From contig OX419762.1 in the NCBI GenBank assembly GCA_948567375.1, positions 31,191,465 through 31,255,464 on the forward strand: DNA of 64,000 nt, read 5' to 3'. This DNA comes from Lunularia cruciata (taxonomy: Eukaryota > Streptophyta > Marchantiopsida > Lunulariales > Lunulariaceae). The position numbers were made by a program, and so were the translations under genes. The notes beneath the pieces were generated by a model. The model did no database searches. It was given only the letters and a program-made list of their open reading frames with translations, and was not told the origin of the DNA. Each line of letters begins with the position of its first letter. Within the stretch, counting starts at the first letter, position 1. This document shows positions 1 to 64,000 of this stretch, piece after piece.

Positions 1-850
1 CTTTGCTTGTTGTAAGGACATAGGTAGTCAAGATAAGAAGGTGGAATTATGAAGAAAATGAGATGGTTGTGGAGAAAGAAGAGAATTTGGAACAACTGGA
101 TCTTGCTCATAATTTAGGAGGACGAGAAAGAAGCTTGTACTTGCATGCTTTCAATTCTTGTAGGTAAACGTGTTAGTGGCAAGTTAAGTATCTCAATCAA
201 TATAGTGAACATTGACAAAGGCACTAAGAAAATCCTTAAAGTGAAATTTTCTTGCTCTATTTTCCCATGAATTTGAGAATGATAGGCTATAGATAAGGCA
301 AGCTTGGTGCCACGGAGTTTGAAAAGCATTTGCCAAATTTTTTCTAGAAATCAAGGATTATGATAAAAAAAAATGAGAACCCTTGGCATCTCATGGTGTT
401 TGAAGACCATATTGAAGTAAATATGGGCCAACATTGGAGCATCTTTGATATCCACTATGGATGTTACGTGAATCTGCTTGCTTAGCTTATCAATGAACAC
501 CACAATTATTGTATAGAATTGATCTATATTTGGCAAGGATGTAATGAAGTCTAGACTTACATGTTTCCATTAGGAAGATGGAATGGGTAGTGGCTGTCAA
601 CTTGGTTGCTAGCCTTGTTGCATTGGCAACTCTCATAAGATTGGATAAATTTTTGCATCTCTTATGCCATGTTTGGCTACCACCATTGATGTTTTGGAGT
701 ACCCAAGGTCTTGTCCATACCCATGTGACCAGAAATTGGCAATTCATGTGCCTCTTAAGTTGCATAAGTTGTAGATCTCCCATAGTTAGAATTAGATTTG
801 GTTCACACAAAACTTGAAGATCATCTTTGTATGAAAATGGTCTCATACTT
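1..850 (-). pseudogene. A1 integrase region (fossil)
   Basis: Minus-strand reading shows integrase core features: a stretch like VVFIDKLSKQIHVTS and the Y-N-M-V-F-K-H-H-E-M-P-R-V segment that precedes the second catalytic Asp (351-536), then LALSIAYHSQIHGKIE, the family's second-half motif (ALSTAYHPQTDGQ in B1), at 114-329. The zinc-binding N-terminal part lies at 490-846. The same segments recur on the plus strand in A2 (12540-13210). Heavily decayed. Confidence 0.75.
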
Positions 851-859
851 CTTGTTGTG

Positions 860-2500
860 TCCTAAAAGAAAACTTTATACAAGATGAAAGAAGGGGTACT
901 ATTGTAAATTAGTCTTGAACTTTGTGTGTACTTTTGAGTCTATTGAAACCATGGTGATTATTGCTATCATGGGAGATTTAAGAAGAATCTTCAAATCAGA
1001 TCATTGTGACAAGAAATCAAGAATGACATGGAATTTCCTCACTTTTTTCTCAAGCTTGATATCAAATAACTATAGTTGATCCTCCAATCAATGATATCAA
1101 CTCTTCATGTGCTTCAAATGTAATGTCTACAACAAGGGTTTGTGATTGATACACATTATCACTTTTTTCCCTAAGAGATAATATCTCCACATCTTTGTTG
1201 TGTATATCATTGCAAGTTTTCCTTGATCTCGATAGAATAATTTATTTTTTCTATGTTTAACCATCAAGATACAAAGACGATGAGATGTAATCCATCTAGG
1301 AACTTCTATTGCAACACAACTTCAATTGTAAAGTTAAAACGATCAAACTCAACCATATAAGGTAGTTGAGGATCATATGGTTAGAGAATGGGTTGAGAAG
1401 ACACCATATGCTTAATTTTCTTGAGTGCTTCTTCTTGCTTGTGTTCTACTCAAATTTTAATGTCTTCTCCAAGAGATCAGTCAATGGTGCAGCAATATGA
1501 GCATAACAGTGGATGAACCATTGATAAAAACTTGCAAACCTATTAAATCCTTGAACTTTTTTAGCATCCTTAAGAATATACCTATAGGTAAAGGCTTTGA
1601 TTTTCTACTCCTCCATCTTGATCCACTCTGGTTAAACTGTATGACCCAAGAAGGTAACTTCCTTTTGCCAAAAGGCACACTTGGACTTCTTGTAACAGAA
1701 CTTCCATTGTTGTAGTCATTTTAAGACTTGTTGTTTGTAGATATTGGATACATGGTATCTATCTAATTGCACTTCTAGCACCCAGTGCATTTGATCCATG
1801 AAAATTACCAAGATATTAGTGAGGCCAAATAGTAAAACTCTTTATTCAAAATACCCATACATTGTACAAAAGGTAGTCTTTTTACACATCTTTTCCATCT
1901 ATTTGAACATACCAATAATTGCTTCAAAGATCCAACTTTGAGAAGTAATGTGCTCCACTTAATTCATCCAACAAGCCATCAATTTGGAGCAAGTGATACA
2001 AATTCTTCATGGTTTGTTTATTAGGATCTCAGTATAGTAGTAATCAATATAGAATCAAAGCACTCCATCCTTCTTGGCTGCAAAGAGTATTGATGCTTCT
2101 CAAGGAGATGTACTATATCATATAAAGTCTTCTCCAACAACTTGGTCAATGTTGTTAATTTTTTTTTTAATTTCTTTGGTGAGAGCTGATAGATTGGTCA
2201 ACTCACTAGAGTGCTACTTTGCAATAGCTCAATCTTCAAGAGTATACCTCAATAGGTATGTAACTCCTTTGGAAGGTCATCCAAAAACACTTTGCAAACT
2301 TTTGAACTATTTGACTGATTGCTTTTTGAAGCTTATTATCCTCATCAAATTCTTCTAGCATAATATGCTTGATCCACACAAAAAAAACAAAAATATCTTC
2401 CTCCAAAGCTTGTTCTACAACAATTATATTGACAAATTTCCCATATTGGGAGTAACTACACTTAGGTGTCTATTCCAAAGATGCCAAACAACCTAATTGA
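860..2500 (-). pseudogene. A1 reverse transcriptase/RNase H region (fossil)
   Basis: Decayed pol sequence. Around 1500-1560 the minus strand reads FASFYQWFIHCYAHI, matching the F-Y-R-R-F-I-x-x-(F/Y) segment at the RT/RNase H junction of Ty3 elements ([10 protein letters not shown] in B1). The nucleotide sequence of the flanking stretches is collinear with A2 (11640-12540) and partly with A3. Assignment is by order and similarity between copies rather than by an open frame. Confidence 0.6.
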
Positions 2501-2545
2501 TAATCCTTACCTTTTTATTGAACTTGAATTTATCATAGAGCCCAA

Positions 2546-2767
2546 TTAAACCCTATGATGTTCAAGCCAATGAAGACCTACAATGATATCAGAGTGTAAG
2601 GGAGCTAATACAAATTGTATGCACTCTAAATACTCTTTTCCAACCTTGAATATAACAAGGTGTGAGGTATAAAATGTAGAACTTTTTTGACCACTCACTA
2701 TCATCAATTTGCTATTTAATATCAGCTTGATAAGAATACATAATCTCTTTGCTAATTGTATGGACAT
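2546..2767 (-). pseudogene. A1 retropepsin-type protease region (fossil)
   Basis: A minus-strand open stretch ends in SDIIVGLHWLEHH, the typical C-terminal segment of plant Ty3 proteases (D-(V/I)-I-(L/V)-G-x-x-W-L), preceded by a segment on hydrophobic substrate-pocket strands. It lies in the expected place between gag (right) and reverse transcriptase (left). Confidence 0.7.
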
Positions 2768-3742
2768 GTATTCTCAAAATTTTCAAAATCAACCAAAATA
2801 TTACAACCATGACAAAATATAATACCTTATAAGTGAATAAAATTTACATATATTGAGGCTTCAATCATGTTGTAACTAATTAGGTTCTCGATAATTGGGT
2901 TGCTATTTCTTATTGAGCCTTTTTTTTCACTAATCATTATGCTCCAAGAACTCCATTTGAGCAATTGGTCAAGGTCATCCATCCTTTCTTGGATATTCAC
3001 CCATGCAATGTCCAGTTTGGCAATAATAAAAATAATCGTTAACTTTTAATAGTCATTTTTGGTTTGCAATGCCAAGTGGTCTTTGTGGGTGGTATCAGTG
3101 TCCATTAGTACCAACTCTTCCTTTTGTGCTTGGTGTGATTGTAGGTTTTTTGGAGTCTAGATTGATTCCAAGCTGTAGCAATGAAGGAATCAAAGCGCTC
3201 AACCAATTGTATATTTCTTTTAAATGTTTACGTTCACACATGATTACTTCTAATTTGATACTTGATTTCAAGCCTCTCAAAAATTGATCTAGAGCTTTTC
3301 ATTCTAGTATATCTAGAATCTATGTTATTGTGTTTTGGAGTTGAGTGATATAGCTTTTCATAAAACCAATTTGCTTTAATTCTACTAATCTATCTTGTAT
3401 GGCTTATGTAAAATTTATTGCTTGGAATCTTCCAATATTATACTCTTGAATTATCCCCATATTAAGTTTGGAGTAAAAAATTTCCATTGAGCTTGCTCTA
3501 CTCAAAATTTCCATTTTGCCACTCCATCTAATTGGGTTGAAACCAATAAAATCTATTTTTGTTAATCTAAAAGATTTATAGATTCAAATGATATTTGCAA
3601 TCTGATACAAAATTCTCTATTACATTTGATAAAATCTTGCCTTAAAATACCTTTAGCTTTGGAGATCAAAATTTATTTCCCCTTCTTGAAATACTACTCT
3701 CTCCATTTGCTATTTTTGTTGATTATCATGATCTTGCTCTTC
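2768..3742 (-). pseudogene. A1 gag region, left part (fossil)
   Basis: Decayed gag continuing from the protease to the B1 insertion point; the remainder lies at 10357-10660. A Cys-rich stretch at about 3005-3060 is where the zinc knuckle sits in A2 (11129-11170). No long open frame remains. Confidence 0.6.
3738..3742. repeat. B1 target site duplication, left (TCTTC)
   Basis: TCTTC directly precedes the TGTAATAC end of the left LTR and recurs at 10352-10356 directly after the right LTR, the 5-bp duplication expected of a Ty3 integrase. Confidence 0.93.
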
Positions 3743-4486
3743 TGTAATACTCCGAGGACAAGAGAAGAGAGAAACCACAGATTGCACACTCAAACATTTG
3801 ATGCCCCAAGGGAGCACCTTCTCTTTATTATATAGACAAAGAGGATCTCCTCCAAGGAAGCTCCACCATAGGATTAGGGACACAGATAGGTGACATGTCA
3901 GCAAGCTCCACCCTTGGATTACTTACTTGGATGGGTGACATGTCTGGTCTAGGTCCTATCTGGTTGGTCAAACGAGCTTTGACCGGAGGGAATCTTTTAG
4001 GGAATCTTCCTGTAGGAATCTCAGAATCACATGAGTAAGGTACCGTTGGAAAGCTCTCGACGAGACAAACTAGGGGGAGGGAAGGCCAGACTTTCTTTCG
4101 TTGGAGGGGGGGGGGGAATCTGCACATTTTCAAGGCCTAATTCATCCGTTTAGGCCTCCGAAATTGCCTTCAAAGATTTCAGGCATATTTCGGTTCCTAC
4201 TCTATTAGTAGAAGTCCCCTTTTGGTGATACCTCTTTCTGATCTGTTTAGTCCATCATGTGTAACATTCTTCCAGATGTTACCAACCCAATTCTCACCTT
4301 TAAATCATATGTCTACCTATTGGTTCTAAGGTTCTCAAGTCTATTTCGGTTTCTGCCCTATTAGTAGAAGTACTCTTTTGGTGATACTTCTATCTGATCT
4401 ATTTTGACCATCATGTACAACATCATTCTAGATGTTACCAAACCAAATTTCACATCTACATCATATGGCTAACCCTTGGTATTACA
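3743..4486 (-). repeat. B1 3' LTR
   Basis: 744-bp LTR with TG...CA ends. It differs from the partner at 9611-10351 at roughly 20 positions, clustered near the G-rich tract at about 4100-4120. Confidence 0.96.
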
Positions 4487-4501
4487 GACCTCCCTCCTTT
4501 T
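4487..4501 (-). other. B1 polypurine tract
   Basis: The minus strand reads AAAAGGAGGGAGGTC directly before the 3' LTR, the plus-strand primer of reverse transcription. B2 has AAAAGAGGAGAGG in the same place (34384-34396). Confidence 0.9.
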
Positions 4502-5834
4502 AAGACGCAATGTCCTCGTTGTGCAATTGTTGCTCAAATGCTTGCACCAACACCGGTGCATGTGCCAAATTGGCAGCGGGTTCCCAGGTTGCTTCATAGA
4601 GGGGGTAACCTTTCCATTGTACTAGATATTCCACCCGCGGATGGCGAGTACCACGCATGCGCTTTTGGAGAATCTGCTCCACTTCATATTCCTTTGTGCC
4701 ATCAATGACTGTTGGACAAGGTCGAATGTCCTGTGTGGAAGTACCTTGGCCTGATCGGGGAGCATATCTGCATAATAGGGAGACATGGAACACTGGATGT
4801 ATCTTCATGTGTGGTGGTAGCTCAAGGTGATAGGCCACAGCGCCGATGCGACGAAGAATCGAGAAAGGCCCAATAAAACGAGGTCTGAGCTTACGAGATC
4901 CAACTAATGTGAGGTTGGTTGTCGATAGCCACACTTGATCCCCAACATTGAACTCCATGTGCCTACGGTATGCATCAGCATACTGCTTTTGTCGATTTTG
5001 CACAATCTGTAACCTGTGCTTGGCGCTCTCCACACCTTGTTGGATTCTAGAAACAAATGTGTTGACTACATCAACCTTGGTAGTCACTGGACGGATCTTC
5101 ATCAAGCTAGAAGGTGTGAAGGGATGCTCACCATACATGAGGAAGAACGGAGTGACTTGGGTGGAGGCATTCACTGAATTGTTGTAAGCAAATTCCACCA
5201 ACGGTAGTAGGGTGTCCCACCTCTCTTGCTCTTCTAAGGTGAAGCCGCGTAACATGTCTTCAATCGTGCGATTAGCCCGCTCTATTTGGCCATCTGTTTG
5301 TGGGTGGTAAGCTGTAGACAGGGCCAACTTGGTTTTGAAGAACCCAAAGAGTGTTCACCAAAACAAACTAGTGAATTGGGTGCCTCTATCGGTGATGAGT
5401 ACTCTAGACAAGCCATGGTGAGCAAAGACTGCATCTAAGTATAGTTGAGCTAGTTGTGGAGCGGTCACCTCCTTGGTGGTAGGGCGTACATGAATCATTT
5501 TGCTGAGTTGGTCCACAAAGACCACAATGGAGTCAAACCCTGAGGTGGTCTTGGGTAATTCACAGACGAGATCCATACTCACTTGTTCCCAACGTTGGGT
5601 AGGAGTGGGAAGAGGTTGAAGGAGCCCTGCAGGAGCTTGATTAGAAGCTTTGTTCTGTTGACAAAGTAGACAGCTACGCACATAGTCCATCACGTCGTTG
5701 CTCATCTTGGGCCAATAGTAATAGCGCTTGACTGCCTCCAAGGTCTTGTCCACTCCGACATGAGTTGCAATGGCCGAATCATGACATTCCGCTAGAATGG
5801 TGGTGCCTAATTCTGGGACATTTGGGATCCACAA
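4500..5834 (-). pseudogene. B1 integrase with chromodomain (fossil)
   Basis: The N-terminal HHCC zinc-binding region (ECHDSAIATHVGVDKT ... SCLLCQQNKA) is followed by the catalytic core with MDLVCELP, VVFVDQLSKMIHV, VLITDRGTQF and STAYHPQTDGQIERAN, the DDE-type region. A C-terminal GPF/Y-like segment (GPFSILRRIG) leads to a chromodomain at about 4530-4695 with EYEVEQILQKR, YLVQWKGYP and EATWEP. In chromoviruses this domain binds histone tails and directs integration to heterochromatin. Confidence 0.94.
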
Positions 5835-5900
5835 TCGGCCCTCCCGAAAGGTGAGTCCTTAGGTGCTGGTGACACCTTTGGACAATTGCGCTTCTACAAT

Positions 5901-7829
5901 CTATGGATCAGTTTTTGTAGCAGCTAGAATCTCTTGCCAGAATTCAGGGTTAATCTTAACCTCTACCGCCAAGTTGTTGGCCATTGGCATGCGGGTAAAT
6001 GCATATGCAAGTTGCTTCTTACCTTCCACGTAGGTGATTGTCATGTTGAAGTGTTGTCGCCACTCTGCCCACCAAATTTGGCAACGAGATAGATCCTTCT
6101 GCATCTCGAGGTAGACTAGAGGTTTGTGGTCTGTCTCTACTACAAATGCCTTCTCGCCCAGGTAGTGCTTCCAATGCTTGGTTGCTAGAACAATGGCCAG
6201 CTCTTCTCGTTCTGTGGTGTGGTAGTTGTGCTCTGCCGGTAACAACTTTCGAGAGAAATATGCAATTAGATGCCATCCGTCATGCCACTCTTGTTGTAGG
6301 ACTGCTCCTATTGCTACGCCTGATGCATCCGTAGCCAACTTGATTGGACGTTTTGGGTCATACCACTTCAAGATTGGTGCATGTAGCAAGGCGGCCTTCA
6401 ATTCTTGAAAGGCCAACTCTTGTGCAGTTCCCCATGTCCACTTCTTCCCCTTGCCAAGTAGTGCCGTTAAAGGCTGTGCAACCTTAGAGAAGTCCTTGAC
6501 AAATCTACGATAGAATCCCATCAACCCCAAGAAGCTCTTAAGTTGAGTCTGATCTTCTGGGGCACTCCATTTTTGAATGACCTCTATTTTATCTGTCAAT
6601 ACTTGAATGCCCTCTGCACTTACTCTATGCCCTAAGTAGTCTACTTCAGACTTGCCAAACTCACACTTTGAGATTTTGGCGTACAACTGATTCTGTCTTA
6701 GAATCTGGAGGACCTCTTGTAGATGTTGTTTGTGTTCTGTCATTGTGCTACTATATACTAAGATATCATCTAAGAAGACAATAACAGACTTATCCAAGTA
6801 TGGACAAAATATGTCATTCATTAGGCTCATGAAAGTGGTAGGCACATTGGTGAGGCCAAAAGGCATCACAAGATACTCAAAGTGGCCATACCTGGTTCGA
6901 AAGGCAGTTTTGTACACATCCTCCTTTGCAATTTGGATTTGATTGTAACCGCTCCGCAAGTCCAGTTTGGTGAAGTATCTCGCTCCATGGAGTTGATCAA
7001 ACAGGTCATCCATGCGAGGTAAGGGGTATTTGTTCTTCACTGTTTGCTGATTGAGACCCCGATAGTCAATGCACATGCGCATTGTACCATCCTTCTTCTT
7101 CACCAACAAGACAGGGGCCCCATATGGTGATACGCTAGGTTGGATGAACCCTTTCTGTAGCATCTCCTCAATTTGAGTCTTACACTCCTCCAACTCATGA
7201 GGTGATAGGCGGTATGGGGCCTTACAAGGAGGTGTCTTCCCCGGGAGTGTCTCTATTTTGTGATCTACTTGCCTTTTAGGTGGTAATCCTGAGGGTAGAT
7301 CATCGGGAAAGACATCTTGAAACTCATCCACCACATCCTTCAATTTCTCAGGTATTTGTCCAGCGAGTTGTGCACACTGGACTTCTCTTATTAGACCCAG
7401 AAAACATCTATCGGTCTTACAGACAGTTGTCGTCCCTACGACATATAGAGGTAGTTTCTGCCTGTGTGATTTTTCTTTAACCCCAATGATTGACCATTGG
7501 TGGGTTCTCACCACTTTCTTCCTCCAATCCACCATTGGGTTGTACTGCTCCATCCATGGCATGCCTAAAATTGCATCATAACGGGCTAACTGTATCACTC
7601 GCCACTCAATTGCTTCCTGATATTCTCCTACAGAGAGGGTTACCCGTCTAGGTAATGATTCAATCCTCTCTGTTTGCCCATTTGGTAACTCTCCTTCTTC
7701 ACTTCCATTTCTCTCTAGATCCATTCCCAAGCTTATTGCAATAGAGCGAGACAAGAAATTCTCTGTTGCTTCCGGATCTATTAATACTCTCACTTGATTA
7801 CCTTCCAGGATTCCATTCACGACAATCAA
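5901..7829 (-). pseudogene. B1 protease, reverse transcriptase and RNase H (fossil, open)
   Basis: One 642-codon open stretch. Near the N-terminus [15 protein letters not shown] is the aspartic protease active-site region and [15 protein letters not shown] its C-terminal segment. Reverse transcriptase follows with [51 protein letters not shown] and the catalytic FLDDILVYS. RNase H follows with [15 protein letters not shown], the TEREELAIV segment and [13 protein letters not shown] domain of this size and order is typical of chromovirus pol. Confidence 0.95.
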
Positions 7830-7922
7830 TTGTGAGGTTGCCTTTCGGGATCTTTGCGCATTATTCTTCTTCCTTCCCTCGCTTCTACTTCCTTATTGAG
7901 CCAGTAAGGCCGCGAGGTACAT

Positions 7923-8999
7923 TTATTGGCGATCTTCGTTTTCCGAAGTGGTTTCCACCTCCTCCTCTTCAATGTGCCTCTCCATGTTGTTCAAAGATTG
8001 CTTGTACGGAGGCCGAGGCCCTCTAGGGAAATGAGTGTGACAATTGGTAGATATGTGCCCAATACGGCCACAATTGTAACAACAGCGTTGTTCTCCTTGA
8101 GTCCCTTCTCCTTGTGGGACTCCATCTCTTCGTTCTTCTACCCGTCCCCGCTCTCCTTGAAGCGGCCGTGCTCCTCGATCCCGGAATTGAAGGTTGCCCA
8201 ATTCCATCGGTACTGGTCCACCCATGTGTGGCATTTCTACCCGATAATGTTGAGGTGGAACTAGTCCTTCACCTCCACCTAATGCTCCAGCTATTCTCTG
8301 CGCACAAGCAATAACTTCAAATACCGTGCGAGGGTTTTGCACCATGACTTCTTGGCGAATCCGCTCTTTCAACCCTCATTTGAAATTGTCGAGAGCCTCT
8401 GCTGGACTCATGTCGGTAATTGCAACTTGTAGATCCAGAAATGCCTCCACATACTCTTGTACGCTATTCTTCTGTCTCAATCTCCATAGTCGGGTTTGAG
8501 CCATCTGCACAGAATCCACCAATTGGAAATTCTTGAGCAGTCCTTCTTGCATTGCTGTCCATGTGACCTCCCTTCTCTCTGCCAGCATGGATTGTTCCCA
8601 AGCATCATACCATGTGAGGGCTTTACCGGTCAAGTACCCACATGCAAACACGCCTGCAGCATGCTCTGTGATTTCTGTTGAGAACAATCGAAAATATTGA
8701 TTCATTCTCGAGATCCAATTCTCCACTACTCCCATCGTACGCTGCCCCTTGTAAGGCTCGATGTTGCAGGTCTTCTTCATCCGGAGTAGCAATGTGGCTT
8801 CATCATTGATAGGGTTCATAGGCACGGGTGCCTCTCCAAGTACTTCAATCGCAGGTACTAGGTTTTGAGACGGCTCTTCTTCTTGCATGGCTTGATCGTT
8901 CCTGAGGATCTGCACTTGACTTTGCAATGTCTCCATGGTCATCTTAATCTCTCGAAATTCATTTGACATCCCTTGCATTCCTTGCACCAGCTCTTGCAA
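7923..8999 (-). pseudogene. B1 gag (fossil, well preserved)
   Basis: Capsid-type Gag. The N-terminal part starts with a short coiled-coil-like stretch (MQELVQGMQGMSNEFREIKM), followed by the retrotransposon gag domain with W-I-S-R-M-N-Q-Y-F, GYLTGKALTWYDAWE and a following LLKNFQLVDSVQMAQTRLWR region. The C-terminal part is rich in Gly and Arg and carries one CCHC zinc knuckle, CYNCGRIGHISTNCH (about 8039-8081), for nucleic-acid packaging. It lies directly upstream of the protease, as expected for Ty3 elements. Confidence 0.92.
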
Positions 9000-9029
9000 C
9001 TACGGATCCATGGTTCCTGCAACACCCAA

Positions 9030-9470
9030 TTGCTAACGTCTACTTCAATACAGAGTCAATATAATCACTCTAGAAGGCGCACGAACTATCGGAACTACCA
9101 TTGGGACCTCAGAAGCTATCACTCGTTGATAATACTCCTCACCAAAATTCCTAACCACAAAGTCTCTATCAATTTTGGCCTCACTACATAACGGATTTCT
9201 ACTTGAGTGTTGAAAGGGAGAGGATTTGGGACATTCATATCCATATTATCATAATAGAATGTAGATCGTCAAATCCCACTCTCTGTCATATATCACCATA
9301 GGTAGAATCACCGGGTTTGGTGAGTTCATCACTCTGTCCATGAATTCCGCACCAAAGTGATAAACTAACAATACTCTCATCTGCTCACGCTGGATGTACA
9401 TAACCTTGATGTGGAATGGGTTTGAGAATGGAAAGCTAGGTGCGGGAAATTGTCCTCCCGGCGCATCCAT
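9030..9470 (-). pseudogene. B1 conserved coding block upstream of gag (fossil)
   Basis: Between primer site and gag the minus strand has protein-like sequence not expected in a simple Ty3 leader. An open stretch of 73 codons (9470-9249) contains YHFGAEFMDRV and NPVILPMVI. A second block (about 9190-9035) contains FGEEYYQRVIASE and VPMVVPIV. The two blocks resemble each other, suggesting an internal duplication. The same two blocks are recognisable in B2 (about 16330-16735) despite heavy decay there, so the region was maintained as protein. It may be a gag N-terminal extension or a separate small ORF; its function is unknown to me. Confidence 0.55.
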
Positions 9471-9597
9471 CCCATCCGCTTTCTAAAGTCCTTCCTAAGT
9501 CTAGCGATTACTCTATGTTCTCCACCTCAAATTACTTAGTTTCAGTAGTTCGTGCTATTCCAAGAGGGGTGATCCACTCTCTTGGACTAGAACACTC

Positions 9598-9609
9598 GCT
9601 CTGATACCA
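9598..9609 (-). other. B1 primer-binding site (tRNA-iMet)
   Basis: The minus strand reads TGGTATCAGAGC, a perfect 12-base complement of the initiator-Met tRNA 3' end, placed 1 base inside the 5' LTR. Confidence 0.93.
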
Positions 9610-9610
9610 T

Positions 9611-10351
9611 TGTAATACTCCGAGGACAAGAGAAGAAAGAAAACACAGATTGCACACTCAAACATTTGATGCCCCAAGGGAGCACCTTCTCTTTATTATA
9701 TAGACAAAGAGGATCTCCTCCAAGGAAGCTCCACCATAGGATTAGGGACACAGATAGGTGACATGTCAGCAAGCTCCACCCTTGGATTACTTACTTGGAT
9801 GGGTGACTTGTCTGGTCTAGGTCCTATCTGGTTGGTCAAACGAGCTTTGACTGGAGGGAATCTTTTAGGGAATCTTCATGTAGGAGTCTCAGAATCACAT
9901 GAGTAAGATACCGTTGGAAAGCTCTCGACGAGACAAACTGGGGGGGGAGGGAAGGCCAGCCTTTCCGCCATTGGGGGGGGGGATCTGCACATTTTCAAGG
10001 CCTAATTCATCCGTTTAGGCCTCCGAAATTGCCTTCAAAGATTTCAGGCATATTTCGGTTCCTACTCTATTAGTAGAAGTCCCCTTTTGGTGATACCTCT
10101 TTCTGATCTGTTTAGTCCATCATGTGTAACATCCTTCCAGATGTTACCAACCCAATTCTCACCTTTAAATCATATGTCTACCCATTGGTTCTAAGGTTCT
10201 CAAGTCTATTTCGGTTTCTGCCCTATTAGTAGAAGTACTCTTTTGGTGATACTTCTATCTGATCTATTTTGACCATCATGTATAACATCATTCTAGATGT
10301 TACCAAACCAAATTTCACATCTACATCATATGGCTAACCCTTGGTATTACA
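9611..10351 (-). repeat. B1 5' LTR
   Basis: 741-bp LTR with TG...CA ends, at the 5' side of the minus-strand element. It is directly flanked on its inner side by the primer-binding site. Confidence 0.96.
9691..9702 (-). promoter_or_regulatory. B1 LTR TATA box
   Basis: The minus strand reads TATATAATAAAG, a good plant TATA box inside the 5' LTR. The same box is conserved in B2 (16091-16101), which supports a promoter role. Confidence 0.65.
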
Positions 10352-10356
10352 TCTTC
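10352..10356. repeat. B1 target site duplication, right (TCTTC)
   Basis: Second copy of the 5-bp target duplication; removing B1 plus one copy restores continuous A1 gag sequence. Confidence 0.93.
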
Positions 10357-10668
10357 CCATAATCAAGGAAGATGCTCAATTTATTATTGCATAACAATGA
10401 TAAGTTGTGGCATTGATGCCATGACTACTACTCTACCAAATTACATATTTGAGATTATCTATAAATTTTTTAAGTTAACCAGTAGAAGCATCAAGCCTTT
10501 GTAAGTTACAATTGAAAAGATCAATGCTTCATTGGATAAAATGATCACCTTCATAAAATTTTAACCAAAGCATGAAACAATGAAGTGCATGAAATGATGC
10601 TTTGGTATATATGGACAAGAAAGTCCCAATGGATTTGGTGGTTCATATATTCCATCCATCTCATTCTT
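10357..10668 (-). pseudogene. A1 gag 5' part and leader (fossil)
   Basis: Continues the A1 gag interrupted by B1. The nucleotide sequence aligns by eye with A3 (31230-31550) and with A5 (59500-59700 and 60211-60320), including the shared stretches around a decayed ATG leader. Confidence 0.65.
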
Positions 10669-10680
10669 ACCTTGATACCG
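10669..10680 (-). other. A1 primer-binding site (decayed, tRNA-iMet type)
   Basis: On the minus strand the bases just inside the LTR read like a decayed TGGTATCAGAG, the complement of the initiator-Met tRNA 3' end used by many plant Ty3 and Copia elements. Confidence 0.55.
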
Positions 10681-10681
10681 A

Positions 10682-11084
10682 TATTAAAGACCAAGGAGAA
10701 AAATAAGAGAATGGAAGATCACATCAAAATTCTCAAATGTGTGAAACTTTGAATCCTTATCTTTAGATTTGGCTTTGGTATTTATAAGCAACTTAGGTAC
10801 AAGGTTCTCAAGAAGCTTCTAAGAAAAGTTTCTTTTAGAAGCCATCTTTCTTGTAGTGCAAGCTAAGCTAGTAGTTTACTTGGTGTGTAAACTAAGCTAA
10901 CTATCAACTTTGCATACAAATCAGTCAATCCTTAGAAGGTTCTTAGAAGTTTCTCTCCAAGAAGCTTCTTGGATGCTTTTAGAATATTCTTAAAATTTCC
11001 TAAATATATGCTCATTCTATTCTTTTAAGCTATGTTTAGCTCTTTTTAACTCCATATTAGCTTTTGCTAACTCTATGTTATTGC
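10682..11084 (-). repeat. A1 5' LTR
   Basis: A 403-bp LTR in minus orientation. It shares with the A3 LTRs the TATA-like GTATTTATA stretch (about 10780 on the plus strand), the internal repeats around AAGCTTCT and the terminal block near the family's TGTAACAATATGGA end. It is shorter than the A3 and A5 LTRs (about 500 bp) and similar in length to that of A2, so A1 and A2 may be a subfamily. Confidence 0.75.
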
Positions 11085-11128
11085 AAATTAGTACTATAGA
11101 TAGAGAATGATTGAGACAAAATGATAGT

Positions 11129-11170
11129 TGCTTCCATTGTTGTCAAGTTAGACATCATATTGCCAAATGT
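11129..11170 (+). pseudogene. A2 gag zinc knuckle (fossil)
   Basis: The plus strand reads a C-x2-C-x4-H-x4-C-like run (CFHCCQVRHHIAKCP), the nucleic-acid-binding knuckle of Gag. A5 has the matching sequence at about 61040-61090. Confidence 0.7.
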
Positions 11171-11239
11171 CCAACTAGGAATGGACAGCCTTGACCCATT
11201 TCCCAAATGGAGTTCTTGGAGCATGAGGATCAAGGAAAT

Positions 11240-12540
11240 GAAGAGTACTAGTAGCAGATACTAAACCACTCAATATTAGATAACAAATTCATGATGGTGG
11301 ATAACAGAAAGGTTTTGAATTCCATGCATCACACTTTGTTGCAATTAAGAATTGGAACTAATATTCAAAGTGTGAGTAGCTCCCCTATATAATGATATCA
11401 CTCTAGGTCTTCCATAGCTTGAATGCCATAAGGTTCAATTTGATTGGACACTATGCCAAATTTAAGACTAACACCAAGGAAAAGTTATTTATTAAGTTGT
11501 TTTGCACATTTAAGAAATATATCTAAGAGTAATCAATCCCAAGATTAGAAGATTGTCAATATATCAATTATTAAAAAAATAATTGGAGGAAGATAACTTA
11601 TGTTTGCTATGTTGATCAAGCCTATGTGCAAGAAGAACTTGATAAGAGTATGAAGCTTCAAACAAAAATGGTTAATCAAATAGTTCAAGAGTTTATAGAT
11701 GTTTTTTTGGATGATCTTTCAAAGGTGGTTTACCCTTTGATCAAGGTATGCCCTTCAAAATTGAGTTATTGCCAAGTAGCACTCTAGTAAGTAGACCAAT
11801 CTATTGGGTCTCACCAATAGAGTTAGAAGAACTCTGATCAACACTAACCAAGTTGTTGGAGAAGGATTTCATACACCATAGTATGTCTCCTTGGAGGATG
11901 TACTATTTTTATCCAAGAAGAATGAAAAGACTTTGATTTTTTATTGACTATCATGATCTTAATAAAGAAACCATGAAGAATATGTACCACCTTTTGCCTC
12001 AAATTGAAAACTTGCTGGATCAATTAAATGGAGCATGATACTTCTCAAAGTTTGACCTTTGAAGTGACTACCTACATATCTAAATTGATAGAAAAGACAT
12101 GTAGAAGACTACCTTTTTTACCAGATATATACATTTTGAATATAGAGTTTTACCTTTTGGTCTCACTAATGCCCCAACATTTTTCATGGATCAAACGCAT
12201 TGGGTGCTAGAAGAGCTATTGGATTGATATGTTGTAGTGTTCTTGAATGACATTTTAATTTTTAATAAAATAGAGGTAAAACACAAGAACCAATATGATA
12301 ATTCTTAAGATGACTACAACCATGGAATTTTTATTATAAGAAGTCCAAGTGTATCTTTTGGAAAAAAATAGTTATCTTTTTTTACCATAAGATTTGAATA
12401 AAGGAGACCAAGATAGAAGAAGAGAAATCAAGGCCATTACCAATTAGCCTATTCCTAAGGATACCATGGAAATACATGGTTTAGCAAGTTTTTACCGATG
12501 GTTCATCTACTATTATGCTCATATGGATGCACCATTGATT
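11240..12540 (+). pseudogene. A2 protease and reverse transcriptase region (fossil)
   Basis: Decayed but collinear pol. The stretch at about 11690-11780 corresponds to the RT approach (V-V-Q-E-F-x-D-V-F-x-D-D-L), 12100-12200 to the RT core before the catalytic Asp pair, and GLASFYRWFIYYYAHMDAPL at 12475-12534 is the RT/RNase H junction. The following integrase sequence starts almost immediately. Confidence 0.7.
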
Positions 12541-13500
12541 GATCCCTACACCGTCAATGGTGGTAGTCAAACATGGTCTGAGAGGTTGAAGAATTTTCTT
12601 GATCTTATGAGAGCTACCAATGCAACAGGGCTAACAACTAAAAACCAAGTAGATTACTCCAACCACTCCTATGCTATATGCTTGATGGGAATATGTAAAA
12701 TTAGATCTCATTACATCCTTGCCAAAAATAAATGAAGGCCATATAGCAAATGTGGTGTTTTTTTGATAAACTTAGCATGTTAATTAGCACCCATTATGGA
12801 TATTTTTGATGATCCAATGTTTGACCAAATTTACTTCAATATGGTCTTCAAACACCATTGGATGCCAAGGGTTCTCATATTTGATTGTGATCATTGATTC
12901 AATGGAGAATTTTGTCTAATGCTTTTCAAACTCCGTGATACCAAGCTTGCCTTATCTACAAACTTTCACCTTCAAACTAATAAGGAAAAAAACAAGAAAA
13001 TTTGAAGGATATGCTACATACTCTTGTCAATGTTCATCACATTGATTGGAATACTTGTCTTGTAGTTGTTGATTTTACCTACAATAATTCTAAGCATGCA
13101 AGTATAAGCTTCTTTCCCTTCTTCCTTAATTATGGGCAAAATCCACTTGTCCTAGATTCTCTTCTTGCTCCACCGCCATCTCAAGTACCTCATACTTCTA
13201 CCTTCTTATCTTGACTATTTTCTTACTTACACCAAGCTTAGTCTAATCTTCTTTTGCTCAAAATTTGCAAAAGCAATATTTTGATAGCCATCATTGTGAT
13301 CAAATTTTTACATTGATAATAAGGTTATGCTTCCCTCTAGCTAACTTTCTCTCTCTCTCTTGACACCCAAGTTTATAAACTTACTCCCGATTGGGTAATT
13401 TATTTTGATATTCTTTAGATAATCTCTCTTTGTGCCTATAAACTTGCACTTCCTAGTCACATGAAGATCCACCTTGTCTTCCATGTCTCCGAGTTAAAAC
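12541..13500 (+). pseudogene. A2 integrase region (fossil)
   Basis: Shows the family's integrase segments in order: the zinc-binding part related to A1 490-846 (GGSQTWSERLKN), FNMVFKHHWMPRVLIF near 12838-12890, and VNVHHIDWNTCLVVVDFTYNNSKHAS at 13029-13106 (core end), then MKIHLVFHVSELKPF at 13461, the post-core segment seen in Ty3 integrases as HPVFHVS. Confidence 0.8.
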
Positions 13501-13559
13501 CCTTTGTTGTTAATTCATCTTCTTTTCATTCTTGTACAAAACCTCCTCTTCATCCTCTT

Positions 13560-13720
13560 ATCTCTATTGATGATAAAGAAGAATCCAAAGTTGATTATAT
13601 ACTTGTACATCATAACATCCAACATGGATGCTACAAAAAAATTGAATATAAGATCCTTTGGAAAGTATATCCTCTTTGTGATGCCATATGGGAGTATATT
13701 TCCCATCTCCAAAATATATA
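13560..13720 (+). pseudogene. A2 chromodomain (fossil)
   Basis: Within an 86-codon open stretch (13461-13721), ESKVDYILVHHN, KIEYKILWKVYPL and DAIWEYISHL follow the chromodomain pattern (E-x-E-x-I-L ... Y-x-V-K-W-x-G-Y ... T-W-E-P). This places family A among chromoviruses. Confidence 0.75.
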
Positions 13721-13774
13721 AGCTGCTCTATGTGAGTTTGAAGATTTTATGGAAACAAGAACATCACCAACTAG

Positions 13775-13788
13775 TGGTGGGGAAATAT
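13775..13788 (+). other. A2 polypurine tract
   Basis: GGTGGGGAAATA lies directly before the LTR; A3 has the matching tract on the other strand at 18809-18822 (TATTCTCCCACCAC on the plus strand). Confidence 0.7.
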
Positions 13789-14203
13789 GTAATAATATGG
13801 AGTTAACATAAGCTAATGAGTTAGCAAAAGCAGCTAAATATAGTAGAAAGGATGTAGAACTAGCAAAATCTAGGAGTGCTAAGAATGGTCTAGAAGAATC
13901 TATGAAGCTTCTTGGTGAGAAGCTTCAAGAAACTTCCAAAGGTTTAAGTAATTTATATGCTAAGTTAAATGGCTAGCTTAGCTTGTATGCAATGTAGATG
14001 GTTAGCTTGGCTTGCATTCCAAGAAACTAACTTCTAGCAAGAACCTTCCTTGGAATTTCTTGTGAATCATTTACTGAGATTCCCTAAATTTATAGGCCAA
14101 GCATGACCTATAAATACCATGCCCAAGTTCACGCTTGGTACTCAAAGTTTCATTAGAGAGTTCTAATGTTAACACTTTCCTATTTCTCTTCTCTATCTTT
14201 TAC
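13789..14203 (+). repeat. A2 3' LTR
   Basis: A 415-bp LTR starting TGTAATAATATGGAG and ending CTTTTACA, related to the A1 and A3 LTRs. It contains a TATA-like CTATAAATACC stretch (about 14110-14120). Confidence 0.8.
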
Positions 14204-15633
14204 ATTATCTTTGGTATTTTAAACCTTTGCAATAGTATGATCTACATTTATCTCATATTAATGAATTCATTTATTGAAATATCAACAAAAAATCCACAAT
14301 TAGGAGCTTAAACAATAAACCTCTCAAATAGTTCAACAAGCTCTTGTCATAATTTCTCAATCTTAGATAACTTCAGTCATGTCTATATCCTTATCATCTA
14401 CCTTTAGATTGATATAATCCATCATATCTACACCATGCTTGATACTCAATTATAATTAAAAGACCTTGAAATAGGGAATAGTTCTATCCATCCTTAGGTT
14501 GAATGTAGAAAGTGATTGGTATAAAGAAAAATAATTTTGAAACCTTGCATTGATATTTCACATCACTTATATAACATGAGCATTATCCAAGAGCAAGAGC
14601 ATCTCTTCTCTTCCAACATGGACTTTTTTTCAAGTTCAACTTGGCCTAAACTTAGGAAGTAAAACATCATCTATGGGATTCTTTATCAATATAATGCAAG
14701 GACTAGAAGTGTTTCTAATGTTCCTTTTGAGAAAAATAGCAATGTTATAAAGCTTTGAAAATTTTAAAAGCATTATTTTTTACTCTAATCTATATTTGAG
14801 AGTAGCTATAATTTTTTCCTCACCTCCTCCCCATAATTTGAGTGGCCAAAGATTTATGAAGTTTTAATTTGTAACTAGACTCATCTCACAAATATTAAAG
14901 GTATAAGAAGTTTTGATATCATCAATTGCTTGCTTCAAATTCTCAATAGTTTCAAGGATATTAGATTTATCAATTGAGTTGTATCTTCCATACTTGATAT
15001 AGCATATACCATTATATTTTTTGAAACTTGCAAGCCCTTTTTGAATTAATAAATTTATCAATGAACTTGCATGTTCTTAATGTCTACTATTTGAAATTTT
15101 TATTTCTTAAGCATAAATTAAATTATCTAAAAACCATGATGATTAGCATTCACTAGTCTAAAAAACTCATAGATTTATTTTTCCTCAATGTTATACTTTT
15201 ACTAGATTGGTGGAAGTTAAAATTAGGACCCAAAAATACATCAAATCTAAGTGATAATTAGAAATATTTAAATTATATTTTCATGCATACTTCTCAATAT
15301 TTATTATGAAATTCTTTTCATGATTCTAATGCCTCTATGATTCACTCTAAATTAAAATTTATATTCAAGTTGTCCAATTTACATATATTCAATCATTAAA
15401 AGTTACTATATAAGCACATATTTTTAATCAAATAAGAAAATATCATACTTTTTCACCTCTTGAAATTTTTTCACACACTAGTAAAAGCAAAAATACTTGC
15501 AAGATACTTTTGATTATAAATCTATAATCAAAATATTTATAAAAGTATTTCGTGAGTATAAGCACATACTGATTTCATTATAACTTTGCTAAAAGCTCCT
15601 TAAATATCACCTCAAGTAGATCATCATTATAAG
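14204..15633. other. AT-rich spacer, target region of B2
   Basis: About 1.4 kb of AT-rich sequence with no recognised element. One minus-strand open stretch of 65 codons (14864-15061; contains NLKQAIDDIKTSYTFN) looks protein-like but I cannot assign it. It is the left flank of the B2 insertion, whose right flank resumes at 42752. Confidence 0.5.
15629..15633. repeat. B2 target site duplication, left (ATAAG)
   Basis: ATAAG precedes the 5' LTR and recurs at 42752-42756 after the 3' LTR, 27 kb away, proving that both LTRs belong to one insertion. Confidence 0.9.
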
Positions 15634-16188
15634 TGTAATATCATTAGCTAGACATATTATCTAGCAATAAAAATTGGTTTGGTAATATTTGAAGGATGTT
15701 ATATATGATGGTCTAAGTAGATCAGATAGAGATGTCACCAAAAGAGTACATCTTCTAATAGAACACATGCCAAAAACACCTTGAAAGCTTTAGAGGTAAT
15801 TTCAGAGGTCTAAATAGATGAATGAAATTCCTCCTCATTTTGAGAAAAAGTTATTGCCTTCTCCTACCTTGTTTTTCTTGTTGAGAGTTTTCCAATGTAC
15901 CTCACCCATGCTATTTTGAGCTTCCTACAAGAAGATTTCCTCTAGTCAAATTAGTTTGACTAACCAAATAGGACAAGGATTGACATATCACCAATCCATA
16001 TAGCTAATCCAATGCATGAGCCTGCTGACATGTCACCAATCCATATATCTGATCCAAGGGTGTAGCTCTTTTTGAGTGGATTCTCCCTACTATATAATAA
16101 AGACAAGGTGCTCTTTTGGAGCATCAAAGTATTGAAGGATGAAGTCTTGTGTTTCTCTTGGGGTTTCTTGTATCCTTGAAACATTACA
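15634..16188 (+). repeat. B2 5' LTR
   Basis: A 555-bp LTR, TGTAATAT...CATTACA, homologous to the B1 LTRs but shorter and diverged. It carries the family TATA box at 16091-16101. The polypurine-side block is shared with the 3' LTR pieces (34399-34478 and 42269-42751). Confidence 0.9.
16091..16101 (+). promoter_or_regulatory. B2 LTR TATA box
   Basis: TATATAATAAA, identical in core to the B1 box at 9691-9702. Confidence 0.55.
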
Positions 16189-16189
16189 A

Positions 16190-16200
16190 TGGTGATAGAG
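16190..16200 (+). other. B2 primer-binding site (decayed, tRNA-iMet type)
   Basis: TGGTGATAGAG lies just inside the 5' LTR where B1 has TGGTATCAGAG. Confidence 0.75.
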
Positions 16201-16329
16201 TAGGTGTTTTAATCCAAGTGAGTGGATCATCCCTCTTGGAGGAACATGAGCTATTTAGATTGAGTAATTTTGAAGAGAGAAAAAAGTAGTGCAATCAATA
16301 GATTGGGAGTGTTTTGGAGAGAGGACAAG

Positions 16330-16735
16330 ATGGATGCTCTTGGAGTACAATTTCTTGCACCTCACTTTCTATTCTTGAATCCATTTGATATCAAGATTAT
16401 GTTTATCTAGCATGAGAAAATGGGAATATATCTTGTTTACCATTTTGGAGTAGAGTTCATGGACATAATAATGGATTTACCAAACTTGGTGATTCTAATG
16501 TGGTGATATACAATATATAGTGAGATCTAATAATTCATATTTTATTATGATGTAATGGATCTGAATACACCAAATCTTCTCCCTTTCAAAATTGAAGTAG
16601 AAATCTATTATGTAGTTAGACCAAAAGTGATGTTTAGGGATTTCATAGTCTGCAATTTCAATGAGGAATATTATCAATGAGTGTTAGCCTCTAAGGTCTC
16701 AATTGTAGTCCCAATCATTAGTGCCTCCTCTTAAG
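16330..16735 (+). pseudogene. B2 conserved coding block upstream of gag (fossil)
   Basis: Counterpart of the B1 block at 9030-9470. Recognisable segments are LVYHFGVEFMD (about 16433-16465) and, further on, VEIYYVVRPKV and FNEEYYQ (about 16590-16680). Their survival as protein similarity between two diverged copies supports a real coding region. Confidence 0.5.
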
Positions 16736-16799
16736 TGATCATATTAACTCTCTCATATTAAAGTAGGAAAGAGTGATTGAGCATTTGCCATGTGCACAT

Positions 16800-17430
16800 A
16801 TCATGGAGTCGCAAATGCAAGATCTAATGCAAAGGATGCAGTGGATGTTGAATGAGTTTTGAGAGATCAAGATGACAATGGAGGTATTACAAATTCAAGT
16901 ACATAAATTCAGGAAAAATCATCTAACTCAAGAAGGAAAATCATCTCAAAACCGAATAACAATGGCTTAAGTACCTAGAGAGTCCCTCATATAGATGACA
17001 CCGACACCGATAGAAAATGAAGCCATATTGCTTCTATGGATGAAGAAGATGTGCAACATCAAGCCTTACATGGGATAGTGTTCTATGAGAGCAGTGGAAA
17101 ATTGGATCTCAAAAATGAATCAATATTTTTGATTACTCACAACTAAGATCACCAATCATTTTGTAAGCATGTTTGCATGTGGGTACTTGACCAATAAAGC
17201 CCTCACAAGGTATGATGCTTAGGAATGATCAATGTTAGCAAAAGGAAGGGAGATCACTTGGAAAACAATGCAAGAAGGGAAACTAAAGAATTTACAATCT
17301 GTGGATTTTAAGTAGGTGACACAAAGCAGACTATAGGAGTTGAAGTAGAAGAACAACATACAAGAGTATGTAGGTCATGATAATCCAATGAGTCTAGTGG
17401 AAGAGGAGAGGAAAAGTGCATAAAGGTTGA
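16800..17430 (+). pseudogene. B2 gag region (fossil)
   Basis: Collinear with B1 gag: MQDLMQRMQWM near 16815, MKKMCNIKPYMG near 17038-17080, VENWISKMNQYF near 17094-17130 and FACGYLTNKALT near 17170-17210 match the B1 segments. Confidence 0.8.
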
Positions 17431-18308
17431 GGAAGACAAATGCACAAATGATTTTTGTAAATGGAGTCCTAGAAGGAAATCAAGTGAGAGTATAGATAGA
17501 CCCTAGAGCAATAGAGAATTCTTGTCTCACTTTGTTGCAATAAGGTTAGAGATGGAACTAGAGAAGAATGAGAATGAAGAAGTAGAGTTACCTTATGGTT
17601 AGATTGAGAGGATTGAGTTATTACCTAAAAAGGTAACACTCTCTATAGAAGAGTATCAAGAAGAAATACAATGGCAAGTGATATAGTTAGCTTGTTGTAA
17701 TATGATCTTAAGATGTCATGGATGAAGCATTAACCAATTGTATGCCAAAGTCTCAAACTGCAAGTTTGGAAAGTCTAAAGTAGATTACTTGGGGCATAGA
17801 TTATGTGAAGAAGGTATCTAAATGTTAATAGATAAATAAAGGTCATTCAAAGTTGGTGTGCTCCAAAAGATCAGACTCTACTCAAGAGTTTCTTAGGTAG
17901 ACTAGGTTCTATTGCCAATTCATCAAGGACTTCTCCAAGCTTGCACAACCTCTACCAAGACTTTTTGTCAAGGAAAAGAAGTGGATGTGAGGAATTGCAT
18001 AAGAATTGGCCTTTTAAGAATTGAAAGATGCATTACTACATGCACCAATCTTAAATAGTATGACTCAAAACATCTAATCTTGACTATAGATGCATCAAGT
18101 GTTGCAATTGAAACAATCCTACAATAAGAATGGAATGATGGATGACATCCAATTGCATATTTCTCTCAAAAACTATTACTAGCTAAATGCAGCTATCACA
18201 CCACCAAACAAGAAGAGTTGAACATTGTTCTTGCAACCAAACATTGGGAAAAAGGCATCTTGTATCTATCTTGGCAAGAAGGCATTTGTAGTGGAGATAG
18301 ACAACAAA
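17431..18308 (+). pseudogene. B2 protease, reverse transcriptase and RNase H region (fossil)
   Basis: [15 protein letters not shown] near 17450-17495 matches the B1 protease start. From about 17740 the sequence is RT end and RNase H (CKFGKSKVDYLGHR near 17765-17800, then the RNase H start at about 18070-18120), up to the A3 insertion point; it resumes at 32060. Confidence 0.8.
18304..18308. repeat. A3 target site duplication, left (ACAAA)
   Basis: ACAAA precedes the left A3 LTR and recurs at 32060-32064. The B2 RNase H sequence is interrupted here and resumes after the second copy. Confidence 0.9.
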
Positions 18309-18808
18309 TATAAAAGACCAAGGAGAGAAATAGAAGAATGGAAGATTGGAGTTGAAGATCACATTGGGACTCTTGAATGAGGAAAACTTTGAATGCTTAA
18401 CATGAGCTTAGGCTTTGGTATTTATAGGGAAGTATACAAGGCTCTTTAGAAGTTTCTCAAGAAGTTTCCTAAAATTTGTCTTTGTAGAGTGCAAACCAAA
18501 CTAATCAGGAAGCTTCTCAAGAAGCTTCTTTCTTGAAACCCCCTACTTGGCATGTGAGACAAGCTAGTTGAGAAACTTCTCAAGAAATTTCCTTCTAGAA
18601 TCACCTACTTGGCATGCAAGCTAAGCTAAGCTAGCCAAGAAGCTTCCTCCTAGAAGTTACCACTTGGCATGCACATTACCCAATACTTGGAAGGTACCAA
18701 GTAGCTTACTATATGCTTTTAGAATATTCTTACAGTTATTGGCTAATTTGGTATATTTGCTACTTTGTTAGTCTTGACTAACTCATCAATAAATTCCATA
18801 TTGTTACA
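18309..18808 (-). repeat. A3 3' LTR
   Basis: A 500-bp LTR. The plus strand contains three degenerate ~70-bp repeats, each with CTACTTGGCATG or CACTTGGCATG (about 18530-18680), and a TATA-like GGTATTTATAGGG at about 18416. Confidence 0.9.
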
Positions 18809-18822
18809 TATTCTCCCACCAC
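18809..18822 (-). other. A3 polypurine tract
   Basis: The minus strand reads GTGGTGGGAGAATA immediately before the 3' LTR, matching A2. Confidence 0.75.
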
Positions 18823-18830
18823 TAGTTGGT

Positions 18831-19443
18831 GATGTCTTTGTTACCATGGAGGCTTCAAAATCCTAGATGGCTGTGTGTGTATTTTGGAGATAAGAAAGAG
18901 ACTCCTAAGTGGCATCATGAAGAGGATATCCTTTCCAAAGGACTTTGTACTCCATATGTTGTTGACGGTCATGTTGAATATGGTGGCGTGCAAGGATACA
19001 ATCAACTTCATACTCCTCATGAGTTTTCATAGGGATGAGAGTAGGAGTAGGAGGGGTTTGGACACAAGAAGAAAGGGAAGATGGATTAGAGACAAAGGGT
19101 TTCAACTTGAAATATGAAAGAGGGGGTAGATTTGCATATGACAAGGAAAGACAAGTTGATAAGCAATACAAAAAATGATTTGGGTGACATCAAATGGACC
19201 TATCCAATTAGGAGCAAGCTTACAAACTTGAATATCAAGTAGGAAGGTTACTAGAAGAAAGTATGACCTTCTCACCAAGTTGAAAGGTAAGATCATGACA
19301 ATGTTGGTCCATGTATTGTTTTTGACAATTTTGAGCAACAAGGAGATGAGATTTGGCTTGTTGTAGGGATTGTGATATTATGGTCAAGAAGGTGGAAGTA
19401 TGAGGGACATGAGATGGAGGAGGAGCAAGAAGGGATTTGGAGC
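18831..19443 (-). pseudogene. A3 integrase C-terminus and chromodomain (fossil)
   Basis: The minus strand encodes a GPF-type segment (KLAPNWIGPFDVTQI, within 19102-19341) followed by a chromodomain (18905-19060) with EEYEVDCILARHHI, EYKVLWKGYPLHDAT. This is the best-preserved chromodomain of family A. Confidence 0.85.
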
Positions 19444-19689
19444 TGTGAGCCAGCCTGTCTCTCACTCCGGATGAACCTGTGATGGCTATTATGGTAGTGC
19501 ACCATGGACTAAGTAGGCAAGGAATCCCAACTCCATCATACTCCTCCAAGGCTAATACTCCAAGACTCAAGACATTGCTCACTAGAGAACTCAATGAGAG
19601 AGAGATAGTTGCAAATGAAAGGATGACAAGAAATTCCTCACCCCTAGTTTATATACTTGTGAAATAGTTATGCACCAAAGTTACTTATT

Positions 19690-19694
19690 ATTGG
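19690..19694. repeat. D target site duplication, left (A)TTGG
   Basis: ATTGG precedes TGTCACTCC. TTGG follows GACA at 29403-29406. The undisturbed C LTR at 33277-33300 reads ATTATTGGGGTAACTC, so removal of D restores the C sequence. Whether the duplication is 4 or 5 bp depends on who owns the shared A. Confidence 0.8.
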
Positions 19695-20145
19695 TGTCAC
19701 TCCATTTGTAGTTCCGCATCTAGATGCTCGGACAATGGAGTTCCAATGATAGTAGTTAGAGTTATTCTAGCAGTTTCTCAAAGACTACTTTCCGAAGGTT
19801 AGATTTTGTGTTTGGGGTACTGACTTCATGGTGGGGCCTACCGTCACTTTGCACCATTCGCACCGTCGAGTGTGCCGTCAGCGGGACCGTTAGGGTTTCA
19901 ATGCTAGCTCAAGTCCAGGGAGTATAGTTTCGAAGTGAGCTCCAGAGAGCTCACTTCTCTGATGTTGAGCATTTGAGTTCCTGGCTATGGTGGACAGAGG
20001 CCGGCGAGCGTCACCTGGATTCTCTATGCTTGAGTGGGTGTGGCTTGACTATAATCAGTGCCCAATTGTTGGCAGTTTATAGAGTGACAGATCAAGCACT
20101 GATCTGAGTTGAGTTGAGTTGAGAGTGGTAAGCAATCTGATTACA
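19695..20145 (+). repeat. D left LTR core
   Basis: 451 bp from TGTCACTCC to about GATTACA, matching 28865-29297 on the right. It contains a (GAGTT) microsatellite (about 20106-20125) and TTTATAGAG (about 20076). Unlike the right side it lacks the ~106-bp block found at 28756-28862 and 29298-29402. TCAGAG directly after it could be the remnant of a Met-tRNA primer site. Confidence 0.8.
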
Positions 20146-21654
20146 TCAGAGAAGTGAGGTCAGGGGAAATCGGGTGTAGGAACTGTGAGTGTTGGTGGTA
20201 TCTCCAAGCTCGGTGGATCATTGGTAGCTCGATTCAAGTTCTGTGTTTCCCTAGTGTGTAGAAGATCAATCAACTGATGCAAATTTGGCAGTTAGGCGGA
20301 CAGTGCGCGGAAGCGCTGGCCAAATTTTGAGCAAAGAAAGAGCAATTTTTGAGCAATGTTGTGATTTTGAGCTTAGGAGGTGAAGGCAGGACCAATTTGC
20401 TGCAAGTTGGGCTCAGAAAGTCAAATTGAAGGTGGAGTTGGGAAGCTCTTCTCATGAAATTGTGATTTGGAAAAACCCGTTTTGTCAATTTGGCTCGAGT
20501 GGAAAGTTAGTGGGGGATTTGGCGGACAACAATCTTTAGGGTTTATGTCAGATTTATGTCAGATTTTGGCCAGAATTGGAGGAGTTTTTGCTGTTTGGCC
20601 AGATTTGGAGAAGGTTTGCTAGTTTGGAGGAGTTTCACAGATTTGGAGAAGTTTTGCCAATTTTGGAGGAAGTTCAAAGTGGCAACAAGAAAGGCCTCAT
20701 TTGGCTGAATCTTGGCATTTTGAGGCATAGGGCTATGGGCTATGAGAGGCTACGAAGGGCCAGCAAGCCAGCTTGTTGGCGTGAGGCTAGCTAGTTTAGA
20801 GTAGATCTTGGTCATTGGTTGGCAAAATCTGCCTTTCTTGCTAGATTGTGTGCAACAGGGTTTGACCCCTAGATCTCTTGTTCCTAGACTGGTGCCCTAG
20901 CCAACTGGTCTACCCTCACTTGTTGTCCTAGTGACTGTGCCATTGTTATCTATACACATGTAGCTTTGGTTAGGAGAGGCAATTTGATATTATTCTTGGT
21001 GATCCTGGTAGCTTAGGACTTAGGTACAAACTCTTCTTATGTCAAATGCCAAATGGTGGCAAAGTCAGTCCCGTGTTGTGTTATGAGATGGAGGGTTTTC
21101 ATTTAGATTTCTTGTGATTGGACCCCCTCCATTCTCGGCTTCCTGTTTGTGCACCACTTTTGTGTGAGGTGCCCTGATTTTTGAGCGTTGGTGCCCTGGT
21201 GTGCTCTCGATGGTGAGGCTGGAGTGATGACCAGTCAGACTACCTTTGTTTCTCTCCGGTGAGGCATGAAGTTATGACCTGCAGACCGTGAGAGTGCGTG
21301 TTATGATGGCATGTTACAGGTTGCCCTTTCCCCTAGTGTAGTTATCTCAATTAGAGTTACATTAGTGGGTGGTGCTTGGTGGTGTTGGCACTTGGTGGGG
21401 TACTTGCGGTTGCGACTTGCGGTTGCAGTTGGTGGTTTGAGTTTGCTGTTGTGGTTACTTTGTCATGACGGAGTTCTTTGGAGATTCTAGAGGAGTTAGC
21501 CCTGCAATATGCAATGGGTTTACTCGGAGTGGTGCTCGGTATCAGCATGTATCTCAGGTCCCAATGAGGGAGGAGATTGACTCTGAGTTCGAGTTTGACA
21601 CATGAGTTGATTCAGTGAGAGTGCACTTGGTATGTCCGCACTGTTGTTGTGGGA
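20146..21654 (+). other. D leader region
   Basis: About 1.5 kb between LTR core and recognisable gag with no clear coding. It holds purine-rich imperfect repeats around GATTTGGAGAAG (about 20570-20690) and a tRNA-like segment on the minus strand (20855-20930). An ATG at 21468 opens a short stretch that may begin gag. TGGTATCTCC at 20196 is an alternative primer-site candidate. Confidence 0.6.
20855..20930 (-). repeat. tRNA-like segment, probable SINE head
   Basis: The minus strand reads like a tRNA: GACCAGTTGGCTAGGGCACC (box A region), an anticodon-arm-like middle and GGGGTCAAACCCTG (box B and T-arm, stem AGGG/CCCT). The pattern fits a plant tRNA-derived SINE inserted in the D leader, or a co-opted tRNA-like leader. 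A functional tRNA gene is unlikely because there is no clear acceptor stem. Confidence 0.45.
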
Positions 21655-22927
21655 CATGGACAAGATTTATGGGGCCTCCAAAGGCCCTAGGCGTTACTCT
21701 GGTATAGTGGGTACCATTGAGTTGGATGACTTCATCCAGGAGTTTGATAGTTGGTGTGATCTACAGTAGATGCGGAACCCGACTTTGTTCACACCCTTCA
21801 TGGCATGGAAGGGGTTGTTTCAGCATCTAGAGGGTCCACCAATGGATGACTACCATGAGTTTAGGAGAGCTCATTTGGAGGAGATTGAGTTATGGAGATA
21901 GTATTGGTCTCCACATTATGTCTCCATCACTTCAAGCTTGGTGGCCAGGAGTAGATCGGCTGTACCTACGAGTTCTAGCTCGAGTAGTGTTGGTGGAGCT
22001 AGTGAAGGTGCACTAGCTGGAGATAGTGCTACTACGAGTGGAGGTACCGCTGTAGGAGGTGGTGTGGTATCGGGGTTTAACCCCATGGTGGAGTTCTTCT
22101 TGTGTTTGAGGTATAACTACCAAGGAGTGCGGACTGACAAGCTGAGGAGCTTGCAGGAGTTCCAGTGGAAGGCTGGAGAGAGCCTACGCGAGGCATACAC
22201 TCGCATGAGGCGGCTGATCAGTTTCACTTAGGGAGTTACTGAGGCTTAGGCAGTCTAGTTTTGGTATGGGATACTGGACAAGGAGTTGCAACGTAGAGTT
22301 CGTGATGCTATGTTGTTGAAGGCTACTTCGCCCACTTTGGTAGTAGTCTTTGGTTTGGCTGAGCGTATTGAGCTCAACATGGTGGAGGAGAGAGTGGTGA
22401 CATCTGGATTTGGTAGGGAGACCTCATCCACAACTGTGACTTCTTCTAGAGTGCAGCAGAGTGCACCACGCCCAGTTGGTTTTCGAGGACAGGGTGGTCA
22501 GCCCAGATCCTATGGAGCGAGTGGAGGGCCTAGTGGAGTTAGACCCTTACCCTCATTTTTGAGTCAGCAGCAGTCAATGAGTGGTGGTGTTGCTTGTTGG
22601 ACTTGTGGTGGACCTCACCATAGGAGAGAGTGTACTCAGGGCAGCAGACCTGATACCTCTAGTGCATCACAGCCAGCACAGAGTGAGCATTGCCACAGAT
22701 TTGGTCACACTAGTGACCGGTGTTTTGACCTACACCTGGAGTTACGGAGTGGTAGGGCTACTATGGTAGGTAGTAGAGGAGCTCCAATTCATGGAGGACG
22801 AGGTGGTAGAGGTGGTGGTAGAGGATCTACACCTAGTAGGGGTGCAGTACCTGCCCTTAGTTTTGACACAGCTATGGCTACTCAGATTGAGCAATTGGAG
22901 CAGAGATTGGCTAGTATGGCTATTGCT
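21655..22927 (+). pseudogene. D gag (fossil)
   Basis: Gag of the retrotransposon capsid type. Early segments are GTIELDDFIQEFDSWC and FMAWKGLFQHLEGPP (about 21705-21840). A Ser/Gly-rich linker follows, then a second helical part with YNYQGVRTDKLRSLQEFQW and GESLREAYTRMRRL (22111-22230), AERIELNMVEER, a Gly/Ser/Arg-rich stretch, and two Cys/His knuckles: CWTCGGPHHRREC (near 22600) and CHRFGHTSDRC (near 22690). It ends with an RGGRGGGRG stretch and a short helix. The knuckles bind nucleic acid in Gag. Many breaks upstream, few in the last part. Confidence 0.88.
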
Positions 22928-22942
22928 TAGAGGAGATCAGAT

Positions 22943-24355
22943 TTGGGTGCTGAAGCTTCCGCCTCATATGCTGGTGATAGAGATGCTTTGGACTTCATGT
23001 GCGGAGCAGCACAAGTGGATGCATCTGTAGTAGTGACTAGGAGTGCAGTACGTGCTCCAGAGCCTAGAGGAGCATCAATGGAGTTGGACCCAAAGAGAGG
23101 AGAGGTTGGGAGACAGGTCAGATTTCCCCAGTCCTTCATGCTATCTGAGGCATTGCAGATGACATCTATGGTTCCTAGACGTCCCAGTGTAGGTGTGGTA
23201 AGTGGTGATGGAGTACATGATGGACTACTTGCTAGTCAGCCACCTGCTACTACACAGACTGAGTCTAGCATGATGTTGGGGGCGGCTCAGCTGATTATGC
23301 GGCATCCTTTGTTTTCAGCCAGTGACATGTTTACATTGGGAGTTGACCCAGCCCCAGTATTCCGGTTGGCTGCCATGTTGTGTGAGAGTAGGGATGGTGC
23401 AGTTCCTACTACTAGAGCAAAGGTGGTTGGTAGTGGAGCTGACTTAGTTGAGGAGCATGGGATCCGTTCAGCGACCAATGGTTTATGGCAGGCAGCAACG
23501 GCTAGACTAGAGGAGTTGCTAGCTAGACCGGCCTTTGAGAGAGCACGGTTTACACCTGGTGTTGTCCTATTGGATAACCAGAGGGGGATTTTTTGTTTGG
23601 TGGGACCTTCAGGGAAGGTCTATACACCACAAAGAGTCTTGTTAGACTGTGGTGCGCAACCCCTTATGTTAGGGAAGGCTGCAGTTGTTGGTCTGGAGTT
23701 ACAGAAGACCGATGTGGAGAGGTGTCTATTCCAGATCCAGACATCTCTTGGTGGTGGTTCGACACAGTACATCACACGTGGAGAGCTTGTTGTCCAGGTT
23801 CAGCCTGGTCATCTGACTGATAGCTCGGTGGTGAGAGCTCAGGCTATTGCGACAATAGTTGAGTCATATGATGTGCTAGTTGGGGGAGCAGTGTTATACC
23901 CCATGGGTTTCAGCATTGACTATTGGGAGGAGACAGCCTCTTATAGACCTAGTTGGCAGTCTAGTGAGGGATGGGTATGTCGCCTACCAGTACGCTTTAG
24001 TAGTGGCAGTCTTGGCTCACTACAATCCGGGACCATGGCAGCATCAGTTTTAGCTTTCAGCGGTGCAGTTACTTGGCCTGGTGACTTGTTGGAGGGGAAC
24101 GCCCATGCAAAGGATACTCCAGTACCAGAGGAGATCACTCGGCTTTGGAGTATGAGTGGGATTGTTCCATCCACCTTGGATGTTCCATTGTGGAGTTCAG
24201 AGGAGGCATTGCAGCAGCATGCAGATCAGTTGGTGCAGCAGGCTTGGAGTGGAGCCTTCGTACCATTAGGAGATGAGCGTGAGGATGAGCTTCCAGAGGC
24301 AATTGCTTTGATACCTCTGGATACCACACTCATTGCTTGGCAATATCCAGTAGAG
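22943..24355 (+). pseudogene. D protease region and linkers (fossil, open)
   Basis: Part of a 496-codon open stretch. The first ~210 codons are an unrecognised linker with several Ala/Val-rich segments. The retropepsin-like part is RVLLDCGAQPLMLGKAAV (active site D-x-G-A, near 23635-23690) through YDVLVGGAVLYPMGFSIDYW (about 23868-23930). Another ~140-codon linker (WPGDLLEGNAHAK, VDVPLWSSEEA-like) leads straight into methyltransferase motif I at 24356 in the same frame, so protease and methyltransferase were one polyprotein. Confidence 0.82.
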
Positions 24356-25300
24356 GGGATATGCCTATTGGAGTTGTTTGGTGGGATCAACACCGGACTA
24401 GTTGCGGTGTTACAGGCGGGTATACGAGTATAGAGGTACTTATATGTAGAGAGAGATGAGACTGCTAGGCGAGTCTCTCTACATCATGTAGCACACTTGG
24501 CCTATCGGTATCCGGAGTTATTACCGATGTCAGCAGTTAGAGGTTACCAGAAGGCCCTACGAGGAGACATTTCCTTACTGGGGGCGCATGACCTAGAGAG
24601 ACATGGGCCTATTCACTTGGTGATTTTTGGATGGCCATGTCAGGGACATACACGTGCTAGTAGAGGATTGGGTCTTCAGGATCCTCGTTCTGGTGTGTTT
24701 TGGGAGATGTTACGGATATTATGACATCTCTAGGTTCATGAGTCCATTTCTCCAGATTACCTTTTGGAGAACATTCCTTTGATGGGTGATTCTTGCACTA
24801 GAGTGGTGGCGAGTACACATCAGGTCCATTCTTGGATGGGACCTGCTATATTGTTAGATGCAGCCAGAGTGGGATCACGGGCTCATCGTCTTTGTCTTTG
24901 GTGGATGAACCTCTTACCCAGAGAGGTTCTACAACGTGCTTATGATGGGATTCAGTGACTTGACCACATCCTTGTTGATGATATCTTGGATGTTGGGCGT
25001 TAGTCTCAGACAGTGGTAGTGGCTGATAGGTCACCTATGGCAGTGGTGAACCGAGTTGGATAGCCTAGAGCTGCATTTCCCACACTCTCATGCTTTTCAG
25101 GAGGGAGGACTTGGACTTGTTTGGGACTCACTGTTACAGCAGTTGGTGGAGCCCAACGCTAATGAGAGAGAGCGGGCAATGGGTTTTCACACCGGTATTA
25201 CCGCTATTCCAGTAGTGTCAGAGGCATCCAAGCGTCAAGTGTTAGGTCAGGCTATGGACCTGAACTGTTTGACTTGGATTGTGAGCCTTGGCTTGGCAGA
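24356..25300 (+). pseudogene. D C5-cytosine DNA methyltransferase, DNMT3-like (fossil)
   Basis: All core C5-methyltransferase motifs appear in order. Motif I (AdoMet binding): LLELFGGINTGLVAVLQAG at 24356-24430. Motif IV (catalytic Pro-Cys): IHLVIFGWPCQGHTRAS, Cys codon at 24638-24640. Motif VI: YLLENIPLMG (about 24755-24785). Motif VIII: LDAARVGSRAHRLCLWWMNL (about 24855-24912). Motifs IX and X: ERERAMGFHTG and RQVLGQAMDLNCLTW (about 25165-25285). DA-x-x-V-x-x-AHR-x-x-x-W-x-N-L and F-x-G-I-x-T-G-L resemble DNMT3 rather than DNMT1, CMT or bacterial Dcm. The family transfers a methyl group from AdoMet to C5 of cytosine. Position between protease and RT makes it element-borne cargo, not a host gene. 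It is broken. Confidence 0.9.
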
Positions 25301-25689
25301 GCAGCATAGGATGCGCTTGATAGGCATCACCACTCGGACACTTGTGAGCCCTGTGCCTATTGAGATGATTTAGGCACATGCTGGGGGCGATGGACCAAGT
25401 GGACAGGGTATTCTTGGGACACATCCTGTAGCTACTAGGGAGAGTGGTCTACTTGGAGTCCATCCAGGTGAGCGTGGGCTACTTGGATTACACCCTCGGT
25501 CCACATGGGATGCAGCTAGAGGACGTGTGGAGCTTGCAGCCAGAGTGGAGGGAGTTTTTCACATAGAGGTTGGGACCTCTAGTGGTCAGAAGCATGACAC
25601 TATTGCTCCCAAGGGCCCAATGTAGCAGCCAGTCAGTACGTCTTCCACTCCTACTACAATTACAGAGGATACTTGGGAGCCAGATCTTG
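25301..25689 (+). other. D linker between methyltransferase and reverse transcriptase
   Basis: About 390 bases without a recognised domain, presumably a polyprotein spacer. Imperfect direct repeats around CTACTTGGAGTCCATCC and CTACTTGGATTACACCC occur at 25449-25495. Confidence 0.5.
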
Positions 25690-26535
25690 GACCCAAGCTT
25701 ACTAGAGAGGAAAGACGGAGGGTTTGGAGATTCTTGAGGAGTCACACGAGTTGTTTTGCCTTCAATTTGAAGGATTTGGGTGCTCTGAAGGGACCAGGTA
25801 TACGGATTGAGCTGACTAGCAACACACCAGTTTTCTGACGTCCTTATCGATATAGTGATATGGAGAGGACATTGATTCAGAGCCGGAGTAGTGACCTTTT
25901 TGAGGCTGGTTTGGTGGAGATTTCACATGGAGAGTATGCATCAGCGACAGTGATGCCAACCAAGAAGGATATGCATGGCAACTATATAGATAGGCGGATG
26001 TGTGGAGATTACCGTCCTATCAACCAACAGACTAGGGCTGATCGATATGCCATGCCTACACCGGAGGAGATTTTTGATGGGATTGGGCATGCAAAGGTCT
26101 TCAGTACTTTGGATCTTTGAGCGGGATATCATTGGTTGCCGATTAGGGAGGAGGATAAGTCCAAGACAACATTTTGGGCTAGTGATGACATTTTGGTTTA
26201 TAGCACTACTGTGGAGCAGCATGAGAGATAGTTGTTGGAGGTGTTTGAGAGGTTGAGATCTCATGGACTCAAATTACATCTTGGGAAGTGTAGGTTCTTC
26301 CACAAGCAGGTTGAGTATTTCGGTCACACTATCTACCCCGGAGGACTTGGTGTTCAACAGACCAAGGTGGAGGCTATTGCACGTATTCCTTGGCCTACGA
26401 ATGTGAGCAGAGTGCAAGCATTCCTTGGGTTGGCAAACTTCTATTGCCGCTATGTTAGAGGATTTAGTGCCATTGCCAAGGCCTTGACGAAGTTGACCAA
26501 GCTTACACAGGAGTGGTGTTGGGGAGATGAGTAGG
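25690..26535 (+). pseudogene. D reverse transcriptase (fossil)
   Basis: RT segments in order: LTREERRRVWRFL and FAFNLKDLGALKGP lead-in, RSSDLFEAGLVEISHGEYAS, MCGDYRPINQQTRADRY, PTPEEIFDGIGHAKVFSTLD (26058-26117), DDILVYSTT with the catalytic Asp pair (about 26188), LHLGKCRFFHKQVEYFGH and VQAFLGLANFYCRYVRGFS. The YRYSDMERT and GEYASATVMP signatures differ clearly from families A to C, so D is a separate Ty3 lineage. Confidence 0.9.
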
Positions 26536-26549
26536 AGAGAGCTTTTGTA

Positions 26550-27190
26550 GAGCTCAAGGAGAGGTTGACATCTGCTCTTATTTTGAGGAGACCGATCAGG
26601 GGACGACCATTTCAGGTTCACACTGATTGGAGTATGTTGGGGCTTGGAGCGGTGCTCACCCAACATGATGATGAGGGGAAGGAGTTTGTGGTGGCCTATG
26701 CTAGTTGCTCCAATAATTCAGCGAAGGCAAAGTATAGTTCATATGAGGGAGAGTGCTTGGCAGCAGTTTGGGCAGTAGCACATTTCTGATATTACCTATT
26801 TGGTAACCCCTTCACTCTCATCACTAATCATCAGCCGCTGAAGTGGTTGATGGAGTCTGATAAGCTTTCAGGGAAGCTTGCATGATGGGGTCTGATTTTA
26901 TAGGAGTATGATTTCACGGTTGTTCACAGACCTGGAGTGGTGAACCGTGATGCAGATGGGTTGAGTAGAAACCCATGTCCCAGCCAGCAGGATCAGACCG
27001 GAGCACGTTTGCATGGTGAGACAGATGAGGAGATGGTGCTAGGTTGGCATGCATCGGCCTTTCTGTGTATATTTGCAGAGGCTTTGGTGGTATCTCTCTC
27101 AGCGCATACAAGAGGAGTTATTGAGGTCACAAATCCAAAGAGTGAAGATATTGGTACAGTTCAGCGAGACATTCATGATGATGTCTAAGT
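26550..27190 (+). pseudogene. D RNase H and connection (fossil)
   Basis: RNase H segments FQVHTDWSMLGLGAVLTQHD (near 26611-26670), YSSYEGECLAAVWAVAHF (26736-26789) and the ITNHQPLKWLM segment are followed by VVHRPGVVNRDADGLSRNPC, the conserved RNase H end of Ty3 elements (N-x-x-A-D-x-L-S-R). Confidence 0.9.
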
Positions 27191-28250
27191 GATGGACTAT
27201 CTTCGCACTGGTGTTGTGGGTGGCACAGTTAGGGCCAAGGAGAGAGACTGTGTTCTTCAGCAAGCCAGACGGTTCAGAGTGGAGGGTAGACACCTTTTGC
27301 GTGTTTGGGAAGATGGTAGAGTGTGAGTAGTACCACTTCCATTGGTCCGTCATGCTCATGAGGAGCTAGGACATTTTGGAGTAAAGCGTACATATAGCTT
27401 ACTCCAGAGTCATTATTGGTGGCGCGGTATGCAGACCGAGGTACAGCAGTTTGTTGCCTGATGTGTGGTTTGTGACCGAGTTAGAGCATCATTCAATGCT
27501 CCTATGTCACAATTACACCCATTACCTATCATGGGATTGGGTTACCGTTGGAGTTTGGTTTTTGCCGGACCTTTACCGCTGACTGTGAGACATAATTGGT
27601 ATGTTTTGGTGATGGTAGAGCACTTCTCCAAGTGGATTGAGTTGGTGGCACTTCCTAACAAGTCTAGTGAAGGGACAACTTACTCGTTCCTAGATCGAGT
27701 TCTTAGTCATTTTGGTGCACCAGCTGAGGTTTTGACTGATCAGGGTACAAAGTTCTTGGGGGAGTTTCAGGTCTTGTGTGACAAGGCTTTGATTGATCAT
27801 CATACTACTTCCCAAGATCACCCTGAGGCAGATGGCTTAGCAGAGAGAGTGGTTCAAACGGTGAAGAGAGGATTGCGAAAGTATGGTTTGCAGAGAGGTC
27901 ACTTGGGAGATTGGGATCTCCAATTACCTTGGTTGGCCATGGGCTATCGGTTCAGCTGGCAAGCCTCCTTAGCATCCTTCTCTCCATACTTTCTACTCTA
28001 TGGACGAGATCCAGATTTACATGCAGCCATTTGTCGAGATGCTACTGTAGTTTTGGATTTGGATGACCCTGATGTATGGAAGAGCGCATGTTCTCAGCGG
28101 GCAGAGATCTTTCGGAGAGTGATGCCGATGGCCTTTGAGAACTTGGCGATTGCTCAGCATAGAGATACTTTACGCTATGCTACCATTCAAGGAGGAGGTT
28201 ATAGACCCTTGATCCGTCAATTTCATCTAGGTGATTCTGTATATCTACAG
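27191..28250 (+). pseudogene. D integrase (fossil)
   Basis: An HHCC zinc-binding region (HEELGHFGVKRTY, then a Cys pair near 27460-27475) precedes an integrase core inside a 262-codon open stretch (27465-28253): LVMVEHFSKWIELVALP, the second Asp in VLTDQGTKF, and the Glu in HPEADGLAERVVQTVK. The core is well preserved. The C-terminal part (QFHLGDSVYLQ) is the usual post-core beta domain. Confidence 0.92.
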
Positions 28251-28253
28251 TAG

Positions 28254-28600
28254 ACAACACCAACAACACTTGATGTTTCTACAGGATGCACTATCTTGAG
28301 AGTGTGTGAGGTTTTGCCATCTGGAGTCCTTGTGTTAGAAGGACGTGATGGTGTTGTTTGGAAGGATCATGTGCGCAATTGTGCGCCATGCCACCTTCCA
28401 AACATTGATGGTGCTATGGACCCAAGCTTGGCACTTGTATGTGCAGGCTTGAGGTGTATGTTATGTGGCTCTTCTGGTGGAGCTGCTACTATGTTAGTGT
28501 GTGATAGTTGTTCAAGAGGATGGCATGTATGACTCCTCCCCTCACGGTGGTTCCTCAGGGACAGTGGTTATGTCCTAGATGTACTTGACCTATAGCTAGT
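28254..28600 (+). pseudogene. D PHD-finger-like C-terminal domain (fossil)
   Basis: After a beta-rich segment (VLEGRDGVVWKDHVRNC) the sequence shows a zinc-binding Cys/His cluster: CMLC at 28455-28466, then MLVCDSCSRGWH (about 28491-28526), and a W-L-C-P-R-C signature immediately downstream (28563-28584). C-x2-C ... C-D-x-C-x-R-G-W-H ... W-x-C-P-x-C is the hallmark of PHD fingers, many of which read histone H3 tails. It occupies the place that the chromodomain has in chromoviruses. Broken. Confidence 0.78.
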
Positions 28601-28757
28601 TCATTCTTTATATGGTATAGATTGCAGACAGGCGACTAACGATGGGGCTCCATAGCACCCGACCTCTTGATCTTTGCCCATTGGAGGGTATACCATATAC
28701 TTAGAGTAGATGGCTATCTGGAGTTAGAGGGACCTAACCACCAGCTAGGGAGGCAAT
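28601..28757 (+). other. D 3' non-coding region with candidate polypurine tract
   Basis: No coding seen. CTAGGGAGGCAAT at 28745-28757 is the only purine-rich run near the right end and directly precedes TGTGGCAC, which would place the true LTR start at 28758 rather than at 28865. Confidence 0.5.
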
Positions 28758-28862
28758 TGTGGCACTTTAGAGTCTATGTATGACTTATGTGTGAGTTGTG
28801 TTTCTATAGTGTATGATGTTGACAGCAATGAATGTTGTGTAGCGATGTATATACGCACGACA
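28756..28862 (+). repeat. D ~106-bp block, inner copy
   Basis: From ATTGTGGCACTTTAG to CGCACGACA, repeated nearly identically at 29298-29402. It lies between the candidate polypurine tract and the LTR core. Confidence 0.9.
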
Positions 28863-28864
28863 AC

Positions 28865-29297
28865 TGTCATGCCATTTGTAGTTCCGCATCTAGATGCTCG
28901 GACACTGGAGTTCCAATGATAGTAGTTAGAGTTATTCTAACAATTTCTTAGAGACTACTTTCCGATGGTTAGATTTTGTGTTCAAGGTACTGACTTCACG
29001 GTGGGGCCCACCGTCACTTTGCACCATTCACACCGTCGAGTGTGCCGTCAGCGGGACCGTTAGGGTTTCAGTGCTAGCTCAAGTCCAGGGGGTATAGTTT
29101 CAAAGTGAGCTCCAGAGAGCTCACTTCTTTGATGTTGAGCCTTCGAGTTCCTGGCTATGGTGGACAGAAGCCAGCAAGTGTCACTTGGATTCTCTATGCT
29201 TGACTGTAATTAGTGCCCAGTTGTTGGCAGTTTATAGAGTGACAGATCAAGTACTGATCTGAGTTGAGTTGAGTTGAGAGTGGTAAGCAATCTGATC
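28865..29297 (+). repeat. D right LTR core
   Basis: 433 bp homologous to 19695-20145 (about 94% identical by eye). One ~17-bp length difference corresponds to a duplicated GGCTTGACT-like stretch on the left. It is flanked on both sides by copies of the ~106-bp block. Confidence 0.9.
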
Positions 29298-29402
29298 ATT
29301 GTGGCACTTTAGAGTCTATGTATGACTTATGTGTGAGTTGTGTTTCTATAGTGTATGATGTTGACAGTGATGTATGTGTGTAGCGATGTATATACGCACG
29401 AC
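29298..29402 (+). repeat. D ~106-bp block, outer copy and right end
   Basis: Second copy of the block; its end GACA forms the right terminus of D, followed by TTGG and the rest of the solo C LTR. Confidence 0.9.
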
Positions 29403-29843
29403 ATTGGAGTAACTCAAGTTACTAGGCTAAAAGTCAGTAAAGTCAAAAGTAATAAAGGAATATCCATCCACATGGGCATATTCCACTAAGCATGTGATCT
29501 TATCTTGACCCAACCACTAAGTCAAGGATTCCTTCACATGGGCTATCCTTGGACTATAGAAGAATCCAGAAAAAAGCTTGTGGTTCCAAGAGTTCTCAAC
29601 TCTTTCTTCAAAGCTAAACATTAGGAATAATACCAAGTCAATACACTAGAATCCAAAATAATAGTGCTCATCTTTTCCACTTCCTCTAAAGTAAGGTCCC
29701 CTTTATCTTAGCTATGACTAAATTTAGCTAATCATGACTAATGTAGAACCGTCCTTTATCTATATGTAAATAATATCTCTCAAGTACTAGTAATACCAAA
29801 CTAAATATCACAATACTACATATATGCACAAGTGGGTGTTATA

Positions 29844-31080
29844 GAACAAGTGGGTCTTGGCCAAAATTAAGGATAAAGGGAGAGAATCTAATGCTTGCTT
29901 GTTTGGAATATTGTAGGTAAACACAACAATTGCAAGATATCATCCTAGTTGGTACGTTGAACATTTACAAAGGCACAAAGCATATCTTCCAAGGTGAGAT
30001 TTGCATCTTTGGCTGTTTTATCAATTTGAGGATGATAGGTTGTGGAAAAATCAAGCTTGGTGTCGAGTAGTTAGAAGCGTGCTTGCCAACATTTTTTGAT
30101 GAATCAAGAATCATAGTCCGAGATGAGTACACAAAGCATCCCATGATGCTTGAAGACATTGTCAAAGTAGATATAGGCCAATGTTGGAGCATCCACTATA
30201 TCAAAGGATGGTGCCAAATGGAGTTTTTTACTAAGCTTATTGACAAACACCAAGATTTTGGTGTGTCCTTGCTTTGTCTTGGGCAATATTTTAATAAGAT
30301 CTGAGCTTCTATGTTCCCATTAAGAAAATAGGATGGGAAGTGGTTGAAGGAAACCACTCAGTTTTTGGTTGCATTGGCAACTCTCACAAGATTGGCCAAA
30401 CTCTCAAAAATCTTGTGCCATGTTGGGCCACTACCATTGGCATTGTAGGGTACCTAGGGTCTTGTCCACACCCATGTGACCAATGATTGGTAAATCATGG
30501 GTTTCTTGAAGGTGCACAAGTCATAGATCATCCTTGGTTGGACCATAGATATGGTTCTCATAAAATAGAAGACCTTCCTTGAAAAAGAAGGTGGTATATT
30601 CCTTGTCATGTGTTGCAAGATGACCTTGTACCATTTGAAAGAAGAGGTCTTATTGTAAAGCTATCTTGCCACTATGATGAGGAAGAGACTTCAAATCAAG
30701 TTTTTGTTATAGGGCATCAAGGATGACATGGAGCTTACCAGGTTTGTATTCAAGTTTAAAGTCAAACTACTATAGTTGTTCCTCCCGTTGATAATGTTGA
30801 CTCTTCATGTGCTCCAAATATAATGACTCCAACAAGGGTTTGTTATCGGTTTGCATGATCATTTATTTCTCTAAGAGATAATGCCTCCATACCTTGGTGG
30901 TATATACCATTGCTAGATGTTGTTGATCTCAAGTAAAGTAATTCCTTTTTGTGTTGTTTAGTCAATGAGACACAAAGACAATATGATGTAACCCATTTAG
31001 AAATTCCTACTGCAATACAACTCCAATGGCAAAGTTAGAAGCATCAAAATCAACCACACAAGCTAGTTCAAAACAATATT
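29844..31080 (-). pseudogene. A3 integrase core and RNase H region (fossil)
   Basis: Continues A3 to the right of the nested insert. ILVFVNKLSKKLHLAPS and IYFDNVFKHHGMLCVLISD (30104-30286) are integrase-core segments; 30780-31080 aligns with the RNase H end of A1 (about 1080-1400). Confidence 0.75.
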
Positions 31081-31554
31081 TGTAGCCAAACAAAAAAATT
31101 TCCACTATGCATGGGAGATTCTTGCCTTCAAATACCTTGGGGTGTGGAAATCAAATTCATTTTTCTCCTTCACAAATTGTGCTCTCTCTACATGCTCTTG
31201 TCTTTGATTGTTTTGTTCTTCTAACAATCAAATAAGGTGTTTGATTTGTTGTTGCATAGTAATAATAATTTTGGGTATTGATGTCATGGCTACTACTCTA
31301 TCAAAATACCTACAATTTATCTAGATACAATTCACACACACATGTGGATGCAACATGTCCATTGTTCTCCATAAATTACAACTGAAAGTACTAAGGGTTA
31401 ATCAAACAAGGTGATCAAATTCAGAAAATTTTGCCTAAAGCATGAGATGATGAACTATGTGAAATAATGCTTAGGTAGTACATGTATACCAAAATCCCAC
31501 TGGTTTGGTGGGAATGGATTTGGTGGTCCATACATTGCATCTATCCCATTCTTA
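31081..31554 (-). pseudogene. A3 gag region (fossil)
   Basis: Aligns by eye with A1 gag and leader (3640-3742 plus 10357-10660), for example the shared GATGTCATGGCTACTACTC block near 31285. No open frame of note remains. Confidence 0.65.
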
Positions 31555-31565
31555 CTCTAATACCA
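31555..31565 (-). other. A3 primer-binding site (tRNA-iMet type)
   Basis: The minus strand reads TGGTATTAGAG, one change from the Met-tRNA complement TGGTATCAGAG, next to the 5' LTR. Confidence 0.8.
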
Positions 31566-31567
31566 AT

Positions 31568-32059
31568 GTAAAAGATTGAGGAGAGAAATAGAAGGATGGA
31601 AGATCGGAGTGAAAAATCACATTGGAACTCTTGAATGAGGAAACTCTAAATGCCTAGCATGAGCTTAGTTTTTGCTTTTATAGGAAATTATACAAGGCTC
31701 TTGAGAAGTTTCTCAAAAAGCTTCCTTAAGCCGTCTTCTTAGAGTGAAAGTCAAGCTAACCAAGAAGCTTCTCAAGACGTTTCCTTCTAGAAGCCACCTA
31801 CTTGGCATGTGAGGTAAGCTAGTTAGGGAGCTTCTCAAGAAATTTCCCTCAAGAAGCCACCTACTTGGCATGCAAGGTAAGCTATCCAAGAAGCTTTCTC
31901 CTAAAAGTCACCACTTGGCATGCACATTACCCAATACTTGGAAGGTACCAAGTAACTTCCTAGACGCTTCTAGAATATTCTTATAATTCTTGGCTAATTT
32001 GGCATATTTTCTACTTTGTTAGTATTGATTAACTTGTTGGTAAACTCCATATTGTTACA
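31568..32059 (-). repeat. A3 5' LTR
   Basis: A 492-bp LTR ending TTGTTACA on the plus strand, partner of 18309-18808, with the same CTACTTGGCATG repeats (about 31795-31925). Confidence 0.9.
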
Positions 32060-32064
32060 ACAAA
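32060..32064. repeat. A3 target site duplication, right (ACAAA)
   Basis: Second copy of ACAAA after the right A3 LTR end TTGTTACA. Confidence 0.9.
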
Positions 32065-32330
32065 TCTCTTGTCTACCTCAAGACATATAATGATCTATCT
32101 TGTTGATAGATTTGTTGGGTAGAGTGGAGAGCATGGTTCAACATGACAATCATATATGTGGAAGGTAAAAAGCAACTTGTAGATGCAGTCACCCAAATGC
32201 CTATGGTGACCAATCTGGTAATAGAGGTTAAAATGAACCCAAAATTCTGGCCAAGATCCGTATTGCTACAAAGATTGACCCACAAGTTGTAGGATCTCAA
32301 TCATCAAAGGCATAACTAATACCTAAGAAA
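32065..32330 (+). pseudogene. B2 RNase H end (fossil)
   Basis: Resumes the B2 reading cut by A3: [20 protein letters not shown] near 32140-32200 matches [20 protein letters not shown] of B1, followed by the NPKFWP segment. Confidence 0.85.
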
Positions 32331-33029
32331 TCACCTTCCGTAAGGGCAGGTTATGGATACTAGATGCTCTAGACCTAAGAACCACCATCCTACCAGAATG
32401 TCATAATTTTGCCATTGAAGGTCACATTGGAGTGGAAAAGACCTTACATGCACACACCACTATTATTGGCCCAAGATGAGCACCATGTGATGGAGTACGT
32501 TCAAAGCTACCAACTCTATCAAAAAAGTAAAGCCTCTAATCAAGCTTCTATAGGACTCCTTCAATCCTTCCCTACTCTTACACAACATTGGGAGTAGGTC
32601 AACATGGATCTAGTTTATGAATTGCCCAAGATCACCTCAAGTTTTGACTCCATTGTAGGCTTTGTAGACCAACTCAACAAAATGATTCATGTGTGTCCTA
32701 CAACTAAGAGTGTGATTGCTCTACAATTAGCTCAATTGTCTTTAGCTATGGTATTTTCTCACTATGGCTTATCTTGAGTGCTCATCATTGATCATGCTCT
32801 AAACTCAATTCACTAGTTTGTTTAGGAGAACACTCTTTGGCGTCTTCAAAACCAAACTTGCTATGTCTATGGCATACAATCCACAAATCAATTGAAAAAT
32901 AAAGTAGGCCAATTGCACTATCAAAGACATGCTCTGGGCTTCACTTTAGATGAGCAAGAAAGGTATGACACCTTACTTCCATTGGTGAAATTTTCTTACA
33001 ACATATCAATCAATGCATCTACATGGGTC
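32331..33029 (+). pseudogene. B2 integrase, first part (fossil)
   Basis: Contains ECHNFAIEGHIGVEKT-like zinc-binding sequence near 32400-32440, YQLYQKSKASNQASIGLLQS (32505-32560), the SFDSIVGFVDQLNKMIHV core segment near 32640-32690, and KFSYNISINAST-like sequence near 32985. It is interrupted by a solo C LTR in the segment before the chromodomain. Confidence 0.85.
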
Positions 33030-33720
33030 TATGAGCCAGCCTATCTCTCACTCAAAATGAACCTTTGATGGTTATTGTGGTAGCATACCATGGACTAAGA
33101 AGACAAAGAACCTCAACTCCATCATACTTCTCCAAGGCTAACACTCCAAGACTCAAGAAATTGCTCTCTAGAGAACTAATGAGAGAGAGAGATAGTTGCA
33201 AATGAAAGGATGATGAGTACCTCCTCATCCCTAGTTTATATATCTGTGAAATAATTATGCACTAATGTTACTAATTATTGGGGTAACTCAAGTTACTAAA
33301 TTTTTTTTAATTAAAATCAAAAAGCTAAAGGAATATCCATACTCATGGGAAGATTCTCCTAAGCATGTGGTCTTATCTTGACCCAACCACTAGGTCAAGG
33401 ATTCCTTCATATGGGCTTCCCTTGGACTTTAGAAGAATCCAAAACAAAAAGGCTTGTGGGTCCAAGAGTTCTCAACTCTTTCCTCAAAGCCAAACACCTA
33501 AGAATAATACCAAGTCAATACACTAGAATCCAAAATAGTGGTACTCATCTTTTCTACTTCCTCTAAAGTAAGATCACCTCTATCTTAGCTATGACTAATT
33601 TTAGCTAATCATGACTAAGGTAGAACCATGTTTTATCTCTATATAAATAATATCTCTCAAGTACTTATAAAACCAAACTAAATATCACAATACCACACAC
33701 ATGCATAAATTGGTGTTACA
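33030..33720 (-). repeat. Solo LTR of family C inside B2 integrase
   Basis: A 691-bp C LTR in minus orientation, from TATGAGCC to GGTGTTACA. Flanks GGGTC (33025-33029) and GGTCA (33721-33725) indicate a 4-bp (GGTC) target duplication; B2 rejoins on removal. The plus strand carries the complement of the family TATA box (TTTATATATCTG, about 33236). Confidence 0.9.
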
Positions 33721-34165
33721 GGTCACACTTATTCTTCCTCATGTAAGGAGACATCCTTTCACACCTTCAAGCTTGGTAAAGATCCACCCAATGGCTATAA
33801 AACTTGATGCTATCAACACTTTTGTTTCTAGAGTCCAATAGGGTGTTGAGAATGCCAAGCATAGGTAGTAGATAGCCCAAAATCAACAACAAAAATGTAG
33901 ATGCACATCATAAGCACATAGAGTTCAACATTGGGGATCATGTGTGGTTATCCATAGCCAAACTTACTTGTAAGCTCACATTTTGTTTTATTGGACCTTC
34001 TCCCATCATCTATCAAATCAATGCAATGACCTATCACCTTGAGCTACCGCCACACATAAATATACATCCAATGTTCCATGTTTCCTTGCTATATAGATAT
34101 GCACTCCAACTACTCCACTTTTCTTCCATACAAGAAGTTAGACCTTGTCCAACACTCATTGATGG
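33721..34165 (+). pseudogene. B2 integrase, second part (fossil)
   Basis: Resumes the B2 integrase: IKLDAINTFVSRVQ near 33796-33840, FNIGDHVWLSIAKL near 33930-33960, GPSPIIYQINAMTYHLELPP and IHPMFHVSLLYRYA near 34000-34110 match the B1 segments one for one. Confidence 0.88.
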
Positions 34166-34382
34166 CACAAAGGAATACAAATACATATAGGTCAAATACA
34201 AGTCAAATTTCTTCTCTAGAAATGCATCTATGGTACTTGCCGTCCATGTGTGGAATATCTTATACATTGGAAAGGGTACTCATTATATGAGATAACATGG
34301 GATCCCGTAGCTAACTTGACCAATGCAAAGGTGTTAGTGCAATCTTTTGAGCAACAAATTTGCAACAATGACTTTGTGTCTT
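34166..34382 (+). pseudogene. B2 chromodomain (fossil)
   Basis: Follows LIDGTKEYKY, the start of the B1 chromodomain (VIDGTKEYEVEQIL). The rest, up to the QQICNNDFVS end near 34350-34383, is collinear with B1 but decayed. Confidence 0.7.
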
Positions 34383-34383
34383 A

Positions 34384-34398
34384 AAAGAGGAGAGGTTT
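34384..34398 (+). other. B2 polypurine tract
   Basis: AAAAGAGGAGAGGTT directly before the 3' LTR start TGTAATATC, matching B1. Confidence 0.85.
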
Positions 34399-34478
34399 GT
34401 AATATCATAAGCTTGAAATATTATCTAGAGGTGGAAATTGGCTTGTTTATATCTTGAGGGATGTTATACATGATGGTT
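34399..34478 (+). repeat. B2 3' LTR, first piece
   Basis: First 80 bp of the LTR, matching 15634-15710, up to the C1 insertion point; it resumes at 42269. Confidence 0.88.
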
Positions 34479-35155
34479 TGTAACACCCATTTATGCATGC
34501 ATGTGCTATTGTGATATTTAGTTTGGTATTATGAGTACTTGAGAGATATTATTTATATAGAGATAAATGATGGTTTTACATTAGTCATGATTAGCTAAAG
34601 TAAGTCATAGCTAAGATAGAAAGGAACTTAATTTAGAGGAAGTCAAAAAGATGAGCACTCCTAGTTTGGATACTAATGTGTTGACTTGGTATCATTCCTA
34701 ATGTTAGCTTTGAGGAAAGAGTTGAGAACTCTTGGAGCCACAAGCCTTTTTGTTTTGGATTCTTCTAAAGTCCAAGGATAGCTCATGTGAAAGAATCCTT
34801 GACTTAGTGGTTGGGTCAAGATAAGATTACATGCTTAAGAGAATATTCTCATGAGTATGAATATTCCTTTAGCCTTTTGACTTTATTTGATTTTTAGCCT
34901 AATAACTTGAGTTATTGTAGTAATTAGCAACTTTGGTGCATAACTATTTCACAAGTATATAAACTAGGGGTGAGGAGGTACTCATCATCCTTTCATTTAC
35001 AACTATTTGTCTCTCTCATTGAGTTCTCTAGTGAGCAATGGTTTGAGTCTTGGAGTAGTATGATGGGGGTGGGGTTTGTTGCCTCCTTAGTCCATGGTGC
35101 GCTACCATAATAGCCATTAGAGGTTCATTCTAAGTGAGAGACAGACCGGCTCACA
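34479..35155 (+). repeat. C1 5' LTR
   Basis: 677 bp, TGTAACACC...GCTCACA. Homologous copies are the two solo LTRs (19444-29843, 33030-33720), the 3' LTR and the C2 LTR. Confidence 0.9.
34956..34963 (+). promoter_or_regulatory. C family LTR TATA box
   Basis: TATATAAA within ACAAGTATATAAACTAGGGG. The box and its flanks are conserved in the 3' LTR (about 42052-42060) and in both solo LTRs, which makes it the likely Pol II promoter of the family. Confidence 0.65.
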
Positions 35156-35176
35156 TTTTTGGTTCTATTGTTGGGA
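35156..35176 (+). other. C1 primer-binding site (Asp-tRNA-like, decayed)
   Basis: TTTTGGTTCTATTGTTGGGA resembles TTTTGGCGCCGTTGCCGGGGA, the site used by many plant Tat/Athila elements; the differences are mainly CpG-type transitions. Confidence 0.6.
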
Positions 35177-35189
35177 CTTCTCTAAAAGG

Positions 35190-36480
35190 CAAGATAATGT
35201 TCCATGTACAATTCTATATTAGACAAAAAGAGGCTATGAGAGCTCACTTGGAGAGAACATTAGAGGAAGAGAGGGCTGAACTTATGTTAGAGAACTTGGA
35301 CCCATTTATATACACTATAGTTCATTATGATGTCTTTGAGGTGACTTTGTATATCTTGTATACGAGCGGATTTGGGAAGATTGTGTGAGGTGGATTGCAG
35401 ATTTTGGAGATTACAATGATTTTGGATAAAATATCAAGCTTGAGATCTAGACTTGAGATTTCTACATATGATAGCTTGGGTTATCTTTCAATTATCACAT
35501 TTGAAATTATTGTGAGAGCTAGTACAAACATTGAGCTAGAATTTTTGAGAGTTGATAGTATAATCTGCTCTCGTAACTATATGCTCTTTGGAAATTTGTA
35601 TGGAGTCTGCCATTTCTTCATTTTTCAATAGATGGTTTTGAAAACTTTCCAAGAATATTAAGTGCCTAGTATTTTACCTTTTGCCTCAAAAGTTAGAGAG
35701 AGGTAGTTCATTTGCAAAAAGTTATGAGTTTTAAAGTGAGGGGGATGGTTTTCAAACCAAATCTGTAATACATGTGATGAATAGAAAGGTGCATAGACCA
35801 AATGGCTCCATGAAAAGATCTGAAATTTTGCAAAAGAAGACACCCTAGGGTTTTTATCAAATTTAATTTTTTTTAGAGAACTATGATATACCAGTTGAGA
35901 GAATTTAGTGACATTATGAGAAGGGGTCAATTCAACATAGTTGAGATCTCATGCATGAGGAGTGTGAGAGCAACAAAAAGTATGTATGATTGTTTAGACT
36001 CATCTTGGGAACATGGATGGTCACCAAGGGTAGAATTTGAGGCTATGTAAGGTTCCCCAAGGGTTTGAGGTGATTGAAGGGATGGATATGAGGAAAAGAG
36101 AGTTTAGAATAGAATTTGAAAAGAGTGTTGAGTGGATCCAAAAATATACACCACGTGGAGGAAAGAGTGAATCTAAATGTTTTTTTATGTAGAGAGAAGG
36201 GACATAAGGCAAGTTCATGTCCATTGACCTTTGAGAGCAAGAGATTGAGGCAAAGGAGAGGCTTACTTGACTTGGGTTTGCATGTTGGACCTTCTTCACC
36301 AAGATTGAGAAGGAGAAGATCTAAGACCAAGGAGTTGTGGTGGTTTGTGAAGTGGAAGGACTTCCAAAAAGACATGAGTGTAGTAGAGTAATAGCACTTT
36401 TGGAAGCTTTGGTGAAGGATCTTGGAGAGAGTCTTAGTACAACTATAGGAATACTACCACCTTCATCATCTAGTTCTCAA
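35190..36480 (+). pseudogene. C1 extra ORF before gag (fossil)
   Basis: A 1.3-kb coding-like region between primer site and gag. Segments: AMRAHLERTLEEERAELMLENLDPF (35233-35307, helical), a middle part with scattered similarity to C2, a FEKSVEWIQKYTPRGGK segment (about 36108-36158), a zinc-knuckle-like C-x4-H-x4-C (CREKGHKASSC, about 36187-36219) and a Ser-rich end near 36470. C2 carries the same region in the same order (55330-56560). Function is unknown; Ogre ORF1 is the nearest precedent by position. Confidence 0.65.
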
Positions 36481-36719
36481 GATTAACGATGGAGATAATC
36501 TTTCAACTTATGGATAAACTATCCATGAAGGTTTGATTAATATGCACTCTAGGATTTGGTGTTGCTTTAGAAATCTTGGAGCAACCTGAAACTTTTTTTT
36601 CCCTAGGGTGGATTACTCTCAAATGGTGTTAGTCATGTATATACTCTATTAGTTATAGAGTGAGAGAAAAAAAAGAAAAAAAAGATTGAGAGAAAGAGAA
36701 AGATAGTGAGGGACTAGGA

Positions 36720-37660
36720 TGAGGAGAATTCTAGTTTTCTTTGTTTAGGATGGAGAAGATGTAGAGGCCTTTGTGAGAGACTTCAAGAGAGCTTGCACAG
36801 GAAACAATGAGAGGAGGAAGAATGAGTGGATCTCATTATTACCAGATTTCTTTGAAGATGCAACCCTTACATGGTATGAGTCAGAATACCAAAAGAGAGA
36901 GAAGAGAGATGGGCAAGAAGAGGCTTGGGAGAGTTTGACTTCAGCACTCATTGAAAACTTTCTTCCAGCTGAGAGTTATGAGAGATTGATGAGTGAATTT
37001 ATCTTCTTCAAATAAAGAGATGGAGAGAAAGTGAGAGTTTATGTAGAAAGAGTGGAGAAGTTGGAGTCCAGATTTTGCATAGTGTTGAGGAAGGGTGGGA
37101 AGATGTAGAGACTATCATGAGTGACATAGGGGCCATGCTCACCAAGAATTTTGTGGGAGGGTTGAGACTACATATTAGAAGCAAGGTGAGATATGAGAAA
37201 CCTTCTTCTAAGGTTGAAGCTATCAAGATTGCAAAATTGTATGGCGGAGAGTTTGGAAGGGAATGAGAGTGATTTGGTGGTGAAGAAGGTTGTGCATCCT
37301 CCTCAAGGCTACAAGTATGGTAGAACTTATGATACTTTGGTGGCAAGGGTTGCACAACAAGTAGCAATTGATCCAATTCTTGCATCTCTACTAAAAGATC
37401 CACTTCAAACCATCATAGAACAACTTGCAGATCTCAAGATCAATGTATGCAACTATGGGAGAAGAGAGTGGTAGATCAAAATGTGGGGAGAAGGCCTAGG
37501 AGTTATGGAAGCTATCCATATAGAAGAGTCCAACCAACCAACAATTTCAATGATACAACTTGTTTTGGTTGTGGAGGAAGAGGTCACATCCAAAGGAATT
37601 GCCCAAATTCTACTTCCCATGGAAGAAGGGGTTATGAGAGAGCCAATTAGAGGGAAAGAG
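36720..37660 (+). pseudogene. C1 gag (fossil)
   Basis: The retrotransposon gag domain is clear: VEAFVRDFKRACTGN, LLPDFFEDATLTWYESEYQ, EEAWESLTSALIENFLP (36760-36975), then EKVRVYVERVEKLESRF. Near the end is a CCHC knuckle, CFGCGGRGHIQRNCP (37561-37605). An Arg-rich patch precedes the knuckle. Confidence 0.9.
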
Positions 37661-38570
37661 GGAGGTAGTGAAACCCAAGTGGCTCCTAATCCAAAAAAAG
37701 ATAAAGAGATAGCATCCATAGATATGATTGCGAGGAAGTATGAGAAGGAGGAGTGCTCAAACTGCAAAAGTCTTAATTTAGAGCTTTTGGCACAAGAGAA
37801 GAAGAGAACTTGTTATGTAGAGGATGTACACTCCTCTCAAGGATTTGCTCCTAGTAAGGATACTCTTATGTCTCCTAAGATTACTTGCACCTCAACACCA
37901 TCAATAACAAAGACTCCAAGAAAGAAGTTTAGGATGGAGGACTTCTTGATCTTAAAGTAACAATGAAACTGCAATTTGTTAGAAGGTGTTGGGACACACA
38001 AGGCTAACATCATAGTGGACCAACTGATTGCTTTAAATCCTACCTTGAGAAAGGAGCTTAGAGGAGGTTTGAGTTCTACAAGGAATAAGAGGAAGAAGAA
38101 GGTAAAAGCTCCAATGTCAATGGAGGTGGTGGATGCTAAACTAGCACCATGGGAGGCTTGTGAATATGCCTCCAAGATTGATATGAGAATGAATAGTCAC
38201 AATATTAAGGATGCACTTGTTGATAGAGGATCAGCAATGAATGCCTGATAGAAAGGTTGATGAAGAAGTCGGGTATGCTACCCTCTAGACCTCCAACATT
38301 TGTGGGTGAGCATGGAAAACAAGCAACAGGTTTGACTAGTGGGTGATCGATAGGGTGGTAGTTTCAATTATGGAAGTTCAAAATCTCATGACTTTCCAAG
38401 TCTTGAAGGATTCAAGTTATGATTTGCTCCTTGGGAGGCAATGGTTGAGAGCAACACACACAACTCATTGATGGCACAAAGGGCACTTGAGGATTGGGCT
38501 ATCAAACCATAGAGTTAAAGTTCATGTAACTAACACCACCAACACTTCACATTTAGATACACCATCTTTT
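37661..38570 (+). pseudogene. C1 protease region (fossil)
   Basis: A Lys/Glu-rich linker with a Cys pair leads to IKDALVDRGSAMN (about 38200-38245), the likely aspartic protease active-site region, and YDLLLGRQWLRATHTTH-like sequence (about 38410-38470), the protease C-terminal G-R-x-W-L segment of Tat-type elements. Confidence 0.75.
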
Positions 38571-39690
38571 GATTATTAGGGATCAAATTCAAAAGAAGGA
38601 GCTTCAGGTGTGGACACAAACATGAAAGAAAAGACTTCCACAAAGGAGGATGAATCTGAATCTGATTCAAATATGTATCCCTTGTGTGCTATGGATTTTG
38701 CACCTAAGCCAGAGGTTTTGAAGGACCCAAATAAATCACCATTGATAGTTGAGGAGATAGAGAGGAGGTGATCTACCCTCAAGTATGGTCCAAATGTTAC
38801 CAAGGAGGAGAAGGTGAGATTTGAGTAGATTTTCTACAAGTTCATCCGTGTGTTTACTTTTAGTTACAAGGATCTAAAGGAAGTCACCTTGGAGGAGCAC
38901 AAGATTGAGGTGGAGTCACATGCAAGACCAACCTACCAAAAGCAACATTGTGTTAGTCTACCAATGTCTTTGGTTGTGAAAGAGGAGATTGATAAGCTCA
39001 AGGAGGCCGGATTTATCTTTGAGGTGGAGAATTCAAAATGGGTGTCTCCAATTGTGATTGTGAAGAAAAATAATGGCAAGCTTTGGGTATGTATGGATTA
39101 CAAGAAACTCAATGTTGTTACTAAGAAGGACTATTACTCTTTTCCATTCATTGATGATATCTTGGAGGAGGTTGTAGGTCATGTGAGGTACAATTTTGGA
39201 GATGGTTATATTGGGTATAACCAAATCAAGATTACACCAGAGCATCAACAAATCACCACATTCACCATACCTTTGAGGAACTTATGCTTTCAAGGTCATG
39301 ACTTCTAGGCTTTGCAATTCTCTAGCCACATTCCAATGATTCATGAACAAGGTGTTTGAACCTTTCATTGGGAACTTTGTGAGAGACTTCATTGATGAAT
39401 TTTGTGCCTATGGGAGCAAGGAGGAGCACTTTGAGCACCTGATCAAGGTCTTGCAATGCTTGGATGAACCAAATGCATCACTCAACCCAAAGAAGTTCAT
39501 TTTTGGTTGTGAAGAAGGTCTAATTTTGGGGCACATCATCTCCAAGGATGGAATAGTAGTTGACCTTGAGAAGGTGAGGAAAATCTTAGACCTTCCATTC
39601 CCTTGAAGCCTGACCAAGTTACACCAATTCTTGAGGATGGTTGGGTACTATAGGAGATTCATCTTCTCATTTTTCCAATAACTTATGCAT
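38571..39690 (+). pseudogene. C1 reverse transcriptase (fossil)
   Basis: Approach FTFSYKDLKEVTLE, then IDKLKEAGFIFEVENSKWVS, VWVCMDYKKLNVVTKKDYY-like sequence, YIGYNQIKITPEHQQ (38850-39308), FIDEFCAYG at the catalytic region (39391), FIFGCEEGLILGHIISKDGI and the junction segment near 39640. The K-K-D-(Y/F)-(Y/P) and E-H-Q-Q signatures place it with Tat-type RTs. Confidence 0.88.
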
Positions 39691-40200
39691 TGACCATCTA
39701 CATGAAGAAGGATGTGGAATACATGGTGATTTTGGAGGACAAGAAGGCTCTCAAAGCTTTTGAGGAAGCAATCCCCTACTACAGCTCTAATTCTTGCTAA
39801 ACATGATTGGAGTAAGTCTTTCATCCTCTACATTTATGCTTCCTTTGTAGCTTTAAGATGCACTCTTAGTCGATTGGACCAAGATGGACATGATCATCCA
39901 ATAGCTTATGTTAGTAGGCATATGGTTCCAGCAAAAAAGAACTACTCTATCATGGAGAGAGAAAGGTTGGCAATGATCTTTGGTCTCAAGAAGTTTAGAC
40001 ACTACTTGATTGGAGGGAAGCCACCATTGTCATGGATCACAAGGCTTTAAAGTACATCTTCAACAAGCCTAATGTGGAAGGGAGGCTAGCAAGGTGGATG
40101 ATACTATTGTCTAAGTATGATAACACCATTGAGGATAGGTCAGGGAAGAAATATGCAAATGCTGATTTGTTATCTAGGGCCTATGATCATGATGGAGATG
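39691..40200 (+). pseudogene. C1 RNase H (fossil)
   Basis: FILYIYASFVALRCTLSRLD, HPIAYVSRHMVPAKKNYS, MERERLAMIFGLKKFRHYL and DHKALKYIFNKPN, ending with GKKYANADLLSR, are RNase H segments in order (39810-40190). Confidence 0.88.
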
Positions 40201-41345
40201 AGCCAATGGATGATTCCTTCCTAGATGAGGAGCTCATGACAAACTCAGTCACTCAAGAGGTTCCAATGGAGTACAAGGAGATTGTGGACTTTGTTACAAG
40301 AGGTAACTATCCAAAAGGAATACATGCTAGGGAGAGGAAGGCCCTTGCAGCAAGATCTATACCTTACACAATGGTGGAGGATACTATTTTTCACCAAGGG
40401 GCAGATGGTCTAATTTGGGTAAGGAAGAGTCTATCTTACTCATGAAAGAGTTTCATGAAGGTTTAGTGTGTGGAGGAAACTTTGCAAGAAAGGTGACTGC
40501 TTTCAAGATTCTAGATGCAAGTTACCATTGGAGAGGGATTTTCAAGGATTGTCTTGATTATTGCAAAACTTGTCATGTTTGTCAAGCTTATGCTAGAAAG
40601 TCTATTTCCACTCCACCAATTAAATCAATTCCATTGCTAAGATCTTTTGAGAAGTAGGGAATTGATTTTGTAGGTCCTCTCAATAGAACCCCAAGGAACA
40701 ATGGATACATTGCGGTAGTTATTGATTATCTTACCAAGTGAATTGAGGCTAGACCATTGAGGGACAAGGATGAAGATGAAGTTGGGATATTTCCTTATGA
40801 ATGCATTATCACTAGGTTTGGGTGCCCTTTGGAGTTGGTTTCTAATAGAGGAGGAGAGTTTACAAGAAGCATTAGTATAGCCATGTTACAACATTTCTTT
40901 ATCACACATAGAGTAACTACATCTTATAGGCCAAATTCCAATGGCTTGGCAGAGAGAACCAATCAGACCTTGTGCATGATGTTGGACAAAGATGCAGAAA
41001 TGGAAGGGGCTAAACATCATTGGGATAAGAGGATTTATGCAATTTGGAGATAATATAGGACAACCATGAAGATTTTCATTGGATATTCTCCATTTCAATT
41101 GGTATATGGTATTGATTCTATGTTACCTATTCACATTGATCTTCCTTCCTTCCAAAGCACTCATAGGAGATTGAACAAAGCACAAGGAGGTGATGTAGAG
41201 AAGTCAAGGAATGATCAACTCATGGAATTGGAAGAGGCAAGAATAGTTGCTATGGTTCAAGTGGAGCAAGCCCAAATGAGACAAAAGCAGAGCTATGACA
41301 AGAGGCAAGGCAAGAAGAAAGTGGAGCCTTTCAAATAAGGTGATT
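40201..41345 (+). pseudogene. C1 integrase (fossil)
   Basis: Zinc-binding HEGLVCGGNFARKVTAFK with CKTCHVCQAYARK (40449-40600), core start IDFVGPLNRTPRNNGYIAVV (near 40660-40720), ITRFGCPLELVSNRGGEF and YRPNSNGLAERTNQTL (40808-40970), end region GYSPFQLVYGIDSMLP (41080-41130) and a charged tail RQKQSYDKRQGKKKVEPF. No chromodomain follows. Confidence 0.9.
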
Positions 41346-41573
41346 GGGTAATGTTGTTTGATTCCATTTGATTCAAGAGAGTGCAAGAGAAGTTTTGCCT
41401 AAGTACTTTGGACTTTCCATAGTGGAGAAGGTGTGGGGCAATTACACCTATGATCTCAAGGAGTTGGGAGGAAGATCCTTTGATAGGATTAACCATGATA
41501 AGTTGAAGATGATCATAGAAGGTAGAGAGACTTTCACTTTGAAGGTAAAGTAAAATCTTAGTCCAAGGATAAA

Positions 41574-42268
41574 TGTTACACCTATTTACGCATATATGTG
41601 CTATTATGATATTTAGTTTGGTATTACAAATACTTGAGAGATAGTATTTATATAAAGATAAATGATGGTTCTACATTAGTCATGATTAGCTAAAGTTAGT
41701 CAAAACTAAGATAGAAGAGACCTTACTATAATGGAAGTGGAAAAGATGAGCACCACTATTTTGGATACTAGTGTGTTGACTTTGTATTATTCCTGGGTGT
41801 TTTGCTTTGAGGAAAGAGTTGAAAACTCTTTGAGCCACAAGCCTTTATGTTTTGGATGCTTTTATAGTCAAAGGATAGCCCATGAGAAGGAATCTTTGAC
41901 TTAGTGGTTGGGTCAAGATAAAAACACATGCTTAGGAGAATATTCTTATGAGTATAGATATTCTTTTAGCTTTTTGACTTTATTTGACTTTTAGCCTAGC
42001 AACTTGAGTTACTCTAGTAATTAGTAACTTTGATGTGTAACTATTTCACAAGTATATAAACTAGGGGTGAGGAGATACTCATCATCCTTTCATTTGTAAT
42101 TATCTCTCTCTCTCTCATTAAGTTCCCTGATGAGCAATGGTTTGAGTCTTGGAGTGTTAGCCTTGGAAGAGTATGATGGAGTTGGGGTTCTTTGCCTTCT
42201 TAGTCTATGGTGTGTTACCATAATAGCCATCAGAGGTTCATCTTGAGTGAGAGACATGCCGGCTCACA
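41574..42268 (+). repeat. C1 3' LTR
   Basis: 695 bp, TGTTACACC...GCTCACA, partner of 34479-35155. Confidence 0.9.
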
Positions 42269-42751
42269 TCTCTAAGTAGATCAGATAGAGATATCACCAG
42301 AAGAGTACCTTTATTAATAGTGTAGAGGTCAAAAACACCTTGAAAACTTCATAGTTGATTTTGGAGGCCTAAACGGATGATGTTAGGCCTCAAAAAATGA
42401 AAGATGCTATCCTTTGGGACAAAAACCATTGCTTTCTACCCCCTACATTTGTCTTGTCAGAATGATACCTCACTCATGTTGTTTTGAGCTTCTTATAGGA
42501 AGATATCCTAAGATCCAATCTAGTCAAACTGATTTGACCAACCAAATAGGATAAGGATCAACATGTCACCAATCCATGCAGCTAATCTAAGGGTGGAACT
42601 TGCTAACATATCACCAATCCATGTATTTGATCCAAGGACATAGTTCCCTTTGAGTGGATTCCCTCTATTATATAACAAAGACATGAGCATTCGAGTATTG
42701 AAGGATGATGCCTTGTGTTTCTCTTGCAATTTCTCCTGCCCAAACATTACA
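42269..42751 (+). repeat. B2 3' LTR, second piece
   Basis: 483 bp continuing the LTR cut by C1 (TCTAAGTAGATCAGATAGAG onward, as in 15706 onward) and ending CATTACA before the ATAAG duplication. Confidence 0.9.
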
Positions 42752-42756
42752 ATAAG
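42752..42756. repeat. B2 target site duplication, right (ATAAG)
   Basis: Second copy of ATAAG, directly after the LTR end CATTACA. Confidence 0.9.
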
Positions 42757-45700
42757 TCATGGTTAAATAACTTACTCATGTATGATAAGTATGATAAGTA
42801 TAAAGGGTAAGTGTTTAAGTAATATAACAAAAATTTGTAACTTGTTTTAATTAGAATTAGAATTAGAATCTTCTACTATTATGGTCAATAATATGGTATT
42901 GTGGAATCAACTATATGGACAGCCAAAGACATCATTGATAACAAGACTAAAAAAGTAGATAATCAACTTCACAACCACATTTGCATTGCTTAATACTCAT
43001 TTTGTAAATACTTTTTATGAACAAAATTTACTATATATTAACTAAGTTTTTGGAGAATTGTAGTTGTCAATCCAATAGCATGGGAAGTTGATGGTAAAGC
43101 AGATTTTTCTAATTTCCTGATTTGGTCTAACAAATTTTCTAATTATCAAAGTTTGTCTCAATATTAGCAACTTAGTTTTTTAATCTTATCCTTTTCAATG
43201 ATTGGATTAGATGTTGTTGGACTCTTTTGTGCAAAGTGTACTCTTTTCAATAATACCTTGTTAGGCTTAGAATAGAACGTCAACTTTTTTGAGCTTTCTT
43301 CCAATGCCACTAATATCAATAAATAAGAGGAATGGTTTAGGGGTATTTTGTAAACATGTTGTGTGCCAAAGAAGCCAAAAAATGTATTGGCTATTAGCCC
43401 ATGAAAAAAACAAAAGTAACTTTATTGTTGGATTTTCAATTGATAAAGAATATCTTTAGGGATATGAATACTCATCCAACCTAGTTTATACCATATTCTC
43501 TCTCTTTTGAAAGAGGATTATGACAAGCATAGAGCTTTTTGAGCTTATCATTTAATATCCCATTTTGATAAACATATATTGAGATCTAAATATCCACACT
43601 AGATATATAAACAAAACTCCAATTTAGATGCTTGCATGCACAATATAGCCTTTTTCTTGTCTCTTAAGGGAAGAAGTCTTCATAGAGCATGTAGGAAATT
43701 AATAGATTTGTACCATATTCTTTTCCAATTCTAAAAGTTTATGTATTAATATTCTACTATTTACCTAGACTTCTACCATTCATCTATGCTCAAGCCCAAA
43801 AGAGAGTAATGCATGCTCTCCTTCCTTTCTCTTGCCATTCTTTCTTGTAGTTCCTAAGAGAGGCTCTCAATTATGCTTGTGATACTACTTTTTACCTTTA
43901 ATTACGTAAATTATCAACATTTATTATTATCTACATAAGAGAGAAAAAATAACCCATGGAGATGGGAGAGTAAATATAAATCTATGGTACACTTTTTTGA
44001 GGTTTTCCATAAGCAGAAAATTATTGGTTGTAAGAAATTTGAGGTCAACTTATAATGAGTTCATGCGGCATACTATAGGTACGACTTTTGGCCAAGGTGG
44101 CATACCTCTATCTATCTATGATGTGTTGTTCAGAACTGTTATAATGTATTGGAGATGGATAGAACAAACAAAATTGTAGTTTATGAATATGTTACTTGTT
44201 ACCTAGGATGTAACCCTTTACCTAGGAAGCATGGAGCAACATTACCTTTTAGAGGAGAAGCAAGTCATACTTTCCTTATTTACTTATTTTAAAGTGCTAA
44301 ATCATGGTCCTTGCTTATGATTTTAGCATGGAAAATCAGTTTCTTTACCTTTCTTGAGATTCCACTATGATGTATGTAAAGCACACTCTAGCACATGAAT
44401 GCTATACGACTTGACAAAACTTAGGTTGAATCTTTGCTTAGTATATGCTTTCAATTTTTAAGCATGACATATCATTGACCAAGATCTTTATGTTTATGTT
44501 GTGTATTATTATTGTGTAAAAGAATAATATCACATCTAAAAATAGAATAAAGCTAAAACTATCTCTCACCCAAGGAATACTTTCTATTGATAATTTGTAT
44601 GTGCATATATGTTAAAAGGAAGAACAAGTTAATATTGGTCACCATCAAAAATAACAAATTCAAAAATAAACTTGCTCTCTTTCCCTTTAAAAAATACTTT
44701 CATTCTCTTATGCTAATCTTCCAAAATTACTCATAAGGGAAGACTTCACCAACGTAAAGATAGATGGTAGTTCTTTCATATTCTCAGAAAAGGGTACCCT
44801 AGACTTAGAGGTTCCCCCAATATCAACAACTGTAATGGCAAGACTCTTGCTTTCTATTGTGGCATCCTCTGGTACACTTATGTGCTATAATTTTCACCAA
44901 ATCTTGATCTCACTAACTTAGAAAATTTGTTTAAAGAGGTCCAAAAAACCACATTAACTACCTAACATCTAGCATAATCTTGACTTAAAAAGAATGTAGA
45001 TGTTTTTTTGAATAGAAATTTTAGCATTAATGGATCTTGATGAGGCTTTTCAAGCTAGTGAAATTATAGCTCACCTTCAAGAAGTAGTGTCAATGGACCT
45101 TGTTAAAGCTAACTCTACCAATTAATTCCTATATATTATAATGTATGTCAAAATAGCCTAATAAGTATACATATCAAGTTTATAATTATACAATATTGAA
45201 GCTTTATTCTCCTTACTCCACTTTCCATGACATATCCTACTTGAATATAAATGCATCATCTCCTTTTCAAGTAGACTCAATCTTTGCTTTACTTGTGAGC
45301 ACAACTTGTGTTTTGGTAGATATACCCTTCCTTTACAAACTTAAAAGAACTTTTAAAATTATTTTTTTTAGTTACTCAAGATAGTTGTAAATAAGCATCC
45401 ATTTCTCTACAAGCAAGATATCATATAGATTTGGTAACACCAAATTTAAAGATATCCTGCTCATAAGAAAGAAGCTTGTAGTTGTCAGGAAGTCAACCTA
45501 CAATTGTTTAAGTCTTACTCCTATCTTGATAACTAGGAACACTAAATTCTCACTTGCAAAGCAACCATTTCCTCTCCTTCTATAGTAAGCCATCTTGGGA
45601 TAACACCAAAAGTAAGATAGGGGCTCTAAACCTTTTTGGATTGGCCTTTGAAAATTTTAAGCAAAGAGCGACTATACTAATCTCCAATCACTTAAACTAG

Positions 45701-47600
45701 TTTTACTTTGAAGTTGCAATATTTGCAAATGTTTCAAAATGACACACCTCTATAAATTGATACTTTCCATTTAACACTAATTTAAAAAAAATTCACTCCC
45801 AATAATCCCATACTACTCCAATGACTTATATATCATACTCAAGTAAATCCATAATTCTATGGATATAGAATGTTATGGATAATAGTCAAGACACAAAATT
45901 GAAGTCTAGATACAACAAAGTTGAAGAACTCAATTCTTTTTTAGACTCTAGGTCCATATCATTCTTGAATCCAATCATGATAAGGGAATAAGGAAAAAGA
46001 CTAGCTAGATGAACACTATAGGAAGGAAACCTTCTCTAACCTTGTTATTACCTCTTTTGGACGAGGCTATTTCCTTGAGCTCTCCTTGAGTTCAAATGTG
46101 GAATAAAAAACACATTTTCTTGTCAAGAAATATTTTCTCACTTGTAATCCTCTCATGGTGATGAGTTTTAATTAGAGACCTAACAGTTACTTTTTAGAAT
46201 TTTTTATTCAAATAACAGAAATTATGGATATTGCAAAGAGGAAACTTTTACTTGGAATAAGTTTTTGCCTCCTCAAACGTAACTTCTATACCTTTATTAT
46301 CTATAGCTTTGATATATACCTCCTGGGTATTAGAGACACTTCTTCCTACATGGTCCTCCTATAAATCATATCTACTTGATCCATATAAATTTTAAGATTT
46401 TACTTCATGGTTTAGACCTCTTCCATGAAGTATCTATTGATTATCCCCACTAACTTTTGGATAAAGTTACTATTCATCAAGAACTAAATTTTTTATTCAT
46501 CATAAATTTTTTATTCATCATAAATTTTTTATGAGCTCTAAATGGAAAGATGATCCTTGTTGGAAAAAAAACATTTTGTCAAAATTTAAATCTAATAGTT
46601 CTAATAAAAATTGCTAACATTCACTTAGATTAAAGATCTTCAGAATTAATGAAAGGCTAACCTTATTGACCATATGGATATCAGAAAACATCATGGTTCT
46701 TTTTGCCAAAGAACCTCTAGAATTGAAAGAATTACATTGTTTTAAAGTTGAAGATATGTAAGCATACCTCACAAATACCATTTATCTCCTATTATCTTAC
46801 TTCCAGTTGCTAGAGACCATCCTAACATCCAACATATGGGAACATATCCTAGAGCACAAGGAGCAATGGATATTACTAGCACTTTTTAATATCCATAATC
46901 CAAGGATGTTGGTTTTGATACAAATATCTAAGGGGATCCATTTCTATAACTACCCAATTTGTTTTCAATGGATGATGTCTACAATTTAACAGTTCTCTAT
47001 ATTTTATTTTCATTGCCAGCGAATCCCATATAAGCATCTAAGATCGTAAGATATACTAGAGCATTAGAGCCAATGGATCTCCCTATTGCTAGTATTCAAG
47101 AAATGTTTATGCTTGTTCTAAAGTACATTACCAAGAACCAAAGAAATATAAAATTCTATAGTTACAAGTCGCTCTAAGGACCTTGCTAAGAAACTAGAAA
47201 ATTTTATTCTTAAACTTTGATCTTCTAATAGAAATTGTGAGGGTGGTGGGTTGGGCAGTCTAATTTACTTGTTATTTAAATTACATGAAACCTTTTATGC
47301 ATGATTTTAGAATATTTAAGAATGTGTTGAGAGGCAAAAGTAATAATTTTTTTCAAAGTTTTTAGGGATTTTTAAGATCTGAAACTTTTACCTTTATTAT
47401 TCTGAGTGTTTTGTGTAATTATGATAACAATTCATTATTTTTTATAAATTTTTTTATGTTAATGAAATTTGATAACCATGATTGATACCAATAAATTACT
47501 TTCTAGTATCACTTAATTGGATATATATATGAATCCTATTTTCAATCATTCTTCGATGTTCATCATAAATTGTATCTAGATATTTAATATGAGATTGTGA
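42757..47600. other. AT-rich region without recognised genes
   Basis: About 4.8 kb of AT-rich sequence. No open frame longer than about 62 codons and no element ends were recognised. Small repeats are (AATTAG)n at about 42851-42870 and a 19-bp tandem unit ATTCATCATAAATTTTTTA at about 46493-46530. Two weakly similar blocks contain AGAGCACAAGGAGCAATGGA (46852) and AGAGCATTAGAGCCAATGGA (47060). Confidence 0.5.
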
Positions 47601-47627
47601 ACAGTTCAATCGACCAAAAGGTTACTT

Positions 47628-48640
47628 TTATTGAACGTCATGTTCATATTTATGAGTAAATTCGCTAGCGATTCCGTAAATTACCGGATTGAAACCCGCT
47701 ATCGTCGTGTGCTCTGATTGAAACATGCTAGGGAATGGTCTTATTCCTTGACATATTGGGATGATTGCCAGAATTTGAACGGTTTGCGAGGATGAGTTTG
47801 AAAGTAGTTTAAATCTCAATTCCATAAAAAATATCAAGAATTGGGTTCAATTGTGAGTGAACTGAAGAAAATAGTACAAACAAAACGAATGTAAACTACT
47901 TGTCAATTAATTTTTACAAGTAGAAAGTTTATATGATTTGACCACGATCCGGAGGTCTCTTTCTTTGTACTTGAGTATGGAAAAAGTCTTTGGGATCTCG
48001 ACGGAATTTGGAGTGACGTTCAAACATCCAGGAATATAGGCATTTGGATCTTGAGCGTTCGGGGAGAAGTCTAGTTACACTAATCTGTGGTAGAGTTAGC
48101 TCTAGGCAATGATCAGTAATGAGGATGCATATTCAAATCTCACCATCAGGTCACAAGTGGTGGAAGTTCCAGCGCGATGGATGTTATCCCAGCCTTCTTA
48201 TTATCACACGCGGTCGCCTTCTTCCCAATGAATGATATTACTTTCTGAATGGATCCCGCCTCATAGGGGAAAGGTCTCAAGTAATCAACCTCGTGAGGAT
48301 CTTATTTCCAGGCACGTAAGAAGTGCGGAACACTGATATTTACGGTAACTTGTCGGTGCAGTTATCCTCGCATGTGTTGCTAGGCGGGTACGGGCACCTC
48401 CATGGTGTACCAAAAGTCCCGCAGTTCACATCTTCATTGCACTTACTGTACTTGGTCCACGAAACTTGATTCCTCAATCTATGTAGCACATTCATTTCTT
48501 GTGTTTCACTCGGGTTTGGAGTGATCTGCTGCACTTCTCCATCCTTGGCAATCGCAAGTACATGGGAGCATGTTGAGCACCAAGTTCTGCTATTGAGCCC
48601 CAAGTACTCGGATCTATTGGAGAGTACAAGAAACTGTTTT
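47628..48640 (-). pseudogene. Cys-rich coding remnant, unrecognised
   Basis: This GC-richer stretch has protein-like minus-strand frames. The best is 48603-48340, extending upstream from about 48640 with no Met start: YLGLNSRTWCSTCSHVLAIA, then KYSKCNEDVNCGTFGTPWRC and PYPPSNTCEDNCTDKLP, eight Cys in about 80 codons, suggesting a secreted or extracellular disulfide-rich domain. It closes with a stop at 48340; GTAAAT at about 48341-48346 could alternatively be a splice donor. Further pieces downstream are KVISFIGKKATACDNKKAGI (near 48200-48260) and QILAIIPICQGIRPFPSMFQ (47628-47837). I do not recognise the family. It is either an exon-broken host gene or a decayed gene copy. Confidence 0.4.
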
Positions 48641-49030
48641 CATCTTTCATCATACTTTCCGTCGCCAAAGATGCCGAAGGAATGCCGAGCTTGGCTTTAA
48701 AACGAACGGGACAGACACCCTTTCAGCGAAGCACCCTTACAAAACTAGGCTAGATTCGTGCAAATGCAAACTCGGCGGAGCACTAATCTGATCCATCACT
48801 TTCTTTCTCCTATAGTTCTGTGCTTACCTCACGAACCAACACAGACGACGACAAATCCATAGGTTCGTCACTCATGATAGACCTCAATCTCAAGTAGCGG
48901 AAGGTTTAATAGTACCCGAAACTGGGGAGTTCGACTTATCGGTCACTCAAGTTGCTCAAAAGAATTCAACAGTACCTCAGAGGCAACCTGGACTGACGTG
49001 GAACCTGTTTATCACAGTTTGCAGCGGACG

Positions 49031-49180
49031 ATGTGGTGTTTGCTACTGATGTTCTTGTCTTTAGGAGGAAACGTGGGGCTTCGGTTTAGGATCAAGGCAG
49101 TCGGGGATTTCGAGTTGCAATTAAAACAAAGAGAATTTTCCAAAATGCTCTACTTTCAAAATACCCTATTTTCATTTTAA
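49031..49180 (+). CDS. Short ORF with signal-peptide-like N-terminus, doubtful
   Basis: From ATG at 49031 the plus strand reads MWCLLLMFLSLGGNVGLRFR, a hydrophobic leader, then FELQLKQREFSK before running into AT-rich sequence and a stop. It could be a first exon or chance. No downstream exon was recognised, and the adjacent Harbinger fragment is unrelated. Confidence 0.15.
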   Translation: MWCLLLMFLSLGGNVGLRFRIKAVGDFELQLKQREFSKMLYFQNTLFSF

Positions 49181-49289
49181 ATTGTCCACTCACACATTTC
49201 GTTCCTTTCTCCACACTTGTCCTTTCCACGCCGAGAGATCCCACCATTCACCATTATGAAGTAGAAATAAAATTTAGTTCACTAATGTT

Positions 49290-49722
49290 GTCAGCTAGTC
49301 TTATGTTCTATATATTAAACATTGCCTCATTTCTCCTCGTGAAGCACTTGGTTGTGTGCTACCACACAACCATTGGTTTTCTTGGTTGCATTGGACACAT
49401 TGATGGTACACTCTTTGGTATCAACCGACCAAGAATTGAGCTGCATAAGCACTACTACAACAAGAGGAAATCAATGTATTGTTTCAATAAAATTGTGGTC
49501 ATTGATCATGATGACCTCATAATTTATGTGGATGCTAGATATGCAAGTTTCTTTCACGTTGTCAAATGTTTATGAGTTAGTCATATTCCCGATCATTGGC
49601 ATTAATACTTTTGGAATGATAATCATGAGCTAGTTTAAGAATATATGCTTGGAGATCCAAGTTATATGGGTAAAGAGATGTTCATTCTCCTACGCATAGA
49701 TAGAAGTGAATTGGAAAATAGA
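49290..49722 (+). pseudogene. PIF/Harbinger transposase fragment (HARBI1-like)
   Basis: The first part (open 49285-49575) contains TIGFLGCIGHIDGT, with the first catalytic Asp of the DDE_4/HARBI1 nuclease, HKHYYNKRKSMYCFNKIVVID and FFHVVKCL. In the same frame, after stops at 49573 and beyond, comes the FWNDNHELV region and MLGDPSYMGKEMFILLRIDRSELEN (49645-49722), matching the L-G-D-x-G-Y segment of plant Harbinger transposases. The N-terminus and the end with the catalytic Glu are missing. No terminal inverted repeats or 3-bp duplications were found. It is a decayed, truncated copy. Confidence 0.8.
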
Positions 49723-49723
49723 A

Positions 49724-49800
49724 TGTCTTTGTGCATGTCGTGTGTTGAATGCAAGCAATCATGTATTGCGTGCATTCAACATACGACATGCACAAAGACA
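49724..49800. repeat. 77-bp near-perfect palindrome (hairpin)
   Basis: A 30-bp arm (49724-49753) and its reverse complement (49771-49800) match at 29 of 30 positions. Inside the 17-base spacer GCAAT and ATTGC also pair, leaving a 5-base CATGT loop, so about 35 pairs with two mismatches. It starts within the transposase reading frame. It could be a foldback insertion or a small-RNA precursor-like hairpin. Confidence 0.9.
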
Positions 49801-51970
49801 AGTCAAGGTCAAATTAGGAATAAGAGGTATTAAAATCCATTTTAGACAATTTTTATTTATATGCCCCAACTGACATGATATATTTACCTTGATGAATGAA
49901 TCATGCAATAGACTGAATAATTTTATTCATCATTCTTGTTTGGATTTTCTATCAATAATTTTGGAGACACAGTGGAACAAGATGTTGCTGTAGAAGGATT
50001 TGTCAATGGTTGGGCTTTTGATATGTAAAAGTTCATTCATATTCAAATCCTCTCCTTCTTCTATAGCCCGTGTACGTTTTGTCTTCCCATGTGCTACAAT
50101 ACAAGTTCAGCATTGAAAAAATTGCTTCAATCAATAAGCCATTGAGATTGGATAGGTTTGATAAGGTTGAGAAACTTGGAATACCAAGGTTTCGATCATT
50201 GTGAAATTGGTTACAATTTGACATTGATTATTGATTTGGAAATCTTTTCCTGACCTATTGATGTTTGAGGAGAAATATTACTATAAATTTTGTGTTTTGA
50301 GGATCTACTACCATGTGGAAAGCAGTTAAAGCTTAGAAAAAAGTAGGAAGTATGATGATTATATAGGAAGTTTATATAGGATGATTATATAGGAGGCAGA
50401 AAGGAGGTAGAAAGGAGTAGGATGAGGAGCAGAGAGAGGGGGTAATCATATAGAGAATTATAGAAATTTCTTGATTAAGGTAGGAAGGATTGTGCAGAAG
50501 CTTAAATTGAGGAAGATTGAGAAGAAAAAGCTTGACGAAGAGGAGCATCAAATCAAGGAGAATAAGTGTCTCACCAAGGTAATTGTTTGGGAGCTTAAGT
50601 AGACTCATCATGGTGTTCATTGTAACTCATGGTGTTCATTGTAACTCATGGTGCTTGGGGAATTAATTTGTTTAAGACCAGATAAATATCTAGTATATGC
50701 AAGGTCAATTCCCAAGTGTTAAGAGCCTCTTCATAAAATAGACTCTTAATAATTGAGAGTTATTCTCCAATGAAAACCAATTAACCATTGTCTCAATAAC
50801 ACTTAGATATTTTAGAATTTGATCTATATGAAACTCAATTGCTAGTTTTTGTAGAATGTGTAGGGCTACAGATCGCATAGCAACATCAACCTTTGAGCTG
50901 TGAGTAGCAACCCAAGCAAACTCTCCACAGTTTGGGGAATAAGACCCTTCGACATTATGTTCTATTCTGTCTCCTTCATAGAGAGATTGTTCAAAATAAT
51001 GGCTATGGTTGGTCAAAATTTGGGAGATGAGAGTAAACATAAGAGACTATTTTCATCTAGTTCTCCATCGCAAACAACCTTCATGAATACCTACAAAGAA
51101 GCAAATTTTGTGACTTAGTGTTCCTATTTTTTAGAAATAACATTTTACTTTGGAGAACACTGTCCAAAGTGCTTATGTATTATGACTTTCTGAAGTTATT
51201 GTAAGTATATCTCTTTGAATCATTCATAGAGCAAAATGTGATGTGGATCTGGATTGTACCTACTTTGCACCACAAACCTTGTTGGGTTTAGAACATTCTT
51301 GTCCCATGAGAAAAATGAGAGGAGATCCATTGTACTCCATAAGAGTCTTGAAATGGTTGTAATCTATGTCATTATCATCTAGATATGTAATCTGATTTCC
51401 AAGTATCTAGTTGCCTTCTCAACAAACTATTTTTGTAAATAAGGGGTGCAAAATTCCCTCTTCAAGCTCAAAACTGGAGCTGAGAACCAGGAAGATGTCA
51501 ATACAGGAACTAGACCAATCCTCTAGACTAAATCTTCTTGTTTGAATCTTGATTAACTTAGTTTCATGCTTATTAGGTTGAAATAGACACTATATGATCT
51601 ATTATGTTTTTAACATGAGAGTTGCATAGAAGAGTGTTGCTATTATTGACTTATTGATCTCTTTTTGAACTTTTATTGTTGCTACTTTTCCTTCAAAAGA
51701 TAATACAAGATTTATTTGTGCATGGCTATCACTAAAAATTGAAGATGCTCAAAATTTGTCATAGTGGGATTAGCAATTTGTATATGAAGATGTATGATGT
51801 ATGAATATGTTTTTCATAATGTTCATTATCTCTTCATTTCTCACTTTCCTTGTGCCCAACTGTTTGATTAATTTAAATTGTTTGTTTTATTCAATCCTAC
51901 TTTGCTTATTGTAAAAGATGATTGTATAAAATTGACATCAATCTTATCTACTCTGAATTGAGCAAATTCA
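49801..51970. other. Region without recognised genes
   Basis: Mostly AT-rich. A purine-rich segment with GGAGGCAGAAAGGAGGTAGA lies near 50390-50440, and a 20-bp tandem unit CATGGTGTTCATTGTAACT at about 50609-50650. A minus-strand open stretch of 111 codons (50705-51040) has no recognised motif. Confidence 0.45.
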
Positions 51971-52170
51971 CAACAAAGCTTGATCAAACGCTAAAAAAGT
52001 CACAATAGAGCTTATCAAGAATCAACCTAGAAAATGCATATCCATAATAGAACTTATCAAGAATCAAACCAAAAAATGCATATTCATGATAGAGCTTATC
52101 AAGTTTCAACCCAAAAAATGCACAATCACAACCAAGCTTATCACAAATCAACCTAAAAAATGCAATGGTA
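51971..52170. repeat. 42-bp minisatellite, about 4-5 units
   Basis: Units begin near GAGCTTATCAAGAATCAACC and end near AAATGCATATCCATAATA; periods are 42-43 bp (starts at about 52008, 52050, 52092, 52135) with a more degenerate unit before. On the minus strand each unit encodes a 14-residue repeat AFFGLxLDKLYxxY, but there is no sign that it is expressed. Confidence 0.75.
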
Positions 52171-52305
52171 AAAGAAATCATTAATTAATTCAATGCACTA
52201 TGTTTAAATTGGTACAAATTTCACCAAAAATTGTGTCATACATCATCCAATTTTTTGGCTTCTCTAAACCTCTTTCCTTCAATTGTCATGGAGGAAGGCA
52301 AGCTA

Positions 52306-53340
52306 TTATAAAATCTTGCTAGACACTTCAAGTTTAAGTTGCTCATCTTTGCATTTGGCCTCAACTACACTTAATTTTTTTTTATCTTTCAACACTTCCA
52401 GTTTTTGCTCCGATACATCAACTTGCATTTGGAAAGCTTTGACAATGACCTCCCCCATGGTTTTCATTGTTTTTACCATTCTTGCCAAAGCTTGAGCTGC
52501 TTCGGCTTGTAGATGGGTCTTCATGTCTCAATGGTTCCTTTTTGAATTTATTGGCATTGACGTACAAACTTTGATACTTCATCCGGTTACAAGAGTTTAT
52601 AATTTTGATAATGGCATGGAAGTAGCAATCAATTCATTCCATTATTTGATCATGTTTCACCTTGCATGTCCATTGGTTGCCTTCAACTACTTCAAAATGT
52701 CCTCATTCTATAGGAAACCTTTTTTGAATCTTTGGGATCATTGTTCCTAGTATTTTTATTTGATATTGTGGTTCACAAGGAGTCTTGTAGAGAGCATTTG
52801 TAGGGCAACTCCTCCTCTAAAAATGCAATTTTTTTCTCTATACAAGATTTTTGTGTTTCCTTGAGAAAGTCTTGATAGATAGATTTCTAAACTTTCAATG
52901 GTATCTTTTGTGTAAAGTTAATCTTGCTCTTGCAATACTTTGAAAAGTGCAATAGATAAGTAGCTTTCATGGTTGCCAAGTATTTTGTCATGATAGTGAC
53001 CTTGTGGTTCTTTGCCACAAGAGAGCAATTCTTGAAAGAAGTCTCCATGATCTTGGGTGCCAAAATGGTATTGAGCTGTAAGATTGCAATATGTTGTGAA
53101 GGACTTGGCGCTCATTCAGGTTAAACATGTACCAAAACCCCGCAAGTTTAACCCCAATTTTGAACCCTAAGTTTTTCCTTCCATCATGTGAGTTTCATGC
53201 AATTTAAAATAAACTTCCTTTTCAAGCATGTTGTTGAAGCGCTTCGCCAAAGTTAAGTTGGGCATTCATGTTATTCTGTGTCAATTTGGCAAAGATATTG
53301 TTGTGATGTTGTGAGAGTTGAGGTTGTTGAGCAAGGAGAG
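52306..53340 (-). pseudogene. Coding-like remnant with coiled coil, unrecognised
   Basis: The minus strand has SAKSFTTYCNLTAQYHFGTQ in an open stretch (53115-52918) and, further on, AAQALARMVKTMKTMGEVIV and VSEQKLEVLKDKKKLSVVEA (52524-52306), a clear amphipathic coiled coil. The order suggests one decayed gene with the coiled coil at its C-terminus. It could be a host gene or the second ORF of a DNA transposon; no domain was recognised. Confidence 0.35.
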
Positions 53341-54659
53341 GATTTGGTAATAAATTTTGCTACATGGAGCATTTTGGAAATATTTTTTTAAGTAGGGTAT
53401 TTTGGAAAATTCCCCTTAAAAATAAAATAAAAATGAATTTGTGCATATTATTTTATCATAGTATAGTCATTTATATTTTATATCATTATATGGTTGCCAA
53501 AATATTGCTTTATAGTTATTCTCTGTCAATAATTGCCTCTTAATATATAATTATGATCTCAAATAACAAAAGGAAAGCATGGTCAATACAAAATTATTTT
53601 TGCCAAATCAATTGTAAATATTTTCACTAAATTAATAACCTAAGATATTATTAAAATGTAATATATCATTATATATAGTCATAATTCTATATGATCATGA
53701 AAAGGTTACAACACATGATGATCAAGTTCACAAAGGACATTGTTAGGACTTGTGACCAAGTTGGGATACCATCAAGTTTAGAAGGAATATTGTTAAGTCT
53801 TTTGGCCAATTCTGCTTTCAAATAGTCTTCACCTAACAAATGGATTAGAATACATATCAATGTAGAAGCGAGGATGCATATAATTCAACCTCAACACAAA
53901 TATTTGTTATACTTGTACAACTAAGCCCATTATACATTGACATATGGTTTAAAGTGATAGTAATGGTGGGGTGCATATACCTAGCTCCAATTTTTTAGTG
54001 GTATATTCCATGTTGTATAGATCATTGTATATAAACCGTCAAAGACCAACATTGTTGAAACTCATGTAAACTAGACAAGGTAGGACTTTTATTTCTTTTA
54101 TACTCTATGTAGTAGATATCAACTAAATAATGGTTCTTCAAGTGTGACCATAACTTTGATATGATATCAAGTCTAAATGTTGTCCTAAGAAGAAGAGGAA
54201 ATAGTATAATGACTTAAGATTCATAGCTCAGCATTATATTATCATAGTAATATGGGAATCAATAACTTTAACTTGCACTTTACCAAAACAAGTATAATCT
54301 ATCATCTTTCTATTCATCAATATAATAGACTATATAAATAGTAAATGATAGAAGTTATTAGTAAAGTATTGTAATTGAGAACCTCAGAAATAATCTAGTA
54401 ATCTAATTTACGTGTTCTTACCACCAAAATATCAAATAATGTTGAAAAGTAAATTAAAATTGATAAAAATAATATTCTACTACATAAAAGACTTAACCCA
54501 AAATTGACATAATTTCAAAGACTAGGAAAAAATCATAAAGGATGAAAAAATAATACAACTAAAACTAAAATCTAAACTACCTTTTTAATCATCACACTAT
54601 CTTTTATAGTTACCAAAAGCCACCAACCTTTTCTACTAATCCCAACATGTCCTATGCTG
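53341..54659. other. AT-rich spacer
   Basis: Very AT-rich; no open frame or element end was recognised. Confidence 0.5.
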
Positions 54660-55260
54660 CACTCATTCTTTACTATTATACCTACTTTGGTTGTATGAGT
54701 AGTTATGAATATGTTATTTATAGGGAATTTAACTCTTCTAAATTAACTATGATTAGTTAGGTTTAGTAAAAAGTTAGATAGAGCTTGTCCATTTTAAAGG
54801 AGTTTGAAAAATTAAGTGGTACTCATTTGAATTTTAGTATATTGGCTTTGAGTTATTCTTAGATATTTGAATTTGTACAAAACGCTATGATCCATAAGCC
54901 TTGTTTGTGTAAAATTTTCTGTTGTCCAAAGATAACTCATGTTAAGGAATCCTTGAAGTAGTTGTTGTATCAAGATAAGATCATATGCTTATGGGTATTG
55001 CTCATATGAGTTTGGAAATTCTCTTAGACATTTGAATTTTGATAATGATGTACCTACTTATTCTAGTTACTTTGATAATCAATAATATTTGAGTGGTAGA
55101 GTTTTAAAATTATATAAAAAAAGGAAAAAGAAGGAATGATCATCTTAGTTGAGTTTTGTAATGAGTAATATCTTGAGTCTTGGAGATGCTTTAGAGTCTC
55201 TTTCTTGGAATAATTCAATGGAGTTTTGTTCCTTGCCTTCTTAGTCCATGGTGGTTCACT
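54660..55260 (+). repeat. C2 LTR (diverged)
   Basis: Matches the C1 LTR in order, up to the end GGTTCAC. The start is poorly defined, and the TATA box region is decayed (TTATATAAAAAAAGG near 55110). Confidence 0.7.
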
Positions 55261-55329
55261 TTTTGAGTTTAGTTACCAAGACTTCTCTAGAAGATAAGAG
55301 AATGTTTTTGCATAATTTTAAACCATAAA

Positions 55330-56560
55330 AAGGAGACTATGAGAGCTCACAAGAGAACATTAAGAGAAGAGAATTTTGAACTTATATTAGCAAATACTGA
55401 TCCTTTGTTATACCCTAAATTTCATCATTATGTTTGCAATGTGATATTGTACATCTATATATGTGCTAGAACTTGGAGAGATTATGTGGAGTGGATCCAT
55501 AGGTTTCAAACATTACCTTGATCTTAGAGAAAATTCCAGTTTCAAATTTTGAGATTCTTTTGAATCAATTTATCCTCCAATTAGGCTACTAGAAATTACA
55601 TTAAGAACTATTATACACATTGAGCTAGAAATTGGCAAAGAAAATGACCTCACAACTACATATTCTTTAGAACTTGGTACAAAGGTTAATATTTATTTGA
55701 TATAGATTGAATATTTTAAAATTTTTAAAGAAATTTTAGTGATAGATCATTTACCTTTTGTCTTAAAAATTATAGAGAGATTTTTCTTATGGAGAAAGTT
55801 ATAGCTCTTTGAAATGAAAGGAGTAGTTTTGAAACCAAATCAAGGAAGAGGTGTACTAAATAGAGATGTGTTTAGGTCAAATTTCTCAATAAAAGATCTT
55901 AAATTTTAAAATAATATATACTTGAGGTGACTCTTATGTGTTTACAATTTCAAAGGAGTAGAATTTACCATTTGAGAATAATGATTGGTATTTCAAAGAG
56001 AGATCCATTGTTGGAATCTTTGATTCTCATGCATGATGAGTTTGAGAATGACCAAAGGCATAATTGTGTGTTTAGATTCATTTTTGGAGTATAGAGGGCC
56101 ATCCAAAGTGTAATCTGAGCTAGTGTAAGATTTCTCATAGAATTGAGGTAATATTAGTGATTGACTCAAAGAAAGGAGAGTTGAGAATAGAATTTGAACA
56201 TAATTTAGAAGGACCCAAGAGAATTCCACACAGAGTGAAAATTGACTCCAAGTGCTTCTATATTGAGAGAAAGTCTATATAGCTAGTCTACATACATTCA
56301 ACATTGAGTGTAAGAGCTTGAAGGAACAGAGAGGCTTACTTAACTTGGGTGCTGCATATTAAATATTCTTGATCAAGATTAGGAGAAGGAGATCTAGGAC
56401 CAAGGACCAAGGACCAAGGACCAAGGACCAAGGACCATGTGAGGTTTGTGGATTAGAAATACTTCTTAAGGGCCTAGATTGTAATGAAATAGTAACACTT
56501 CTGTGGATCTTGGTGTGAGATCTTGGAGAGAGTCTTAGTAAAGCTATATAAAAACTACTT
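55330..56560 (+). pseudogene. C2 extra ORF before gag (fossil)
   Basis: MRAHKRTLREENFELILANTDP (55339-55404) corresponds to AMRAHLERTLEEERAELMLENLDP of C1. The rest follows in order, and the end (TCTTGGAGAGAGTCTTAG) matches too. It contains the expanded GGACCAA array at 56396-56440. Confidence 0.7.
56396..56440. repeat. GGACCAA heptamer array
   Basis: About six tandem GGACCAA units, at a point where C1 has a single TAAGACCAAGGAG. A local expansion after divergence of the copies. Confidence 0.9.
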
Positions 56561-56769
56561 TGATCCAATAGTTCTGAAAATTAGTAATATAATTTGTCTT
56601 TCAAATGATGGATAAGATGTTTATGAGTATTTAATTGATATATACTGAAGGATTGAAAATATAGTAGAAATCTTGGACCATTCTAAGTCTTTTGTATTCC
56701 CTATGGTTGATTCTTTGAGAATGAAGTAAGTCATTATTGTATTCTATATGTGATAAGGAGAGCAATAAA

Positions 56770-57350
56770 GAAAAGATTAAATAAAGAAAGGTAGTGAGAG
56801 GCCAAGATTATGAAACTTTAGGTTTTCTTTTGCAAGAATGAAGAAGATATATAGGTCTTTGTGAGAGATTTCAAAGGAACTTGCATAAGCAATAGTGAGA
56901 TGAGGAAGAATACATAGACCTTGTTGCTACTTGATTACTTTGAGGATGTAGCTTTTACATCATATGAGTCTAAATAGAAGAATAAACAGAGGAAAGATGA
57001 ACAAGATGAACAAGATGAGTATTGGGAGAGCTTGATTACCACTCTAATTGAGAGTTTTCCCTCCCAATGAAAGCTAGGAGAAATTGAGGAGTGAGATCAC
57101 TTCCTTAAGCAAGGAGATAGAGAGAAACTAAGCAGATATGCAAAAGAGTAGAGAAGTCAACTTCTTGGTTTTTTAGAATGTTTAGAAAGACTGGGGATGA
57201 TTTTGACACTAGTATGATTAGAATAGTTTCCATACTCACTAAGAATTTTATGGGAGTTTTTAAACCACGTATTAAAAGTAGGGTAAAGGATAAAAGAATT
57301 CTTCAAAGATAGATGCAATCAAGATAGTAGTTTGTATGGAGGAGAATTGA
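56770..57350 (+). pseudogene. C2 gag, partial (fossil)
   Basis: Collinear with C1 gag: the VRDFKGTCIS-like start near 56860, the ESLITTLIESF-like segment near 57030, and the NFMGVFKPRIKSRVK-like segment near 57245-57290 (NFVGGLRLHIRSKVR in C1). Confidence 0.7.
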
Positions 57351-57360
57351 AGGTCATATT

Positions 57361-57700
57361 AAGGCATTGCTTCAAGAAGATTACTAAAGGTATCATGGAT
57401 CAAACACACAAAGTATCAATTCCACACACTAACTTCACTTATAAAGATTTATCATTCATCCAACTACAAATCTATGCTCATACCTCAATTACTTATCTCT
57501 AATCTAAAGAAAGTAGCTGAAAAATTGGTAGATTAAATAGCTAAGCCAACCCCCATTTTTTACACCAAGTAAACTGTCTAATGCTATAAACTACTAAAAT
57601 TGACTAACTAACTACATAGGAAAGTAGCTTCCTTTGCAAAGAAATAGATTGGCAAAAGGGTCTTATTACTAACTAATTATGAAGTTCCTTTGCCTATCAA
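57361..57700. other. Spacer without recognised content
   Basis: No open frame or repeat recognised. Confidence 0.4.
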
Positions 57701-58980
57701 GCTACCAACTAGTGTTTCTAATCTACTAGAGATATTTTCTAGCTCCACTCGCTATAATTTTGAAGGTCTTCTTCTGAACTCTATTTTCTAGTTCCATTGC
57801 TACTTCTTCCCACCTTTTATTCTTTGGAGTTTTACGTAAAATGAAATGTTTAATCTTCTTCAACTCCTTTAGATCCCACTCAAAAAGCATGGTTTCACTA
57901 TATTCTATGATCATCCTCTCTCATATAATCACACACCAATCTGATGGAACCAAAGGAACCTATCCTTTGGGTTGAGGTTTCTCCCTTAGAATTGTTTGAA
58001 AGAGATTGTCAACTTCCCTTGCTCCTTCTCCTACAACAATTGTAACAACTATTACAAGATCCAAAGGTCTTGCCACTCCTCCTTTATCCTCTATAATCTT
58101 CTTTCCAACTTTATATTTTGAAGCTTGGGTTGTTCAAGCTCTTCCTTTGTTGCAGTCAACTCTTCCTACTTTGGTGATCAGACTTCCCTCTTTGTTGAAC
58201 TGACTTCCTTCTTCATCAATTGGACTTGATGAAGTTCTTTCTCCACCTTCATGTTGAACTTCTTCATGACATGGCATTCTAATTCCTTTCTATTTGACTC
58301 CTCTTTCAACTCAAAACTTAGTAACTCCAAAGTCCTCTAAGAAATTGTGGTCTTTGCCTAAAGATTGTGCAACTCCTCCTACATACTTTGTGGTCAAAAT
58401 AAATGCACCTGCACCATGCTTATGCAATCTTTGTGTAGCTCCTTGATATTCTTTGTAAGCTCTACCTATTTATTCATACTCCCATTCAAGCTATTCTTCA
58501 ATTGCTCAACCTCCTTCTTTACCATCTCTATATTTGCCTTGCAATTGTATAGAGCAACACACATCTTGCTTACTATTCATATGTAGTTTTTAATATTGGG
58601 CCATTGCTCAACATATTAAGATTACACCAACCTAAAGAAGTCAATAATAGGAAGAACCATGTCCTTCAATTCTCATATGGTTGATAAAATTTAAGATCTT
58701 TGTGTTGTTTATGAATCTCATTCCTCTATGGTCTTTGGTGACAAAGGACCACTTCTTGGTTGGCCAAGCTCTACCTTCTATCAAGTCATAGATGCCCATG
58801 TCTTTGGTATTGGTGTCATCCTTCTACATAGAAACTTATATCTAAGGAGCCTACCTCTCCTTGTTGATGTTGGTGTTCTCCTCTTCTGATTCATCATCTA
58901 ATGACTTGGCTATTCAAAGATTTCTTCTATCTCAATTACCACCTCAATGACCAATTTTTGGTATTTTCTTGATCTCATAA
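57701..58980 (-). pseudogene. Coiled-coil ORF remnant, unrecognised (copy 1)
   Basis: The minus strand carries protein-like sequence in several frames. From right to left: an acidic stretch near 58870-58900, GRAWPTKKWSFVTKDHRGMR near 58720-58790, then coiled-coil sequence MVKKEVEQLKNSLNGSMNK near 58480-58540, ELKEESNRKELECHVMKKF near 58260-58310 and KKTFKIIASGARKYL at the end (57726). Layout (acidic part, then long coiled coil) resembles copy 2 at 61430-63925. The protein family is unknown to me; it may be element-borne. Confidence 0.35.
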
Positions 58981-58992
58981 GAAGAAGAATCA

Positions 58993-59493
58993 TATAACAA
59001 TATTGAAGGAGGTTATTGAAGGAGGTTGTTGAAGGAGGTTATTGAAAATTAGTTAAAACTAATGAAGTAGCAAATAGACTAAATTAGCAAGAATTATAAG
59101 AATATAATATAAGAAGCATCTAGGAAGCTACTTGATACCTTCCAAGTATTGGGTAATGTATATGCCAAGTGATAACTTCTAAGAGGAAACTTCTTGGGAA
59201 GCTTCTTGGTTAGCTTAGCTTGCATGCCAAGTAGGTGGCTTCTAGACGAAAAATTCTTGGGAAGCTTCCCAACTAGCTTAGCTTGCATGCCAAATAATCG
59301 GCTTCTTGAAGGAAGCTTCTTGAGAAGCTTCTCAAGAGGCTTGTATGCTTTCTTATAAATATGAAAGCCTAAGCTCATGCTAGGTATATGGAGTTTCCCT
59401 CATTCAAGAGTCCCAATGTGATCTTTCACTTTGATTTTCCATTCTTCTATTTTTCTCCTATTTTCCATTCTCTTATTTCTCTATTTCTTTTAC
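58993..59493 (+). repeat. A5 5' LTR
   Basis: 501 bp, TATAACAATATTG...CTTTTACA. Near its start a 13-bp unit AGGAGGTTATTGA is repeated three times (59007-59046). It has the family CTTGCATGCCAAGTAG repeats and a TATAAATATG stretch near 59355. Confidence 0.88.
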
Positions 59494-59703
59494 ATATGTA
59501 TCAAAGTAGGAATGGTATGGATGGAATTTATGAACCACCAAATCCATTTCTACCAAACCATTGGGACTTTTATGTCCATGTACTACCCAAGCATCATTTC
59601 ACACAATTCATCATCTCATGCTTTGGGTAAATTTTTTTGAGTGCAATCACTTTGTCCAATGAAGCCTTGGTAGTTCTAATTGTAAATTATGGAGCATGAT
59701 GGA

Positions 59704-60210
59704 TATAACAATATTGAATTTATAAACAAGTTATTCAAGACTAACAAAGTAACAAATAGGCCAAATTAGCCAAGAATTATACGAATATTCTAGAAGCATC
59801 TAGGAAGCTACTTGGTACTTTCCAAGTATTGTGGAACATGCATGCAAAGCGGTGACTTCTAGGAGAAAGCTTATTGGGAAGCTTCTTGGCTAGCTTAGCT
59901 TGTTCACCAAGTAGACAATTTCTAGAGGGAAGCTTCTTTGGAAGCTTCCCGATTAGCTTAGCTTGCATGCCAAGTAGTCAGCTTTAGAAGGTAACTTCTT
60001 GAGAAGCTTCTTGGTTAGCTTTGCTTGTACTATAAGAAAGTGTCTTTTAGGAATTTTCTTGAGAAAGCTTCTCAAGAGCCTTGTATGTTCTTTATAAATA
60101 CCAAAACCCAAGCTCATGCTAGGCATTCAGAGTTTCTCTCAACTAGGAATCCCAATGTGATCTTGCACTCCAATTGTCCATTCTCCTATTTCTCTACTTT
60201 GTCTTTTATA
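59704..60210 (+). repeat. Solo A LTR inside A5 gag
   Basis: 507 bp, TATAACAATATTG...CTTTTATA. The gag sequence of A5 rejoins across it when compared with A1. Flanks ATGGA and GTGGA are the probable 5-bp duplication with one change. TATA box TTTATAAATACC lies at about 60091-60102. Confidence 0.85.
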
Positions 60211-61425
60211 GTGGATGTGTAGCATTTATATGTTAACTTAGATAATTGTAGGTAGTTTGATAGAGTACTAGCCATGATGGTAATGTCCAAAGTTATCATT
60301 ACTATGCATAAACAAATTGATACGTTACTTGATTGTTGGAGGAACAAGACCATCAACAACAAGAGCATGTAGAGAGAGTATCACTTCAAGAAGGAGAAGA
60401 GTAAATCTGATTTCCAAAGCCCAAGGTATTTAAATGTAAGAATCTCTTGGGTGTAGTGGAAAATTTTGTGTTTGATTGCAAATGTTATTTTGAAGCTACA
60501 AATCTTCAAGATGAAAAAAGATAAATTCTCTTAGCTTCAAGCCAATTGAATGGAGTGCCAAAATTATGGTGGAAATTCCAAGGGGAGCAAGTTGAACGGA
60601 AATTTGTTACACCAATCTTGACATGGGAAGAATTCAAGAGTGCAATAATATGGTGATTCTAAGCTATTAACACCACACAAGATAGATTGACCAAATTGAA
60701 GCAAATGGGTTCTATAAGAAGCTAGATCACTCAATTCTAGAATGCCACAATGCAAATTCTAGATATACTAGAAGATGAAACTATGGATCAATTTGTGAGG
60801 GGTTTAAAGTCATGCACCAAATTGGAAATAACCATGTGGGAGCCCAAACACTTGGAAGAAACAATGTAGTTGACTAAGTGCTTTGATACATTTGTTGCAA
60901 CAACTTGGTCTTTATCTTGACCTTCACTAAACCTACCAACACACTATACACAAATGGAGTAGCCAACACCAATGGAGATTGATGTCATCCAATAGAGATC
61001 ACTTGGCACAATAGATAGGGAAAGACAATGAAAAAATGGTGGTTGCTTTTGTTGTTGCTAAATTGGACATACCATTGCTAAATGTCCACTCAAGAATAGA
61101 TGACCTCAACAAATTGCCCAAATAGAGTTTATGGAGTGTGATAATTGGGGAAACAAAAAAATCCAATAGGAGAATTTGAGCCACTTATTGGGACCTTGAT
61201 TAGTTCCAATGGGATAGAAGGCTTGACCTATGCAAGTTTATTTCACTTGCAAGGTATGATATTTGATGGTGGTTGTAGGATTTTGATTGATTTTGGAAGT
61301 TCAAAGAATTGTATGGCTATGTAACTAGCAAAGGAATTACATATTCTGATCAAGCCAATAATTAGATGTAGATTGATAATGGTGGATGGTAAAAAGGGTT
61401 TTGCATTCTATACTGTGGTACCCAC
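60211..61425 (+). pseudogene. A5 gag and protease start (fossil)
   Basis: Nucleotide sequence is collinear with A1/A2 gag, including the region of the zinc knuckle (61040-61090). ILIDFGSSKNCMAM near 61274-61320 is the protease active-site region, with FAFYTVV further on. Confidence 0.72.
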
Positions 61426-61429
61426 ATTT

Positions 61430-63925
61430 TTTTGTTTTAAAAGTTTTAAAGAAGAAGTGCATTAGTAAAGCCAAAGGAGGGCTAAACGGGGAAGAAACAT
61501 GTAGATCATGTATTTGGCATAAACTTGAAGTCGATCTTGGGTCAAGTCCAAAGGACTTGGGTTGGACAAGATGAAATACAAAGATGAGGACTTTGTATTG
61601 GGTAGTGCGACCTAATCAAAAGATCTTGTAATAAACTATTTTGGGTTCCGCCAATCAAGAAAGTACATGGGAAGAAAGTGACTACCTTGGGACCAAGATG
61701 TTCTTGAAAGTGATAGGAAAAAAATTCATAGAATTGGTGAGTGACATGGAAAAGTGACTAAAGAATGACCAATCAGCAAAGGACTATAAAATTGAGGTTT
61801 CATGAGGAAGCATTGCAATGTTTAGATGCTATCCTACCTCTATTTAGAGTCAACCAAAGGAATGCAAATTTTAAATATGCAAGAGGAGTGGGTTAGAATC
61901 TTGGGTTTGATCTTTCATAAGCAACGAATGAGGAAGCACACAATGGCCCCAAAAGTGAGTAAGTAGAGTGTGGTGAGGGGTCTTACAATGCATAGGTTAG
62001 ATGTAGTGGCAAGGATCAAGGTCTTATCAAGACTTTGTATCACCTTTCTAGCCTAGAATTGGAATTTTAGCTTTCCAAGTTTCATGGCATAGATTACCGC
62101 GAGTGATTGCAAGGATGGGCCAAAGCACAAAGGGAAGAGAGGAAATCTGGCTTGATGGACTGAGTCAGATTGGAGATTACTCTTGTGTAGAGAAGTAGGG
62201 GAGGTAGGGGTTACCACCTTCTATTGGAAGTGTGATGCATCGGAAGAAACTGCCGAGGTTAAGAATTCTTTTAATTGACTGTGCACTAAGAATGGGTACA
62301 AGGTGGATAGTTATAAAGACCTGGTGCGGAGAGGGATTGTGAGCATGAAAATGGCTATGTTCAAGCCAAAGAAAACCACTTATGTCATGATGCAATAGGC
62401 AATGTTCTTTCACCAGATGTTTGCACAAGAAGTGATAGATTGGGCAAAGTGTCTGCACCAGCATGTGGGGTAGATGATTATGGGTTGGAGAATAAACATA
62501 CAACCTCAATACTTCATATCCATTGTAGCTCACTTCTACTTTGGGCTGAATCTGCTAACTTTGGAGGAGAGACGTAGAATGTGGTCTCACTTTCACCTAG
62601 ATCTATGCAAGGAAGCGGATGCGGATGAATGATATTACACAGAGCGGGTTCATGAAGAAGATGAGTATTAAATGAAGAGTGGGAAGGAGAAGATAGTGTT
62701 AGTAGACATCTCCATGACCAAAAATCAAAGTAGACCTAAAGGAAAAACTGCATCAGTGCAACCGCAAAGGATACAAAAGCCTAACTTGAAGCCAATGTTG
62801 ATAGAGGTGAAAGAGTTGACTTTGGAGGAGGAATCAGAAGGAGAAACCAAGTCTAAGGGAGGAGCCTCAAGAGGGGAAGAAGGGTTCACACTGTGGAGTG
62901 AGGAATCAAGCAGTGGTAGTGAAGGAGAAGCTGAAGTCTAGCAATCGAGGGGAAGGGTTGTGCAAGCAAGAAGCCAAGTCCAAAGATGTCAACAACCAAG
63001 CGTGAGCATGTGAAGGAAGAAGAGGGTGTCTTGGTATGTCCACAAGGTGTCAAGGAGAAGAGACAAGTCAAGTCATTGGACCAAGTAAGGATACCATTGA
63101 GAAGGAGGAGAGCTTGGACAAAGAAACCTTGAAGATATAAAGATCATGTCTTCAAGGTAAGGCACCAATTGAAGAGTTACCTTCTGAGTGCAAAGATGGC
63201 AACAATAAGAAGTGTGATGGAGTGGAGTATTTTTTGAAGGTTGTATGCCCGTTTTTGATGTTTCTACAAAATAAGAAGGTAGAGATGGCAAGTGCTAATC
63301 TAAACATGACAAATGAATTAGCAATCATGACAAATGAATTAGCGATCGTGACAAATGAATTAGCAATTGTGATGAAGTGGAGTGCGGAGGCCTTGTTTTT
63401 GAGAAGTAAGCTAACAAGAGTAGAGATGGAAGCCAAAGAATAAGGTGGAGGTAGTTCTTTGGAGAAAAAACTCGGAATTTATGAGGAGGACTTGGTGAAA
63501 TGTAGAGAGGAAGTAAAGGAGAAGATGGCATTGGTCAAAGTGCTGAAGAGGGAAATTGCTGATGCATGAGTGGAGCTGATACATTCAAAGGGGAGTGCAG
63601 TAGTGATGGAGCAGGAGTTGGAGAGTATGAGGAAGAAGCGGAAGATAAGGACTAAGCTTGGCAACGAGAGTTAAAAAAGCGTAGTCTGGAGGAAGAACAA
63701 TTGCAAGGATTGTTGAGAGGAGCAAAAGATTAACTTGTACTGAACAAACAAGAGAAGGAAGCAATGAAGGTTGAGTTTGAGGACGAGTTGGTGATGTATT
63801 GCAATGAGCTAGAAGAGGAGAGAAAGAAAGAGAAAGTAGAGCCAAGTGTAGAGTCTGATGTAGTGGGAGCAATGGTAAATGAGTTGAGGATGATGCTCAA
63901 TATTGAAGTCAAAGGTAATTAAAGG
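61430..63925 (+). pseudogene. Long coiled-coil ORF remnant, unrecognised (copy 2)
   Basis: About 2.5 kb of plus-strand, protein-like sequence in several frames, richer in G than its surroundings. Parts: GSANQESTWEESDYLGTKMF near 61640-61700; a globular part with GNLAWWTESDWRLLLCREVG near 62140-62200, MFAQEVIDWAKCLHQHVG near 62416-62470 and LLTLEERRRMWSHFHLDLCK near 62550-62610; an acidic stretch (62809-62938: LTLEEESEGETKSKGG, WSEESSSGSEGEAEV); three MTNELAI heptads (63304-63366); and a C-terminal coiled coil to about 63919. I cannot name the family. It may be a plant element-borne ORF or a host gene remnant. Confidence 0.45.
63304..63369 (+). repeat. 21-bp heptad repeat
   Basis: Three tandem copies of a 21-bp unit (ATGACAAATGAATTAGCAATC and variants) encoding MTNELAI, an exact coiled-coil heptad, within the ORF remnant above. 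Confidence 0.85.
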
Positions 63926-64000
63926 AATCAAGACTACACAAGTTGAAGTTGTTGGTGCAAGAGACAAGGAAGAGGAAGGAAAAGGACACGAAGTTGAATA

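Follow-up and report, generated by a model that had tools for sequence, protein, structure and literature searches.

A C5-cytosine methyltransferase (MTase) is a family trait of an abundant, recently active Ty3/gypsy-type family of retrotransposons in the genome of Lunularia cruciata. This host is a liverwort, and the family is probably a land-plant member of the group of retroelements that carry such enzymes. Cytosine methylation is normally directed against transposons, whereas the family described here carries the methylating enzyme itself. Previously described elements of this kind come from a land-plant relative among the green algae, and the available part of PMC6338049 states that they are absent from the land plants, a published statement that a young family in a liverwort would overturn. 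No land-plant report of such an element was found in the titles and abstract starts that were searched, a set with most subscription journals and preprints outside it. Given the stop-free MTase copies, A repeats that in some copies differ by no more than 1-2%, and a host with DNMT3 and DRM enzymes of its own, the reason why an element should carry a silencing enzyme becomes a testable question.

Structure of the element

The window is the whole stretch of 64,000 nucleotides that was analysed, and its copy of the element, of the Ty3/gypsy type, is 9,709 bp long (19695-29403). The features of this copy are listed below.

19691..19694, + strand: target-site duplication, left copy (TTGG), repeated at 29404-29407
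19695..20143, + strand: repeat A1, the left end of the element (TGTCAC...), matching A2
20144..21460, + strand: leader, right border approximate; at the A1 border, a TGG start of a primer-binding site is lacking
21460..22930, + strand: gag region, decayed, seen as ORFs and conserved in other copies
22931..24352, + strand: protease region, with DCGA at 23645-23656 and the frame shared with MTase motif I
24353..25370, + strand: C5-cytosine methyltransferase (MTase), with motifs I-X unrearranged and with PDB and Pfam matches
25623..25631, + strand: in-frame UAG and CAGCCA (which fits CARYYA), between the Gag-protease-MTase and RT-integrase-PHD parts
25626..26531, + strand: reverse transcriptase (RT), RVT_1 E 0.0003 (26232-26531), below the cut-off
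26535..27188, + strand: RNase H, RT_RNaseH_2 E 3.5e-24 (match 26535-26786)
27189..28253, + strand: integrase (rve, DDE type), PF00665 E 5.3e-11, core 27462-28250
28454..28588, + strand: PHD finger, C-terminal in the Pol part, with its frame broken here and a Pfam PHD match under the cut-off (E 0.004)
28747..28755, + strand: purine-rich tract just before B1, a G-run in other copies
28756..28862, + strand: repeat B1 (ends GCACGACA), with a 2-nt spacer next (28863-28864)
28865..29297, + strand: repeat A2, matching A1
29298..29403, + strand: repeat B2, the right end of the element (GCACGACA), matching B1
29404..29407, + strand: target-site duplication, right copy (TTGG), paired with 19691-19694

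The protease, RT, RNase H and DDE integrase follow one another in this order, which bears out the placement of the MTase in a Ty3/gypsy-type element by a preliminary description of this DNA. The protease enters this order by its motif only, and neither a Pfam protease match in the scanned piece of the window copy nor a Pfam gag match in the scanned piece of the gag region was obtained, the latter region containing a cysteine/histidine cluster near 22590-22650. The RT of the window copy falls below the Pfam cut-off because part of it is missing, approximately 125 nt by comparison with other copies. The PHD finger is complete in the copy L011, where its best PDB match is a CHD4 chain (E 3.5e-17). 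The permuted repeats, the position of the MTase upstream of a conserved UAG, together with Gag and protease, and the terminal PHD finger are points that go beyond the preliminary description.

The methyltransferase domain

The MTase that had been noticed within the retroelement at 24356..25300 is real, and the domain continues past the proposed end at 25300 to approximately 25370. Segments corresponding to motifs I (LELFGGINTGL), IV (GWPCQGH), VI (LLENIPL) and VIII (GSRAHR..WWMNL) are found in order in a single frame, from 24353 to approximately 25043. This frame is the continuation of a 500-codon ORF (22931-24433) that includes the protease, and the MTase is indeed in frame with the protease, as had been proposed. 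The full series of motifs originally listed holds for these four, but the sequence resembling motif X, at 25050-25370, is out of frame with motifs I-VIII (one frame change), and motif IX is not clear. The frame is interrupted by five stops (24431, 24722, 24731, 24956 and 25001), so the window copy cannot produce the enzyme. The RT does lie downstream of the MTase, as had been described, but a conserved stop (25623-25625) separates the two.

The best PDB match of the window MTase is DNMT3A (E 8.3e-9, with 186 residues aligned, for a query of residues 1-231 in which X stands for the stops); the same 231 residues match DRM2 in the PDB set at only E ~0.005, and in this set they also match 4onj, a chain with the name DNA methyltransferase, at E 0.0018. 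In Pfam, the DNA_methylase match has an E value of 9.4e-5 and 22.4 bits (cut-off 22), while in NCBIfam there is only a weak match to dcm (22 bits; cut-off 100.65). The MTase frame of L011 is open, and matches DNMT3A in the PDB set at E 1.3e-10. A chance resemblance of motifs is ruled out by these Pfam and PDB matches, including that of the open frame of L011. The MTase of the element has the unrearranged, DNMT3-type order of motifs, with PC, ENV/ENI and RXR, and an identity as a DRM is also ruled out, given that motifs VI-X were not seen before I-V, unlike in the rearranged DRM of the host. The label "DNMT3-like" is apt for the motif order and for the best match among solved structures. As for membership of the DNMT3 clade, trees with and without a group of the retroelement MTase and DNMT3/DRM are equally good (AU 0.48 and 0.52). 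A structure prediction of the MTase alone had a mean pLDDT of 29.9, and was not used as evidence.

Copies of the element in the genome

The genome that was searched comprises 565,766,749 bases in 74 contigs, and the best 40 places recovered with the window MTase comprise the window and 39 further places at 89-92%. Twenty of these 39 MTase-found places were fetched at 10 kb, and the MTase stands directly after the protease in 20/20, its presence in all of them being due to the fact that they were found by the MTase. The RT comes next in 18/20, and the other two, L021 and L025, are interrupted.

A fairer test is provided by a search with the RT/RNase H, the 40 most similar places of which again include the window. 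In a manual comparison, eleven of the other 39 coincide, at the right distance, with places found by the MTase. The 28 others were fetched, 8 of them at 701 bases and 20 at 201 bases, with 24/28 containing the MTase. The preliminary description had proposed that other copies free of the MTase would indicate a one-off insertion, an explanation that is ruled out by its presence in 35 of the 39 other copies among the 40 best RT/RNase H matches, which makes it a trait of the family. The four exceptions (L159, L163, L172 and L173) were each read over 201 bases, never including protease sequence. Two of the exceptions match a repeat that is also present in stretches of L019, L021, L024 and L025, while the only matches of L173 are to window sequence beyond the borders of the element, and L163 matches no sequence compared. 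Older relatives of the family that are free of the MTase may exist beyond the 40 most similar RTs.

Layout of the polyprotein

The layout of the family, Gag-protease-MTase, then UAG-CARYYA, then RT-RNase H-integrase-PHD, is constant in the copies read. Among the 25 copies examined with a probe that contained the CARYYA motif itself and allowed 7 edits, the UAG is in frame, approximately 250 bases 3' of the MTase, in 24/24 copies in which the site was found (all except L021), and CARYYA follows it directly in 23 of these 24, the exception being L022. In L043, an open frame runs from the beginning of the locus and ends exactly at the UAG, with the next frame continuing in phase. Frames of 1428 or 1431 codons are present in ten places, with the end at the UAG checked in L043 only, and L012 and L014 have 1037 open codons downstream of the UAG.

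The CARYYA motif is a readthrough signal that is important in tobacco mosaic virus, according to the available part of PMC4132726. From the position of the MTase on the Gag-protease side of the UAG and its CARYYA context, we infer that the MTase may be made at the level of Gag, with the RT-integrase-PHD part being produced by readthrough.

Permuted repeats and integration

The repeats of the element are arranged in the order A-coding-B-A-B, as in DIRS elements, but together with a DDE integrase. Its outer tips are TGTCAC.. and ..GCACGACA, and where B1 meets A2 inside the element the same tips are separated by two bases. In the fetched copies, the left ends start with TGTCA in 16/16 cases read, with A followed by the leader in 16/16 and by B in 0/16, and the right ends are B-A-B in 14/14. 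The identical direct LTRs at both ends that are expected of Ty3/gypsy elements are not present, since the left end has A only and the right end B-A-B.

A 4-bp target-site duplication is present in 10/10 copies with both ends read and plain, that is, in the window, L010, L011, L012, L014, L015, L016, L017, L018 and L027. The left end is missing in L020, L026 and L028, and the right end was unread in L009, L013, L019, L021 and L025. An uninterrupted related site near 33140-33430 of the window reads ..TTATTGG and then GTAACTC. The element thus combines the short target-site duplication of Ty3/gypsy elements (4-6 bp) with the split repeats of DIRS elements. An element of the tyrosine-recombinase (DIRS) type is ruled out by the rve integrase, the 4-bp duplications, and the lack of any Pfam tyrosine recombinase in the ten pieces of the window element that were scanned. 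The right end of L023 has B2, two bases, and then a further A repeat, as if tandem elements shared a border.

The permuted repeats and the DDE integrase represent a second, separable puzzle, which concerns the replication of the element. Conventional reverse transcription from the purine tract before B1 would yield DNA with an LTR of the form B-2nt-A, of which the integrated form would be a permutation, cut at the B/A border. One option is a two-LTR circle that is opened every time at one particular border of the two identical ones; in the other, which is DIRS-like, the RNA would extend over nearly the whole distance from A1 to B2, with the inner B1/A2 border restoring the tips. The second option is favoured because left ends of the form A-B-A are absent. 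This replication model is guesswork, given that no tRNA primer site was recognized by a TGG start at the A1/leader border in any of the 6 copies examined. A short perfect hairpin, TCTGAT-TAC-ATCAGA, lies at the A1/leader border (~20135-20152), where the tRNA primer site would be expected, and is possibly a self-priming signal.

Age, decay and selection

The family was active until recently. The distances between A1 and A2 are 0.009 (L014), 0.011 (L011), 0.016 (L010), 0.020 (L012) and 0.024 (L015) in the young copies, and 0.051-0.081 in L027, L016, the window, L018 and L017, those of L015, L016, L027 and the window being based on the first 430 bases only. Along the MTase frame of L011, small gaps aside, 14 of the 41 aligned copies have no stop. 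The stop-free proportion varies because the copies were found in two ways, and amounts to 3/21 in those chosen by their likeness to the window (window included) and 11/20 in those from the upper part of the list ranked by DNMT3A. The catalytic Cys is kept in 40/41 copies, and the Glu and Asn of motif VI in 41/41, while the first Arg of motif VIII is kept in 35 copies (changed in 6) and the second in 25 (changed in 16).

The C-to-T decay of the copies L009-L028 and the window affects 13.7% of cells in CG, 10.0% in CHG and 1.7% in CHH, a pattern that suggests long CG and CHG methylation in the host. Transversions shared by at least 3 of the 41 MTase copies, which should mostly predate insertion, comprise 8 silent and 2 replacement changes, versus 46 silent and 112 replacement changes (stops included) among those of single copies. 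This contrast (p 0.002) depends on the cut, with p 0.14 for all changes and p 0.50 for transversions in at least 2 copies. The protease region, RT/RNase H and integrase show the same direction at few sites (p 0.06, 0.17 and 0.03, respectively). These counts are a weak sign of purifying selection on the MTase, a hint rather than proof.

Other repetitive sequences in the window

A less decayed Ty3/gypsy chromovirus is present at 4500-8999 on the minus strand, with gag, protease, RT, RNase H, integrase and chromodomain. No methyltransferase match was obtained in the five frames of this element that were scanned, which makes it a useful control in the same genome. The repeats that flank the MTase-bearing element recur in the window (18300-19707, 29423-29844, 31560-33721, 34691-35022 and 41786-42087), and one of their relatives supplies the empty site at 33140-33430. 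L019, L021, L024 and L025 also have stretches related to these flanking repeats, and interrupted copies are among these four. The ORF at 49090-49575 matches the DDE_Tnp_4 transposase at E 1.2e-4, just under the Pfam cut-off, and the ORFs at 37475-37960 and 38829-39308, of approximately 160 codons each, have no Pfam match at E 0.01.

Origin of the methyltransferase

The host genome has a DNMT3 (L041), with its exons apart, and a DRM (L044) with the rearranged order of motifs. The MTase of the element shows 24% identity with the host DNMT3 and 28% with a DNMT3A fragment; with four phage MTases, the identity is 25-29%. Phage C5 MTases (records H1-H20) score closer to it than the host DNMT3 does. 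Its branch is very long, at 2.5 or 3.4 substitutions per site in two maximum-likelihood trees. A scan of viral contigs with the MTase of the copy alone gave no match, and a scan with a mixed alignment contributed the best 80 of at least 467 loci; a protein was obtained from 74 of these 80, and thinning left 21 for the tree. A tree with the retroelement MTase grouped with DNMT3/DRM has an AU value of 0.48, against 0.52 for the best tree, in a small sample with a viral set picked by likeness to the query. A sister relationship with the host DNMT3 scores AU 0.026, KH 0.03 and SH 0.24, and one with the host DRM, AU 0.066. Capture from the present DNMT3 of the host is, on these tree comparisons, weakly disfavoured.

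The combination found here, of a Gypsy polyprotein that includes a DNMT and repeats of the DIRS type, is also what the text and figure legend report for KnitGypsy-Dnmt3 of Klebsormidium nitens (De Mendoza et al. 2018; PMC5890265, in the part available). The DNMT of that element is placed in the Pol ORF, and the Figure 4 legend gives the element DIRS-structure repeats together with gypsy domains. Descent in common with this element of charophyte algae is most likely. An independent capture in this plant lineage, from the host DNMT3 or DRM and unrelated to KnitGypsy-Dnmt3, had been offered as an alternative to a land-plant member, and would follow the recurrent capture that the same part of PMC5890265 presents as the rule, in dinoflagellates versus algae. 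It is improbable, however, given that the sister relationship with the host DNMT3 is rejected by AU and KH, although not by SH, and that the A-coding-B-A-B repeats are common to this family and, by its published description, KnitGypsy; the sister relationship with the DRM is not rejected. Shared ancestry is thus the likelier option, because the same repeat order is stated for KnitGypsy-Dnmt3. A viral or phage-like source of the MTase, rather than a eukaryotic DNMT3, is a tentative proposal that is compatible with the other readings. It draws on a blastp search with the MTase of L011 in one small set, where the four phage MTases (E 5e-22 to 5e-20) outscore the 166-residue DNMT3A fragment (3e-13), the host DNMT3 (7e-8) and the DRM (1e-6), but this comparison is biased by the shorter DNMT3A piece and by the choice of the viral set for its similarity to the query, and the trees with and without the retroelement-DNMT3/DRM group are equally good.

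Possible role of the methyltransferase

Near-constant catalytic residues, 4-bp duplications at the A/B tips and young copies are all observed in this family. The best overall explanation, to which we assign a probability of roughly 0.55, combines the layout described above with an active self-methylating MTase made at the Gag level, DIRS-like replication, gypsy-like integration and descent shared with KnitGypsy-Dnmt3. The MTase would be an active C5 methyltransferase that forms part of the Gag-protease product, with many copies packed into the particle, while the RT-integrase part would be made by leaky termination at the UAG. As a neighbour of the protease in the polyprotein, the enzyme would methylate the new DNA of the element before or during integration, and the host may then take the premethylated copy for resident methylated DNA, not for naked foreign DNA. 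Replication would be DIRS-like in one respect, with the inner B1-2nt-A2 junction, in which both tips are joined, restoring the tips, whereas integration would be gypsy-like, through the DDE integrase and a 4-bp staggered cut, with the PHD finger possibly guiding integration to chromatin. The MTase most likely methylates new DNA, and passing as resident DNA is the first choice for its benefit, with self-restraint the second. Points against this explanation are the heavy CG/CHG decay of the copies, for which silencing by the host would suffice, the changes at the two Arg of motif VIII, the dependence of the selection contrast on the cut, and the lack of activity of the KnitGypsy MTase in the published yeast test.

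The same element may instead use its MTase as a restraint, marking new copies for the maintenance methylation of the host and damping its own spread, which would spare the host. This role is raised as one possibility in the Discussion of PMC5890265, in the part available, and would fit the strong C-to-T decay at CG and CHG relative to CHH. It is rather unlikely, however, given that the DNMT3 and DRM of the host may methylate the copies anyway, and that the family still expanded recently. Less probable again is an action of the MTase on RNA, or a role as a nucleic-acid-binding part of the Gag-protease product with no DNA methylation. Its location on the Gag side of the UAG, its very divergent sequence, and the inactivity of the KnitGypsy MTase in yeast (in a test that its authors termed inconclusive, in the part of PMC5890265 available) would be consistent with such a role, but the catalytic Cys, Glu and Asn are almost invariant in the 41 copies, and the best match among solved structures is a DNA methyltransferase. 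The most far-reaching reading would be a land-plant element with a Gag-level dose of MTase through a leaky UAG, premethylated DNA, and an A-coding-B-A-B genome inserted by a DDE integrase that cuts inside the conventional LTR, in a life cycle intermediate between gypsy and DIRS that predates the arrival of plants on land, a proposal that we consider speculative.

Comparison with known systems

Cytosine methyltransferases in charophyte Ty3 elements and in dinoflagellates had been cited as precedents, and the available part of PMC5890265 confirms the first, in Klebsormidium, whereas the dinoflagellate carriers, SymbioLINE-Dnmt and SymbioDIRS-Dnmt3, are LINE and DIRS elements, not Ty3. In the same source, de novo CG methylation in yeast is shown for the DIRS-borne DNMTs. 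A more recent article, citing the work of De Mendoza, mentions DNMT3s carried by streptophyte and dinoflagellate elements of the LTR Copia and DIRS types (PMC12344493, 2025, in the part available). DNMT3 is reported as not detected in angiosperms in the available part of PMC6453930, in keeping with a host that is not a flowering plant. Bursts of Ty3/Gypsy elements and a uniquely small U chromosome are described for L. cruciata itself in PMC9985172, the main text of which has no word beginning with methyltransferase.

The family resembles KnitGypsy-Dnmt3, compared by description, in its Dnmt3-related MTase within a Gypsy polyprotein, its DIRS-type repeats, its set of gypsy domains and its several copies. 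It differs, on the same basis, in its probable land-plant host, in having the MTase upstream of a conserved UAG, which stands between it and the RT, in the 4-bp duplications shown here, and in the PHD finger, a term that is absent from the main text of PMC5890265. SymbioDIRS-Dnmt3 and SymbioLINE-Dnmt also represent retrotransposon-carried cytosine MTases, which are under selection and linked to a hypothesis of self-methylation in the part of that article available, but the former has a tyrosine recombinase and the latter is a LINE, in contrast with the DDE integrase and 4-bp duplications found here.

The MTase itself is similar to the DNMT3 of plants and animals in its motif order and in having DNMT3A as its best PDB match, but has PCQG where DNMT3A has PCND, and is only 24-28% identical to the DNMT3s. 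It differs from the plant DRM in its unrearranged motifs, those of the host DRM being rearranged. The element as a whole shares with the chromoviruses, such as that at 4500-9000 of the window, the order protease-RT-RNase H-integrase and a chromatin-reader domain after the integrase, although here a PHD finger takes the place of the chromodomain, and the MTase and permuted repeats are further differences. A PHD finger is also reportedly found in another Ty3/gypsy element, REM1 of Chlamydomonas.
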